Assembly: GCA_023248635.1 (NCBI GenBank)
Contig: JAHFED010000026.1
Coordinates: 1-49,710, forward strand
Direction of reading: 5' to 3'
Source: Myxococcales bacterium
Lineage (GTDB): Bacteria; Myxococcota; UBA727; VGSZ01
Length of the DNA: 49,710 nucleotides
In this document: in pieces, positions 1-49,710 of the stretch
Numbering within the stretch: the stretch's first letter is position 1
Layout: each line of letters opens with the position of its first letter
Notes under the pieces: model-generated
Seen by the model: only the letters and a program-made list of their open reading frames with translations
Told to the model about the DNA's origin: nothing
The model's database searches: none
Translations under genes and position numbers: made by a program

Positions 1-1110
1 TCGTCGATGGAGCCCAGGAGCTTGGTGGGCAGCACCAGAGAAAACACATTGTCGGCGAAGGTGTTGTTGGCGAACTCGAGCTCGGCGCCATCTTCCACGA
101 CGAGCCCGTTGTTCTCGCTGTCGCGCAAAGTCGAATTCGTGATGCTCAGCTCGCCGCGGACAAAGACGTTGGCGGCAACACCGCCGCCGATGTTGAAGGG
201 CGCGGCACCTCCGTGGGCCACCGTGACGAAGGCGAGCTCGTTGAGCGGGTTGTTGCTCGAGCCAATGCCGATGCCCCGCCAGAAACCCGGAACCTCGGTC
301 AGGCCCGTGAAAACGATCGGGGCCTGGGCCGTGCCGACGGCGACGAGGGCGCCCGCGTCGACGTTGACCAGGATGCCGGCGTCGGCGTCGGCCTGGAAAC
401 TCGTGCCCGCGGCGATGGTGAGCGGCGCAGTGACGGTGGTGATGCCCGAAAGCACGATGGGGACGTTGACCGCGGGCCAGGTCTGCGCGCTGTCGACGGT
501 GGAGGCAAAGGCCGAGATGCCGCGGTCGGCGTCGACGTCGTAGTCGCTGTCGTCGTCGATGGAGCCCAAGAGCTTGGTGGGCAGCACCAGCGAAAACACA
601 TTGTCGGCGAAGGTGTTGTTGGCGAAGGCGTCGAGCTCGGCGCCGTCTTCAACGACGAGGCCATTGTTGTCGCTGTCGCGCAGCGTCGAATCGGTGATGC
701 TCAGCTCGCCGCGCACAAAGACGTTCGCGGCCACGGCGCCACCGATGTTGAAGGGCGCAGCACCACCGTGCGCCACCGTGACGAAAGCCAGCTCGTTGAG
801 GGGGTTGTTGCTCGAGCCGATGCCGATGCCCAACCAGAAACCGGGGATCTCGCTCAGGCCGGTGAAGACGATCGGGTCCGCGGCGGTGCCGACGGCGACG
901 AGGGCGCCGGAGTCGACGTTGACCAGGATGCCGGCGTCGGCGTCGGCCTGGAAGGTCGCCCCGGCAGCGATGGTGAGGGTCGCGGTCACGCTGGTGATGC
1001 CCGAGAGCACGACCGGCACGTTGACGGCGGGCCAGGTTTGCTCTTCGTCAACGACGGACGCAAAGGCCGAGATGCCCAAGGCGGCGTCGACGTCGTAATC
1101 GCTGGCGGCG
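1..1110 (-). repeat. Tandem domain-sized coding repeat (552/555-base period)
   Basis: Bases 1-552 and 553-1107 are two highly similar in-frame repeat units inside the left-edge lipoprotein gene. A third, more diverged unit lies at about 1108-1660. The only length difference noticed between the first two is a 3-base indel near 76/628 (EFANN versus DAFANN). This indicates recent unit duplication. The array may continue left of the window. Confidence 0.8.
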
Positions 1111-1736
1111 TCGATGGCCCCCAAGAGCCTCGAGGGCAGCACCAGCGACGCGTCGTTGTTGGCGAAGGTGTTGGCGGCGAAAGCATCGAGCCGAGCCCCG
1201 TCTTCGACCGCCAGGCCGAAGTCTTCGCTGTCGCTGAAGGTGCAGTTGCTGAGCTGCAGTCGCCCGGTGGAGCGCACATAGACGTCGGCGTCGGTGAAGG
1301 CAGCGATGTTGAGCGAGTCGCCGCCGCCGAAGGCCACGGTGACGAAGGCGAGCTCGTTGCGCGGGTTGCTGGAGCCAAAGGCGATGCCGCTCCAGGACCC
1401 GGGCTGCTGCAAGTCGCCCGTGAGGAGGATGGGGTCGTCCTCGGTGCCGATGGCGACGAGGGCTCCAGCATCTTCGTTGATCAGCATCCCGGCAGCCGCG
1501 CCAAAGCGCAGCTCCACCCCCGGCTCGAGGGTGAGCGTGGCCTCGACCTCGACGACGTCGGCGACGTCGACGACGCAACCGGTTGGGATGGTCAGATCGC
1601 TGTCGACGAGCTGCGGAATCACGCAGTCCTCTGGATCGACCTCCCCTTCCCCCTCCGTAGAGGTGGGGGTTTGAGGGCAGTTGGTGCAGGAGGACGCGAA
1701 AGCGAGGGTGAGCAGAGAGAGACGCAGCGATTTCAT
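1..1736 (-). CDS. Surface lipoprotein with tandem ~184-residue beta-helix-like repeats (3' end outside window)
   Basis: Partial gene: 578 codons are visible and the frame is open to the left edge. From ATG at 1736 the product begins with a signal peptide ending in a lipobox-like AFASSC (Cys17), then a short EGEGE spacer (about residues 28-32). The rest is at least two to three tandem copies of a domain with a DNA period of 552 and 555 bases (equivalent points at 4, 556 and 1111). Recurring short phrases such as ELAFVTVAHGG, STLRDS and NNTFADN are typical of right-handed parallel beta-helix turns, so the exported part is probably a beta-helix. The two leftmost copies are nearly identical in DNA and the one nearest the N-terminus is more diverged. 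An in-frame ATG at 1754 is an alternative start, but the signal peptide fits 1736. No catalytic motif was recognised; adhesion or surface display is only an inference. It is transcribed divergently from the next lipoprotein, with 183 bases between them. Confidence 0.82.
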   Translation of the reverse strand, partial: MKSLRLSLLTLAFASSCTNCPQTPTSTEGEGEVDPEDCVIPQLVDSDLTIPTGCVVDVADVVEVEATLTLEPGVELRFGAAAGMLINEDAGALVAIGTEDDPILLTGDLQQPGSWSGIAFGSSNPRNELAFVTVAFGGGDSLNIAAFTDADVYVRSTGRLQLSNCTFSDSEDFGLAVEDGARLDAFAANTFANNDASLVLPSRLLGAIDAASDYDVDAALGISAFASVVDEEQTWPAVNVPVVLSGITSVTATLTIAAGATFQADADAGILVNVDSGALVAVGTAADPIVFTGLSEIPGFWLGIGIGSSNNPLNELAFVTVAHGGAAPFNIGGAVAANVFVRGELSITDSTLRDSDNNGLVVEDGAELDAFANNTFADNVFSLVLPTKLLGSIDDDSDYDVDADRGISAFASTVDSAQTWPAVNVPIVLSGITTVTAPLTIAAGTSFQADADAGILVNVDAGALVAVGTAQAPIVFTGLTEVPGFWRGIGIGSSNNPLNELAFVTVAHGGAAPFNIGGGVAANVFVRGELSITNSTLRDSENNGLVVEDGAELEFANNTFADNVFSLVLPTKLLGSID

Positions 1737-1919
1737 CGGAAGCCCCATTGTCATGGCGCCGCAAGGCCAGCGCTGAAAGTACATGAGGAACATATCGCCC
1801 CTCGGCTGGTAGGTGGTCCAAGCCCTGCCATCGGCCGGTCGTCGTAAACGAGGCCCATTTGCCCCCTTTGTCGTTGTTCTGGCGCACATCGGCGAACAGT
1901 CTCTGCGCCGAGGTGCCCC

Positions 1920-2513
1920 ATGTGTCGTCGCTCCTGGTTTTTCTGCGCCGTCCCCCTGCTCCTGCTCGCAACGGCCTTCGCTTGTCCGCCGATTTTGAAC
2001 GGTGGGCGAGAGGGTGAAGGAGAGGGCGACGACGGCGACGGGCCCGACGACGAAGGCGAAGGCGAAGGCGGCGAAGGAGAAGGCGAGGGCGGCGAAGGCG
2101 AGGGAGACGAAGGCGAGGGTGGCGAAGGCGAGGGAGGCGAAGGCGAGGGAGGCGAAGGAGAAGAGGGCGAAGGAGATGAGGGCGAAGGCGAGGGTGGCGA
2201 AGGAGAAGCCCAGCCCCCGGAGTGCGCCGAAGGGCTGCCGCCGCCGTCGGATCCCTGCATCCCCTTCTGCGGCAACGAGAAGGGTGTGGGCCAGCCGTGC
2301 ACCGAGGGCGGCGGTGAGTGCAACGGGTTCATTGGCACCGGGGCGGGCTTTTGCACCATCGACTTCGACGACGGCGCCATCGCCTTCTGCACCAAGCCCT
2401 GCCGCGAGGACGACCAGTGCGGCAGCAACTCCGTGTGTCGCGGAGACCCGGACGATCCGGGTGGAAGCAAGGGCTGCATCCCGGTGGCTTGCGCGCCGGA
2501 CGACGAGCCCTAA
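1920..2513 (+). CDS. Lipoprotein with long acidic Gly-Glu spacer and Cys-rich C-terminal domain
   Basis: Product of 197 residues. The N-terminus is a hydrophobic signal peptide with lipobox AFAC (Cys22). Residues about 30-100 are almost only Gly, Glu and Asp, encoded by imperfect GGCGAAGGAGAA-type tandem DNA (about 2005-2210). The last ~97 residues hold about 12 cysteines in spaced pairs, including CTKPCREDDQCGSNSVC. This resembles the small disulfide-rich modules found in many myxobacterial secreted proteins. The likely topology is a lipid anchor, a flexible acidic stalk and a compact disulfide-bonded head. No enzymatic motif was seen and the function is unknown. The stop is directly followed by a possible short repeat (2514-2650) and a hairpin terminator. 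Confidence 0.82.
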   Translation: MCRRSWFFCAVPLLLLATAFACPPILNGGREGEGEGDDGDGPDDEGEGEGGEGEGEGGEGEGDEGEGGEGEGGEGEGGEGEEGEGDEGEGEGGEGEAQPPECAEGLPPPSDPCIPFCGNEKGVGQPCTEGGGECNGFIGTGAGFCTIDFDDGAIAFCTKPCREDDQCGSNSVCRGDPDDPGGSKGCIPVACAPDDEP

Positions 2514-2650
2514 CAGGCTGCTGAGAAGTCGCTTCGCGCTTTTCCAACGCCCCGTTTCAGTGTTGCTGGAGGGTCTGTCGCCAGACGCTCCCCCGACGGG
2601 CGGAGCCCGATCGGGGCCCCCCGACCCAAGACGGCCTTTTCAGCCTGCTC
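2514..2650. repeat. Possible short inverted-repeat element downstream of the lipoprotein gene
   Basis: This non-coding stretch begins right after the stop at 2513. Its left end reads CAGGCTGCTGAGAAG, and the reverse complement of its right end reads GCAGGCTGAAAAGG. It also holds an internal imperfect hairpin (GGAG-GTCTG/CAGAC-CTCC type, about 2572-2598) reminiscent of the hairpin in the MITE copies. Only one copy occurs in the window and no target duplication could be established, so mobility is a guess. Confidence 0.25.
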
Positions 2651-2679
2651 AAGAAAAGGCCGCCCTCAGGGGCGGCCTT
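2651..2679 (-). terminator. Rho-independent terminator downstream of tRNA-Phe
   Basis: A perfect 10-bp stem (2656-2665 with 2670-2679, GGCCGCCC core) encloses the tetraloop TCAG. Read on the minus strand it is followed by TTTTCTTG, about 20 bases after the tRNA 3' end. It could also stop rightward transcription from the lipoprotein gene, though the plus-strand tail is only pyrimidine-rich. Confidence 0.8.
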
Positions 2680-2696
2680 CTCTCTCATTCCATGGG

Positions 2697-2772
2697 TGGT
2701 GCCCAGAGCCGGAATCGAACCAGCGACACGCGGATTTTCAGTCCACTGCTCTACCAGCTGAGCTATCTGGGC
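2697..2772 (-). tRNA. tRNA-Phe (anticodon GAA)
   Basis: A full cloverleaf can be drawn on the minus strand. The acceptor arm is GCCCAGA/TCTGGGC. The D arm is GCTC/GAGC. The anticodon stem GTGGA/TCCGC has loop CTGAAAA, giving anticodon GAA. The variable loop is GTGTC and the T arm GCTGG/CCGGC has loop TTCGATT. Discriminator A and an encoded CCA occupy 2697-2700. The gene is followed by a strong hairpin terminator. No integrase or duplicated tRNA 3' end was seen nearby. Confidence 0.97.
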
Positions 2773-2785
2773 CGAAGCGCCGCGG

Positions 2786-2814
2786 ACTGTGCCCATCGCC
2801 CTCGTCGTCGTCAA
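2786..2814 (-). promoter_or_regulatory. Candidate promoter of tRNA-Phe
   Basis: On the minus strand, TTGACG (2814-2809) is separated by 17 bases from CACAGT (2791-2786), with the mature tRNA 5' end 13 bases further. The -35 box matches sigma-70 consensus at 5 of 6 positions, but the -10 box only at 3 of 6. It is proposed from position and spacing. Confidence 0.4.
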
Positions 2815-2913
2815 GAGCAAACTCAGCCGAGTGTCGCGCGACCCCGTGGCCGAAGAAGCTCGGCGCCCGCTGCGCTTGTGGTGGATCGGTGTCTCTGCCA
2901 CCAAGTCCCATGA

Positions 2914-3116
2914 TCCCGCGTTCGCTTGATGTTCGACCGCGTTCCGAGATGACGCGGGATGATGCGCGTGAAGCGCGCCCGCGGAACGCGGAGTTGGTGG
3001 GCCCCGCTTCCGGCTCCGCCGGCGCGGGGGGAGGTCTGCACCAGACCTCCCAGAAGAGCATCCCCGACGGCGATGAACGAGACCGCTCCGCGGTCGAAGT
3101 TCAGCGAGACCGGGGA
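2914..3116 (+). mobile_element. MITE-like element, copy 1 (full length, 203 bp)
   Basis: Non-autonomous element without a transposase gene. Its ends TCCC...GGGGA form 28-bp imperfect terminal inverted repeats (19 of 28 positions match, including a perfect CTTCGACCGCG-type inner block of 8). It is flanked by the direct repeat TGA (2911-2913 and 3117-3119). Inside are a left subterminal hairpin (ATCCCGCGT/ACGCGGGAT), a perfect 10-bp hairpin around GGTCTGCACCAGACC, and GACCGC-TCC-GCGGTC near the right end. It is closely similar to 15259-15460, and its right part to 11604-11724. The last base of the element plus the duplicated TG form the ATG of the next gene. TNA target duplications are known for some IS5-family groups, so an IS5-like transposase elsewhere in the genome is a reasonable guess. 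Confidence 0.85.
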
Positions 3117-4318
3117 TGAGCTCGGGCCTGCGTGGCTTTCCCATCACCACCGCCGCGCGGGCCCTGCTGGTGACCGGGGCCGAGATGGCCCAGGTCGCCG
3201 TCGCCTTCGAGGTCTACGATCACACGCGCGATCCCCTGAGTCTCGGCATCCTCGGCCTCGCCCAGTTTCTGCCGGTCCTGTTCTTTGCCGTCCCTGCTGG
3301 ACAAGTCGCTGACCGCTTCCCGCGCAAGACGACGACGCTGATTGCTTTGACTGGTCTGACTACTGCGTTGTTTGCCATTTTATGGATCGATCGTCATGAT
3401 GTATATTTTGTATATGGATTAATGTTCGTGCTGGGCACACTGCGCGCCTTTCTCGGCCCGGCACTGGGGGCGATGTTGGCTTCGTTGATTCCACCCGAAG
3501 CGGCCAGCCGCTACTCAGCCATCAACTCGATGCTATTCTGCATTGCAGCCATCGTAGGACCGTCGATCGGCGGTGTTCTTATTTCTGCTGTGTCGGCGGA
3601 TTTCGTCTACCTTGTCTCTGGCTTCATGGCCGCGATTTCAACAGCCTTGATGAGCTGCGCGCGCGCACCGGCCGCGGAGGCCGGCCTCAAGGTCAAGGTG
3701 TCCTTCGCGACGGCGCTCGATGGGTTGCGCTTCGTTTGGGGCCAGCCCGTGCTCTTCTCGGCCATCGCGATGGATTTCGTCGCCGTCTTTCTGGGCGGGA
3801 TCACGGCGCTGCTTCCCATCTTCGCCGCCGACGTGCTGCAGGTGGGGGCCCCGGGCCTGGGGGTGTTGAGGGCGGCCCCCTCGGTCGGTGCTGGGATCAT
3901 GGCCTTGTGGTTGACCCTGCGACCGGTGCGAAGGCGAGCGGGGATTTCTCTGCTCGTCTGCGTCGCGATCTTTGGTCTGGCCACCATCGTCTTTGGGGTG
4001 TCGACGTCGTTTCCTTTGTCCCTGGCGATGCTCGCGGTGCTGGGCGCCGCCGACATGGTGAGCGTGGTGGTGCGCAGCGCCCTGCTGCAGGTGCTGGTCC
4101 CTTCCGAGTGGCGCGGTCGCGTGTCGGCGGTGAACGCGGTGTTCATCGGCGCCTCCAATGAGTTGGGCGAAATGGAATCTGGCGCCGCCGCCAAGCTCAT
4201 CGGACCCGTGGCCGCCGTCGTCGTCGGAGGCGTCGGCACCGTCGTCGTCGTCTTGGCCGTGCTCTGGGCGGTCCCGGCCTTGGGGAAGATCGACTCCCTC
4301 GACACGCCGCCGAAATAG
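3116..4318 (+). CDS. MFS transporter (EntS/multidrug-exporter-like)
   Basis: Inner-membrane major facilitator of 400 residues, about the family's normal size, with roughly 10-12 hydrophobic segments. The N-terminal half has the loop 2-3 signature AGQVADRFPRK, a version of the MFS motif GxxADRxxRR. VAFEVYDHTRDPLSLGILG resembles the first-helix region of the enterobactin exporter-like/MFS_3 group. The substrate cannot be read from sequence. The start ATG lies exactly at the MITE/target-duplication junction and no good Shine-Dalgarno is visible, because the MITE occupies the whole leader. The native upstream region may therefore be displaced, or the first residues altered. Bases about 3336-3427 form an AT-rich patch, unlike the flanking codons. 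The next gene starts 42 bases downstream on the same strand. Confidence 0.88.
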   Translation: MSSGLRGFPITTAARALLVTGAEMAQVAVAFEVYDHTRDPLSLGILGLAQFLPVLFFAVPAGQVADRFPRKTTTLIALTGLTTALFAILWIDRHDVYFVYGLMFVLGTLRAFLGPALGAMLASLIPPEAASRYSAINSMLFCIAAIVGPSIGGVLISAVSADFVYLVSGFMAAISTALMSCARAPAAEAGLKVKVSFATALDGLRFVWGQPVLFSAIAMDFVAVFLGGITALLPIFAADVLQVGAPGLGVLRAAPSVGAGIMALWLTLRPVRRRAGISLLVCVAIFGLATIVFGVSTSFPLSLAMLAVLGAADMVSVVVRSALLQVLVPSEWRGRVSAVNAVFIGASNELGEMESGAAAKLIGPVAAVVVGGVGTVVVVLAVLWAVPALGKIDSLDTPPK

Positions 4319-4360
4319 CGAGGCTGCTGCGGGAGTTGGCGGGGGGAATAAGATGGGGAC

Positions 4361-5149
4361 ATGCCCGCCGAGCCCGTTCAGCCCTTACACGTTCCCACCA
4401 GCCCTGCCCGCGCCGTCGACGACGCCACTGCGCTCTTCTCCGCCGGCCAGATCGCCGGCGCTGCACTGCTGGGCACCCCGATCACGGCCGGCCTCTTGTG
4501 GTCAGCAAATGCTCGCGTGCTGGGTTGGCGACGGCCGTGGCTCGGCGTTGTCATCGGCGCTCTGGCGACCATCTTGCCCATCGCTTTGCTCACGTGCGTT
4601 CCGCCGAGGCAGGGGATGGTGCGCTGGGCCATCGGCATCATCGTGCTGCTGGCTTGGCCTCTGCTCGCCGACATCGCCGGCACCGCTTTCGCTCGGGTCG
4701 CGGTCCGCCCTCGCCGGGGCCACGGCAGCGTCGTCGCCGTCATCGTCGTCGTGGTTGGCGCTCTGCTTGGCATCGAACAGCTGGCGAACGTGCGGGGCGC
4801 CGTGGTCCCGCGATCATTCCTCCTGCCCGAACCCTCGCCAGCACAGGCCGGAGCGGTGAGCGTGGCCTATGACCTCCACGTCGAACGCGCCGACGCCGAG
4901 CGGGCCGCGCTCTTTCTCGATCAGGCCGGCTTCGCCCGACAAGGTCGCCTCTGGGTGCGCCTGGGCAGAAACGGTGACTTCGTCGCCCGGGTGCGCGTCC
5001 CCGGTCCCGTCGACGACCAGGTGGTTGCCTTGGGCCGCCAGCTCGGGCGCGCGCTGGCCGATGGGTTGGGAGCCTGCGTCACGACGTCGTTGGTGCGCGC
5101 CGACGACGATCGACCCCTGGCGAGCGGCCGCAGCTGCCCCGGCCGCTGA
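4361..5149 (+). CDS. Predicted inner-membrane protein of unknown function
   Basis: Product of 262 residues. There are four hydrophobic segments between about residues 27 and 145 (around ITAGLLW, WLGVVIGALATILPIALL, AIGIIVLLAWPLLADIAG and VVAVIVVVVGALLGI). A soluble C-terminal domain of ~100 residues follows (about 155-262) with a DLHVERADAERAALFLDQAGF segment. No family was recognised. It starts 42 bases after the MFS gene on the same strand and could be cotranscribed. The ATG at 4361 is preceded by purine-rich GATGGGGAC. Confidence 0.7.
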   Translation: MPAEPVQPLHVPTSPARAVDDATALFSAGQIAGAALLGTPITAGLLWSANARVLGWRRPWLGVVIGALATILPIALLTCVPPRQGMVRWAIGIIVLLAWPLLADIAGTAFARVAVRPRRGHGSVVAVIVVVVGALLGIEQLANVRGAVVPRSFLLPEPSPAQAGAVSVAYDLHVERADAERAALFLDQAGFARQGRLWVRLGRNGDFVARVRVPGPVDDQVVALGRQLGRALADGLGACVTTSLVRADDDRPLASGRSCPGR

Positions 5150-5295
5150 TCGGGCTCGACGACGACGCGATGGGTCAAGCGGGGCTCAAACCAGGAAGCA
5201 CTTCGAGTCTTGCGTCGTCGTGGGGTGTGGCCTAACCGCCGACCGTTCCCCTTTTCTCCCCGCCCAGAGCAGCCGCGCGTGGCGGGGTCCACTTC

Positions 5296-5301
5296 AGGAG
5301 G
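5296..5301 (+). promoter_or_regulatory. Ribosome binding site AGGAGG fixing the leucine dehydrogenase start
   Basis: A perfect AGGAGG lies 5 bases before ATG 5307. The reading frame is open much further upstream (to 4869), overlapping the previous gene out of frame. This site and family length select 5307. Confidence 0.85.
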
Positions 5302-5306
5302 TTTCC

Positions 5307-6413
<1,107 letters not shown>

Positions 6414-6525
6414 GGGTCCGTTCTTGCCGACGCCCAGGTCGCTCTCGTCGCGTTGACGACGACGGTGCAGCTGGGCGCTCAGGTTCCCCTTTGGTCTTGC
6501 GGCCCCGCGCCGTGGGAGGTGCTCG

Positions 6526-7428
6526 ATGTCATCAACGTTCCCCTTGGGCCGTTACGAGGCCACCATCGTCAGCGCTGGCACCTTCGCGCTCGACGGCGGG
6601 GCCATGTTTGGGATCATCCCCAAGCCGCTGTGGGAAAAGCAGATCCCCGCGGACGAAAAAAACCGCATCACCATGGGGACCAACTGTCTCCTGCTTCGCG
6701 ACGGATCGCGCACCGTGCTGATCGATTGCGGCATGGGCACCAAGTGGTCGACCAAGCTGAGCGAGCAGTTCAAGGTCGACAGCACCCTCGAGAGCTCGCT
6801 GCGCGCAGCCGGCGTCGGCGTCGACGACGTCACTGACCTCGTGCTCACGCACCTGCACTTCGATCACGCCGGCGGCACCACGCGCAAGAACCCAGCTGGC
6901 GAGCTGGAGATGGTCTTTGAAAACGCCCGGGTGCACGTCGGGCGGCGCAATTGGGATTGGGCCCACAACCCCAACGAGCGAGATCGCGGCAGCTACCGCG
7001 ACGAAAGCTGGCTGCCGCTGCAGGGCGAAGAACAGAGCCGCCTGGTCCTGGTCGACGACGTCAACGCCAGAGCCAAGGTGTTGCCCGACATCGACGCGAT
7101 CTTCTGCGAGGGCCACACCACCGGCCAGATGTTGCCCCTGGTGGGTGGCGGGACCCAGCGCGCGCTCTACGCTGCCGACATGATTCCGACGCGGGCTCAT
7201 GTGCGCATGGCCTGGATCATGGGCTACGACCTGCGTCCTCTCGAGCTCCTCGAGGAGAAACGCCGGCTGCTCTCGCTGTGCGCCGACGACGACGTCGCCC
7301 TCGTCTACGAGCACGATGCCGTCGAGCCGATGACAGCGATCGTCCGCGATGGCGATGACTTCGCCTTCCAGCGGCTCGAACCCCAACACCTCAACAACAA
7401 CATTCCAGGGGCTGGACCTCATGGCTGA
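6526..7428 (+). CDS. MBL-fold metallo-hydrolase
   Basis: Metallo-beta-lactamase-fold hydrolase of 300 residues. The metal-binding signature HLHFDHAGG (about residues 107-115) has the HxHxDH pattern. It is preceded by VLIDCGMGTKW, and further ligands are likely at GHTTGQM (about 196) and in the AADMIPT/YEHD region. This family includes quorum-quenching lactonases and many other hydrolases, so the substrate cannot be assigned. A GGGAGG precedes the ATG at 6526. The gene overlaps the RNase G gene by 8 bases (ATGGCTGA), so the two are probably translationally coupled. A role in RNA metabolism is possible but unsupported by motifs. Confidence 0.88.
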   Translation: MSSTFPLGRYEATIVSAGTFALDGGAMFGIIPKPLWEKQIPADEKNRITMGTNCLLLRDGSRTVLIDCGMGTKWSTKLSEQFKVDSTLESSLRAAGVGVDDVTDLVLTHLHFDHAGGTTRKNPAGELEMVFENARVHVGRRNWDWAHNPNERDRGSYRDESWLPLQGEEQSRLVLVDDVNARAKVLPDIDAIFCEGHTTGQMLPLVGGGTQRALYAADMIPTRAHVRMAWIMGYDLRPLELLEEKRRLLSLCADDDVALVYEHDAVEPMTAIVRDGDDFAFQRLEPQHLNNNIPGAGPHG

Positions 7429-9106
7429 CCAGCTCATCGTCAACGTCACACCCTTCGAGACACGGGTCGCGCTGCTCGAGGACGGCATCACCGCCGAGGT
7501 CTTCATCGAGCGGCACCGTGACCGCGGCATCGTCGGCAACATCTATCTGGGCAAGGTGCAGCGGGTGTTGCCGGGCATGCAGGCCGCGTTTGTCGAGGTC
7601 GGCCTCGACAAGGCGGCGTTTCTCTACGTCGGCGACGTCATTCCGCCTGAGGACCCGCCCGACGAGGAACCCGAGCACACGCACTCCATCGACCTCGACG
7701 ACCCCATTGAGGCGAGCCCCGAGTTGCCAGCACCGGTGGTCCCTGGGTCGCCGGGGATGTCGGGGCCTGTGGTTCGTCGTCCGAAGCGCTCATCGAAGGA
7801 CCGACGCATCGAAGATGTGTTGAAACAGGGCCAAGAAGTGCTCGTGCAGATCACCAAGGACGCCATCGGCACCAAGGGGCCGCGGGTCACCTGCAACATC
7901 AGCATCCCCGGACGCCACCTCGTCTACATGCCCACCCACAAGCACGTGGGCATCAGCCGGCGCATCACCGACGAAGCCGAGCGCTCGCGTCTGCGCACCA
8001 CCCTCGACGAGCTCAAGCCGAGCTTCGTCGACGACAAGCACCCCGAAGTCGGCGGCTTCGTCGTGCGCACCGTCAGCGAGGGACTCTCCAAAGAGAAGCT
8101 CCAGGCCGACATGGAATTCCTCGTGTCCTTGTGGCGCGACGTCGAAAAACGAGCCGCCGTCGTCGCCGCTCCGGCGCTCGTGCAGCCCGAGCTCGACATC
8201 GTCATGCGCACCGCCCGCGATCTCTTCACCGGCGACGTCGAGAAGCTCGTCATCGACGACGAAGGCACCTTCAAGACCGTCTCGCGCTTCGTCGGCTTGC
8301 TCGATCCCGAGCTGCTCCCGCGGGTGCAGCTCTACAAGGCCCCTGAGCCCCTCTTCGAGCACGAGGGCATCGAGACCGAGCTCTCGCGAGCCATGAGCCG
8401 CAAGGTGTGGCTGAAGTCCGGCGGCACCCTGATCATCGATCAAGCCGAGGCGTTGACCGCCATCGACATCAACACCGGCCGCTTCGTCGGCAAGCGCAAC
8501 CTCGAAGAGACCATCGTCAAGACCAACCTCGAAGCCGTCAAAGAAGTCGCCTACCAGCTGCGGCTGCGCAACATCGGCGGCATGGTCATCGTCGACTTCA
8601 TCGACATGGAGGCCGAGGAGCACCGCGAGAAGGTGTTGCAGGCGTTGAAGCAGGCGTTGGCGGCGGACCGAGCCCGCTGCAACGTCGTGAAGATGAGCGA
8701 GCTCGGCCTGGTCGAGATGACCCGTCAGCGCACCCGCGAGAGCCTGGGGCGGCAGCTGCAAGAGACGTGTTGGTACTGTGAAGGTCGCGGGGCGCTGAAG
8801 AGCAAACGGACAGTCGTCTACGAGATCTTGCGCTCTTTGATGAGACAGGCTCCGCGCCTGCTGGAAGAGATCGTCGTCGTGCAGGCCCACCCCGAGGTGG
8901 TCGATCTCATGCTAGGCGAAGAACAAGAAACCCTCGACGCCGTGCAGAAAATGTGTGGCCGAAAGATCACCGTGCGCCCGCGCGGCTCCTTTCACCAAGA
9001 GCAGTACGACATCTTCGGGACGTCGGCAGAAGCTCTGTCGAAGAAGAAGACGGACAAGGCCGAAGCCAAGCTCGAGCCCAAGCCGGAGCAGTCCAAGCCC
9101 GCGTAG
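7421..9106 (+). CDS. rng: Ribonuclease G/E family endoribonuclease
   Basis: Single-strand-specific endoribonuclease acting in rRNA maturation and mRNA decay, 561 residues. It begins MADQLIVNVTPFETRVAL, the typical RNase G N-terminus. The S1 domain (about residues 35-150) is interrupted by an acidic/proline-rich insert (about 70-125) longer than in E. coli RNase G. The catalytic Mg-binding aspartates are Asp349 (AIDINTG) and Asp392 (IVDFIDM), separated by 43 residues as in E. coli RNase E. The zinc-link CWYC is at 450-453. There is no long RNase E scaffold, only a Lys/Glu-rich tail of ~30 residues. Start 7421 is chosen over an in-frame upstream codon at 7349, because it matches the family N-terminus and overlaps the previous stop. 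Confidence 0.96.
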   Translation: MADQLIVNVTPFETRVALLEDGITAEVFIERHRDRGIVGNIYLGKVQRVLPGMQAAFVEVGLDKAAFLYVGDVIPPEDPPDEEPEHTHSIDLDDPIEASPELPAPVVPGSPGMSGPVVRRPKRSSKDRRIEDVLKQGQEVLVQITKDAIGTKGPRVTCNISIPGRHLVYMPTHKHVGISRRITDEAERSRLRTTLDELKPSFVDDKHPEVGGFVVRTVSEGLSKEKLQADMEFLVSLWRDVEKRAAVVAAPALVQPELDIVMRTARDLFTGDVEKLVIDDEGTFKTVSRFVGLLDPELLPRVQLYKAPEPLFEHEGIETELSRAMSRKVWLKSGGTLIIDQAEALTAIDINTGRFVGKRNLEETIVKTNLEAVKEVAYQLRLRNIGGMVIVDFIDMEAEEHREKVLQALKQALAADRARCNVVKMSELGLVEMTRQRTRESLGRQLQETCWYCEGRGALKSKRTVVYEILRSLMRQAPRLLEEIVVVQAHPEVVDLMLGEEQETLDAVQKMCGRKITVRPRGSFHQEQYDIFGTSAEALSKKKTDKAEAKLEPKPEQSKPA

Positions 9107-9132
9107 CGCATCAAGGAATGCCCGCCGCTGCC

Positions 9133-9504
9133 TCAGGCCGGCTGCCAGAGCTCGAGCAAGGTGCCCTCGGGGTCGACGACGTAGCCGAACTTTCCCTGCT
9201 CGCTGTCTTCGCGGCGATCGAGCACCTTGTCGCCGCGGGCCCGCAGGTGGGCCAGCAAGGCCTCGAGGTCGTCGACGCGCAGGTTGATCATGAAGGGCTT
9301 GTCGCTGGGCTCGAAGTGCTTCGTGTCCTCGGCGAAAGGGCTCCAGATGGCGCAACCGATCCTGCCGTCGGGCCCGGGCGGGAGGTCGCGGAAGATGTGG
9401 CCCCACTTGCCGCCCATGCCGAGGGCCGCCTGGTACCAGTCGTTGAGCGCCGCTTTGTCCTTGGCCTTGAAGAAGATGCCGCCGAGCCCAATCACCTTTG
9501 CCAT
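9133..9504 (-). CDS. VOC (glyoxalase/bleomycin-resistance fold) protein
   Basis: Cytoplasmic protein of 123 residues, the size of one vicinal-oxygen-chelate domain (two beta-alpha-beta-beta-beta repeats). The start MAKVIGLGGIFFKAKDKAALNDWY and the end YVVDPEGTLLELWQP are characteristic. The terminal Glu is the usual metal ligand, and GCAIWSPFAEDTKHF matches the middle strand. It is likely a small-molecule lyase, dioxygenase-like or resistance protein; the substrate is unknown. The ATG at 9504 is preceded by AGGTGG. The frame stays open further upstream (to 9771) over the divergent ABC-F start, but that extension has no family similarity. Confidence 0.88.
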   Translation of the reverse strand: MAKVIGLGGIFFKAKDKAALNDWYQAALGMGGKWGHIFRDLPPGPDGRIGCAIWSPFAEDTKHFEPSDKPFMINLRVDDLEALLAHLRARGDKVLDRREDSEQGKFGYVVDPEGTLLELWQPA

Positions 9505-9577
9505 CGCCCACCTCTGTTGGTTGCACGCTACATCGTCGCTGGCGTCGTCGATCGCAGCGCTGTAGCAGCGAAGGGCA

Positions 9578-11224
9578 ATGATCAGCCTCGACAACATCAG
9601 CAAGCAATACGGCCGCCAAATCCTCTTCATGGAGGCGTCGGCGACTGTGCAACGTGGGGAGAAGATCGGCCTCGTGGGCCCAAACGGCGCCGGCAAGACC
9701 ACGGTGTTTCGGCTCATCACCGGTGAAGAAGAAGCCGACGGCGGCCAGGTCACCGTCGAACGCAACGTCAACGTGGGCTACTTCTCCCAAGACGTCGGCG
9801 AAATGAGCGGCATGACCGTGGTGTCGGCGGTGCTCGAGGGCGCTGGACCCGTCGCGTCGATCATTGCCGACATGCGCCGCATCGAAGACGCCCTCGCCGA
9901 TCCCGAGCGCGGCGACGAGATGGAGAAGCTCTGCGACCAGCTCGGCGACGCCCAACAGAAGTTCGAGGCCGTCGGCGGCTACGCCCTGGAAGCCAAAGCC
10001 AAAGATATCTTATATGGTCTCGGATTTGCCGAATCGGTCATCAACGGTGACGTCGGCGATCTCTCGGGCGGTTGGAAAATGCGCGTGGCCCTGGGGCGCA
10101 TCCTGCTGCAAGAGCCCGAGCTCATGCTGCTCGACGAACCGACCAACCACCTCGACGTCGAATCCATCATCTGGCTGGAGCAGTGGCTGGCCGGCACCGA
10201 CAGCGCCATCCTCATGACCTCCCACGATCGCGAGTTCATGAACCGGGTCGTGAAAAAGGTGATCGAGATCGATAGCGGCGAACTGACGACGTACACTGGA
10301 GACCTCGACTTCTACGAATCGCAAAAGGCCATCCGCATCCGCGAGCAGCAGGCCCAGTTCGACCGGCAGCAGAAGATGCTCGAGAAAGAGGAGCGCTTCA
10401 TCGCCCGCTTCAAGGCCCGCGCGAGCCACGCCGCTCAAGTGCAGAGCCGCATCAAGAAGCTCGACAAGATCGAAAAGCTCGAGCCGCCGCGCAGCTTTCA
10501 GCGCATCGAGTTCGACTTCAAGAAACCCGCCCGCTCGGGCGACGACGTCATCCATTTGAACCAATGCAAAAAGGGGTTCAACGGACGAAAGGTCGTCGAC
10601 GTCGATCTCCGCATTCGGCGCAAGGAACGTTGGTGCGTGATGGGGGCCAACGGCGCGGGCAAAAGCACCCTGTTGAAGATGATCACCGGCAACCTCGCCC
10701 CCGACGACGGCGGCGTCACCATCGGCGCGAGCGTCAAGCTCGGCTACTTCGCCCAGCACGCCATGGAACTCTTGCACGAAGACCTGAGCGTGTTCGAGAC
10801 GCTGCAAGCCGACTTCCCCACGGCGACGCAGGGCACCTTGCGCACCCTGGCCGGCTGCTTCGGCTTCCCCGGCGACGACGTCGAAAAGTCCTGCCGCGTG
10901 TTGTCGGGCGGCGAAAAAGCCCGGCTGGTGTTGGCGCGCATGCTCTTCGATCCACCCAACCTGCTGGTGCTCGATGAGCCCACCAACCACCTCGACGTCA
11001 CGACCAAAGACCTGCTCGTCGAGGTGCTGGCGGCCTTCGAGGGCACCATGATCTTCGTCAGCCACGATCGCCGCTTTCTCAGCGCCCTGAGCAACCGGGT
11101 GCTCGAGCTCAACCCCGAGGGTCCCCGCGTCTACGGCGGCGGCTACGGCGAATACGTGACGGCCTCGGGCCACGAAGCACCCGGGTTGCGCGCGGCCACG
11201 CCACCGAAGAAGAAGCCCGGATGA
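9578..11224 (+). CDS. ABC-F family ATPase (ribosome-associated type)
   Basis: Soluble protein of 548 residues with two ABC domains and no membrane segments, as in the ABC-F class (EttA/YbiT/Uup/YheS) that acts on the ribosome E site. The first domain has Walker A GPNGAGKTT, signature LSGGWKMR and LLDEPTNHLD. The second has GANGAGKST, LSGGEKARL and LVLDEPTNHLD. Between them is the charged linker (about residues 240-305, rich in Arg/Lys/Gln) that reaches the peptidyl-transferase region in this class. The arm is short, so EttA versus YbiT identity cannot be settled by eye. The last 4 bases overlap the PilZ gene (ATGA). Confidence 0.94.
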   Translation: MISLDNISKQYGRQILFMEASATVQRGEKIGLVGPNGAGKTTVFRLITGEEEADGGQVTVERNVNVGYFSQDVGEMSGMTVVSAVLEGAGPVASIIADMRRIEDALADPERGDEMEKLCDQLGDAQQKFEAVGGYALEAKAKDILYGLGFAESVINGDVGDLSGGWKMRVALGRILLQEPELMLLDEPTNHLDVESIIWLEQWLAGTDSAILMTSHDREFMNRVVKKVIEIDSGELTTYTGDLDFYESQKAIRIREQQAQFDRQQKMLEKEERFIARFKARASHAAQVQSRIKKLDKIEKLEPPRSFQRIEFDFKKPARSGDDVIHLNQCKKGFNGRKVVDVDLRIRRKERWCVMGANGAGKSTLLKMITGNLAPDDGGVTIGASVKLGYFAQHAMELLHEDLSVFETLQADFPTATQGTLRTLAGCFGFPGDDVEKSCRVLSGGEKARLVLARMLFDPPNLLVLDEPTNHLDVTTKDLLVEVLAAFEGTMIFVSHDRRFLSALSNRVLELNPEGPRVYGGGYGEYVTASGHEAPGLRAATPPKKKPG

Positions 11225-11547
11225 GCGAGAGCAAACGCCGCGGCGCCGATCGGGTGCGCATCAACCGCGAATTCGACACCATCGACGAATTCATCTCGGA
11301 GTACGTCAGCGACATCTCCCAAAGCGGGGTGTTCATCCGCTCCGACGACCCGCTGCCCCGTGGCACCAAGGTCGATCTGCGCTTCACCGTCATCGACGAG
11401 GACATGGAGACCATCGAGGGCATCGGCGAAGTCACCCGCGTCGTCGTTCCCGGCACCGACAAGGCCCCGGGCATGGGCGTGGTGTTCACCGAGTTGACGT
11501 CGACGTCGCAGCGACTGGTGCAGCGCCTGTTGATCCGCCGCAAATAG
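11221..11547 (+). CDS. PilZ domain protein (TIGR02266-like)
   Basis: Protein of 108 residues that is essentially one PilZ domain. The Arg-rich start KRRGADRVRINREF supplies the RxxxR c-di-GMP contact, and DISQSGVFIRS gives the (D/N)xSxxG motif. The continuation PLPRGTKVDLRF and GEVTRVV...GMGVVFTEL is typical of the Myxococcus paralogous family TIGR02266. It probably senses c-di-GMP, or is a degenerate adaptor, in the cytoplasm. The overlap with the ABC-F gene (ATGA) implies coupled translation. A c-di-GMP/ribosome link is only an inference. Confidence 0.9.
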   Translation: MSESKRRGADRVRINREFDTIDEFISEYVSDISQSGVFIRSDDPLPRGTKVDLRFTVIDEDMETIEGIGEVTRVVVPGTDKAPGMGVVFTELTSTSQRLVQRLLIRRK

Positions 11548-11603
11548 CAAGAGGCTGCGTCAGGTGTTCTTCGCGGTCTTGGCGCCCCGGAGGTTGCGCA
11601 TTC

Positions 11604-11724
11604 TTGGTGGGCCCCGCGTCCGGCTCTGCCGGCGCGGGGAGGTCTGCACCAGACCTCCCAGAAGAGCATCCCCGAGGGAGATGAACGAGACCGCTCCGCG
11701 GTCGAAGTTCAGCGAGATCGGGGA
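11604..11724 (+). mobile_element. MITE-like element, copy 2 (left end missing or diverged)
   Basis: The right 121 bases match copies 1 and 3, from TTGGTGGG through the GGTCTGCACCAGACC hairpin and the ACCGCTCCGCGGT hairpin to the terminal GGGGA. TGA follows, as after copy 1. Left of 11604 the similarity stops, so this copy is 5'-truncated. It lies in the 696-base region between the PilZ and fic genes. Bases 11548-11603 hold nothing recognisable. Confidence 0.8.
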
Positions 11725-11757
11725 TGACCCTCAATGTCGCATCGCTCACTCCGCACA

Positions 11758-12135
11758 TCATCGAAATGCACCGCGTCGCCACGAGACCGCTTGCTGCGCC
11801 GGGCCTTCGCGCACCACACCCAACCACTCGCCCCGCAGCGCCACCGCCTCCGTCGACGTCGCGTGCACCCAGAAGGGCGGTGAAGCGGCGTTCAAGGAAT
11901 CCAACCGCAGCGCAGCACCTTCGTCGTCGTGGCTGACCATGCCGACCTTCTTGACCACGAACTGCCCATCGTCGTCGGCGACATCGCGCCTTTCGATCAG
12001 CACGATGCGCCCGGCGACGACGTCGATGACGCATCCCGCTGTTCGTGGGTGGGGTCGGGCTCATCGGGCCGAGCCGCTGACGCGACGACGACGACGACGA
12101 CGATGAACGCAGCGAGGGCGAGGGCGACGACGACC
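11758..12135 (-). pseudogene. Probable frameshifted small exported-protein gene
   Basis: On the minus strand two reading frames join into a plausible protein. The upstream frame (from about 12135) encodes a hydrophobic run with LAAFIVVVVVVASAA, then ARPDEPDPTHEQ. The downstream frame continues GCVIDVVAGRIVLIERRDV and runs ~90 residues to a stop at 11758. They meet near 12025 and need one indel. The upstream frame is preceded directly by TAG with no start codon, so the gene looks decayed, or else only an 81-codon GTG-started ORF (12003-11758) is used. No family was recognised. MITE copy 2 lies just downstream of its 3' end. Confidence 0.35.
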
Positions 12136-12243
12136 TAGTCAACCGGCTCCAGCTCTGCGTCGCCGTCGCCCAATGCCGTGGGGAGCCCGATCGCGCAATG
12201 GCGGTCCGTGATGGTCGATGACCGGGCGGCATCGAGGACAGGC

Positions 12244-13455
12244 TCAGCGGCGTCCCTGGTGCAGGCGATGGCGCTTCCCGTGTGCAGCGCTGCGCTCGGG
12301 CACGAGCTCGGTACCGACCCGGAGGCGCTCCAAGTACTTCGTATAGGCGAAGGTGCGATCCCTCTTTCTGCCCGTGGTCTCTTGGAGAACGCCGACGTCG
12401 ACGAGGGTCTGCACGGCCTTGCTCGCGGTTGGCAGCGTGGTCTGCAGGAGGGCTGCGACGCCGGCGACGTTGATCAGGGGATGGCGGGGCAACAGGGCGA
12501 AGAGGCGCAGCGCGCTCACGGAGGTGGCATCGGCAGCAAGCACGCGCGCCTGGTCCCTCGTCGTCAAGGCGAAGAGCTCCTTCGCCGTCGTCGCCGCTTC
12601 GGTGGCGATGGTGGCGACGCCGTCGACGAAGAAGCGGGTCCATGCCTCCCAGTCGCCGCGCACGCGCACGGCGGTGAGGAGGCGGTAGTAGTCCTCGCGG
12701 TTCCGCTTGAAGTGCAAGCTCAGGTAGAGGAGCGGGTGGGTGAGCAAGCCCCAGTGCTCAAGGAGCAGGGCGACGAGCAAACGCCCCAGACGTCCGTTGC
12801 CATCGAGATAGGGGTGAATGGTCTCGAACTGCACGTGCATCAGGCCGGCGCGCACGATGGGCGGCAAGGTGTCGTCGGCGTGAAGGTACTTCTCGACGTC
12901 GGAGAGGAGGGCGCCCACCAGATGAGGCGGGGGCGGCACGAACACCGCGTCGCTGGGCCGGGCGCCGCCGATCCAGTTCTGGGTGCGGCGCAGCTCGCCC
13001 GCTTTGTCGGCGCCGCGTACGCCCTTCATCAGTCGCTTGTGCGCCTCGTTGAAGAGCCGCACCGAGATCGGCACACCCTTCGCGCTGGAGAGCTGCCTGC
13101 GGGCCCACCTCATGGCGTCGAGATAATTGCAGATCTCTTCGACGTCGCGGGCGCCACCAAGGGTGTGCTCGGCCTCGAAGGCGAACAGATCGACGAGCGT
13201 CGCCTGTGTGCCCTCGATCTGCGATGAGACGACGGCCTCCTTGCGCACGAAGGCATAGACGAACCAGTCGACGTCGGGGACCATGGCGGCCGCGAGGTTG
13301 AGCAGGCGCAGGGCCTCCTCAGCCTTGGCCACACGCTCCGCGAGATCGTCGTTCAGCGCCAGGGGCGGGTCCTGCGGCGGCAGGGCGGACGGCACGAAGG
13401 CCCGCACGTTCTCGCCGAGCGCAGAAGTGACCTCGTAGCGACCGGTGGTGCGCAT
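12244..13455 (-). CDS. Fic family AMP-transferase-like protein with N-terminal inhibitory motif and C-terminal winged helix
   Basis: Cytoplasmic protein of 403 residues. The Fic core motif HPYLDGNGRLGR (catalytic His214) fits HxFx(D/E)GNGRxxR with Tyr in place of Phe. Before it, SSQIEG (Ser77-Glu81) matches the (S/T)xxxE(G/N) inhibitory helix in the N-terminal part, which marks class II Fic proteins whose NTP-transfer is self-restrained. The C-terminal ~80 residues (ALLPRHPLINVAGVAALLQTTLPTASKAVQTLVDVGVL) look like a winged helix-turn-helix, as in the common standalone Fic/DUF4172-type architecture. These enzymes usually AMPylate proteins; the target is unknown. The start at 13455 has GGGAGG 5 bases upstream. 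No separate antitoxin gene is adjacent. Confidence 0.92.
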   Translation of the reverse strand: MRTTGRYEVTSALGENVRAFVPSALPPQDPPLALNDDLAERVAKAEEALRLLNLAAAMVPDVDWFVYAFVRKEAVVSSQIEGTQATLVDLFAFEAEHTLGGARDVEEICNYLDAMRWARRQLSSAKGVPISVRLFNEAHKRLMKGVRGADKAGELRRTQNWIGGARPSDAVFVPPPPHLVGALLSDVEKYLHADDTLPPIVRAGLMHVQFETIHPYLDGNGRLGRLLVALLLEHWGLLTHPLLYLSLHFKRNREDYYRLLTAVRVRGDWEAWTRFFVDGVATIATEAATTAKELFALTTRDQARVLAADATSVSALRLFALLPRHPLINVAGVAALLQTTLPTASKAVQTLVDVGVLQETTGRKRDRTFAYTKYLERLRVGTELVPERSAAHGKRHRLHQGRR

Positions 13456-13618
13456 CTGGCCTCCCAAAGAAGTCTTTTGGAACGGAGGGCGAAAAGAAAG
13501 CGGTCTTTCTTAGTGCCCATTGGCGGCGTCGACCCGGGCGCGCTCGGCACATGCTCCACTCCGCGGCTGTGGCGGAGCGACGAGCGCCCCACCGCCCGGC
13601 GGCCTACGCTGGGCCTGC

Positions 13619-14482
13619 ATGATCGCTGCGCTCTTCACCCTGTTCCTCGCCGTGCCCGTCGACGACTTGAGTCCGCCCCCCGTCGTCGACGAACGGCCCG
13701 CGCTCATCGATCCCGCGGGGGACCGGCCGCCGGAGCCGCCGCCGCCCGTCGCTGAGCCGGTGCCCGAGCCGCTGCTGCCGGCTGCGCCGACGACGACGAA
13801 GACGAAGACTCCGACGCCGGATGCCAAGCACACCGTCGCCGTGTCGGCTCCCAATCTCGATGGATTTGCGGTGCCTTCCATCATGGGCGGCGCGCTCATC
13901 GGGGGCGGGGCGACGGCGGGGGTGGGCGTGCTCTTCGTCGCCTCGGCTTATGAGGTCATCTCGCTGGGCACCGCCAACGAGCAGAGCCGCGCCTTCAGCG
14001 AGCTGATGGGATGGGCGCTGCTGGCCAGTGCTCCCGCAATGGCGGGGTTGGCCGCTGGAGCCATCGCGCTGCTCTTTCTCGACGGCGCTGGCCTCGACGA
14101 TTGGGCGAGCCTGGCGCTGTGCACGACCATGGCTTGGGTGGGCTCCCTCGCTGTGGTCGCGATGCTGGCCTTGGGGGTCAGCGGGGGCGCGGGGCTCGGG
14201 TGCAATCCCAACGGGTGCAATCCCGGCGGCTGTGGACCCTGTGGCAACAGCTGCGGACGCAGCCACAACGACGGCGACCTGATGGACGATCCCGCCAACT
14301 TGGTGGCCGCCGGCGCCGTCTTCGGGGCCTTCGCTGGGGGCGCCATCGGGGCGACGGTGACCTTCTTCAACGTCGACCCCAACGATCCCCGCATCTCGCT
14401 CTACCTCGCAGCGGGGAGCGCAGCCGGAGCAGCCATCGGAGCACCCATCGGAGCGGCCATTCCGGCCTTTGGCATCGACTGA
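13619..14482 (+). CDS. Multi-pass membrane protein with Cys/Gly/Asn-rich loop
   Basis: Product of 287 residues. A short N-terminal hydrophobic segment (MIAALFTLFLAVP) could be a signal peptide. A proline-rich linker (about 20-75) is followed by about five hydrophobic helices rich in Gly and Ala. Between helices 3 and 4 lies a loop with five cysteines spaced by Gly/Asn/Pro (GCNPNGCNPGGCGPCGNSCG), which could bind metal or be disulfide-bonded. No family was recognised. The Gly-zipper-like tail resembles glycine-zipper proteins. Start 13619 is favoured over an upstream in-frame codon at 13520, because it gives the hydrophobic N-terminus. Confidence 0.7.
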   Translation: MIAALFTLFLAVPVDDLSPPPVVDERPALIDPAGDRPPEPPPPVAEPVPEPLLPAAPTTTKTKTPTPDAKHTVAVSAPNLDGFAVPSIMGGALIGGGATAGVGVLFVASAYEVISLGTANEQSRAFSELMGWALLASAPAMAGLAAGAIALLFLDGAGLDDWASLALCTTMAWVGSLAVVAMLALGVSGGAGLGCNPNGCNPGGCGPCGNSCGRSHNDGDLMDDPANLVAAGAVFGAFAGGAIGATVTFFNVDPNDPRISLYLAAGSAAGAAIGAPIGAAIPAFGID

Positions 14483-14508
14483 GGCGGCAAACGGAAGCAG
14501 AAGTACCT

Positions 14509-14730
14509 ATGATCTCCGCCATGAACCAGGTCCAGGCGCCGAAGCGGGACATCGAGGCGATCATCGCGGCGCTCGATCCTGATCTGCTCGCAGCCAAGGA
14601 TGACGTCGACATGACGCTGATCGAGGCGTCGCTGCGCTTGACGCCGGCCCAACGGCTCGATGCTGCCTATCGCTTCTTGCGCGAGCTGGTTCGGATCCGA
14701 GAGCGCCATGCCGCATCCGCGCCTCGCTGA
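14509..14730 (+). CDS. Small partner protein of a nucleotidyltransferase (putative antitoxin-like)
   Basis: Predicted 73-residue (or 69-residue, from ATG 14521) acidic/basic helical protein. The central part VDMTLIEASLRLTPAQRLDAA and the tail RELVRIRERH fit the pattern of short proteins commonly encoded just before nucleotidyltransferase-fold genes. It overlaps the next gene by 23 bases, which implies coupled expression. By analogy with two-gene toxin-antitoxin-like modules it may bind or restrain its partner; that is inference. It begins 26 bases after the stop of the membrane protein gene. Confidence 0.65.
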   Translation: MISAMNQVQAPKRDIEAIIAALDPDLLAAKDDVDMTLIEASLRLTPAQRLDAAYRFLRELVRIRERHAASAPR

Positions 14731-15211
14731 TTTGCAGGGCCTGCTCGCCTCATTGCTCGAAGGACGCGTGGAGCTCATCGTCATCGGTGGCGCCGCCGCG
14801 ATCCTTCATGGGTCGACGACGACGACGCAGGACCTCGATATCGTTCACCAGCGAACGCCGGAAAACGTCGCCCGCCTGCTCGCCGTTCTTGCACGTCTGG
14901 ATGCAACCATTCGAGAGCCTGGCCAGCGCGGTCTCCGACCTGACGAGCAGCTGTTGCTCAACGGCAAGCAGCCCTTGCTCTCGACGTCCCTCGGCGACCT
15001 CGACACGCTCTGTGTGCTGCACGACGGGCGCGGCTACGACGATCTCTTGGCGCACTCCATCGAGATGCAGATGGATGATCACACGCTGCGCGTCCTCGAC
15101 CTGGACACGCTGATCGAGATCAAGGCCGCTGCGAACAGGCCCAAAGACCGCGTGGTGCTCCCCATCCTCCTAGCGCTCCGCACTGAACGAATAGGGTCCT
15201 CATCCGTGTGA
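14708..15211 (+). CDS. Nucleotidyltransferase-fold protein (toxin-antitoxin-like module)
   Basis: Cytoplasmic protein of 167 residues. The N-terminal strand-helix-strand LIVIGGAAAILHGSTTTTQDLDIV (about 24-47) matches the minimal nucleotidyltransferase core: GG, a Ser/Thr, then DxD-like DLD. This is as in AbiEii/MenT-related and DUF6036-like families. The remainder (RTPENVARLLAVLARLDATIR, then GDLDTL, then DLDTLIEIKAAANRPKD) fits that fold and its conserved IxxKxxxxRxKD segment. These enzymes often modify tRNA or proteins in toxin-antitoxin and phage-defence modules, but some are housekeeping. The start at 14708 overlaps the small upstream gene. MITE copy 3 lies 47 bases downstream. Confidence 0.82.
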   Translation: MPHPRLADLQGLLASLLEGRVELIVIGGAAAILHGSTTTTQDLDIVHQRTPENVARLLAVLARLDATIREPGQRGLRPDEQLLLNGKQPLLSTSLGDLDTLCVLHDGRGYDDLLAHSIEMQMDDHTLRVLDLDTLIEIKAAANRPKDRVVLPILLALRTERIGSSSV

Positions 15212-15258
15212 CCGAGCTTCTCGCCGAGCTCCGTTCTCGATGATGGAGTAAGTACTTA

Positions 15259-15460
15259 TCCCGCGTCCGGTTGATCTTCGACCGCGTTCCGAGATGGGAA
15301 AGATGCGGGATGGTGCGCGTGAAGCGCGCCCGCGGAACGCGGAGTTGGTGGGGGGGCCCCTGCCGGCGCGGTGGGAGGTCTGCACCAGACCTCCCAGAAG
15401 AGCATCCCCGAGGGAGATGAACGAGACCGCTCCGCGGTCGAAGTTCAGCGAGATCGGGGA
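15259..15460 (+). mobile_element. MITE-like element, copy 3 (full length, 202 bp)
   Basis: It has the same ends (TCCC...GGGGA) and interior as copy 1. Twenty-one of 28 positions match between the terminal inverted repeats, including CTTCGACCGCG on both sides. The flanking direct repeat is TTA (15256-15258 and 15461-15463). Relative to copy 1 there is a small change around 15295-15310 and a shortened GC-rich stretch near 15351-15362. The right-hand TTA is, on the minus strand, the TAA stop codon of the outer-membrane protein gene. Confidence 0.85.
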
Positions 15461-16837
15461 TTAGAAAGTCTGGCCGATATTAATATACACTGAAGTGCCG
15501 AAATTCTCGACCGCGCTGGTGGCGATGTCAATGCGCAGCATGAAATTCTCGGCCCAGTGCAACAAGAGCGCGCCGCCGAAGCCGACCGGGGGTTGTCCCG
15601 CCAGCTTGGGGTCGAGGATTTCTTCGCCGACGACGCCGGCGTCGACGAAGGCGTTGGTGGAGGCTGCGAATTTCTGGCCGAACATTTCCCATTCGACGAA
15701 GCGCCAGCGCAGCTCGTTTTGGGCGTAGAGCTTGAGCTTGCCCACGTAGCGCTGCACGCGAATGCCGCGACCCATCTCGCTGCCGCCGAAGGAGAGGTAG
15801 TCGATGAAGCCGCCAGGCCGCACGATCTCTTGAATGGGGGGGTCGCCGACGACGGCGTCGACGACGACCCGGGAGGCCAGGGTCAAGCGCAGCGGGGCTT
15901 CGCCGTCGAGCAGGGGCACGAAGGTGCGCACCGTGGCGTTGGCGCCGCCCCAGGTCCAGGTGGATCCCCAAAAGGGGGCCGCACCGCGCACCGAGGTCTC
16001 GGCCCACACGCCGCGGCGCGGTGAAGGCTCGTTGTCGCGGGTGTCGTACATGATGCCGGCCTGCAGCACGCTGGCGAAGCCCGGCTCACCCTGGGGAAAG
16101 TCGTCGGCGTAGAAGGATCCAGGATAGGGTGAAAGATCAGCTTCGCCGTCTTTGTCGTCGTCGGCCCAGGTGCCCGGAATGTAGGCGCTGCCCCGCCATC
16201 CACCGAAGATCTCGACGCGGCGGGGGAGGGGATTGAGGGCCCAGCGTCCCTGCAAGGTCGCGTAGGGGTTCATGAAGCGAATCGCATAATAATGCCTGAG
16301 AAAGTCGTCTCGTTCGATGCCTTTGAGGCCCGCATCGTCGGCGGCAGCTTCGGCGACGACGGGGTCGCAGGTGACCGCCATGCCCACGCCGCAGTAGTTC
16401 TGCGAGAGCGACTGCGACCACCCCAAGCGCGCGGTGAGGCGCAGCGGCAGATCGGCGACGTTGAGGAAGTCGAAGCCGAGGTAGTGGTCTTGCACCAGCT
16501 TCGAGGAAAAGATGATCTGCGCCGAGACCGCCAAGCGGTAGGGGTTGGTGACGCCGTCGTGGAAGTAGACCGAGCCGACGGCGCCGAAGACGATGCCGTT
16601 GTCCTGATCGAAGGCCAGCGCGGGGATGCCGCCGATGTTCCAGGTCCAGGGGGCAGGGGGTTTGTGGACGTCGACGGCCGCTGGTTTTTCGGTGCTCGGC
16701 GCAGACGGGGCCGGAGCCTCCACCTCCTCGGCGGGTGCGACGACGTCGAGGGGAGCGGCCTCGGGGACAGGCTGGGCAGGCAGCGGCGAGGGCTCGGCAA
16801 GGGCGAGCACCAATGCGACAGCGGGGAAGGCGATCAT
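15461..16837 (-). CDS. Outer-membrane beta-barrel protein (Omp85/BamA-like surface antigen family)
   Basis: Exported protein of 458 residues. A signal peptide (MIAFPAVALVLALA) is followed by a Pro/Ala/Glu-rich linker to about residue 60. The rest is amphipathic beta-strand sequence ending in the C-terminal Phe (YINIGQTF) expected of BAM substrates. GIMYDTRDNEPSPRRGVWAET resembles the conserved D(T/R)RDN-P-G strand of Omp85-type barrels, and FGGSEMGRGIRVQRY resembles the (V/I)RG(Y/F) lid-lock region. There are no visible POTRA repeats, so it is not BamA itself. A lipid- or substrate-secretion barrel of the surface-antigen family is likely. Its stop codon lies in the MITE target duplication, so the last codons may have been altered. 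It is divergent from the kinase gene, 34 bases away. Confidence 0.82.
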   Translation of the reverse strand: MIAFPAVALVLALAEPSPLPAQPVPEAAPLDVVAPAEEVEAPAPSAPSTEKPAAVDVHKPPAPWTWNIGGIPALAFDQDNGIVFGAVGSVYFHDGVTNPYRLAVSAQIIFSSKLVQDHYLGFDFLNVADLPLRLTARLGWSQSLSQNYCGVGMAVTCDPVVAEAAADDAGLKGIERDDFLRHYYAIRFMNPYATLQGRWALNPLPRRVEIFGGWRGSAYIPGTWADDDKDGEADLSPYPGSFYADDFPQGEPGFASVLQAGIMYDTRDNEPSPRRGVWAETSVRGAAPFWGSTWTWGGANATVRTFVPLLDGEAPLRLTLASRVVVDAVVGDPPIQEIVRPGGFIDYLSFGGSEMGRGIRVQRYVGKLKLYAQNELRWRFVEWEMFGQKFAASTNAFVDAGVVGEEILDPKLAGQPPVGFGGALLLHWAENFMLRIDIATSAVENFGTSVYINIGQTF

Positions 16838-16871
16838 GCGAGGGAAGTTAACACTGGACTAGGTTTCGCTC

Positions 16872-19800
16872 GTGTCTGCCTGGGCCCTTCTGATCGCGGT
16901 GAGCGGCGTCTGCGCGGCGAGCAGCGATGCCCCTGGGGTCGTCGACGGCGTCGCCCGCCTGACCACCCTCGATGTTGCCCAGGATCTCGCCGGCACGTGG
17001 AAAATCCGCTTCGACGACGACGACGCCTACCGCAGCCCGGGTTACGACGACGACGACTGGGAGCGCATCAAGGTGCCGCTGGGGATTGGCCTGCAGGGGC
17101 ACGCCGAGTTCAGCGGCGTGTTTTGGTACCGCTTTCGAGTCGAGCTTCCGCCCCGTGCCGGTGACAAAGCCGCGCGCCTGCTGGGCGTGCGGCTGGGGCA
17201 GCTGGACTCCGCTGTCGAGGTCTTCATCGACGGCGTCTTCGTCGGCGGGCGCGGCCATGTCCCCCGCGACAGCCACGACCCCGGGGTGCTCGCGACGAAC
17301 ATGCACGGCGTCGATCCCGTGCCCCAAGGCGCCGACGACGACGGAACCCTGGTCATTGCCTTGCGCGGGTGGCGCGATCCGCTGCGTGCCGATTCCAAGC
17401 CGGGCCGCGGCGGCGTCACCCACGCCCCCCTGGAGATCGGCGACGTGCGCGAGCTGGCCAACGCCGAGGTGACCGCCGACCTCGACGACGTCGCCTTGTG
17501 CGCCATCTTCCTGGTCACTGGCTTCTACCACCTGCACCTGTGGCGACGACGTCGGGAGCAGGTCTCGTATTTCTGGTTCGGCGTCTTTGCGATCGAGGTC
17601 TCGGGCTTCATCCTCTTCGCTCGTAACATATCCTATTCTGTAATTAATGCCTACTTAATTCACGAAAAATTATGGTACCTTTTCCTCTTCCTGGCGTTCC
17701 CGACCTTCATCCAATTTCTCTGGCCCTTCCTCCAGACCAAGATCGGCCGGGGCTGGCGCGTGGTACAGGGCTTCAGCTTGGCGTACGGACTGGTCGCGAT
17801 GTTGTGGCCGTCCGTGTGGTTCGTGCACAAGTTCATCGTCTGCTGGGAGCTGCTCGTCTTGCTCCCCGTGAGCCTCGGCATGGTCGCCCTGGTGGTGCGC
17901 CGGGCACGAGCGCGAGACCCCGAGGCCCGAACGGTGCTGGTCGGAGTGCTGGCGCTGTTGGCGACCTGCCTCAGCAACTTCGGCGTCGAGCGCAACGTCT
18001 TCCAGCTCCCCGAGCTCACGAACATCGCGTTCGGCGTCTTCGTGCTGACCATGGCTGCATCCCAATCGAACCGGTTCACGCGGGTCTATGGAGAGCTGGA
18101 CCACAAAAATGCCGAGCTCTTGCGCATGGACAAGCTCAAGGACGAGTTCCTCGCCAACACCAGCCATGAGCTGCGCACCCCCCTGAACGGCATCCTTGGC
18201 ATCACCGAGTCCCTGGTGGACGGCGCTGCCGGCGTGCAGAGCCCGGCCAGCCTCGAAAACCTGCAGATGATCATGACGAGTGGTCAGCGCCTCTCCTCCC
18301 TGATCAATGATATCTTGGATTTCTCGAAACTGCGAGGAGGTAAAGTAAGCATGCAGCTCACGCCCCTCGACCTCCGTCCGGCCGTCGACGTCGTCGTGCG
18401 CCTCCTGACCCCCCTCGCTCGCAAGAAGGGGCTCATGCTCGACAGCCGCATGCCCCGCGACCTGCCGCTGGTGCTCGCCGACGATGCGCGCTTGCAGCAG
18501 GTGCTGATCAACCTTGTCGGCAACGCCATCAAGTTCACCGACACCGGGAGCATCAGCATCCAAGGCGCCGTCGACGGAGCGTTCGTCTCCTGCACGGTCA
18601 CCGACACGGGCCCCGGCATCGCCGAAAGAGACCACGCGCGCATCTTCGACGCCTTCGAGCAAGGCGACGGGACCACCGAGCGCGTGCACGGCGGTACCGG
18701 GCTCGGGCTGTCGATCACCCGCAAGCTCGTCGAGCTGCAGGGCGGTCGCGTCGGACTGGTCTCGGCTCCGGGCCAGGGCTCGAGCTTCACGGTCGCCTTG
18801 CCCACGGCCACGCTGGAGCAGCTGTCCAACAGCCGGGCGGGCAGCGACGGCGTCCTGCCTAATTCAGCGATCACCCCTGCGCTCCCAGCGGGCCCCGACG
18901 AAGAAGCGATGGCGGAATACCCCGTCGGCCCAAACGCCGCGGCACCATCGACGGCGCCAGCCAGCGAAGTCGCGGACAGGCCGATCGTCAGCGAGGTGAA
19001 GAAGCGTTACCGCGTCCTGCTCGTCGACGACGAACCCATCAACGTGCGGGTGCTGGAGAACCATCTGTCCTCGAGCTTCGACATCGCCCGCGCCGAGAGC
19101 GGGGCCGCGGCCCTGCGCCTTCTCACCGACGGCTTCAAGCCCGATCTGGTGCTGCTCGACGTCATGATGCCCCGCATGTCGGGCTACGAAGTGTGCCGCC
19201 ACATCCGCGCGCGCTTCTCTGCCAGCGAGGTCCCGGTCGTGCTGGTGACGGCCAAGGACGGCATCGCCGACATCGTCACCGGCTTCGATGCCGGCGCCAA
19301 CGATTACCTGACCAAGCCCGTGGCCAAGCTCGAGCTCTTGGCCCGCATCGGGGTCCACCTGCAGGTGGCCAAGATGAACGAGGCCACGTCCCGCTTCGTC
19401 CCCTTCGAGTTTCTCTCGATGCTGGGGAAAAAGAGCCTCATCGACGTCGAACGCGGGGATCAGGTCCAGCGCGAGATGAGCGTTTTGTTTTCCGATATTC
19501 GCAGCTTCACGACGATCACCGAGAAGGCGTCGCCGGCCGAGAGCTTCCGCTTGGTCAACGAATATCTGGGCCACATGGAGCCCTCGATCAAAAACCACGG
19601 CGGCTTCGTCGACTGCTTCATCGGCGACGCCATCATGGCCCTCTTCGACGGTGAAGGCGGAGGCGGTGCCGTCGGTGCCGTCGCCGCGGGGGTCGCCATG
19701 CAACACGCTCTCCCGGCCTTCAACGCCGAGCGCGCGGTGTTGGGGCTGCCCCTGGTGGCCATCGGCGTCGGCGTCAACACCGGGCTGCTGACCTGCGGGA

Positions 19801-20252
19801 CCATGGGCGGGCGCTTCCATGTGAAGTGCACGGTCATCGGCGACTCCGTCAACACCGCCAGTCGCGTCGAAGGCATGACCAAGATGTATGGCGCGCGTCT
19901 GCTGATCGGCGAAGCCACCCGCGACGCCTTGCCCCCTGGGCGCTTCACCCTGCGCGTGGCCGATCGCGTGACCGCAAAGGGGAAAAACGTCGCAACCACG
20001 ATCTACGAGGTGCTCGACGCCGACGTCGACGACGTGCAAGAGCGCAAGCGGGCTTCTTTGGATCGCTACCAAACTGCCCTCGCTGCCTACGCCGCCCGAG
20101 AGTTCGCCGATGCCGGCGCCCTGCTCGACGAGCTCGCCCAGATCGATCCTGCCGATCAGCTGGTCGCGCTGTATCGTGATCGCTGCCGCGCCTTCGTGGC
20201 CGCCCCCCCACCCAGCGATTGGGACGGCGTCGTCAGGCTCGAAACCAAGTGA
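16872..20252 (+). CDS. Hybrid sensor: extracytoplasmic jelly-roll + 7TM + histidine kinase + REC + class III nucleotide cyclase
   Basis: Inner-membrane signalling protein of 1126 residues. Order: signal peptide (1-15); beta-sandwich similar to glycoside-hydrolase-2 sugar-binding modules (about 30-190, DDDDWERIKVP and FWYRFRVELP); seven hydrophobic helices (about 205-405, 7TMR-DISM-like); HisKA with His432 in NTSHELRTPLNG; HATPase (about 530-650, NLVGNAIKF, DTGPGI, GTGLGL); REC with Asp763 (LLDVMMPRMSG); class III cyclase (about 868-1050) with metal aspartates Asp875 and Asp919; and a TPR-like helical tail. The cyclase keeps IGDSVNTASRVEG, with the ribose Asn and transition-state Arg. The residue four before Asp919, often Lys in ATP cyclases, is Cys915, so substrate choice is uncertain. 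It probably couples a periplasmic ligand to phosphorelay and cAMP-like output. The start is GTG. Confidence 0.93.
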   Translation: MSAWALLIAVSGVCAASSDAPGVVDGVARLTTLDVAQDLAGTWKIRFDDDDAYRSPGYDDDDWERIKVPLGIGLQGHAEFSGVFWYRFRVELPPRAGDKAARLLGVRLGQLDSAVEVFIDGVFVGGRGHVPRDSHDPGVLATNMHGVDPVPQGADDDGTLVIALRGWRDPLRADSKPGRGGVTHAPLEIGDVRELANAEVTADLDDVALCAIFLVTGFYHLHLWRRRREQVSYFWFGVFAIEVSGFILFARNISYSVINAYLIHEKLWYLFLFLAFPTFIQFLWPFLQTKIGRGWRVVQGFSLAYGLVAMLWPSVWFVHKFIVCWELLVLLPVSLGMVALVVRRARARDPEARTVLVGVLALLATCLSNFGVERNVFQLPELTNIAFGVFVLTMAASQSNRFTRVYGELDHKNAELLRMDKLKDEFLANTSHELRTPLNGILGITESLVDGAAGVQSPASLENLQMIMTSGQRLSSLINDILDFSKLRGGKVSMQLTPLDLRPAVDVVVRLLTPLARKKGLMLDSRMPRDLPLVLADDARLQQVLINLVGNAIKFTDTGSISIQGAVDGAFVSCTVTDTGPGIAERDHARIFDAFEQGDGTTERVHGGTGLGLSITRKLVELQGGRVGLVSAPGQGSSFTVALPTATLEQLSNSRAGSDGVLPNSAITPALPAGPDEEAMAEYPVGPNAAAPSTAPASEVADRPIVSEVKKRYRVLLVDDEPINVRVLENHLSSSFDIARAESGAAALRLLTDGFKPDLVLLDVMMPRMSGYEVCRHIRARFSASEVPVVLVTAKDGIADIVTGFDAGANDYLTKPVAKLELLARIGVHLQVAKMNEATSRFVPFEFLSMLGKKSLIDVERGDQVQREMSVLFSDIRSFTTITEKASPAESFRLVNEYLGHMEPSIKNHGGFVDCFIGDAIMALFDGEGGGGAVGAVAAGVAMQHALPAFNAERAVLGLPLVAIGVGVNTGLLTCGTMGGRFHVKCTVIGDSVNTASRVEGMTKMYGARLLIGEATRDALPPGRFTLRVADRVTAKGKNVATTIYEVLDADVDDVQERKRASLDRYQTALAAYAAREFADAGALLDELAQIDPADQLVALYRDRCRAFVAAPPPSDWDGVVRLETK

Positions 20253-20267
20253 TGGAGCAGGCCCGAC

Positions 20268-21707
20268 ATGAGCACTGGCAAGCAAGTCGTTCGCGGCACC
20301 GCCATTTCCCTGGTGGGTCAGCTCGCGACCCAGATGCTCCGCTTCGCCGGCAACATCGTGCTCGCCCGTTTCCTCCCTGAAGAGGCCTTCGGCATCAACG
20401 CCATGGTGTTCGCGCTGACGACGGGGCTGTGGCTCATGTCCGACGTCGGCATCGGCGCCAGCGTGATCCGCAGCAAGCGGGACGACGACGACTTCATCAA
20501 CACCGCCTGGACCCTCTCGGTGGTTCGCGGCGTCATGCTCTTTGGCCTTGGCACCCTGGCCGGCCCCCCTGCCGCTTGGTTTTACAAAGAGCCCCAACTG
20601 ATCTGGTTGCTGCCCCTGTGCTCGACGATGGTGCTGCTGCTGGCAGCGGAGTCGCAGGCCTACTGGGTGCAGCAGCGGCGCATGGCGGTCGGTCGCATCA
20701 TGTCCATCGACGTCGCTTCGCAGGCCATCGCCCTCGCCGTCGCCATCCCGGTCGCCATCTACACCCGGCACGTCATCGCCCTGGCCTGCGCCGCCGTCGT
20801 GTCGGCCATCGTGAAGTTCCTCCTCACCCACCTGATCCTGCCCGGTCCCCGGATGAAATTTCGTTGGGACAAGCTGGCGATCAAAGAGATCTTTGCTTTC
20901 GGGCAATGGATCTTTCTATCTACGCTCTTTTCTTTTCTTGCCACGCGCTGGGACGTCTTTTCTCTGGGTCGGCTCGAGGGCTTCGCTCTTCTGGGCGTGT
21001 ATGGTTTGGCGGGGCAGATCACGAGCGTTCCGAACCAAATCTCGATTCAGGTGACCAATACGGTTTTGACACCGGTGTTGGCCGACGCTTTTCGCGGTTC
21101 CGCCGAAGAGCTGCGCACGCGATTGACCCAGGCCCGGCGCGCCTACCTGCCGGCGGCGGCGCTGCTCTTTTTGGGAGCGGCCACGACAGCGCCGGCGTTC
21201 TTTCAGCTCGCTTACAAACAGAACTTCCACGCTGCGGGTCCCATGGCCCAGCTGCTGATGTTGCCGGCCTGGCTGGCGTTTTTGCAGGAGGCGTCGTCGC
21301 GCGCCTTGCTCGCCGCCGGGGATGGGCGCGGGCTGGCCTTGAGCAACGCCGTCAAAGTCATTGGCACCATCATCGCGACCCTGGTGGGCTTCGAGCTTTG
21401 GGGGTTCTGGGGCTTCGTCGGCGGCTGCGCCGTCGGTGCCGTCATCGGCGTCGTCATCGTCGGTTGGCGGCTGCGGGAGCACGGCGTGACGGTGCTGGGG
21501 GGGGACCTGATCGCCACGCTGGCGTTTCTGCTCGTCGGCGGCGCTGCCTGCGCCATCCCCGTGTGGGCGGAACCGCTGGTGGGCGTGAACGCGGCCTGGC
21601 TGACCCTGATTTCCTGCGTGGTGCTTTGTGGGCCCCTGGCGGTGATCGTCTTTCGGCGCGCGGCCGAAGGACGGGGGCTCGCGCGGGCGGCCACCAGCGA
21701 GGCCTGA
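20268..21707 (+). CDS. Polysaccharide/lipopolysaccharide flippase (Wzx/WzxC-like, MVF superfamily)
   Basis: Integral membrane protein of 479 residues with about 12-14 helices. The N-terminus (VVRGTAISLVGQLATQMLRFAGNIVLARFLPEEAFGINAMV) is diagnostic of the polysaccharide biosynthesis flippase family, which moves undecaprenyl-linked oligosaccharides across the inner membrane. QWIFLSTLFSFLATRWDVFSLGRL and the GxYGLAGQI segment match WzxC-type members. No glycosyltransferases are adjacent, so the partner pathway is not shown. It begins 15 bases after the hybrid kinase stop and is probably cotranscribed with it. Bases about 20898-21075 are an AT-rich patch. Confidence 0.92.
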   Translation: MSTGKQVVRGTAISLVGQLATQMLRFAGNIVLARFLPEEAFGINAMVFALTTGLWLMSDVGIGASVIRSKRDDDDFINTAWTLSVVRGVMLFGLGTLAGPPAAWFYKEPQLIWLLPLCSTMVLLLAAESQAYWVQQRRMAVGRIMSIDVASQAIALAVAIPVAIYTRHVIALACAAVVSAIVKFLLTHLILPGPRMKFRWDKLAIKEIFAFGQWIFLSTLFSFLATRWDVFSLGRLEGFALLGVYGLAGQITSVPNQISIQVTNTVLTPVLADAFRGSAEELRTRLTQARRAYLPAAALLFLGAATTAPAFFQLAYKQNFHAAGPMAQLLMLPAWLAFLQEASSRALLAAGDGRGLALSNAVKVIGTIIATLVGFELWGFWGFVGGCAVGAVIGVVIVGWRLREHGVTVLGGDLIATLAFLLVGGAACAIPVWAEPLVGVNAAWLTLISCVVLCGPLAVIVFRRAAEGRGLARAATSEA

Positions 21708-21760
21708 CGACGACGGCGTCGGCGGGCCTGGTTCACACGTTCAGCTCTCCAACCTGAGCT

Positions 21761-23092
21761 TCACGGACTGATGCCAGATTCCGCTGTGGAATCGCTCTTC
21801 TTGAAGGCAATCCACAATACAAACGAAAAGATCATGATCGCGATGTAGATGCCAAACAGATGTGGTTTGGTCCAGATCATCGATGCCAGTGCAACGATGG
21901 TCAGCACGAGAGAAAGGGCGGGGACGAGCGGATAACCCGGTGTCTTGTAAGGCCGGGGCAAGTCCGGCTCCATCTTTCTCAGGCGAAAGAGCGCGATGGT
22001 CGAGAATAAATAGAGAGTGAGTGCACCAAAAATCGCCAGCAAAATGATGTCGCCGGTCTTGCCGGTCAGCAGAACCAACAGCCCAACGAAGAGGTTGAGG
22101 GCCAAGGCGATCATCGGCGTGCCGCGCTTCTCGTCGAGGCGGCCGATCTTGCGCGGGAGAAAGCCACAGCGCCCCATCTCGAGCAGGGCGCGCGATGCGG
22201 CGAGCAGAATGCCGTGGAAGCTCGCGACCAGCCCCAGCAGGCCGATGCCGGTCAGCAGCTTGAACATGGGATGGCCGGCGCCAACCACATGACGAATGGC
22301 CAGCGGCAAGGGCGAATCCGACTGCGCGCCGTCGACGCCGTTGACGAAGAGCACCGCCCGCCAGCCGGCGACGCCGACGGAGCCAAAGAGCGCGATCATC
22401 GCCAGCACGACCAGAGTGCCCATCGCCGACAAGAAGCCCTTGGGAAGGTCGCGCTGCGGATCTTTGGCTTCCTCGGCGATGTTCGCGATGCCTTCGATGG
22501 CCAAATAGAACCAGAGCGCGAAGGGCAACGCGAGGAAGGCCCCGCCCCAACCGTTGGGGAGCGCGTCGGTGGAGAAGGTCTCCCACTGAAACGCGGGCAG
22601 GCAGACGCAACCAAAGACCATGAGCTCGATGACGGCGATGATGGTGATGATGAGCTCGAAGCCCGCCGAGATCTTGGTGCCCCACATGTTGATCGCGGTG
22701 AAGAGAAGATAGGCGCAGAAGGCGACGACGTTGACGTCGAGGCCGAAGCCCGTGTTCATGTAGCTGCCGATGGAAAAGGCGATGGCGGGAGGCGCGAGCA
22801 CGTACTCGACGAGCTGGGCCATGCCGACCACGAAGGCCGTCTTTTCGCCGAAGGCCCGCCGAGCGTAGACGAAGGCGCCGCCGGCTTTGGGCAGGGCGCA
22901 GGAGAGCTCGGCATAGCCCAGCACGAAGGTCACATAAAGCACGGTGGCGACGAGGGTGGCCACGAGCATGCCCCAGGGGCCGCCCTGCTCGAGACCGTAG
23001 TTCCAACCGAAGTAGCTGCCCGAGATGACGTAGCCGACGCCGAGTCCCCAGATCATGAGTGGACCAAGCGTGCGCTGCAGTTGTTGAGACAT
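21761..23092 (-). CDS. eat: APC-family permease, ethanolamine permease-like
   Basis: Inner-membrane transporter of 443 residues with 12 hydrophobic segments. The N-terminus LQRTLGPLMIWGLGVGYVISGSYFGWNYGL closely follows the ethanolamine permease subfamily of the amino acid-polyamine-organocation superfamily. ELSCALPKAGGAFVYARRAFG and the EGIANIAEEAKDPQRDLPKG helix-6 motif support APC membership. Start ATG 23092 is chosen by family N-terminus; AAGGAGG lies unusually close (one base). The frame is open upstream to 23257 without similarity. No ethanolamine ammonia-lyase genes are nearby. Bases 21770-22070 use AT-rich codons. Confidence 0.9.
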   Translation of the reverse strand: MSQQLQRTLGPLMIWGLGVGYVISGSYFGWNYGLEQGGPWGMLVATLVATVLYVTFVLGYAELSCALPKAGGAFVYARRAFGEKTAFVVGMAQLVEYVLAPPAIAFSIGSYMNTGFGLDVNVVAFCAYLLFTAINMWGTKISAGFELIITIIAVIELMVFGCVCLPAFQWETFSTDALPNGWGGAFLALPFALWFYLAIEGIANIAEEAKDPQRDLPKGFLSAMGTLVVLAMIALFGSVGVAGWRAVLFVNGVDGAQSDSPLPLAIRHVVGAGHPMFKLLTGIGLLGLVASFHGILLAASRALLEMGRCGFLPRKIGRLDEKRGTPMIALALNLFVGLLVLLTGKTGDIILLAIFGALTLYLFSTIALFRLRKMEPDLPRPYKTPGYPLVPALSLVLTIVALASMIWTKPHLFGIYIAIMIFSFVLWIAFKKSDSTAESGISP

Positions 23093-23150
23093 GCCTCCTT
23101 CTCCGTCGGGGGCCGCAGCGTGTCCAGTCGCCACCAGGGTAGGGTGGCCC

Positions 23151-23468
23151 ATGAAGAAGAGCTTGCAGCGCGTGGCCCTGTTGTTCGCCGTCGGCGGCTT
23201 CGTCGGCGACGTCGTGGCCATGGCCTTGGGACCGCGGGCCATCGCCTGGTACCACACGCCGGGATTGGGTCAGGCGCTCTGCCAGTGCGAGGACGTGACG
23301 CGCGAGACCGCGGCGTGGATCATCAAGCTGCAGCTCGTCGCCACAGTCGGCGGCGGAGCCCTCTTCGTCGTCGTCGGCGTGATCGGATCCCTGGTGTGGC
23401 GCCGGCGCTCCCAGGCTGCGGCCTTGGCGCTGGTCAGCCCTTCGCCGCCGGCGGACTCCGGTGGATGA
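23151..23468 (+). CDS. Small two-helix membrane protein, unknown function
   Basis: Predicted 105-residue protein. An N-terminal helix (VALLFAVGGFVGDVVAMALG) is followed by a hydrophilic loop with CQCED and a second helix (LVATVGGGALFVVVGVIGSLVW), ending in a short Ser/Pro-rich tail. No family was recognised. The ATG is at 23151. Its 3' end overlaps the convergent gene at 23434 by 35 bases, and its promoter region is shared with the divergent permease. Confidence 0.6.
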   Translation: MKKSLQRVALLFAVGGFVGDVVAMALGPRAIAWYHTPGLGQALCQCEDVTRETAAWIIKLQLVATVGGGALFVVVGVIGSLVWRRRSQAAALALVSPSPPADSGG

Positions 23469-24012
23469 GCACGGCCACCACGGCCGTCATCTCGATCAAG
23501 GCGCCGATGCCAAACATCCGCCAGCCCATCATCGACAACTGGTGCACCGAGAGCACGACGCCCAACAACATCGTCAGGCCCACCGCCATCAGCGCGATGC
23601 GCCGAAACACCAAGCCCCGTTCGTCGACGTCAGCGGCGGCAATGAGCGCTCCCCGCAAGCCGGCGAAGGACAGAAAGAAGCAGACCCCCAGCGCACGCCA
23701 CCACAGCTCCGCGGTCCAGGCGTCGCACCACACGCCCAACAACCACAGGAAGGCGCCCAGCACGGCGGCCACAGGTCCCAGACGCGAAAAGCGTGAGGGC
23801 GTCTTCTTGCCCGCGTGCTGCGCCCCCAACCCGAAGGCCCCAAAAAGGCCGATGCCGAGGCCGTTCAAGAGCAAGCGCGCCCCGGCGGGACTGATGCGAC
23901 CCGTGATGATCCAAGCGACGCCGACCGCCGCGCTGACGATGACAGCCACCAACAAGAGCCGGAGCAAAAGGCGGTGGAAAAAACCCGGTTGCGCCGTCGA
24001 CGTTTCGGTCAT
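23434..24012 (-). CDS. Multi-pass membrane protein, unknown function
   Basis: Predicted 192-residue protein with about six hydrophobic helices (for example LLLRLLLVAVIVSAAVGVAW, LLLNGLGIGLFGAFGLGA and IALMAVGLTMLLGVVLSVHQL). A cytoplasmic HAGKKTPSRF loop lies after helix 2. No recognisable family or catalytic residues. It sits 74 bases downstream of apbE on the same strand and may be part of that transcript. The 3' end overlaps the small convergent membrane protein. Confidence 0.68.
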   Translation of the reverse strand: MTETSTAQPGFFHRLLLRLLLVAVIVSAAVGVAWIITGRISPAGARLLLNGLGIGLFGAFGLGAQHAGKKTPSRFSRLGPVAAVLGAFLWLLGVWCDAWTAELWWRALGVCFFLSFAGLRGALIAAADVDERGLVFRRIALMAVGLTMLLGVVLSVHQLSMMGWRMFGIGALIEMTAVVAVLIHRSPPAAKG

Positions 24013-24086
24013 GGGCCGAGAGTAGCCAAGAACCCGCAGCCCCGCGGATCGCCCCGCTGCATGTCGTGCGCTGGATCAAACCGACG

Positions 24087-25169
24087 TCAGGGTCGAGAAG
24101 CCGGGAAGCCCGCCGTCGTCGACGCCGTGAAGGTCCGCTCCCCCTTGGTCTTCAAAAAGAGGGCTTCGGTGGCCGGGAAGCGATCGAGGATGGCGCGCGT
24201 GCCCTGTTCTCCCAACACGATGCAGGCCGTCGACAGGGCATCGGCCACGACGACGTCGTCGGCGACGATGGTGCAGCTGACGAGATCACTCTTGGCGAGA
24301 GCGCCCGTGCGCGGATCCAGAATGTGGGCCTCGCGGTAGGTGCCGCTCGTCGACAACGCCCGCACGCCTGTGCCCGGCTCAGGTGCGTTGCCCTCAGGCC
24401 GGGCCACCAATTCCACGACCCTTTCGACTTCGTCGGGACCGGCGTCGGGAGCGGGGAGGTTGACGCCGACCTGCCACGGTCCCAGGAGCCCCCGGCCAGC
24501 AGCGACGACCTCGCCCGCAACGTCGACGAGCACGTCGCCAAACCCCCGCTCGAGCAACCCGGCCATCACCGCCGCCGCCGCCGCTCCATCTCCCACCGCC
24601 GTGGCGTCGACGACGACGTCCTCGCGATCTTTCTTCAGCCCGCCGCTGTCGATGTGCAAGAGCTGAAGCCCAGTGCGAGCGCGCTCCCGAGCGATGTCGG
24701 CCGGTAGCGGCACCGCGCGCGGCAGGGCCTTGGTGACAGCGCTGAGGCCCCAGAGATCGAGCAGGGGACCGATGGTGATGTCGAAGGCGCCGTCGGTCTT
24801 GGCCCCGACGTCGAGACAGGTGGTCAGCACCGTGGCGAGACCTGGCGTGACGCCGACGGGCTTGGTCCAGGCTGCAGCATTGAAGCGCCGCAGCTCCGAC
24901 TCCGGTTGCCACAGCGAGAGCTTGCGCTCGACCTCGGCGAGGGCGGCCTCGACCGCTGGGGCCTGCGTCCGGGCCCGCAGCAAGGTGGCGGCGTCGCGGG
25001 CGATGATGGTGACCTGCCATTGGCTGGTGAAAATCTCACCGCCGAGCTTCACAGCCTGGGGGAACACCGGCACGGGGGGCGGGGCCATCGGCGTGGGCGT
25101 GCACGCGCCGACGAAGGCGAACACCACCGCGAGCAGCCCGACAGCAAGGCGATGTGTGGGCGATGACAC
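24087..25169 (-). CDS. apbE: FAD:protein FMN transferase (ApbE), lipoprotein form
   Basis: Periplasm-facing enzyme that transfers FMN from FAD to Thr/Ser of target proteins, about 360 residues (family 320-360). The N-terminus has a lipobox VGAC (Cys23 from GTG 25169). Family landmarks are LSLWQPESELRRFNA, FDITIGPLLDLWGL, a GDVLVDVAGEVVA segment in place of the usual LVNIGGE, and STSGTYREAHILDPRTG with the typical metal-site TSG(D/T)YR. The GTG at 25169 is favoured over TTG 25175, which abuts the preceding stop. The upstream gene ends at 25176, so the two are tightly coupled. No FMN-acceptor motif (S/T)GAT was noticed in the neighbours. Confidence 0.93.
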   Translation of the reverse strand: MSSPTHRLAVGLLAVVFAFVGACTPTPMAPPPVPVFPQAVKLGGEIFTSQWQVTIIARDAATLLRARTQAPAVEAALAEVERKLSLWQPESELRRFNAAAWTKPVGVTPGLATVLTTCLDVGAKTDGAFDITIGPLLDLWGLSAVTKALPRAVPLPADIARERARTGLQLLHIDSGGLKKDREDVVVDATAVGDGAAAAAVMAGLLERGFGDVLVDVAGEVVAAGRGLLGPWQVGVNLPAPDAGPDEVERVVELVARPEGNAPEPGTGVRALSTSGTYREAHILDPRTGALAKSDLVSCTIVADDVVVADALSTACIVLGEQGTRAILDRFPATEALFLKTKGERTFTASTTAGFPASRP

Positions 25170-25175
25170 CAGCAA

Positions 25176-27506
25176 CTAAGGGCTCACAAGCTCAGTGGTT
25201 AAGCCATATTGTGCTTTGGCGCCAGACGTCAGTGAAAACACACGAATCGTGTAGACGCCGTCGAGGGGCAAGATCGCCTCGATTCTCTCGCCGTCCACCT
25301 GGCCATCCGACGTGGCGAGGATCTGAACGCCGTCGAGTCCGAGCAGTTGCAGGTCGAGGTCGGCGTCGCCGTGCAAGAAGGTCAGATCGATTGTGATCTG
25401 CTTTCCTGCGGTACCATCAATTGCATAATAATCTTCGTCAGATTCACAGATCGAGGCCGCCGTCGACGTCGACGTTCCATCGGTGGCCAGGGTCGCGCGC
25501 CCTCCCACGCTGTCGTTGGGCTCGAGCCCGTCGGCGCTGCAGTCGGTCTGGTTCTGCGTCGACAACGAGATCTGGTAGTTGCCCACCTGACCAAAGGCGC
25601 CCGCCGCGCGCACGAACAAGGGTCCCGTGGAGGTGGCGTCGAAGCCCAACGCCGAAGGACCCGGACCGATGGCCGAACGCTTGAGCTCAACCCCGGCGGC
25701 GTCTTGCACGCTGAGCACCACCCGCAGGTCGTCGTCGGCGGGCCGGGCGGTGACCACCAAGCGCTCGAAGTCCTCGACCTGGATGGACCAGCGGTCGACG
25801 TCGGCGAGGGCCCCGCTGCCACAGAGCGCCCGATCTTCGACCAAGGGATCGAGGCCCGTGGCGCTGGTGTTGGGCACCGTGACCACGCGGGGGGCGTCGT
25901 CGTCGGGGGTCGGCTCGTTGGCATCGCTGCACAAAAAGGGCGGCGCCCGGTTGAGCAACAGCTGGTAGCGCCCCGCGGAGTTGGCAAAGGGCCGCACGCG
26001 CACGAACACTCGGGTGGGATCGAGAAAGCGCCGCTGGGCAAGCTCGGGCTCGTCGACGCCGGCGGATTGCTCGAGGACGACATCGCTGGCGTCGACGAAG
26101 GCGACGTCGAAGTCGACGGCGCTCGGATCGAAGCTGAGCGTCGCCGTCAGCGCCTCGTCGGCGTCCACATCGATGGCGTAGTAGTCGACGTCGCCAGGGC
26201 ACAGCTCGCCCCCGAGGGCCACGCCTTCGACGGCCAGGGAGGGCGGGGTCGCCGTCGCCGGGGTGTCGTTGCCGCCGGCGCCTTCGAAGAAGTCGGGTTG
26301 GCAGGTGTCGCCCCGCGTCCGGGTCAGGCTCAGGTCGTAGAAGGTCTGGGCGACGATGGCGGTGACGCGCACGAAGACGACCTCGTCGACCTGGGCCGTG
26401 TACACGATGGTGCCGTCGCCGCGCGGTGCGGTTTGGGCGAAGCCCACCGAGGTCTCGGCGTTGCTGTCGAGCAGCCACACCGTCGCCCGCGCGAAGCCCA
26501 CCAGCTGAGGGTCGGCGCGCTCGGTGACGACAACCCGCAACACATCACCGGCCAGCAGGTCGACCAGGTAGACGTCGTCGTCGCCGGGGCAGAGCACCAG
26601 GTCGTCGAGCAGCTTGCCCGCGAGGTCGTCGACGACGAGGGAGACGGTCTCGGCGTTGGCCGGTGTATCGGCGTCTTCGAAGCGGTCATCGATGCACACG
26701 CCGCCGGGCAGCTCGCAGCGCGCGTTGGCGAGGTTGCAGATCTCGGCGATGGGGCAGTCGAAGTCGTCTTCGCAGGGTGGCGGCGCGACCTGGCAGAGCG
26801 CGGTGCGCGGGTCGCAGATGAGGGGAGGCTCGCAGTCGTCGTCGGAGAAGCACAGGTTCTCGGATTGGCAGCGTCCCGCGCGAATGTTGCAGATGAGGCC
26901 GGCGCCGCAGTCTTCGTTGCTGAGGCAGGTCACGCAGCGACAAGCGCCGTTGCAGCGTAGGGGATCGGCGCAGTCGTCGTCATTTTCACACTGGCCGGCG
27001 CATTCGGTGACGCACACGCCGAGGTCGGTGTTGCACGTCTCGGCGCCGGCCTCGCAAGCCACCTCGGGAAATTCCGGCGCCAGGGTGCACGGCGCCTCTT
27101 CGATGCAGAAGAAGTGCTCTTGGTCACACCCCTGCCCCGGCGGGCAATCGAGGCGTCCACCGCACTCGCGCTCGTCGACAGCCTTGCGACAGCGGCCCAA
27201 GGCGCAGAATTCGCCCACCGCACAGGGCACGCCGGCGGCTTCGGAACACTCCTCACCAAACCCCGCCCGCAGCTCGCAGAATTGGGCCGGAAACACGCAG
27301 CGGAAGGCCGAACTCGGACAGTCGGCGTCGCCTTCGCAGCGTCCCAGGGGCACACAGAGACCGTCCTGGCACTCTTCGTCGGGGAGACAGCCCGCACCCG
27401 TCACGACGCTGCACTGGGCCGGCGGCGCGGGCAGCACGGGCGCCCCACAGGAGCACCCCGACAGGGACCCCAGCACAAGGGCAACGACGGCGACGACGGC
27501 ACGCAT
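25176..27506 (-). CDS. Large lipoprotein: Cys-rich N-terminal modules plus PPC-like beta domains
   Basis: Exported protein of 776 residues with lipobox LSGC (Cys18). Residues about 25-275 carry more than 35 cysteines in short EGF/Dickkopf-like units (C-x-C-DDDC-x-C patterns such as CEGDADCPS and CFSDDDCEPPLIC). Residues about 280-776 contain about four beta-domains with signatures DVDYYAIDVDADE, DEDYYAIDGTAGKQITIDL and GVYTIRVFS. These are typical of bacterial pre-peptidase C-terminal (PPC) domains, here without a peptidase. The architecture is common among myxobacterial surface proteins. Function is unknown; matrix or glycan binding is possible. ATG 27506 is selected because it begins the signal peptide. 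The 3' 260 bases are AT-rich. Confidence 0.85.
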   Translation of the reverse strand: MRAVVAVVALVLGSLSGCSCGAPVLPAPPAQCSVVTGAGCLPDEECQDGLCVPLGRCEGDADCPSSAFRCVFPAQFCELRAGFGEECSEAAGVPCAVGEFCALGRCRKAVDERECGGRLDCPPGQGCDQEHFFCIEEAPCTLAPEFPEVACEAGAETCNTDLGVCVTECAGQCENDDDCADPLRCNGACRCVTCLSNEDCGAGLICNIRAGRCQSENLCFSDDDCEPPLICDPRTALCQVAPPPCEDDFDCPIAEICNLANARCELPGGVCIDDRFEDADTPANAETVSLVVDDLAGKLLDDLVLCPGDDDVYLVDLLAGDVLRVVVTERADPQLVGFARATVWLLDSNAETSVGFAQTAPRGDGTIVYTAQVDEVVFVRVTAIVAQTFYDLSLTRTRGDTCQPDFFEGAGGNDTPATATPPSLAVEGVALGGELCPGDVDYYAIDVDADEALTATLSFDPSAVDFDVAFVDASDVVLEQSAGVDEPELAQRRFLDPTRVFVRVRPFANSAGRYQLLLNRAPPFLCSDANEPTPDDDAPRVVTVPNTSATGLDPLVEDRALCGSGALADVDRWSIQVEDFERLVVTARPADDDLRVVLSVQDAAGVELKRSAIGPGPSALGFDATSTGPLFVRAAGAFGQVGNYQISLSTQNQTDCSADGLEPNDSVGGRATLATDGTSTSTAASICESDEDYYAIDGTAGKQITIDLTFLHGDADLDLQLLGLDGVQILATSDGQVDGERIEAILPLDGVYTIRVFSLTSGAKAQYGLTTELVSP

Positions 27507-27597
27507 GGGCGGAAGCAATACCCGGAAGGACCATCGTCGTCGACCGCAGATCGGCGCGGCTGCTAAGAGGGCCTCCCGTTGCTGGTCTGGAGGACCG

Positions 27598-29157
27598 ATG
27601 AAGCTCTTGTCCCTGCTGGTGTTGCTGCTTTGCCTCAGCGCCTGTCGCCCCGCCTGGCAGGACGCCCTCGAGGCCGGGCAGCGGGCCCGCGACGCCGGCG
27701 ACGACGTCGGCGCCGCGGCTCAGTTTCTCCGCGCCTGTGAACAGGGCGCTCCGGAAGACACCGGTGCCTGCGCCGCGGCCAAAACCACCGCGGCCCGGGC
27801 CGCCCACGAAGCCATCGAACGCAGCGAGAAATCCTGCCGCAGCGGCGAGATCGGCCTGTGCTTCTCTGGTCTCGCTCCCGTCCGCGCGGTGAACGCCCAG
27901 GGCTCCAAAGAGCGATCCAAGATCGAAGAGCTGCTCGAGGTGTGCTCTGAGGTGCACACCTCCAGTTGCGGGCAGCTTCCCCTCAGAAACCTCGACGACG
28001 CCGTCGCCCGCTACCGCTGCGTGGCCCTGCTGCGCGCCGAGATGGCCCTGCCCGCGCACGAGACCCGCGTCGACAACCAGACCCACCAGATCGCGGCCTT
28101 CCTCCAGCAAGAGACCCACCGCCACGAGAGCAAGACCGCCTTCGGCGCCGCCGCCGTCAACGCCGGACTGGCCCAATGCACCATTGGCGGTACCGAGACC
28201 AAGCGCTGGGTCGACGACGACAGCGCCCTGTTCTTTTCCGCCGGCCGCCTGCCCGCCCGCGTGCAAATTGCGGGATCGTCGTCGTCGGCCAAAGAGCGCC
28301 TGTGTCAGGGCTTGGGGCGCGGGCCGCTGCAATGTTCCGATGACATGGAGGCTGCGACCACCGGCGTCGCCGCCAACGGTGTCCTCAAGATCAGGAAATT
28401 AAAACACACGAGTAAGCCAACCGATAAACTCATTGAATATGTCGCTGGCATCGAAAAGATTGCCAATCCAGAGTTTGAAAGCATCTCTCGCCAGATCAAG
28501 GCCGAGGCCCGCGCCCTGCGCGAACACGAGCAAGCCGCCTCCGCCGCCAAGAGTGAATGCACCCGCGCCGGCGACGCCCTGGTGAAGGCGGGGAATTGCA
28601 CTTCTTGCGCCGAGCTCACAGAGCAAGAGAAATCATGCAGTAAATCCAAAGATCTTGCCGACGTCTTGCAGAAAGCGATCGACGCTTTGGACAGCAAGAA
28701 AGCACAGCTCTCGCGCACGCCACCCGAGCTCGAGCGCGAGCGCAGGGCCACGCACTCCTGGATCGAGACCCGGCACACCTGGACCTTGCCCTTCGAGCTC
28801 AGCATCGACGGCGGCGTCGCAGTGCAAGACAGCGTCGTCGTCGAGGACACCGAGAACCCGGGCTTCGCGCCCGCCCACATCGAAGCCCGCAAGATCCACG
28901 AGCCGTCGACGTCGTCGCTGCAGACCCAAGTCGAAGATCGCGCCAACGCCCAGGTGATGGCCGAGCTCACGCGACAGCTCGTCGCCCGCGCCAAGGCCCT
29001 GGCCCCCAGCTGCCACGCCGTCGTCGAGGACGGCCCGCGCCTGGACTGCGAGCTCAAGGCCCTCTGGTATGGCGGCAGCGAGCCCGTCGCGACCTGGCTC
29101 AACGAGCTCGAGAACCGCGTGACCGCGCCGTGGCCCCGCGCGGCCTGCGTTCATTGA
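27598..29157 (+). CDS. Lipoprotein of unknown function, largely helical
   Basis: Exported protein of 519 residues with lipobox LSAC (Cys16). The start at ATG 27598 has GGAGG 4 bases upstream. The frame is open far upstream, but that part is antisense to the preceding gene. The N-terminal ~80 residues (WQDALEAGQRARDAGDDVGAAAQFLRACEQGAP) look like a TPR/Sel1-type helical hairpin. The middle is Glu/Lys-rich with scattered cysteines (CTSCAELTEQEKSC). The C-terminus has a WTLPFELSIDGGVAVQD beta segment. No catalytic motif or family recognised. Bases 28386-28480 are AT-rich relative to flanks. Confidence 0.75.
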   Translation: MKLLSLLVLLLCLSACRPAWQDALEAGQRARDAGDDVGAAAQFLRACEQGAPEDTGACAAAKTTAARAAHEAIERSEKSCRSGEIGLCFSGLAPVRAVNAQGSKERSKIEELLEVCSEVHTSSCGQLPLRNLDDAVARYRCVALLRAEMALPAHETRVDNQTHQIAAFLQQETHRHESKTAFGAAAVNAGLAQCTIGGTETKRWVDDDSALFFSAGRLPARVQIAGSSSSAKERLCQGLGRGPLQCSDDMEAATTGVAANGVLKIRKLKHTSKPTDKLIEYVAGIEKIANPEFESISRQIKAEARALREHEQAASAAKSECTRAGDALVKAGNCTSCAELTEQEKSCSKSKDLADVLQKAIDALDSKKAQLSRTPPELERERRATHSWIETRHTWTLPFELSIDGGVAVQDSVVVEDTENPGFAPAHIEARKIHEPSTSSLQTQVEDRANAQVMAELTRQLVARAKALAPSCHAVVEDGPRLDCELKALWYGGSEPVATWLNELENRVTAPWPRAACVH

Positions 29158-29181
29158 GGTCACCACCCAGCCACTCGACCT

Positions 29182-29832
29182 TCACCCGCGGGGCACACCA
29201 CCGCGGGGATCGTGTCGGCGCGCAGCCTCGGGGATGCCACCGACGACGTCGTCATCGCGCAGTGCTCCCCGCATCCACAAGGTGCGATCGACCATCACCC
29301 GCCCCACGGCCAACAGCGCCTGCTCGACCGCGGGTCCCTCGAGGACGCCGAAGGCCCGCGCGATGGCCTCCAGAGTCGACAACCCACCCTCGCGTCTTTC
29401 CGTGCGCAGCTGCCGCGACGACGACGACGCTGCACTGGGGAGGGTCACGCAGGGCAGCCCCACCAATCCCGGGAGGCGCGTGCGCATCTTGCGCGCCTGG
29501 CGCCACGTCCCATCGGGCACCACGAGGGTGAGGGAGGCGTCGCCGGCCACCAGCTCGCGGGCGTCCCGCGCCGGAAAGAGCAAGGCCGCGGGCCCCACCA
29601 GCGCCGGCAGCACTGGAGGCCCCTGAGCAGCGTCGACGACGACGACGTCGCTGCCGATCAGACAGCGCGCAGCGAGCAGGCCGGTGTTGGTTGGCTTTCG
29701 GGCTTCATCTTTGTGCACCAAGAGCAAGAGTCGGCTCGACGTCACAAGCTTCGGCACCAGGCTGCACAAGCACAGCGCGCGGTGCAGGCGACACCCCTCG
29801 CAGCGCGCTGCAGCGTTGTCGCGCCGACTCAT
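29182..29832 (-). CDS. tapT: tRNA-uridine aminocarboxypropyltransferase (DTW domain, TapT-like)
   Basis: Cytoplasmic tRNA-modifying enzyme of 216 residues that installs acp3U using S-adenosylmethionine. The N-terminal CEGCRLHRALCLC supplies the CxxC...CxC cluster. VVPDGTWRQARKM contains the DTW-family signature (D-G-T-W), and GLSTLEAIARAF matches the conserved (S/T)xxEA helix. The start ATG overlaps the roxA stop by 4 bases (ATGA). In E. coli TapT modifies U47, while distant paralogues act at other positions; the site here is not known. Confidence 0.92.
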   Translation of the reverse strand: MSRRDNAAARCEGCRLHRALCLCSLVPKLVTSSRLLLLVHKDEARKPTNTGLLAARCLIGSDVVVVDAAQGPPVLPALVGPAALLFPARDARELVAGDASLTLVVPDGTWRQARKMRTRLPGLVGLPCVTLPSAASSSSRQLRTERREGGLSTLEAIARAFGVLEGPAVEQALLAVGRVMVDRTLWMRGALRDDDVVGGIPEAARRHDPRGGVPRG

Positions 29833-30965
29833 CCGACAACGATCCAGCCGCGGAGATGCCAGCCGTGCAAGAGCCCCACCTCGTCGTCGTCGACGGCCAC
29901 AGGCAGCGACACGCTCCGTCGGTCGGCCAGCGCTTGCAGCGCGATCTTCAGGGAGCCGGCGACCGCGTATTCCTCACCGTTGAGAAAGACGCGCTCGCCG
30001 CGAAACAACATGCGGCTGCAGCGCGCGAGGCCGAGCTTGCCCTCGCCGGCCAAGCGTTTGGCAAAGGCGGCGACGTCGAGAGGCTTTGAGGGCGCTGCGA
30101 AGACGACGCTGTCTTTGGGTCCTGTGAGCAAGCGGCCCGTGAAGGTGGCCACGCGCTCTTGATCCCAGCGCAACTCCTCGAGGGCGCGCTCGACCCGGGC
30201 AACGGTGGCGTCGACGACGTCGCCGGGGCGTTCTTGCTCTTGGAGATCGGGGTCTTCGTACATGCCCTCGCCGCGGGCCTCGAGCCCGAGGAAGGCGAGA
30301 AAATTGTGCACGAGCTGCTCGTGGGCCGGCGCCGAAAAGCCGATCGACCAGGTCATGCACTCTTCGTCGCTGGCGACGGCGACGCCGTGGTGACCGACCT
30401 TGGGGGGCAAGTAGAGCATGTCGCCGGGCTCGAGCACCCACTCCTCCCTGGGGACAAAGCGCTGCAACACCCGCACATCAGCGTCGTCGATGCAGGCCAG
30501 GTCGCCGTCGGTGCTGATCTGCCAACGACGTCGTCCACTGCCTTGCAACAAGAACACGTCGTAGAGATCGAAGTGGGGTCCGACGCTGCCGCCGGGGCGC
30601 GCCCAGCTCACCATGAGGTCGTCGACGCGCGCATGGGGCACGAAGGAGAAGCGCTGCAGCAGCTCCCAGCCGGCGTCGAAATGTTGCTCGATGCCCTGCA
30701 CCAACAAGGTCCAGCGTTCGGCGGGAACGCGAGCGACGTCGAGGCGCTTGAAGGGTCCTTCGTCGAGGCGAAAGCGGCGGGCGCCACGCTGGCCGGTGTC
30801 GGTGACGGTGCGGGCCACGACGTCCCGCTGGCTCGCCAATTTCGCCAACTCGGCAGGCCCCAGGAAGCCGCGAAAGCCGGGGATGGCCTGTCGCACCAGC
30901 AGCGGCTGCTTCTGCCAATGCTCGCTCAAAAATTGTGCAGGGGTGAGAGAGCCAAGCAGCGACAT
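29829..30965 (-). CDS. roxA: Ribosomal protein uL16 arginine hydroxylase-like JmjC oxygenase (RoxA/YcfD)
   Basis: Fe(II)/2-oxoglutarate oxygenase of 378 residues. The cupin/JmjC core has HxD at His131-Asp133 (GPHFDLYDVF) and a distal His at 192 or 193 (VGHHGVAVA). This 61-62-residue spacing matches E. coli YcfD (His125, Asp127, His187). WQKQPLLVRQAIPGF at the N-terminus and WSIGFSAPAHEQL after the jelly roll are typical of ribosomal oxygenases, and the C-terminal winged-helix-like part follows. ATG 30965 is chosen because it aligns with the family start; an open frame extends upstream over the feo promoter. It forms an overlapping pair with tapT. Confidence 0.92.
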   Translation of the reverse strand: MSLLGSLTPAQFLSEHWQKQPLLVRQAIPGFRGFLGPAELAKLASQRDVVARTVTDTGQRGARRFRLDEGPFKRLDVARVPAERWTLLVQGIEQHFDAGWELLQRFSFVPHARVDDLMVSWARPGGSVGPHFDLYDVFLLQGSGRRRWQISTDGDLACIDDADVRVLQRFVPREEWVLEPGDMLYLPPKVGHHGVAVASDEECMTWSIGFSAPAHEQLVHNFLAFLGLEARGEGMYEDPDLQEQERPGDVVDATVARVERALEELRWDQERVATFTGRLLTGPKDSVVFAAPSKPLDVAAFAKRLAGEGKLGLARCSRMLFRGERVFLNGEEYAVAGSLKIALQALADRRSVSLPVAVDDDEVGLLHGWHLRGWIVVG

Positions 30966-31042
30966 GGGCCCCGACCATAGCGACGAAGATCCACCAGCAG
31001 AGCGCGGTTGCCGACCGCTGCAGCGAGCGATAGGGTCAACCT

Positions 31043-31061
31043 GATAATGGTTATCATTTTC
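31043..31061 (+). promoter_or_regulatory. Fur box upstream of feoAB
   Basis: GATAATGGTTATCATTTTC matches the 19-bp Fur consensus GATAATGATAATCATTATC at 16 of 19 positions. It sits 26 bases before the feoA start and stands out strongly against the GC-rich background. The first six bases, GATAAT, could also be a -10 box, so Fur-Fe(II) would block transcription directly. Confidence 0.88.
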
Positions 31062-31086
31062 AAGACCTGAGAGCGCAGGTGATCGC

Positions 31087-31320
31087 GTGACCCTCGCCGA
31101 ACAAAAACAAGGCTCCGTCGTCGACGTCGTCGGCGTCGACGGCCCCGTCGATGGCACCTTGCTGCGCTTCTTCGAGATGGGCCTGGTCCCCGGCACCACG
31201 GTCACCGTGTTGCGCCGCGCGCCGCTGGGAGATCCCCTGCAAATCCTGGTGCGGGGAACGCGCCTCTGCCTGCGCAACGACGACGCCGCCCGTTTCCGTG
31301 TCGGGGCGCGCCGTGAGTGA
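31087..31320 (+). CDS. feoA: Ferrous iron transport protein A
   Basis: Small cytoplasmic SH3-like protein of 77 residues that supports FeoB. Typical FeoA features are LLRFFEMGLVPGTTVTVLRRAPLGDPLQILVRG near the centre and the terminal hydrophobic strand. Start GTG 31087 is 26 bases after the Fur box. It overlaps feoB by 8 bases (GTGAGTGA), as expected for an operon. Confidence 0.94.
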   Translation: MTLAEQKQGSVVDVVGVDGPVDGTLLRFFEMGLVPGTTVTVLRRAPLGDPLQILVRGTRLCLRNDDAARFRVGARRE

Positions 31321-33529
31321 GCGCCCGCTGCTGCTACTCATCGGCAATCCCAACAGCGGCAAGACCACGCTCTTCAACGCCCTCACCGGCCTCTCAGCGC
31401 AGGTCGGCAACTATCCGGGCATCACCGTCGAGCACCGCGAAGGACGGGCCACCTTGCCGGCCGGCGCAGCTGGTGCTGGCGAAGCCCTCGTCGTCGACGT
31501 CGTCGATGTGCCTGGCACCTACTCCCTGCTGCCGCGCAGCGACGACGAAGCGGTGGCCGTGCGGGCCATCTTTGCCGACCTGCCGGGCCTGAAGAAGGCC
31601 GACGTCGTCGTCTGCGTCGTCGACGCCACCCAGCTCGAGCGCAACCTGCATTTCGTGGCCCAACTGCGCGAGCTGCCCCTGCCCCTCGTCATCGCGCTCA
31701 CGATGACCGACACCATCGCCGCCGACCAACGACGGGTCGACGTCGACGCCCTCGGGTCCCGCCTGGGCGTTCCCGTCATCGCCGCTCCCGGTGTGCGCGG
31801 CGGTGCTGCGGCGCTGAAGACGACCTTGGCCGACGAGCTCCAGAAGCGACCGCGCCGACTGGCCTTGAACCCCGCGGTGGTCCAGCTCCCCGCCGATCTC
31901 AGCGACGCCGTCGACGACGCCGGTCGAGCGCTGTCGGGTCGTGCGGGTCTCGACGCGCCCCGCGCGCTGGGCTTGTTGCTGGCCCAGGCCGTCGTCGGCG
32001 GCGCCGGCAGCAACGTGCCCATCTTCGACGCCGTCGACGTCGCCCGCTTGCGCGCTCACCCTCGCACCGCGGCGGTGGCCGGCGAGCTGGTCCAGGCCCG
32101 CTGGGCGCGCGCCGAAGGCTGGGCCCGGGGCATCGTCTCGGAGCTCCCCCAAGAAGCCAACAGCGCCCGCTTCACCCGCCGCGTCGACGCCATCGCCCTG
32201 CACACGGTGCTGGGCCCGCTGCTGATGGTCGGCGTGTTCTTGCTCTTGTTCCAGGCCTTGTTCTCCTGGGCCCAGCCGCTGATGGACGGCATCACCGCCA
32301 GCGTCGAAGGCGTGGGCACCTGGGCCGGCGATGTGTTGCCGTCGTCGCTGCCCCTGCTGCGTTCGCTGGTGGTGGAAGGCGTGATCGCCGGCGTCGGCAA
32401 CGTCGTCGTCTTCGTTCCCCAGATCGCTGTCTTGTTCTTCTTTCTGGCCGTGCTCGAAGACACCGGTTACCTCGCGCGCGCCGCCTTCCTGCTCGATCGG
32501 GTGATGAAGGGCGTCGGTCTGCACGGGCGGGCGTTCGTGCCCTTGCTCTCGGGCTTTGCCTGCGCGGTCCCGGCGATCATGGCCACCCGCACCATCGAGT
32601 CGCGGAAGGATCGACTCGTGACGATCCTGGTGACCCCGCTCATCTCCTGCTCGGCGCGCCTGCCCGTCTACGCGCTGATGATCGCCACCGTGTTCACCGA
32701 CGTCCCACCCGTCTTCGGCGTCGTCGAGGCCGGCGCCGTCGTCATGGTCTCGATGTATGCCCTGTCTTTGGGCGCAGCCATCACGATGGCCTGGGTCTTC
32801 AAGCGCACCCTCTTGAAGTCGCCGACGCCGGCCTTGGTGCTCGAGCTGCCGCCCTACCGAGTGCCCAAGCTCTCGCAGCTGTGGAAGGCCGTGTGGGCGC
32901 GCGTGCGCACCTTCCTCGTCGAGGCCGGCACCGTAATCCTCGCCATCACCGTGGTGTTGTGGGCGCTGCTGAAGTTCCCCGTCGACGAACACATCACCGC
33001 CCAGGCCGAGGCCCGCAAACAGGCCCTGCACGCTCAGCTGCAAAACGACCCCGAGCTGCTCGAGCAAAAGCTCAACGACGTCGACGACGAAGCCCGCATG
33101 AAGCTGGTCGAGCGCAGCGCCGCGGGTCGCGTGGGTCACGCCATCGAGCCGCTGATCGCCCCCCTGGGCTTTGACTGGAAGATCGGCATCGGCATCCTCG
33201 CGAGCTTCGCTGCCCGCGAGGTGTTCGTGTCGACCCTGGGCATCGTCTACGGCCTCGGCGACGACGAAGACGAAGGTTCGACGTCGCTGCGAGACTCCAT
33301 GCGCCAAGACACCAAGGCCGACGGCACAAAGCTCTACACGCCGCTGACCGGGCTCTCGCTGCTGGTCTTCTTCGTGTTGGCCATGCAGTGCATGAGCACC
33401 ATCGCTGCCGTTCGCCGCGAGACGCGCTCGTGGAAATGGCCGCTCTTTCAGATTGCCTACATGACGGTGTTGGCCTTTTCGGGGTCGTTGCTGGTGTTTC
33501 AGATCGGCAGAGCCTTGGGGTTCTCGTGA
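31313..33529 (+). CDS. feoB: Ferrous iron transport protein B
   Basis: Inner-membrane Fe(II) transporter of 738 residues with an N-terminal G domain. G1 is GNPNSGKTT (about 10-18) and G3 is DVPG in DVVDVPGTYSLLP. The G4 position reads TMTD (Thr130-Asp133) where most FeoB have NxxD, so guanine specificity may be relaxed. The membrane half has the two Gate motifs around AFLLDRVMKGVGLHGRAFVPLLSGFACAVPAIMATRTI and LVTPLISCSARLPVYALMI, with conserved cysteines. A Glu/Gln/Lys-rich cytosolic insert follows at about 565-610. Start GTG 31313 overlaps feoA. The next small gene overlaps its stop (GTGA). Confidence 0.95.
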   Translation: MSERPLLLLIGNPNSGKTTLFNALTGLSAQVGNYPGITVEHREGRATLPAGAAGAGEALVVDVVDVPGTYSLLPRSDDEAVAVRAIFADLPGLKKADVVVCVVDATQLERNLHFVAQLRELPLPLVIALTMTDTIAADQRRVDVDALGSRLGVPVIAAPGVRGGAAALKTTLADELQKRPRRLALNPAVVQLPADLSDAVDDAGRALSGRAGLDAPRALGLLLAQAVVGGAGSNVPIFDAVDVARLRAHPRTAAVAGELVQARWARAEGWARGIVSELPQEANSARFTRRVDAIALHTVLGPLLMVGVFLLLFQALFSWAQPLMDGITASVEGVGTWAGDVLPSSLPLLRSLVVEGVIAGVGNVVVFVPQIAVLFFFLAVLEDTGYLARAAFLLDRVMKGVGLHGRAFVPLLSGFACAVPAIMATRTIESRKDRLVTILVTPLISCSARLPVYALMIATVFTDVPPVFGVVEAGAVVMVSMYALSLGAAITMAWVFKRTLLKSPTPALVLELPPYRVPKLSQLWKAVWARVRTFLVEAGTVILAITVVLWALLKFPVDEHITAQAEARKQALHAQLQNDPELLEQKLNDVDDEARMKLVERSAAGRVGHAIEPLIAPLGFDWKIGIGILASFAAREVFVSTLGIVYGLGDDEDEGSTSLRDSMRQDTKADGTKLYTPLTGLSLLVFFVLAMQCMSTIAAVRRETRSWKWPLFQIAYMTVLAFSGSLLVFQIGRALGFS

Positions 33530-33738
33530 ACGCCCTGCTCGACCTGCTGGCCGTCGCCGTCGTCGTCGCTGGTGCGGGCTTTTGGTTGGCGTCGCGTTTT
33601 CGGGCGGGGACCCCGCCGGCCTGCCACCAGGCCAGTGAGCCCATCGACGTGCCTCCGCAGGTGCTGCTCGGAGCTTCGCTTCAGCGTGGGGTCGACAGAG
33701 CCCGCGCGCGCCAGAGCGAAAAACGCGTGAGCAACTGA
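33526..33738 (+). CDS. Small FeoB-associated-type membrane protein
   Basis: Predicted 70-residue protein. A single N-terminal helix (LLDLLAVAVVVAGAGFWLAS) is followed by a basic stretch and one Cys-His (ACHQ). Its place directly after feoB, with overlapping GTGA, matches the FeoB-associated Cys-rich membrane proteins. It lacks the usual Cys cluster, so this may be a reduced member. Its last 58 bases overlap the convergent small membrane gene. Confidence 0.6.
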   Translation: MNALLDLLAVAVVVAGAGFWLASRFRAGTPPACHQASEPIDVPPQVLLGASLQRGVDRARARQSEKRVSN

Positions 33739-33956
33739 CCGAGGCCCCAGGCCACAGCCGCGCAGCCGGCGACGACGACGGAGCCTTGTTTCACACTCGG
33801 CACGTGGCTCATCAACGCACCGGTTGCCAGCAAGCCCGCCAGCACGGCGAGCAGAAAGCCCAGGCGCACGAAGGGGCGACCCCAGCCGTTGCCGTCCCAG
33901 ACGAAGTGCACGGGACAGCCGCTCTCACGCCGCAGACTGGTGTCGATCAGGGTCAT
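33681..33956 (-). CDS. Small membrane protein downstream of the CDF transporter
   Basis: Predicted 91-residue protein. A hydrophilic start (MTLIDTSLRRESGCPVHFVWDGNG) is followed by two hydrophobic segments (LGFLLAVLAGLLATGALM and VVVAGCAAVAWGLGQLL). It overlaps the 3' end of the CDF gene by 32 bases and the convergent feo-associated gene by 58 bases. The function is unknown. Reality is supported by membrane topology and operon-like overlap only. Confidence 0.55.
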   Translation of the reverse strand: MTLIDTSLRRESGCPVHFVWDGNGWGRPFVRLGFLLAVLAGLLATGALMSHVPSVKQGSVVVAGCAAVAWGLGQLLTRFSLWRARALSTPR

Positions 33957-34962
33957 GGTCCGTTCCGTCTTCTGAGGGCGCCGGCTTCGCCTTGTCGTCG
34001 CAGCAGGCGCGGGCGGCGTCGAGGGGGCGCCATTCGATGGTCGCGTGCACGATGCCCAGCGCGTGCTCGAGCTCGTCGCGCACCTCGTCGGCCACCACCA
34101 CCAGCTTCTGTAGATCGAGCACGTCGGTGGTCAACACGAAGCTGGCCATGGTTTCGCCGTCGTCGAGGTTCCAGGCATGCAGGCCGACGACGTCTTTGAT
34201 CTCGGGCCGGGCCCGCAGCCGCTCACGCACCTTGGCGAGATCCAGCCCCCGCGGGGCCCGCTCCAAGAGGATCTGCACCACGTCCCGCAGCAGGGGCAGC
34301 GCGCTGCCAGCGACGACGACGGCGACGACAATGGAGGCGACGGCGTCGATGAGCAACGGTCCACCCAACAACAAGGTCGCGCCGGCGACGATGGCAGCGA
34401 CGGATCCCAAGGCGTCGCCGAGCATGTGCACCAGCGCCCCGCGCGTGTTCACCCCGCGATCGCCCGAGCGGTGCAACCACCAGGCAGCGACCAGGTTCAC
34501 CACCAACCCCGCCGCAGCCGTGAGGAGCACCGGCGCACCCGGCACCACCGGCGGCGCCTGCAGGCGATCGACCGCTTCGACGACGATGACGACAGCGGCT
34601 CCCAGCGAAAGCACCGCGTTCACCAGGCCCCCGAGCACCGCCACCCGCCCATGCCCAAAGGTCGCGTCGTCGCTGCGAGGCTGCAGCCGCACGGTCGCCG
34701 CCGCGAAGGCCACCACCAGGGCGATGACGTCGGTGAGCATGTGCACCGCGTCAGAGAGCAGAACCAGCGATCCCGTGACGACGCCAACCCCAGCTTCGAC
34801 GACGAAGAAGACGCCGTTGAGCGCCAGCGCCACCAGCAAAGCGTGGCGGCCCAGGGCCCTCAGGTCGTGCGTGTGCCCGTGGCCGTCGTCGTGCGAGTGA
34901 TCGTGGCCCTGGGCACCGTGATCATGATCGTGGTGTTCGTGGGGGTGATCGTGGCCCGACAT
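33925..34962 (-). CDS. Cation diffusion facilitator (Zn/Co/Cd efflux, CzcD/ZitB-like)
   Basis: Inner-membrane metal/H+ antiporter of 345 residues. A His-rich cytosolic N-terminus (about 1-32, with repeated HDH/DHS units) is followed by six membrane helices. The helix 2 and 5 metal sites HxxxD (SDAVHMLTDVIAL) and HxxxD (LVHMLGDALGS) are present. The cytoplasmic ferredoxin-like C-terminal domain has LHAWNLDDGETMASFVL and ends with a further CCDD/His tail (VHATIEWRP, DHDPDRHQ). It exports Zn(II) and possibly Co or Cd. ATG 34962 begins MSGHDH. The His-rich start and tail suggest metal sensing. Confidence 0.95.
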   Translation of the reverse strand: MSGHDHPHEHHDHDHGAQGHDHSHDDGHGHTHDLRALGRHALLVALALNGVFFVVEAGVGVVTGSLVLLSDAVHMLTDVIALVVAFAAATVRLQPRSDDATFGHGRVAVLGGLVNAVLSLGAAVVIVVEAVDRLQAPPVVPGAPVLLTAAAGLVVNLVAAWWLHRSGDRGVNTRGALVHMLGDALGSVAAIVAGATLLLGGPLLIDAVASIVVAVVVAGSALPLLRDVVQILLERAPRGLDLAKVRERLRARPEIKDVVGLHAWNLDDGETMASFVLTTDVLDLQKLVVVADEVRDELEHALGIVHATIEWRPLDAARACCDDKAKPAPSEDGTDHDPDRHQSAA

Positions 34963-34972
34963 GCCCAAAAGC

Positions 34973-37114
34973 CTAGCGACTCGGCGTGCGCAAGAGGTGC
35001 GTCAGCCAGATGGTGCCAAAGATGTCGACGCCCACCATGCCCTCGGGGCTGTGGCTGAGGGCGTTGAGCGGCCAGAGACTGCGCCGGGGTCCGACGACGA
35101 CGGGGGCGGCGAGCTGGCAACCCGCGGCGTGTTCGAGAGTGAAAAAGGCGCCGCTTTTGCCGCTCCCCAGCAGGGTACCGTCCGGCAGCACCACCAAGAC
35201 GTTGACCTCGCCATCCCCCAGCCCAGAGGTCAAAACAGGCAGGCCGCCATTTTCGACGAAGACGACGCCGGTGGTGTCTCGGCTGCCGCCGCCCTGGTTG
35301 CCGAGGTAGGCGCAGTCGCCGTCGACCAGCGGTTCCGACACGACGTCACCGAAGTTCACGGCGGCGAAGTCAGCGATCAGGGCCGGCGCCGAGGACGCGT
35401 CCAGCCGCATCACGCCCTTGTGCGCGCTCACGATCAGCTCGTCGCCCAGCTTCGCCACGCCAGCGAGGTCACCGATGGCGGCCGTGAGGCCCCCCAGCTC
35501 GGTGGGCGGCGTGCAAGCGGGGGAATTGGCCGTGAGTGTGCAGTGCACGACCTTGAGTTCATCGACGTTGTCGTAGCCGACGACCCACAGGTCGCTGTCC
35601 GACTGCGCAGCTACCACCGCAAAGCCACCGCTGCTGGCTTGGACGCCGCTGAGCACTGCCTCACCGGGCCCCCCCCCGAGGTCGATCGGAATGAGACTCC
35701 CGTCGGTGGCGACGCCAATGGCCGTTCCTGCGCCCGTCGAAAACAACGACGACAACGCCGGCACGGTTCCGGGCACGGGCGTGCCGACGATGGTCGTGCC
35801 GTTGAGCCCGAGTTGGATCAGCCCCTGCGGACCCGAGGCCCAGGCCAGTCCATCAACGACGAAGATCTTGCGGAGGTTGGCGTCGATGAAGGGCTCGAGC
35901 CCGCCGGGCGCGACCTGCGCACTCGGCGCGGCCACCAGATCGTTGCCGGCGTCGAAGGCGCTGATCACGCCCCCGCCCGAGAGCACCCAAAGCACGCCAG
36001 CGCCGTCGACGTCGAGATCGAGCACCCCCGGCAACATGAAGCCCGTGGGCGAAGGCGCAAAACGGTCCCCCGCGCGACAGCGGGCCACCAGCTGGCCACT
36101 GCGACCAGCCAGGGCCGTGACGTCGCCCTCGGACGCGATGGCATTCATGGCCCCAAAGACTCCGGAGACCGTGGGCACCTGCATGCCCCAAGGGATGAAG
36201 TCCGCGCCAGCGACGGTGACCTCGGCCTCGCTGCAGTCAGCGACGTCTTCGGCGCTCAAGCTCGCGACCATGACCCCCGAGGCGACGACCACCAGCGGGT
36301 TGCTCGCGTTGCCAACGACCTCGGCAAAGGGCGCGTGGCTGGTCAGCTGCCCGGTCGCGTCGATGGCGACGAGGTCGCCGGCGGTGGAAAGGACAACGAC
36401 GGCGGCGTCGGCGGGGGCGGCGGCGTCGAAGCGGCGGGCCAGACCAAAGCGCGCGCCCTGGGGCGTCGTGAAGCCGAGCGAGGGGCGCGCCAGTCCCGCG
36501 CTGCTGCCCGACGTGAACTCCTCGAAGGTGCCCAGCACGGCCAGGACCTCGACGGGCTCGTTGGCGTCGTCGAGATTTGGGGGGCTGCTGGTGATGGTGA
36601 CGAGGTCATCGTCGGCGTTGCGGAACACGGTCATGCCAGCGACGTTGCTCGCACCGCGGCTCACCACGAAGGAGCCTGGAATGATGTCGCCGCTTTCGTT
36701 CAAGCGGCCCAAACAGCGTGTGTCCTCGACGTAGGAGACCACGAGCGCCCGACCGCTCGGAGAGACGTCGATGGCCACGGGTTCATTGACGGTGGCACAA
36801 GCCTCGACGCGGTCCTGGTCGACACCCAGGGGCGCTACCGTGACGCGGAAGGAGACCAGCGCGTTGGTGCTGTCGACGCCGTAGAGGCGATCCACCGTCG
36901 ATGACGTTGTCAGCACCTTGATCGGTTCCCCGACGTCGCGCAGCGGAACCCAGGGCTGTTCCGGCAGCTCCTCGCACGGGAGCAGCTCGCCTTCGCCTTC
37001 GCCTTCGCCTTCGCCTTCACCTTCGCCTTCGCCTTCGGGGACGGGCAAGGCATTGAAATCCGGCAGACAGCCCACACCCATCCACAACAAAAATAGCGGA
37101 AAGATGGACCGCAT
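34973..37114 (-). CDS. Large lipoprotein with acidic Gly-Glu spacer and beta-propeller-like repeats
   Basis: Exported protein of 713 residues with lipobox GVGC (Cys16), then an (EG)n spacer at about residues 27-44. The rest is rich in short beta-strand phrases (VVVLSTAGDLVAIDATG, GVLWVLSGGGVISAFDAG, LWVVGYDNVDELKVVHC, GVMRLDASSAPALIADFA) that suggest a beta-propeller. No blade consensus was confirmed. The start ATG shares a base with the stop of the upstream gene (TGATG), so the pair is coupled. Function unknown; possibly a surface or secreted scaffold. Confidence 0.82.
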   Translation of the reverse strand: MRSIFPLFLLWMGVGCLPDFNALPVPEGEGEGEGEGEGEGEGELLPCEELPEQPWVPLRDVGEPIKVLTTSSTVDRLYGVDSTNALVSFRVTVAPLGVDQDRVEACATVNEPVAIDVSPSGRALVVSYVEDTRCLGRLNESGDIIPGSFVVSRGASNVAGMTVFRNADDDLVTITSSPPNLDDANEPVEVLAVLGTFEEFTSGSSAGLARPSLGFTTPQGARFGLARRFDAAAPADAAVVVLSTAGDLVAIDATGQLTSHAPFAEVVGNASNPLVVVASGVMVASLSAEDVADCSEAEVTVAGADFIPWGMQVPTVSGVFGAMNAIASEGDVTALAGRSGQLVARCRAGDRFAPSPTGFMLPGVLDLDVDGAGVLWVLSGGGVISAFDAGNDLVAAPSAQVAPGGLEPFIDANLRKIFVVDGLAWASGPQGLIQLGLNGTTIVGTPVPGTVPALSSLFSTGAGTAIGVATDGSLIPIDLGGGPGEAVLSGVQASSGGFAVVAAQSDSDLWVVGYDNVDELKVVHCTLTANSPACTPPTELGGLTAAIGDLAGVAKLGDELIVSAHKGVMRLDASSAPALIADFAAVNFGDVVSEPLVDGDCAYLGNQGGGSRDTTGVVFVENGGLPVLTSGLGDGEVNVLVVLPDGTLLGSGKSGAFFTLEHAAGCQLAAPVVVGPRRSLWPLNALSHSPEGMVGVDIFGTIWLTHLLRTPSR

Positions 37115-37869
37115 CACTCACCACCCGCAATCAGGTCGACGCCGACGACGACGACGCTGACCGCGCCAATGATGGCACCAGCAATCCAGCAACCCACAGC
37201 AATGTTGTTGGTATTTGATCCGTCCTCTTGCGCTTTCGAGCGGATCCCCTCTGCGTCTTGCACGTCGGGCGCGCCCAGTGCGGACTTGGCGTCTTCGAAG
37301 GTCTGAAGAGAGAGGGTCGCCGCATAGGCGCCGACGGCGCCGAGGGCCACGCCGACGCCCAACCCGATGCCGCCGCCCACCAGCCAGGGAGAGGGCCCGC
37401 CCTCGGAGAAGAGCTCGTCGACGGCGCCGTTGACGGTGGGCAGCAGTCCCTCTGGAGAATCGCCGTGGCTCTCGCGCACCACGCGCGCCAATACACTCAA
37501 GGTCGCGCGCTCGGTGCGGGTGAGGGACAAGACCCAAGTGTCGCCGACGCGGCCGAGCTGTCCGGACACGATCTGGGGAGCATCGAGAGCGCCGGCGACC
37601 TCGACGGCACAAGACATTTCACCGCTGCATCCCGCGGCCTGGCGCGTGGCTTCGACATCGAGGATGGATTGGACGTCGCGGCCACCGATGACGTCGAAGG
37701 AGCTGCGGTGATCGCGGGCCGAAGCCAGCAATCGATCGTCGAACAAGGCGACCACCGCGCGGTCGGCCCCAGCACCGGTGGCGAGGGGAGCGACAAAAAC
37801 GCGCACGCCGGCGGCGCGGGCGTCGACGACGGCGCAGCAGGCCACCAGAAAGACAAAGCGCTCGAACAT
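37114..37869 (-). CDS. Exported protein with TolB N-terminal/CsgG-like domain
   Basis: Protein of 251 residues. After a signal peptide (FERFVFLVACCAVVDARA), residues about 22-135 (VRVFVAPLATGAGADRAVVALFDDRLLASA, CSGEMSCAVEVAGALDAPQIVSGQLGRVGDTWVLSLTR) resemble a domain family common in myxobacteria, related to the TolB N-terminal/CsgG fold. A Gly-rich helical segment (about 165-195) and a second hydrophobic run (about 225-250) follow, so it is probably anchored. GGGAG lies upstream of ATG 37869. It overlaps the downstream lipoprotein by one base, suggesting a shared envelope role. Confidence 0.78.
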   Translation of the reverse strand: MFERFVFLVACCAVVDARAAGVRVFVAPLATGAGADRAVVALFDDRLLASARDHRSSFDVIGGRDVQSILDVEATRQAAGCSGEMSCAVEVAGALDAPQIVSGQLGRVGDTWVLSLTRTERATLSVLARVVRESHGDSPEGLLPTVNGAVDELFSEGGPSPWLVGGGIGLGVGVALGAVGAYAATLSLQTFEDAKSALGAPDVQDAEGIRSKAQEDGSNTNNIAVGCWIAGAIIGAVSVVVVGVDLIAGGE

Positions 37870-38038
37870 GAACACAACTCCCTACACGCGCGGGAGCCAC
37901 TGTCCCAGAGGGTCCTCGATCTCGCTCGTGCCAGCGTCACCGCCGCTCGCTCGTTACTCTTGACGAAGGTGATGCTCGAGACGCGCCGCTCGCAGCGTCG
38001 ATGTTCCAGAGGCTGGCGCGTCTGACAGGGGTGACCCA

Positions 38039-38857
38039 ATGCTCCCAGCGCTCTTGCTTCTCTCCGTGTCCATGGGCGCTCCGGCCCAAGCTGCATCCTC
38101 CTGCCCCCAAGCTGCATCCTCCGGTCTGCGCGCCGAGTTCATGGGCGCGCAGGCCTCCGGCCCCCGAGCTGCATCCTCCGGCCCGCGCGCCGAGTTCATG
38201 GGCGCGCAGGCCTCCGGCCCCCAAGCTGCATCCTCCGGCCCGCGCGCCGAGTTCATGGGCGCGCAGGCCTCCGGCCCCCAAGCTGCATCCTCCGGCCCGC
38301 GCGCCGACTCCGTCGCCGTCGACCCAACCTTCCCCGGTGGCCGAGCCCGGGGGCTGTCGGCCCAACCCGCCGCTCGCTTCACGCCCTCCGGCTTCCTGCA
38401 GATGTTCGTCGCCGGCGTAATGCCCACCCCCGACGGACACACGCTGGTGCTCGTCAACCCCGACGAAGAAGTGCTCCTGCCCGTCGGAGTCGGCCTTCCA
38501 GAAGCCGTCAGCATCTATGGGCGGCTGGAACACAAGACCGCGCCGCAGCCCTTGACCCACGATCTGCTCGACAACGTCGTCGAAGCCCTGGGGGCTGAGG
38601 TCATCCGCGTGCAGATCGACGATCTCAAAGATGGGGTCTTCATCGGCAGCGTGTTCTTGCGGGGCCGCGACGGCAAAGAGCTGGTGGCTCTCGACGCCCG
38701 GGCCTCCGACGCCGTCGCCATCGCCCTCTCGGCCCACGCGCCCATCTTCGTCGCCCGCAGCGTGGTCGAGCGCGCCGCCCTCACCGCCGACGATCTCGAG
38801 AACCTGCCTTCGCCCTCGGAGCCGCCCCACGCCGCGGCGCGGACCTTCGAGCTCTGA
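38039..38857 (+). CDS. Secreted bifunctional-nuclease-domain (DUF151/BFN) protein with N-terminal repeats
   Basis: Predicted 272-residue product. A signal peptide MLPALLLLSVSMGAPAQA is followed by about three and a half in-frame 19-residue repeats (AASSGPRAEFMGAQASGPQ type, residues ~25-90). The C-terminal ~150 residues form the BFN/DUF151 domain: FLQMFVAGVMPTPDGHTLVLVN, LLPVGVGLPEAVSIYGRL, VQIDDLKDGVFIGSVFLR and LDARASDAVAIALSAHAPIF. The domain is usually intracellular and in plants was reported to have nuclease activity; the biochemical role in bacteria is unclear. Export and a repeat-bearing linker are unusual. Start 38039 is taken because it yields the signal peptide. The repeats contain in-frame ATGs that could give shorter products. 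Confidence 0.85.
   Translation: MLPALLLLSVSMGAPAQAASSCPQAASSGLRAEFMGAQASGPRAASSGPRAEFMGAQASGPQAASSGPRAEFMGAQASGPQAASSGPRADSVAVDPTFPGGRARGLSAQPAARFTPSGFLQMFVAGVMPTPDGHTLVLVNPDEEVLLPVGVGLPEAVSIYGRLEHKTAPQPLTHDLLDNVVEALGAEVIRVQIDDLKDGVFIGSVFLRGRDGKELVALDARASDAVAIALSAHAPIFVARSVVERAALTADDLENLPSPSEPPHAAARTFEL
38111..38308 (+). repeat. 57-bp tandem repeat, about 3.5 units, in the DUF151 gene
   Basis: Units start at 38111, 38168, 38225 and 38282 with the core GCTGCATCCTCCGG. The first three are full and nearly identical. The fourth ends after GCGCGCCGA, and a partial unit precedes 38111. Length is a multiple of 3, so copy number changes keep frame. No spacers, so it is not CRISPR. Confidence 0.95.
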
Positions 38858-38946
38858 CGGTCGCTTCAGCGAGAAGCCGGCCGAGGGACCCATGAGCCGC
38901 TCTGGCTTTCGACTTGTGATCGACGTCGCAGTACGGTGCGTCCCGT

Positions 38947-40257
38947 ATGCGCGCCTACGACATCATCCAGAAAAAACGAGACGGCGGCGTCGTCGACGAA
39001 GACCAACTGCGCTTCTTGATCGACGGACTGCTCTCGGGCTTGGTCTCTGACTACCAGCTCACCGCGTTTTTGATGGCCGTCTACTTCCGCGGCATGAACG
39101 AGGGCGAAGTCACCGCCCTCACGAGGGTCATGCTGCACTCCGGCATCGTCGTCGACCTCGCTGGGGTCAGAGGGATCAAGGTCGACAAACACTCCACCGG
39201 CGGCGTGGGCGACAAGATCTCTCTGCCACTCGCTCCGGCTGTCGCCGCCTGTGGGGTGCCGGTGCCGATGATCAGCGGGCGCGGTCTCGGGCACACGGGT
39301 GGCACCCTCGACAAGCTCGAGAGCATCCCCGGTTTTCGCGTCGACCTTCCCCTGCCGGACTACCAGCGCTTGGTGCGCGAGGTCGGCTGCTGCTTGATCG
39401 GCCAGACCAAGGAGGTGGCTCCGGCGGACAAGCGCCTCTACGCATTGCGCGATGTGACCGCGACGGTGGACTGCATCCCCCTCATCGCCAGCTCGATCAT
39501 GTCCAAGAAGCTGGCCGAGGGCATCGACGCCCTGGTCCTCGACGTCAAAGTGGGCAGCGGCGCCTTCATGAAGACGACGACGTCGGCGCGGCAGCTGGCC
39601 CAGACCATGGTCGCCATCGGGGCCGGCATGGGCAAGCGCATGGTGGCGCGCTTGACCGCGATGGACGAGCCCATCGGCCGCTTCGTCGGCAACGCCCTCG
39701 AGGTCAAAGAGTCCCTGGACGTGCTGGAAGGAAAAGGCCCCAAAGACACCGTCGCACTGACCGTCGAGCTCGGTGCCGAGATGCTGGTGCTTGGTGGGGT
39801 GGCCAAAGACATCGACGACGGCCGGGTCCGCATCGCGCGTTGCCTGCAAGACGGCAGCGCCCGGGAGCGCTTTGGAAGAATCATCGAGGCCCAACACGGC
39901 GATCGCCGCGTGCTCGACGATCGCTCCTTGCTGCCCGCTGCGCCCGGACGCCTCGACGTCAAAGCCGCCCGCAAGGGTCGCGTGGTCGCCGTCGACAGCG
40001 AAGGGGTCGGCATCGCCTCGATGGTGCTCGGGGGCGGTCGGGCCCGCGCTGAAGATCGGGTCGATCACCGCGTGGGCCTCGAGATTCACGTGCGCCTCGG
40101 CGACGTCGTCGAGGCCGGCCAGCCCCTGGTCACCCTGCACCACGCAGACGTCGGCGTCGACGACGCCGTCGCTCGCATCCAGAGGGCCTACGTCGTCGAC
40201 GACCGCGGCCTTTCCGTCACGCCTGCCGCCCTGTTCGGGGAGCGCATCGCCTCATGA
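38947..40257 (+). CDS. deoA: Thymidine/pyrimidine-nucleoside phosphorylase
   Basis: Cytoplasmic phosphorylase of 436 residues (family 430-440) that splits pyrimidine (deoxy)nucleosides with phosphate into base and (deoxy)ribose-1-phosphate. It begins MRAYDIIQKKRDGG, the family start. The signature KHSTGGVGDKIS spans 81-92. GRGLGHTGGTLDKLESIPG, IASSIMSKKLAEGIDALVLDVKVGSGAFM and the C-terminal barrel-hammerhead part (VGIASMVLGGGRARAEDRVDHRVG) are all present. It overlaps the nucleoside transporter by 4 bases (ATGA). Pyrimidine-specific versus thymidine-specific cannot be decided by eye. Confidence 0.95.
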   Translation: MRAYDIIQKKRDGGVVDEDQLRFLIDGLLSGLVSDYQLTAFLMAVYFRGMNEGEVTALTRVMLHSGIVVDLAGVRGIKVDKHSTGGVGDKISLPLAPAVAACGVPVPMISGRGLGHTGGTLDKLESIPGFRVDLPLPDYQRLVREVGCCLIGQTKEVAPADKRLYALRDVTATVDCIPLIASSIMSKKLAEGIDALVLDVKVGSGAFMKTTTSARQLAQTMVAIGAGMGKRMVARLTAMDEPIGRFVGNALEVKESLDVLEGKGPKDTVALTVELGAEMLVLGGVAKDIDDGRVRIARCLQDGSARERFGRIIEAQHGDRRVLDDRSLLPAAPGRLDVKAARKGRVVAVDSEGVGIASMVLGGGRARAEDRVDHRVGLEIHVRLGDVVEAGQPLVTLHHADVGVDDAVARIQRAYVVDDRGLSVTPAALFGERIAS

Positions 40258-41780
40258 AGCTCGTGTTCGTCGCCGTCTTGGCCTTGCTGCTTTTTTCCAC
40301 CTTGGTCCGCGCCGACGTCGACGCCGGCAGTGCGGTCCCCGCCGTCGACGCTGGCACCGCCGCCGCGTCCGAACTGGGTCCGCCGCCCCCGCCGCTGGCG
40401 ACGCCGCCAGCCCTTGCCGCGCCGACGCACGAGAAGCTCAAGCTCAACGCCGGCCAGATCGATCAGACCACCGGTGGACGCGCCCGCTGCCTGCTCGGCG
40501 CCTTCGCCATGATCGCTGTCGCCTTCGCCTGCTCCGAGGACCGCAAGCGCGTTCCCTGGCGTCTGGTCGCCGTCGGCAGCGCCATGCAGCTGGTCTTTGC
40601 CCTGCTGGTGCTCAAGACCGGCGCTGGACGCACCGTGTTCGGCGTGTGCAACGACGCCGTCAACGCTGCCTTGGGCTTCTCGACTGCTGGCGCGCGCTTC
40701 TTGTTTGGGAATCTGGTCGACATGAGCGTGCCCGTCGGAGACACCCTGGGAAACGGCGGAGCGACGTCGGTGGTTCTGGAGCCGAAGTTCTGGGCGACCA
40801 CGGGGGGCTTCATCGCCTTCAACGTGTTGCCCACCATCTTGTTCTTCTCGGCGGTGATGGCCCTGCTGTACCACCTGGGCGTCATGCAGATCGCGGTGCG
40901 CGGCATCGCCTTCGTGATGCAAAGAACCATGGGGACGTCGGGGGCCGAGACCATGTCGGTGGCCAGCAACATCTTCCTCGGTCAAACCGAAGCGCCGTTG
41001 CTGATCAAGCCCTACCTCGAGAAAATGACGCGCAGTGAGCTGATGGCGGTGATGGTCGCCGGCTTCGCCACCGTCGCTGGCGGAGTGATGGCGGCCTACG
41101 TTGGCATGTTGCGCGAGAGCTTCGACGACATCGCTGGTCACCTGCTCGCCGCCAGCGTGATGGGAGCGCCGGCGTCGTTGGTCATGGCCAAGATCATGAT
41201 TCCCGAGAAAGAGACGCCCGAGACCATGGGCCAGCAGTCGGTGCAGCTGCCCAAGATCGACGCCAACGTCCTCGACGCGGTCGCCCGCGGCACTTCTGAG
41301 GGGCTCACGCTGGCGCTCAACGTCGGCGCCATGCTCATCGCTTTCACCGCCATCATCGCCATGATCAACGCCACCCTGGGCCTCTCCGTCGACATCGGCC
41401 TGCCGGTGGTCTCGCTCGAAAAGATCTTCGGCATCGTCGGCGCGCCGGTGGCCTTCGTGCTCGGCGTGCCCTGGGACGACGCCGTCACCGTCGGCGGCCT
41501 CATCGGCACCAAGACCGTGGTCAACGAATTCGTTGCCTACCAGCAGCTCGCGGGCTTGCTGCACGTGCCGGGGAGCTTTCAGCACAGCACCAGCGTCGTC
41601 ATCGCGACCTATGCTCTGTGCGGTTTTTCGAACTTTGCGTCCATCGGCATTCAGATCGGTGGCATCGCGGCCATGGCTCCCGGACGGCGCGCCGACGTCG
41701 CGGCCCTCGGTTTGAAGGCCATGTTCTGCGGCAGCCTCGCGACCTTTCAGACCGCAGCCATCGCGGCAATGGTCTTGTGA
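40254..41780 (+). CDS. nupC: Concentrative nucleoside transporter (NupC/CNT family)
   Basis: Inner-membrane Na+ or H+ nucleoside symporter of 508 residues, longer than usual (about 400-420). The extra is an N-terminal signal-like helix (MKLVFVAVLALLLFSTLVRA) and a Pro/Ala-rich 40-residue stretch before the family core. Core motifs are GTSGAETMSVASNIFLGQTEAPLLIKPYL, the downstream GFATVAGGVMAAYV and NEFVAYQQLA, plus GFSNFASIGIQIGG. It imports substrates for the phosphorylases encoded on either side. It overlaps deoA (ATGA), with the hydrolase 7 bases downstream. Confidence 0.95.
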   Translation: MKLVFVAVLALLLFSTLVRADVDAGSAVPAVDAGTAAASELGPPPPPLATPPALAAPTHEKLKLNAGQIDQTTGGRARCLLGAFAMIAVAFACSEDRKRVPWRLVAVGSAMQLVFALLVLKTGAGRTVFGVCNDAVNAALGFSTAGARFLFGNLVDMSVPVGDTLGNGGATSVVLEPKFWATTGGFIAFNVLPTILFFSAVMALLYHLGVMQIAVRGIAFVMQRTMGTSGAETMSVASNIFLGQTEAPLLIKPYLEKMTRSELMAVMVAGFATVAGGVMAAYVGMLRESFDDIAGHLLAASVMGAPASLVMAKIMIPEKETPETMGQQSVQLPKIDANVLDAVARGTSEGLTLALNVGAMLIAFTAIIAMINATLGLSVDIGLPVVSLEKIFGIVGAPVAFVLGVPWDDAVTVGGLIGTKTVVNEFVAYQQLAGLLHVPGSFQHSTSVVIATYALCGFSNFASIGIQIGGIAAMAPGRRADVAALGLKAMFCGSLATFQTAAIAAMVL

Positions 41781-41787
41781 GCTGCCC

Positions 41788-42771
41788 ATGACGTCGTCGT
41801 CTCCCTCGTCTGCTGCTCCGCCCACCACCTCCGGCCGTCGCCTCGTCATCGGCTTCGTGGTCGTGCTGCTGCTTCTCGCGGCTTTTCTCTGCTCGGGCAT
41901 CGCCACCGGGCTGCTCTTTCAACTCAGCATGGGCGCCGAGCGCGGAGCAGCCGGGCTGCAAGAAGACGAAGTCGTCGTCGATGGCGTGGCTTTGAAGGTG
42001 CTGACCAGACCGGGTGCACCGGGGGCGCCCACCGCGCTTTTGATCCACGGCTTTGCCGCGGACAAAGACAACTGGACCCGCTTTTCCAAATGGGTGCCGA
42101 CGACCTGGCGGCTGGTGGTCCCCGATCTGGCAGGCTTCGGCGACAGCGAGCACCGCCTCGACGTGCACCACGACATCCGGGCCCAGACCGAGCGGGTGCA
42201 CCAGTTGCTGGTCGCCGAAAACAGCGGCCCCGTCGTCGTCGTCGGCAATTCGATGGGCGGCCACATCGCGTCGGCCTTGGCGTTGCTGCACCCCCAAGAT
42301 GTGCGCGGGCTGGTGTTGATCGACGCCGCCGGCGTCACCCCCCCAGAGCTGAGCGAAGTGCAAAAGGCCTTCGCCGCCGGCAAGAACCCCTTGGTCGTCG
42401 AGGACGTCGCCGACTTCGACCGCCTCTTGGCTTTGATCTTCGTGACCCCGCCCGAGGTGCCGCGCCCGGTGAAGACCTTCTTCGCCGAACGCGCCGCGAA
42501 GGCCCGGGAGTTCAACGAGCACATCTTCGCCGAGTTCCTCGAGCGCCCCTTCCTCCTCGACGGCAGGCTCGGCGACATCCACGCCCCCACGCTGGTGATT
42601 TGGGGCGAAAACGATCGCGTGTTGCTCCCCAGCGCCGCCAAGGTCTTCGTCGACGGCATCCCCGGGGCCACCCTGAGCCTGATGCCCCACACCGGACACG
42701 CGCCGATGATCGAGCATCCCGAAGAGACGGCCCGCCTGGTGACCGACTTCGTCGCCTCGCTTCCGCATTGA
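41788..42771 (+). CDS. Membrane-anchored alpha/beta hydrolase
   Basis: Serine hydrolase of 327 residues. An N-terminal membrane helix (about 19-45) anchors an alpha/beta fold. The catalytic triad is Ser155 (GNSMGG), Asp276 (GENDR) and His304 (HTGHAP), and the oxyanion HGFAADKDNW is at about 85-95. The sequence resembles monoacylglycerol-lipase/esterase-type members; the substrate is unknown. It is part of the deoA-nupC-hydrolase-punA run (7 bases after nupC, 13 bases before punA), and its nucleoside relevance is unclear. Confidence 0.9.
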   Translation: MTSSSPSSAAPPTTSGRRLVIGFVVVLLLLAAFLCSGIATGLLFQLSMGAERGAAGLQEDEVVVDGVALKVLTRPGAPGAPTALLIHGFAADKDNWTRFSKWVPTTWRLVVPDLAGFGDSEHRLDVHHDIRAQTERVHQLLVAENSGPVVVVGNSMGGHIASALALLHPQDVRGLVLIDAAGVTPPELSEVQKAFAAGKNPLVVEDVADFDRLLALIFVTPPEVPRPVKTFFAERAAKAREFNEHIFAEFLERPFLLDGRLGDIHAPTLVIWGENDRVLLPSAAKVFVDGIPGATLSLMPHTGHAPMIEHPEETARLVTDFVASLPH

Positions 42772-42784
42772 GGAACCTGCACCA

Positions 42785-43636
42785 ATGAGCTTTCCCCAAG
42801 AGACCCTGGGCCACCCCCACGTCGTCGCCGCCGCCGCCGCCATCGCTGACAAGCTGCGGAGCTCGATCCCGGTAGCTGCGGTGGGGGTGGTGCTGGGGTC
42901 CGGGCTCGGATCTGTGGCCGACGTCGTCGTCGAGCGGGGCGGCAGCGCCATCGACTACGGCGCGATTCCACACTTTCCGACCTCCTCGGTGGAGGGGCAC
43001 AAGGGACGTCTGGTCTTTGGTCGCGTCGAGGGCACACCGGTCTTGTTGCTGCAGGGTCGGGTGCACCGCTATGAAGGATATCCGGCATCGTCGGTGGTCT
43101 TTCCTGTGCGGGTTCTGCACGCGCTCGGAGTGCGCAAGCTCATTGTCACCAACGCCGCCGGCGGCATCGGCGATGGCTTCCGTCCGGGTGATTTAATGGT
43201 GATTGAAGACCATCTGAATCTGACCGGTGACAATCCTCTTTCAGGTCCCAACGATGCGCGCTTTGGCCCCCGCTTCCCCGACATGAGCGAGGCCTACAGC
43301 CGGCGTCTGCGCAAGCTGTGCTTCGACGTCGGCGAGACCCGGGGGCTGGCCCTGCAACGTGGGGTCTATGCCGGGCTGCTGGGGCCCTCGTACGAGACCC
43401 CCGCCGAGATCCGCATGCTCAAGAGCTTTGGCGCCCACGCCGTCGGCATGTCGACGGTGCACGAGGTCATCGCCGCCAGCCACCTCGGCGTCGAAGTGTT
43501 GGGGCTCTCGTGCGTGACCAACCTGGCCGCCGGCCTGTCTTCCACCAAGCTCTCCCACGACGAGGTCAAAGAGACCGCGACCCAAGTGGAGCAGGAGTTC
43601 TCCGGCCTGGTGCTCGATCTGCTCCCGCGGCTCTGA
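42785..43636 (+). CDS. punA: Purine-nucleoside phosphorylase (trimeric class)
   Basis: Cytoplasmic phosphorylase of 283 residues (class about 270-290), cleaving inosine/guanosine with phosphate. VVLGSGLGSVAD gives the phosphate-binding GSG. LLLQGRVHRYEGYP, LIVTNAAGGIGDGFRPGDLMVIEDHLN, VYAGLLGPSYETPAEIRML (with the nucleoside-binding Glu), AVGMSTVHEVIAA and TNLAAG are the trimeric PNP signatures. It is the last gene of the nucleoside salvage run. Bases about 43066-43265 are AT-richer than their surroundings. Confidence 0.95.
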   Translation: MSFPQETLGHPHVVAAAAAIADKLRSSIPVAAVGVVLGSGLGSVADVVVERGGSAIDYGAIPHFPTSSVEGHKGRLVFGRVEGTPVLLLQGRVHRYEGYPASSVVFPVRVLHALGVRKLIVTNAAGGIGDGFRPGDLMVIEDHLNLTGDNPLSGPNDARFGPRFPDMSEAYSRRLRKLCFDVGETRGLALQRGVYAGLLGPSYETPAEIRMLKSFGAHAVGMSTVHEVIAASHLGVEVLGLSCVTNLAAGLSSTKLSHDEVKETATQVEQEFSGLVLDLLPRL

Positions 43637-43763
43637 GCCTCCGGGACAAGGGACCCGAAGCGACCGATGACCCCGTCGATCGACCGACCCCGAAACGCGC
43701 TGCCCACATGTAGGCCCAGGCGATCACCCGAGACCCCAGGCAGGTCGACGCCCGCACACCCGC

Positions 43764-43769
43764 GATAAT
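43764..43769 (+). promoter_or_regulatory. Candidate -10 box giving a leaderless transcript
   Basis: GATAAT (5 of 6 to TATAAT) lies 6 bases before ATG 43776, so transcription would begin at or near the start codon. A weak CAGGTC sits 17 bases upstream. This is only a pattern match. An alternative ATG at 43785 would leave a short leader. Confidence 0.25.
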
Positions 43770-43775
43770 TCAGGC

Positions 43776-45689
43776 ATGTCCCGAATGAGCGCCTGCGCCG
43801 TCGTCGTCGTCGTCACCGCTTGGTCGGCCTGCCAATGCGATCGCGAGCTCGCTGAGGTGCCTGGCTCTTTGGCCGGCACCGCGTGCCGGGAGACGGGCGA
43901 GCCCTTGCCCTCGGCGGTGGTCCATGTCGCCGGACCCACCGAGGTCGACGTCGCCACCGACGGCGCTGGCCGCTTCAGCGCCGCGAACCTGCAGCCCGGC
44001 AACTACAGCGTCACCGTCGAGATCGACGGCGACGTGCACACCATCGCCGACGTCGTCGTCGACAGCCAACGCGCCGCCGCCGCCGACGACCCGGCTTGTG
44101 CTGGCGATCCCCGGGTCCCCGCCACCGGCAGCGTCGAAGGCAACATCTGCAACCGCCACGTCGGCACCATGGTCGCCGGCGGACGCGTCATCGCCCAGGT
44201 CGGTACCACCCAGGTCGAGAGCGTCACCGACGACCTGGGCCATTTTCGCGTCGACGGTGTTCCCGAGGGAGAAGGCCTGGTCACCTTCATCGCCCCCGGC
44301 TTTCAGCGCACCTTTCCCATCGTCATCAGCGCCGGCAGCGTCTTTGGCGTCGATCTCGGCGAAAACTGCACGCCGCCGTCGACGTCGACGGGCTGCGTGA
44401 CCGGCTCGCTGTGCGATCCGGCGGCGGGGCCCGGCTCCGAGCTGGTGGGGGGCGCCGTGAGCGTGCGCCCGAGCGGCTTGATCAGCGAAGGCGCCAACGA
44501 CCTCACCGACGCCGAGGGCTTCTTCGAGGTCTGCGGCCTGAGCCCCGGTCTCTACGACGTGCGCGTGCACAACGGCGACGTCGACGCCACCGAGGTCGTC
44601 CGCGTCGTCGCCGGCGAGACCGTCACCGTGGTGGGACCCGCGGCCTGCGCTTCCCCCACCGATCCGAAAGACCCCCAAGACCCAAAAGACCCGCAGTGCG
44701 AGTCCTTCGTACACGAACCAGATGTGACCGCCGACGGCCGCGTCTTCTTCGTCGTCGACAAGTCGGGCTCGATGGCCCTGCCGGCCCAGGGCTTCGTCGA
44801 CAAATGGGACGCCCTCAAAGACGCCATCGCCAGCGTGACGTCGACGCTCTCGGGCCCCGATCTGGACTACGCGCTCGTCACCTATCCCAATGCCTTGCCC
44901 GGCCAAGTCGACGAAGCCTGCGACGCCGGCTCTCAGCGCGTGGCCATGGGTGGCAGCGGCGTCGACGTGAACAACGCGCTGGCGTCCATCGCGGCCGCCG
45001 GTGGCACTCCGACGGCGCGGACCTTGGCAAACACGCGCGCCACCATCGAGACCTTGGCGGCCAGCGAGCGGCCGCTGGCCGTGGTGTTGGCCACCGACGG
45101 AGCGCCCAACTGCGCAACCAGCGACGGACTCGGGTTGGGGCAGGAGTCCCTGCGTCAAAACTGCGCGGTGCGCTTCGGCGTCGGCAGCGTGTGCACCAGC
45201 AACGTCGACGGCCAGACCGACAGCAGCTGCGCGCCCTTCAACTGCCTCGACCTCAGCGCCGTCGGCGAGGTGCGCAACATCGCCGACCTCGGCGTCGATG
45301 TGCACGTCATCGGCATCCGTGGCAGCAACGAGTCGAACGCGGCCTTCAGCGAAACGCTCGAAGACATGGCTGTGGCTGGGGGCGCCCCGTTGCCGGCGAG
45401 CAGTGCGACGCGTTTTCACGACGCCAACAGCACTCAAGCCCTCAATGCCGCTCTGGCCCGCATCACCCGCCGCATCGTCGCCTGCACCATCACCACCCCC
45501 TTCGAGGTCGAGGCCGCCGACGCTGACCTCTCGCTGCGCCTGGGAGCCACCACGGTGTCGCGAGACACCAGCCGTCAAAACGGTTGGGATGCGACGGGAA
45601 CAAACACGCTGCAGCTCTTCGGCGCCGCCTGCGATGACGCCACTGCCTCCGAAGACGACGTCACCGTCACCCGTTGCGCGCAGCCCTGA
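43776..45689 (+). CDS. Lipoprotein with carboxypeptidase-regulatory-like domains and VWA domain
   Basis: Exported protein of 637 residues. The lipobox-like WSAC gives Cys19. About three beta-sandwich units resemble carboxypeptidase D regulatory-like/CNA-B-type domains (about 30-300: TDGAGRFSAANLQPGNYSV, DDLGHFRVDGVPEGEGLV, DAEGFFEVCGLSPGLYDVRV). A Pro/Asp repeat linker (DPKDPQDPKDPQ) leads to a von Willebrand factor A domain (about 320-540) with MIDAS DKSGS and ATDGAP. The C-terminus is beta-rich. Such proteins are usually surface adhesins or metal-dependent binders. Start could be ATG 43776 or 43785. Confidence 0.85.
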   Translation: MSRMSACAVVVVVTAWSACQCDRELAEVPGSLAGTACRETGEPLPSAVVHVAGPTEVDVATDGAGRFSAANLQPGNYSVTVEIDGDVHTIADVVVDSQRAAAADDPACAGDPRVPATGSVEGNICNRHVGTMVAGGRVIAQVGTTQVESVTDDLGHFRVDGVPEGEGLVTFIAPGFQRTFPIVISAGSVFGVDLGENCTPPSTSTGCVTGSLCDPAAGPGSELVGGAVSVRPSGLISEGANDLTDAEGFFEVCGLSPGLYDVRVHNGDVDATEVVRVVAGETVTVVGPAACASPTDPKDPQDPKDPQCESFVHEPDVTADGRVFFVVDKSGSMALPAQGFVDKWDALKDAIASVTSTLSGPDLDYALVTYPNALPGQVDEACDAGSQRVAMGGSGVDVNNALASIAAAGGTPTARTLANTRATIETLAASERPLAVVLATDGAPNCATSDGLGLGQESLRQNCAVRFGVGSVCTSNVDGQTDSSCAPFNCLDLSAVGEVRNIADLGVDVHVIGIRGSNESNAAFSETLEDMAVAGGAPLPASSATRFHDANSTQALNAALARITRRIVACTITTPFEVEAADADLSLRLGATTVSRDTSRQNGWDATGTNTLQLFGAACDDATASEDDVTVTRCAQP

Positions 45690-45709
45690 CACCACCGACG
45701 CTGCTGCCC

Positions 45710-46426
45710 ATGCACTCTTCCGCCCGTGCCGTCGTCGTCGCTGCTCTCGCGCTGAGCGCCTGTCCCAAGGGGTCGGTCATTGGCGAACCGTGCCCCGAGC
45801 CTGGCGAAGAGCTGTGCGAGGGACCGGTCAAGATTCGCTGCGACGGCCAGGTCTTCGCCGAGCTCGCGCCCTGCCATTCCGACTGCCTCGACGCCGATCT
45901 CAGCGTGGCCCACGAGCAGGAGGTCATCGACGCCGACACCACCTGGACCTGTCTCGAGGGCGCCCACGTCGTCAGCGGCACCGTCAACGTCGCCGAGGGC
46001 GCCACCTTGAGCATCGAGCCGGGCAGCAGCGTGCGCATCGATCCCAGCAGCCGCATCGACGTCGACGCCGCCGGCCGCGTGGTGGTCGATGCCTCGGCTG
46101 CGGCTCCCGTGGTCATCACCTCGAACAACGGCCAGCGCGCGGGCTTCGGGTCGGCGTCGAGTGGAGGTCTGAACGTCTTTGCTACTGACGGCGACCCCTC
46201 GATCCTGCGACACCTCATCGTCGAGCGCGGCATCCAGGGGCTGGGCGTGTTCGGTTTGTCGGCGACCAAGACGGCGCCCGTGATCGAAGACTGCACCTTC
46301 AGAGACAACGAGAACTTCGGCATCAAGATCGCCTGCGACGCCGTCGACGCGCCCGTTCCGGACTTCGCCGCCGACGGCAACCAGTTCTTCGAAAACGGCG
46401 CCGGCGACGTCTCTGCCTGCGAATGA
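45710..46426 (+). CDS. Lipoprotein with right-handed beta-helix-like domain
   Basis: Exported protein of 238 residues with lipobox LSAC (Cys18). A short Cys-rich region (CPEPGEELCEGPVKIRCDGQVFAELAPC) is followed by sequence with the same turn pattern as the left-edge lipoprotein gene (about 105-235: ATLSIEPGSSVRIDPSSRIDVDAAG, HLIVERGIQGLGVFG, CTFRDNENFGI). It is probably a parallel beta-helix without catalytic residues. Start ATG 45710 is 20 bases after the previous stop and begins the signal peptide. The open frame from 45674 is a chance extension. Confidence 0.8.
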   Translation: MHSSARAVVVAALALSACPKGSVIGEPCPEPGEELCEGPVKIRCDGQVFAELAPCHSDCLDADLSVAHEQEVIDADTTWTCLEGAHVVSGTVNVAEGATLSIEPGSSVRIDPSSRIDVDAAGRVVVDASAAAPVVITSNNGQRAGFGSASSGGLNVFATDGDPSILRHLIVERGIQGLGVFGLSATKTAPVIEDCTFRDNENFGIKIACDAVDAPVPDFAADGNQFFENGAGDVSACE

Positions 46427-46557
46427 CGCACCCCGTCGTCGTCTGTGACCCGCGACACGCGGCGCTGGGGCCCGGCTTCGTTGCGCGGCAAAAGGAAAGA
46501 AACCGCAGCATGTGCGCCTTGACGGACCTTGGTGGCGCGGCAGCGTGATGTTCTCTC

Positions 46558-46562
46558 GGAGG
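46558..46562 (+). promoter_or_regulatory. Ribosome binding site GGAGG selecting the GTG start at 46568
   Basis: GGAGG lies 5 bases before GTG 46568, which begins a clean signal peptide. The longer frame from 46529 would add charged residues before it. Confidence 0.75.
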
Positions 46563-46567
46563 CACGC

Positions 46568-47674
46568 GTGCTCAAGCTCTCATCTGCTCTGTCGATCGTG
46601 CTGGCGCTGGCTGCCTGTCCGAACACGGCGGCCGTGCAAGGGGCTGCGTCGTCGAAGACGCAGGCCATCATCAACGGGGAGAGCTGCGGCGCCGACGTCG
46701 AACCCACCGCCGTGGCCGTGATCGCTGACGGCACCTTCGACTTCGGCGCCGGTCAGACCGTCGACTTCAACCTGCCTATTTGCACCGGGACCTTGATCGC
46801 CCCCGACGTCGTGCTGCTGGCCGCCCACTGCCTCGATCTCAGCGCCTTGGTCTTTGGTTTTGCCGAGCCCACGCGGGCAGACTTCTACATCTCCTTCGAG
46901 ACCGATCTCTCGCGCTACGCCGCGGCCGGCGCCGGCGGCGAGCCCTTGCCCTTGCCCGAGAGCGCCATCCCCGTGCGCGATCGCGTCGCCCATCCCGACT
47001 TCGACATCCAGGCCCTGGGTGAGGGGACCTCCGGCACCGAGAGCGACATCGCCCTCCTCTTCCTCGACGTCGCCGTCACCGATGTCCAACCCGAGATCGT
47101 GATCACCAGCAGCGAAGCCGCCGCCTTGGCCGTGGGCACTGCGGTGACCATCGCGGGATGGGGGCAGCAGACCGCCGATCAGCAGCCGCCGCCGGGCACC
47201 GTGGGCATCAAGAAATGCGGGGCCTCGACTCTCGACGAGCTCGGCTCGAGCTTGATGCAGATCGGTCTGGCAGCGTCGGCGGTGCGCAAATGCCACGGCG
47301 ACTCCGGCGGCCCCACCTACACCGAGGTGACGACGACGTCGTCCATCAAGCGCCGGGTCATCGGTGTCACCAGCCGGGCCTACAGCGCCGCCGTCGACTG
47401 CGGCGAGGGCGGCGTCGACACCCGGGTCGACGCTTTTCTCGACTTCGTCGACCAGGAGATGAGCGCGCGCTGCGACGACGGCAGCCGCGTCTTCTGCGAC
47501 GTCCCCGGCATCATCCCGGCATCCTTCTTCGAGCCCGGCGCCGAGGGCGAAGGCGAAGGCGAAGGCGAAGGCGAAGGCGAACCCGGTTGCCCGCAGGGAT
47601 GTGCCAGCACTCCCGTCGACGGCGCCGCATTGCTGGGCTTCCTGGTCCTGCTCCGACGACGTCGATCGTCTTGA
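46568..47674 (+). CDS. Trypsin-like serine protease with lipobox and MYXO-CTERM-type tail
   Basis: Exported S1 peptidase of 368 residues. The N-terminal signal has LAAC (Cys17). The mature-like start IINGE is at about 34-38. The triad is His87 (LAAHC), Asp160 (SDIALL) and Ser246 (GDSGGP). Several cysteines fit the usual disulfides. After about residue 325 come an (EG)n acidic spacer, a Cys pair (GCPQGC), one hydrophobic helix (GAALLGFLVLL) and RRRR, the three-part MYXO-CTERM layout recognised by myxosortase-type enzymes. Having both an N-terminal lipobox and a C-terminal sorting tail is odd. The usual basic residue before IVGG is absent (QA|IING), so activation may need another protease. Last gene before the convergent kinase. 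Confidence 0.9.
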   Translation: MLKLSSALSIVLALAACPNTAAVQGAASSKTQAIINGESCGADVEPTAVAVIADGTFDFGAGQTVDFNLPICTGTLIAPDVVLLAAHCLDLSALVFGFAEPTRADFYISFETDLSRYAAAGAGGEPLPLPESAIPVRDRVAHPDFDIQALGEGTSGTESDIALLFLDVAVTDVQPEIVITSSEAAALAVGTAVTIAGWGQQTADQQPPPGTVGIKKCGASTLDELGSSLMQIGLAASAVRKCHGDSGGPTYTEVTTTSSIKRRVIGVTSRAYSAAVDCGEGGVDTRVDAFLDFVDQEMSARCDDGSRVFCDVPGIIPASFFEPGAEGEGEGEGEGEGEPGCPQGCASTPVDGAALLGFLVLLRRRRSS

Positions 47675-47681
47675 GCCGTCT

Positions 47682-49220
47682 TCAGTGCCGCTTCTTGCGC
47701 CGCTCTTTGTCGTGCTGAGAGCGAGCGATGGAGCGCAACAGCACGACGGCCTCGCGCGCGGTGGGTCGCTCGGCTGGAGCCTTCCGCAAGAAGCGCCCCA
47801 CGGCATCGTCGACGCCAGCGGGGAGGCCGTCGACGATGGAGGAGGGCAGGCGCGCGCTGTTGTGCTGGTGCAAGCGGGCCAGGGCGGTGACGTCGGAGCC
47901 GATGAAGGGCAGCCCGCCGGTCACGAGGTGGTGGAGCATGACGCCGGCGGCATAGATGTCACTGGCCGGCGTGGCCTTGGGGTCCTCGAAGCGCTCCGGC
48001 GCCATGTGGCTCGGGGTGCCGACCAGCAGGTCGCCAGCGCTGGGATCGTCGACGCTGCAGGCGGCGCCGAAGTCGCAGAGCTTCACCACCGGCGGGTCCT
48101 CGGGGTCCTCGACGGACAGCAGCACGTTCAGCGCTTTGACGTCGCGGTGCACGACGCCGAAGCGGTGGGCCGCAGCGAGGGCGGCGCACACGTCGGCGGT
48201 GATGCCAAAGGCCAACGACACCGGGAGCAAGCGCTCGCGGGCCAGGCGCACGCGCACGGTCTCGCCCGTCAGCAGCTCCATCACGAGGAAGGGGTGGCCC
48301 TCGAGGGAGATGCCGTGGTCGACGGCGCGCACCGCGTTTCGGTGCCGAACCCGCGCGAGCAGCACGGCTTCGCGGGCCAAGCTTTCCCGAGCGGTTTCGC
48401 CGCGGCGCACGGGAGCGGCGTCGGGGTGCAGCAGCTTGATGGCGACGTCAGCATCGAGTCCGAGGTGACGTGCGCGCCAGACCGTTCCCATCTTGCCGGT
48501 GCCGATGGGGACATCGAGGCGATAGCGCCCGTCGAGCAGAAAACCGGGCTGGACCGGCGGCGGCACGGCGCCCACGAGCTTGCGGCTGAAGCCCTTGAGC
48601 CGCGCCAACAGCCCCGACGGCGACGTCGACTGCTCTGGCCCTGAGGGTTCCGTCGAAAACTCGGGGGGAATGCTCGGTGGAGACTTGAGCAGCTCGAGGG
48701 GAGGACCACGCAAGAAGGGAGGGACGCCGGACCCCGCCGGCGGGGTGGGCGAGCGGGGGAGGGGGGGCGCCCCGCGCGGCGGCGAGGGGGGAGCGACCTC
48801 GAGGAGCACCTGCTCTTCTCCCACCTCGACGGCCTCGGACCAGCCCGTCACCGCCGGCCGGAGGCGTCGTTCGATGCGAGCCCACAGCACGGGCAGGGAG
48901 AAGGGTTTGGTCACGTAGTCGTCGGCGCCCGCCGCCATCGCTGACACCACGGCGTCTGGATCGGACACCGCGGTCAACAGGATCACCGGCACGGGATTGC
49001 CCGTGGCGCGCACGGCCACCAGCACTTCAAAGCCGCCCATCTTGGGCATCATTTGGTCGAGCAGCACCAGGTCGACGTCGACGGCCTGGGCCATGCGCAA
49101 CCCCTGCTCGCCGTCTTCGGCCTCGCGCACCGCGCAGCCCTTCTTGCTCAGAAAGATGCGGAGCAACTCGCGGTTGCCGGCGTCGTCGTCGACGATGAGG
49201 ATGGTGCGTGGCGGATCCAC
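47682..49220 (-). CDS. Response-regulator receiver fused to Ser/Thr protein kinase
   Basis: Cytoplasmic protein of 512 residues. The N-terminal REC domain (1-125) has Asp55 (LLDQMMPKMGG), acidic DDD at 11-13 and Lys105 (TKP). A Pro/Ser-rich linker (about 140-225) leads to a eukaryotic-like kinase (about 230-505) with G-loop GTGKMGTVW, Lys262 (VAIKLL), HRD with Asp360 and DFG with Asp383. There are no sensor repeats or membrane helix at the C-terminus; KDKERRKKRH-type basic residues end it. A phosphorelay signal onto REC would gate Ser/Thr phosphorylation. Start GTG 49220. Seventy bases separate it from the upstream same-strand gene at 49290. Confidence 0.92.
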   Translation of the reverse strand: MDPPRTILIVDDDAGNRELLRIFLSKKGCAVREAEDGEQGLRMAQAVDVDLVLLDQMMPKMGGFEVLVAVRATGNPVPVILLTAVSDPDAVVSAMAAGADDYVTKPFSLPVLWARIERRLRPAVTGWSEAVEVGEEQVLLEVAPPSPPRGAPPLPRSPTPPAGSGVPPFLRGPPLELLKSPPSIPPEFSTEPSGPEQSTSPSGLLARLKGFSRKLVGAVPPPVQPGFLLDGRYRLDVPIGTGKMGTVWRARHLGLDADVAIKLLHPDAAPVRRGETARESLAREAVLLARVRHRNAVRAVDHGISLEGHPFLVMELLTGETVRVRLARERLLPVSLAFGITADVCAALAAAHRFGVVHRDVKALNVLLSVEDPEDPPVVKLCDFGAACSVDDPSAGDLLVGTPSHMAPERFEDPKATPASDIYAAGVMLHHLVTGGLPFIGSDVTALARLHQHNSARLPSSIVDGLPAGVDDAVGRFLRKAPAERPTAREAVVLLRSIARSQHDKERRKKRH

Positions 49221-49289
49221 GTTCGTGAGTCTGCCTGAGCTCGCCCGCGGCAGCCAGTCCCGCGATCGGGAGGAGCTCGAGCGCGACGA

Positions 49290-49710
49290 TCAGCGTTGCT
49301 TCGTCGCCTTCTTCTTCCTCGTCGCCTTCTTCCTCTTCGTCGCCTGCGTCTCGGGCGCCGCTTTCTTCTGCGCGGGCTTCTTCTGGGCCGCCGACTTCTT
49401 CCTCGCCGTTGCCTTGTTCTGGGCCGCCGGCTTCTTCGCCGCCGGCTTCTTCGCCGCCGGCTTCTTCTTCGCCGCCGGCTTCTTCTTCGCCGCCGGCTTC
49501 TTCTTCGCCGCCGGCTTCTTCTTCGCCGCCGGCTTGGTGCCTTTGGCGGAGCGCGTGGCGAGCTTCTGGGCCGCGGCCTTCTTTCTTGGGGCTGCCTGCG
49601 GGGCCCGCGCTGTCTGAATGGCGCTCCGTTTCGGCGCGTGAGTGGGTGGGGTGGGCTCGACGGGCAGGATCGTCGTTGCTGGTGCTGGAGGAGCGGGGGG
49701 GGCGTGCTGG
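49290..49710 (-). CDS. C-terminus of a Lys/Ala/Pro-rich (histone H1-like tail) protein, 5' end outside window
   Basis: Partial gene: the minus-strand frame is open to the right edge and stops at 49290, giving 139 codons. The visible part is Pro-rich ([24 protein letters not shown]), then strongly basic with PAAKKK and PAAKK repeats and ends [13 protein letters not shown]. Such tails occur on DNA- or RNA-binding proteins of deltaproteobacteria and on bacterial H1-like proteins. The identity depends on the unseen N-terminus. The plus-strand frame of the same DNA (49008-49617, [11 protein letters not shown]-like) is a shadow. Confidence 0.75.
49423..49524 (-). repeat. 15/18-bp tandem coding repeat (PAAKK and PAAKKK units)
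   Basis: Units based on GCCGCCGGCTTCTTC start at 49423 and 49438 (15 bp), then at 49453, 49471, 49489 and 49507 (18 bp, one extra TTC). They encode alternating PAAKK and PAAKKK. Copy number can change in frame. Confidence 0.9.

Follow-up and report, generated by a model that had tools for sequence, protein, structure and literature searches.

Histidine kinase, receiver and cyclase joined in one chain (CyaC type) form a layout that has long been known. We take CyaC of cyanobacteria (Arthrospira, Anabaena) to be its model, with kinase, receiver and class III cyclase in a single polypeptide, an input presumably of the GAF/PAS type and, presumably, the Lys residue that commonly helps to select ATP. 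Receptors of the 7TMR-DISM group commonly, though not universally, carry a DISMED1 or DISMED2 domain, and we know of no cyclase in RetS and LadS. Phosphotransfer activates CyaC according to the title of Kasahara and Ohmori (1999) as cited in PMC1183210, and a review excerpt states that AphC purportedly phosphorylates and activates CyaC (PMC4284465). An excerpt of PMC7695008 describes a carbohydrate-binding module in RetS and DISMED2 in both RetS and LadS. Among the matches listed in the open-access literature, titles and abstract openings describe neither a 7TMR-DISM kinase-receiver-cyclase fusion nor a form of it lacking the Lys.

A receptor gene joining these two layouts was analysed in a window of 49,710 nucleotides from a Myxococcales bacterium (contig JAHFED010000026.1; Table 1). 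The ORF is unbroken, has no internal stop codon, and resembles the neighbouring genes in its GC content by codon position (0.67/0.44/0.86). All five Pfam matches exceed the curated cut-offs, and the same genome contains a full-length paralog with 59% identity; in view of the E-values and this paralog, chance origin of the ORF and its domains is excluded. A preliminary description had placed five modules, from sensor to cyclase, in one protein of 1126 residues. Pfam, an AlphaFold2 model and the single ORF confirm this order, and the residue numbers given at that time (Asp763, Asp875, Cys915, Asp919) are exact.

Table 1. Features of the receptor gene and its two neighbours (positions in the window; Pfam E-values in parentheses)
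Feature	Position	Strand	Basis
Whole receptor gene, 1126 aa, GTG start	16872..20252	+	ORF, Pfam, GC by codon position
Probable signal peptide, residues 1-16	16872..16919	+	Read by eye; model helix 2-15, low model confidence there
Predicted periplasmic GH2-type jelly-roll sensor, residues 27-191	16950..17444	+	AlphaFold2, structure matches, phmmer
Seven helices, residues 192-419; 7TMR-DISM_7TM at 208-394	17445..18128	+	Pfam (3e-16), AlphaFold2
HisKA, residues 423-489; His432 at 18165-18167	18138..18338	+	Pfam (7.1e-18), residue check
HATPase_c with N, G1 and G2 boxes, residues 537-646	18480..18809	+	Pfam (1.8e-27), residue check
Variable linker, residues 650-710	18819..19001	+	29% identity to paralog B over 42 aligned residues
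Receiver (Response_reg), residues 715-826; Asp763 at 19158-19160; Thr793, Lys815 present	19014..19349	+	Pfam (1.9e-26), residue check
Predicted helix joining receiver to cyclase, residues 819-839	19326..19388	+	Model helix 115-135 of 705-1126
Class III cyclase (Guanylate_cyc), residues 867-1043	19470..20000	+	Pfam (4.5e-15), alignments
Cyclase residue Asp875	19494-19496	+	Alignment
Cyclase residue Cys915	19614-19616	+	Alignment
Cyclase residue Asp919	19626-19628	+	Alignment
Cyclase residue Thr987	19830-19832	+	Alignment
Cyclase residue Asn994	19851-19853	+	Alignment
Cyclase residue Arg998	19863-19865	+	Alignment
Helical C-terminal tail, residues 1050-1126, W-D-G-V-V near its end	20019..20249	+	REC-cyclase model, sequence
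Polysacc_synt flippase, 15 bp downstream of receptor	20268..21707	+	Pfam
Omp85-family outer membrane protein, divergent, 34 bp away	15461..16837	-	Pfam

The receptor is likely to be a hybrid histidine kinase of the 7TMR-DISM type whose output is a class III nucleotidyl cyclase controlled by the receiver, with kinase and cyclase acting in series. For the modules and catalytic residues observed in the protein we infer the following order of signalling. A ligand, possibly a glycan or sugar, would bind the GH2-type jelly roll in the periplasm, and the seven helices would relay the change to the kinase. His432 would then be phosphorylated and pass its phosphate to Asp763, and the receiver, through helix 819-839, would set a putative cyclase homodimer and so change messenger synthesis.

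The AlphaFold2 model of residues 1-420 (mean pLDDT 80.6) consists of a beta domain (27-191) and seven helices between residues 192 and 419. The transmembrane part belongs to 7TMR-DISM (PF07695, 60.4 bits versus a cut-off of 29). No Pfam match, DISMED1 and DISMED2 included, was obtained for the N-terminal domain at 1e-3, and a GH2-type jelly roll stands in place of the DISMED domain. The best solved matches of the sensor model are sugar-binding domains of GH2 proteins (6d50_A, Z 14.3, 141 aligned residues, rmsd 3.1); Foldseek returned 6ed1_A (2.9e-7), and phmmer matched residues 42-127 to the sialate O-acetylesterase 7kmm (E 4.5e-5). The GH2-domain matches agree with the sugar-binding-like fold first proposed for this module. 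With RetS, LadS and their kin the receptor shares a periplasmic domain, a seven-helix region and a kinase, whereas its jelly roll without DISMED match and its cyclase output set it apart from RetS and LadS with their DISMED2. The helical part also gave GPCR-like matches (8iep_C, Z 13.7); these were not used, since the score is near the warning level for helical bundles.

HisKA with His432, the HATPase boxes and a receiver with Asp763, Thr793 and Lys815 identify a hybrid histidine kinase. The phospho-acceptor, His432, had not been named before. Kinase, receiver and cyclase follow each other in one chain as in CyaC, from which the receptor differs by its 7TMR-DISM sensor and by Cys915. Since this layout is the phosphotransfer-activated one of CyaC, a serial relay inside the receptor is the simpler explanation. 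The two parallel outputs envisaged in the preliminary description, phosphorelay and second messenger, found no support: the protein has no Hpt match in Pfam, and none of the eight other genes tested in its surroundings has a two-component domain. The closest receiver gene noted in the window (47682-49220) lies some 27 kb away. Hybrid kinases can nevertheless feed further partners, and 119 places in the genome match some part of the receptor (E<=0.001), with many of these matches falling in the kinase or receiver region; still, phosphorylation of separate partners by the kinase alongside messenger synthesis by the cyclase is rather improbable.

The flippase gene, which had been suggested as a co-conserved target, lies on the same strand at a distance of 15 bp and is possibly part of the same transcript. 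A promoter scan of 16600-22000 found none, with 0.4 expected. Two congeners (G001, G002) possess flippase orthologs with about 60% identity, but the stretches around these gave no match to the receptor gene (the G001 contig has only 6993 bases), and no full-length receptor match was among the best candidates, at most 12 per genome, that were scored. Furthermore, the genes tested beside paralogs B and C belong to other families than the neighbours of the receptor. The flippase was rejected as a partner on the G001/G002 neighbourhood comparison, and despite spacing and orientation it is very unlikely that both genes have co-evolved as a unit that controls envelope polysaccharide.

The monomer model of receiver and cyclase (705-1126, pLDDT 88.6) matches the fold of Cya2 with Z 21.4. 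This bacterial guanylyl cyclase (2w01) is also the closest solved cyclase by sequence; it has a Glu/Gly pair, a CHASE2 sensor and, in the layout described in an excerpt, no kinase or receiver, whereas the receptor has Cys/Thr. The metal residues Asp875 and Asp919 and the transition-state residues Asn994 and Arg998 place the domain among the class III nucleotidyl cyclases. With Cys915/Thr987 it has neither the Lys plus Asp or Thr pair of ATP-specific adenylyl cyclases nor the Glu of guanylyl cyclases at the Lys position. In the alignment Cys915 is opposite the Glu of Cya2 and the Lys of CyaB (3r5g), and the replacement of the ATP-selecting Lys by Cys915, as first claimed, was thereby confirmed. 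Excerpts of the respective papers report that the E488K exchange turns Cya2 from a guanylyl into an adenylyl cyclase (PMC5995499), that Ma1120 K101E loses ATP turnover and converts GTP better than the wild type (PMC4215837), and that Thr is accepted beside Lys for the binding of ATP (PMC7384201). Judged by sequence, the exchange of Lys/Thr for Cys915/Thr987 has probably abolished tight ATP selection; cAMP with relaxed specificity would be the default product, and another product is possible. As the usual ATP-selecting residue is missing, the sequence does not predict whether cAMP, cGMP, a mixture or another product is made, in line with the initial caution on this point. The genome has 35 cNMP-binding places that could read a cyclic nucleotide.

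The cyclase is followed by a helical tail (about residues 1050-1126) that was absent from the preliminary description. As a family mark its [WF]-x-G-V motif was rejected: it is present in 13 of 27 family tails, but 20 of 34 other cyclase frames, some of them cut by contig ends, have it as well.

With its metal and transition-state residues intact and the domain well conserved between the receptor and paralog B, the cyclase is most likely active. Identity to paralog B amounts to 72% in the cyclase, about equal to the receiver (71%) and DHp (75%), and to 53% in the sensor and 29% in the linker. NG86 pN/pS ratios for this pair were not used as evidence because pS is high in several domains. A catalytically dead cyclase, retained as a dimer or binding module with phosphotransfer as the real output, would fit the loss of a substrate-contact residue and its varied replacements, as under relaxed constraint, and also the identities to paralog C, which are lower in the cyclase (54%) than in DHp and receiver (both 62%; CA 56%, sensor 33%, 7TM 34%). 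Yet none of the three paralogs has lost the two metal Asp residues, Asn or Arg, and together with the identity to paralog B this makes a dead or decayed domain unlikely.

Searches for relatives, in which the best candidates (at most 12) per genome were scored, gave 36 matches; 30 of these became loci, and one of the other six is paralog C. Pfam was applied to 16 chosen proteins and L099. The same five domains in the same order are present in five of eight relatives scanned, namely paralogs B and C, two proteins from Symploca MAGs (L009, L014) and one from a Calditrichia MAG (L044). In the latter three the series 7TM, HisKA, HATPase_c, receiver and cyclase is likewise preceded by an N-terminal region of roughly 200 residues, which contains DISMED2 in L044 and is without Pfam match in L009 and L014; unlike the receptor, all three have a Lys/Thr pair. 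Hence the receptor layout is not unique, and the loss of the Lys is its unusual part. Four relatives (L048, L098, L099, L100), among them L099 with a sensor like that of the receptor, join the 7TMR-DISM domain directly to a cyclase without kinase or receiver, so that the kinase-receiver pair is not indispensable for control by the 7TM part.

The loss of the Lys in the three paralogs and five related domains was beyond the reach of the preliminary description. In the paralogs of this one genome the position is taken by Cys, Asn and Ser, with base-selecting pairs C/T, N/T and S/G, and in the five domains elsewhere by Ser, Ser, Gly, Gly and Gln. The catalytic D, D, N and R are kept in 60 of 61 aligned cyclase domains, including all ten non-Lys rows; the share of such rows is no survey, because the tree sample comes mostly from searches seeded with the receptor. 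The tree was built from 58 domains after L086, L091 and L093 had been dropped as poorly aligned. All eight Lys-less domains fall into one clade of 27 rows, and a single Lys-less clade is not rejected (p-AU 0.315), with several deep branches poorly settled.

According to this, the cyclases of the paralog group may no longer make mainly cAMP but cGMP, a mixture or another cyclic nucleotide, and constitute a non-cAMP signalling branch, a possibility that we hold tentatively. The behaviour of Ma1120 K101E points in the same direction, although the residue there is Glu and not Cys. None of the eight domains has the Glu typical of guanylyl cyclases, however; Thr987 is retained in the receptor and paralog B but missing from paralog C, and the sampling is anchored on the receptor. 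More speculative, and to us somewhat doubtful, is the view that the Lys-less cyclases, which occur in the host phylum and on contigs titled Plesiocystis and uncultured proteobacterium, represent an ancient lineage of class III cyclases linked to receptors. In this view they would have exchanged the customary base-selecting pair for others (Cys/Thr, Asn/Thr, Ser/Gly, Gln/Gly, Gly/Ser) and would make a non-cAMP cyclic nucleotide or a mixture under the control of external ligands. Pycsar PycC, too, is described as combining the catalytic motifs of class III with different base-contact residues; it is one of the two parts, cyclase and receptor, of a defence system (excerpt of PMC11224242). Unlike PycC, the protein studied here is a membrane receptor, and the adjoining genes encode Omp85 and Polysacc_synt proteins by Pfam instead of a cyclic-pyrimidine receptor-effector.

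Adenylyl and guanylyl cyclases are told apart by rules based on a single position, which holds Lys or Glu. The Lys-less group has neither residue, keeps the metal and transition-state residues and shows three different residues in the paralogs of one genome. The C/T, N/T and S/G domains beside their Lys/Thr cousins offer a direct test of base selection in class III cyclases, and the 7TMR-DISM-cyclase relatives, including L099, permit a comparison of relay-gated with directly gated enzymes.

The receptor reads as one unbroken frame of 1126 codons, whose GC content by codon position matches the pattern of the neighbouring genes. The preliminary description had joined five modules in this single protein, and this was borne out: Pfam backs four of them with five domains (along the protein 7TMR-DISM_7TM, HisKA, HATPase_c, Response_reg and Guanylate_cyc, all above the curated cut-off), and a beta-domain sensor was modelled. 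The residue numbers proposed for Asp763, Asp875, Cys915 and Asp919 were all exact. The phospho-acceptor of the kinase is His432, and the receiver also keeps Thr793 and Lys815. Overall, the observations of that description held, and its interpretation held in part.

Coordinates of the receptor gene and of other frames and features
Feature	Location	Strand	Description
Receptor ORF	window 16872-20252	+	1126 codons, GTG start, frame unbroken
Tail after the cyclase	window 20019-20249		helical, W-D-G-V-V close to end
ABC protein	window 9578-11224		
Fic/DOC family protein	window 12244-13467	-	with Fic_N
Predicted ethanolamine permease	window 21761-23257	-	416 bits, NCBIfam cut-off 382
Receiver-like frame	window 47682-49220	-	512 residues, receiver-like start; 41% identity to the receptor's receiver part over 712-833
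L079	own genome, C65:19414-19947	-	Glu/Gly pair as in guanylyl cyclase Cya2; D, D, N, R intact
L099	G001 (same genus), 1498-3600	-	Gln/Gly cyclase on 7TMR-DISM, no kinase or receiver; identity to receptor 31% over residues 30-416, 42% over cyclase part
L126	G067, 1056-6419	+	1788-residue frame; protein kinase, AAA ATPase, GAF, Ser/Gly cyclase; TPR match below cut-off
L046	5863-7284		Gly/Ser-type receiver-cyclase, separate gene
L045, cyclase frame	456-1481		
L045, following frame	1855-3495		HATPase_c; HisKA match just below cut-off

At 1e-3 Pfam assigns no domain to the N-terminus. In an AlphaFold2 model covering residues 1-420 (13-sequence alignment, mean pLDDT 80.6), a beta domain spans 27-191 and is followed by seven helices (192-226, 231-250, 261-286, 293-311, 316-346, 350-373 and 383-419). 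Foldseek matched the sensor model to sugar-binding domains of family 2 glycosidases (6ed1_A, 2.9e-7), and VIA-align superposed it on one of these, 6d50_A, with Z 14.3 (141 aligned, rmsd 3.1, 17% identity). In agreement with the fold search, phmmer matched residues 42-127 to the sialate O-acetylesterase 7kmm (4.5e-5). The model thus supports a sugar-binding-type fold, which is by itself no proof of sugar binding. For RetS, of the 7TMR-DISM kind, a carbohydrate-binding module and a response to mucin glycans are reported (PMC7695008).

The analysis shows the modules, residues, folds and identity pattern of the receptor; its signalling order, a dimer, a ligand and activity are what we infer. Given the module order and the precedent of CyaC, for which the title of Kasahara and Ohmori 1999 (cited in PMC1183210) states phosphotransfer-dependent activation, the simplest reading is a serial relay: a ligand would act through the seven helices on His432, which would pass its phosphoryl group to Asp763, and this would set the cyclase output.

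The model of residues 705-1126 (14-sequence alignment, pLDDT 88.6) matched Cya2 (2w01; Z 21.4, 193 aligned, 34% identity), OaPAC (8qfg; Z 21.8) and CyaB (3r5g; Z 20.7), and many receivers were also among its structural matches. In sequence alignment with solved chains Cys915 stands, as had been proposed, at the usual Lys position, opposite Lys in both CyaB and the 6fht chimera and opposite Glu in Cya2. Thr987, the second base site, aligns with Thr in CyaB and Gly in Cya2, and it is intact together with the catalytic Asp875, Asp919, Asn994 and Arg998. Cys915 sits at a base-selecting site, since one exchange at the aligned Cya2 residue switches substrate preference, E488K being the adenylyl cyclase form (PMC5995499). 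Two further enzymes, Ma1120 K101E with 20-fold lower ATP turnover and improved GTP conversion (PMC4215837) and Rv1900c, in which His is reported to replace the transition-state Asn and both activities are purported (PMC4886424), make relaxed specificity the default reading for the putative product. That the main product is not cAMP, or is a mixture, seems rather unlikely. The genome has 35 cNMP-binding places, so possible readers of a cyclic nucleotide exist. Behind the cyclase, 13 of the 27 frames of the family have a [WF]-x-G-V motif within their last 45 residues, as do 20 of 34 cyclase frames from outside it.

Alongside the receptor, the genome (6.53 Mb in 135 contigs) encodes two full-length paralogs with the same five domains: B, on contig C49, is 59% identical to it, and C, on contig C41, is 45% identical. 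Identity to B was highest in DHp (75%), cyclase (72%) and REC (71%), followed by CA (62%), sensor (53%), 7TM (51%), tail (48%) and linker (29%); here the cyclase shows the pattern of a constrained domain. The pattern is weaker for C (REC and DHp 62%, CA 56%, cyclase 54%, 7TM 34%, sensor 33%, tail 26%), with the cyclase somewhat behind kinase and receiver. Lys occupies the base-selecting site in 11 of the 16 class III domains of this genome; the other five are the receptor (Lys/Thr pair C/T), B (N/T), C (S/G), L079 (E/G), a candidate guanylyl cyclase, and the poorly aligned L091 (Q).

Across species, ten of 61 aligned domains lack this Lys, counts that are not population frequencies because sampling was anchored on the receptor. 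The catalytic D, D, N and R are kept in 60 of 61; in the remaining one, L093, Lys replaces the Arg and the base-site Lys is retained. In a 58-row tree with the two trait columns left out, the receptor falls into a 27-row clade (support 100/100) of 19 Lys and 8 non-Lys rows, and the whole tree including L079 needs at least three base-site changes. Forcing the eight non-Lys rows into one clade was not rejected (p-AU 0.315), so a single loss of Lys followed by diversification is possible. The base-site codons are TGC in the receptor, AAC in B, AGC in C, L097 and L048, CAG in L099 and GGG in L045 and L046; in the order AAC, AGC, TGC each codon is one step from the next. Glu occurs in none of the eight rows.

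A divergent Omp85-family gene lies 34 bp from the receptor, and a Polysacc_synt flippase gene starts 15 bp 3′ of it on the same strand, so that receptor and flippase may be on a common transcript. The suggestion that the flippase is a co-conserved target was not supported. Its orthologs in the congeners G001 and G002 are about 60% identical, and in the stretches compared around them (the whole 6993-base contig in G001, 14001 bases in G002) seven of the eight other window genes tested, including the receptor, had no match at 1e-5. The ABC protein gave two weak partial matches in G002 (30-37% over 62-168 residues), which might be what any ATPase cassette could give. The genes tested next to B are a LOG-type lysine decarboxylase, one with a weak HpaP match below cut-off and a helicase; those next to C are radical SAM, haem-oxygenase-like and TMP synthase-like. 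Both sets belong to other families than the receptor's neighbours.

Among 58 genomes including its own, with at most the best 12 candidates per genome, no full-length-level match (E≤1e-150) was found outside its own genome, and in G001 (93/93 candidates scored), G002 (87/87) and G003 (150/187) the receptor was matched in parts only. A cyclase match (E≤1e-45) occurred in 28 of 195 genomes of the phylum, and scanning the collection of named genomes yielded 69 loci. Of eight proteins chosen for Pfam analysis, two from Symploca (L009, L014), one from Calditrichia (L044), B and C have the same five domains in the same order; L012 and L027 carry Cache sensors on the kinase-receiver-cyclase set, L027 with an extra PAS domain, and L046 is receiver and cyclase only. 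The L046 and L045 arrangement is possibly a split version of the receptor's output. Eight further proteins included 7TMR-DISM fused directly to cyclase (L048 of Plesiocystis, L098, L100), receiver plus cyclase (L107), cyclase plus hemerythrin (L101) and a large protein-kinase fusion (L126). L099 of G001 likewise combines 7TMR-DISM with cyclase, and over its N-terminal half it shares 31% identity with the receptor. Since 7TMR-DISM-cyclase fusions occur as well as hybrid-kinase forms, this type of cyclase can be found both with a phosphorelay and without one. The receptor thus adds one more case to the 7TMR-DISM and CyaC-like kinds of protein; as part of a paralog group without the Lys, it is a variant deserving assay.
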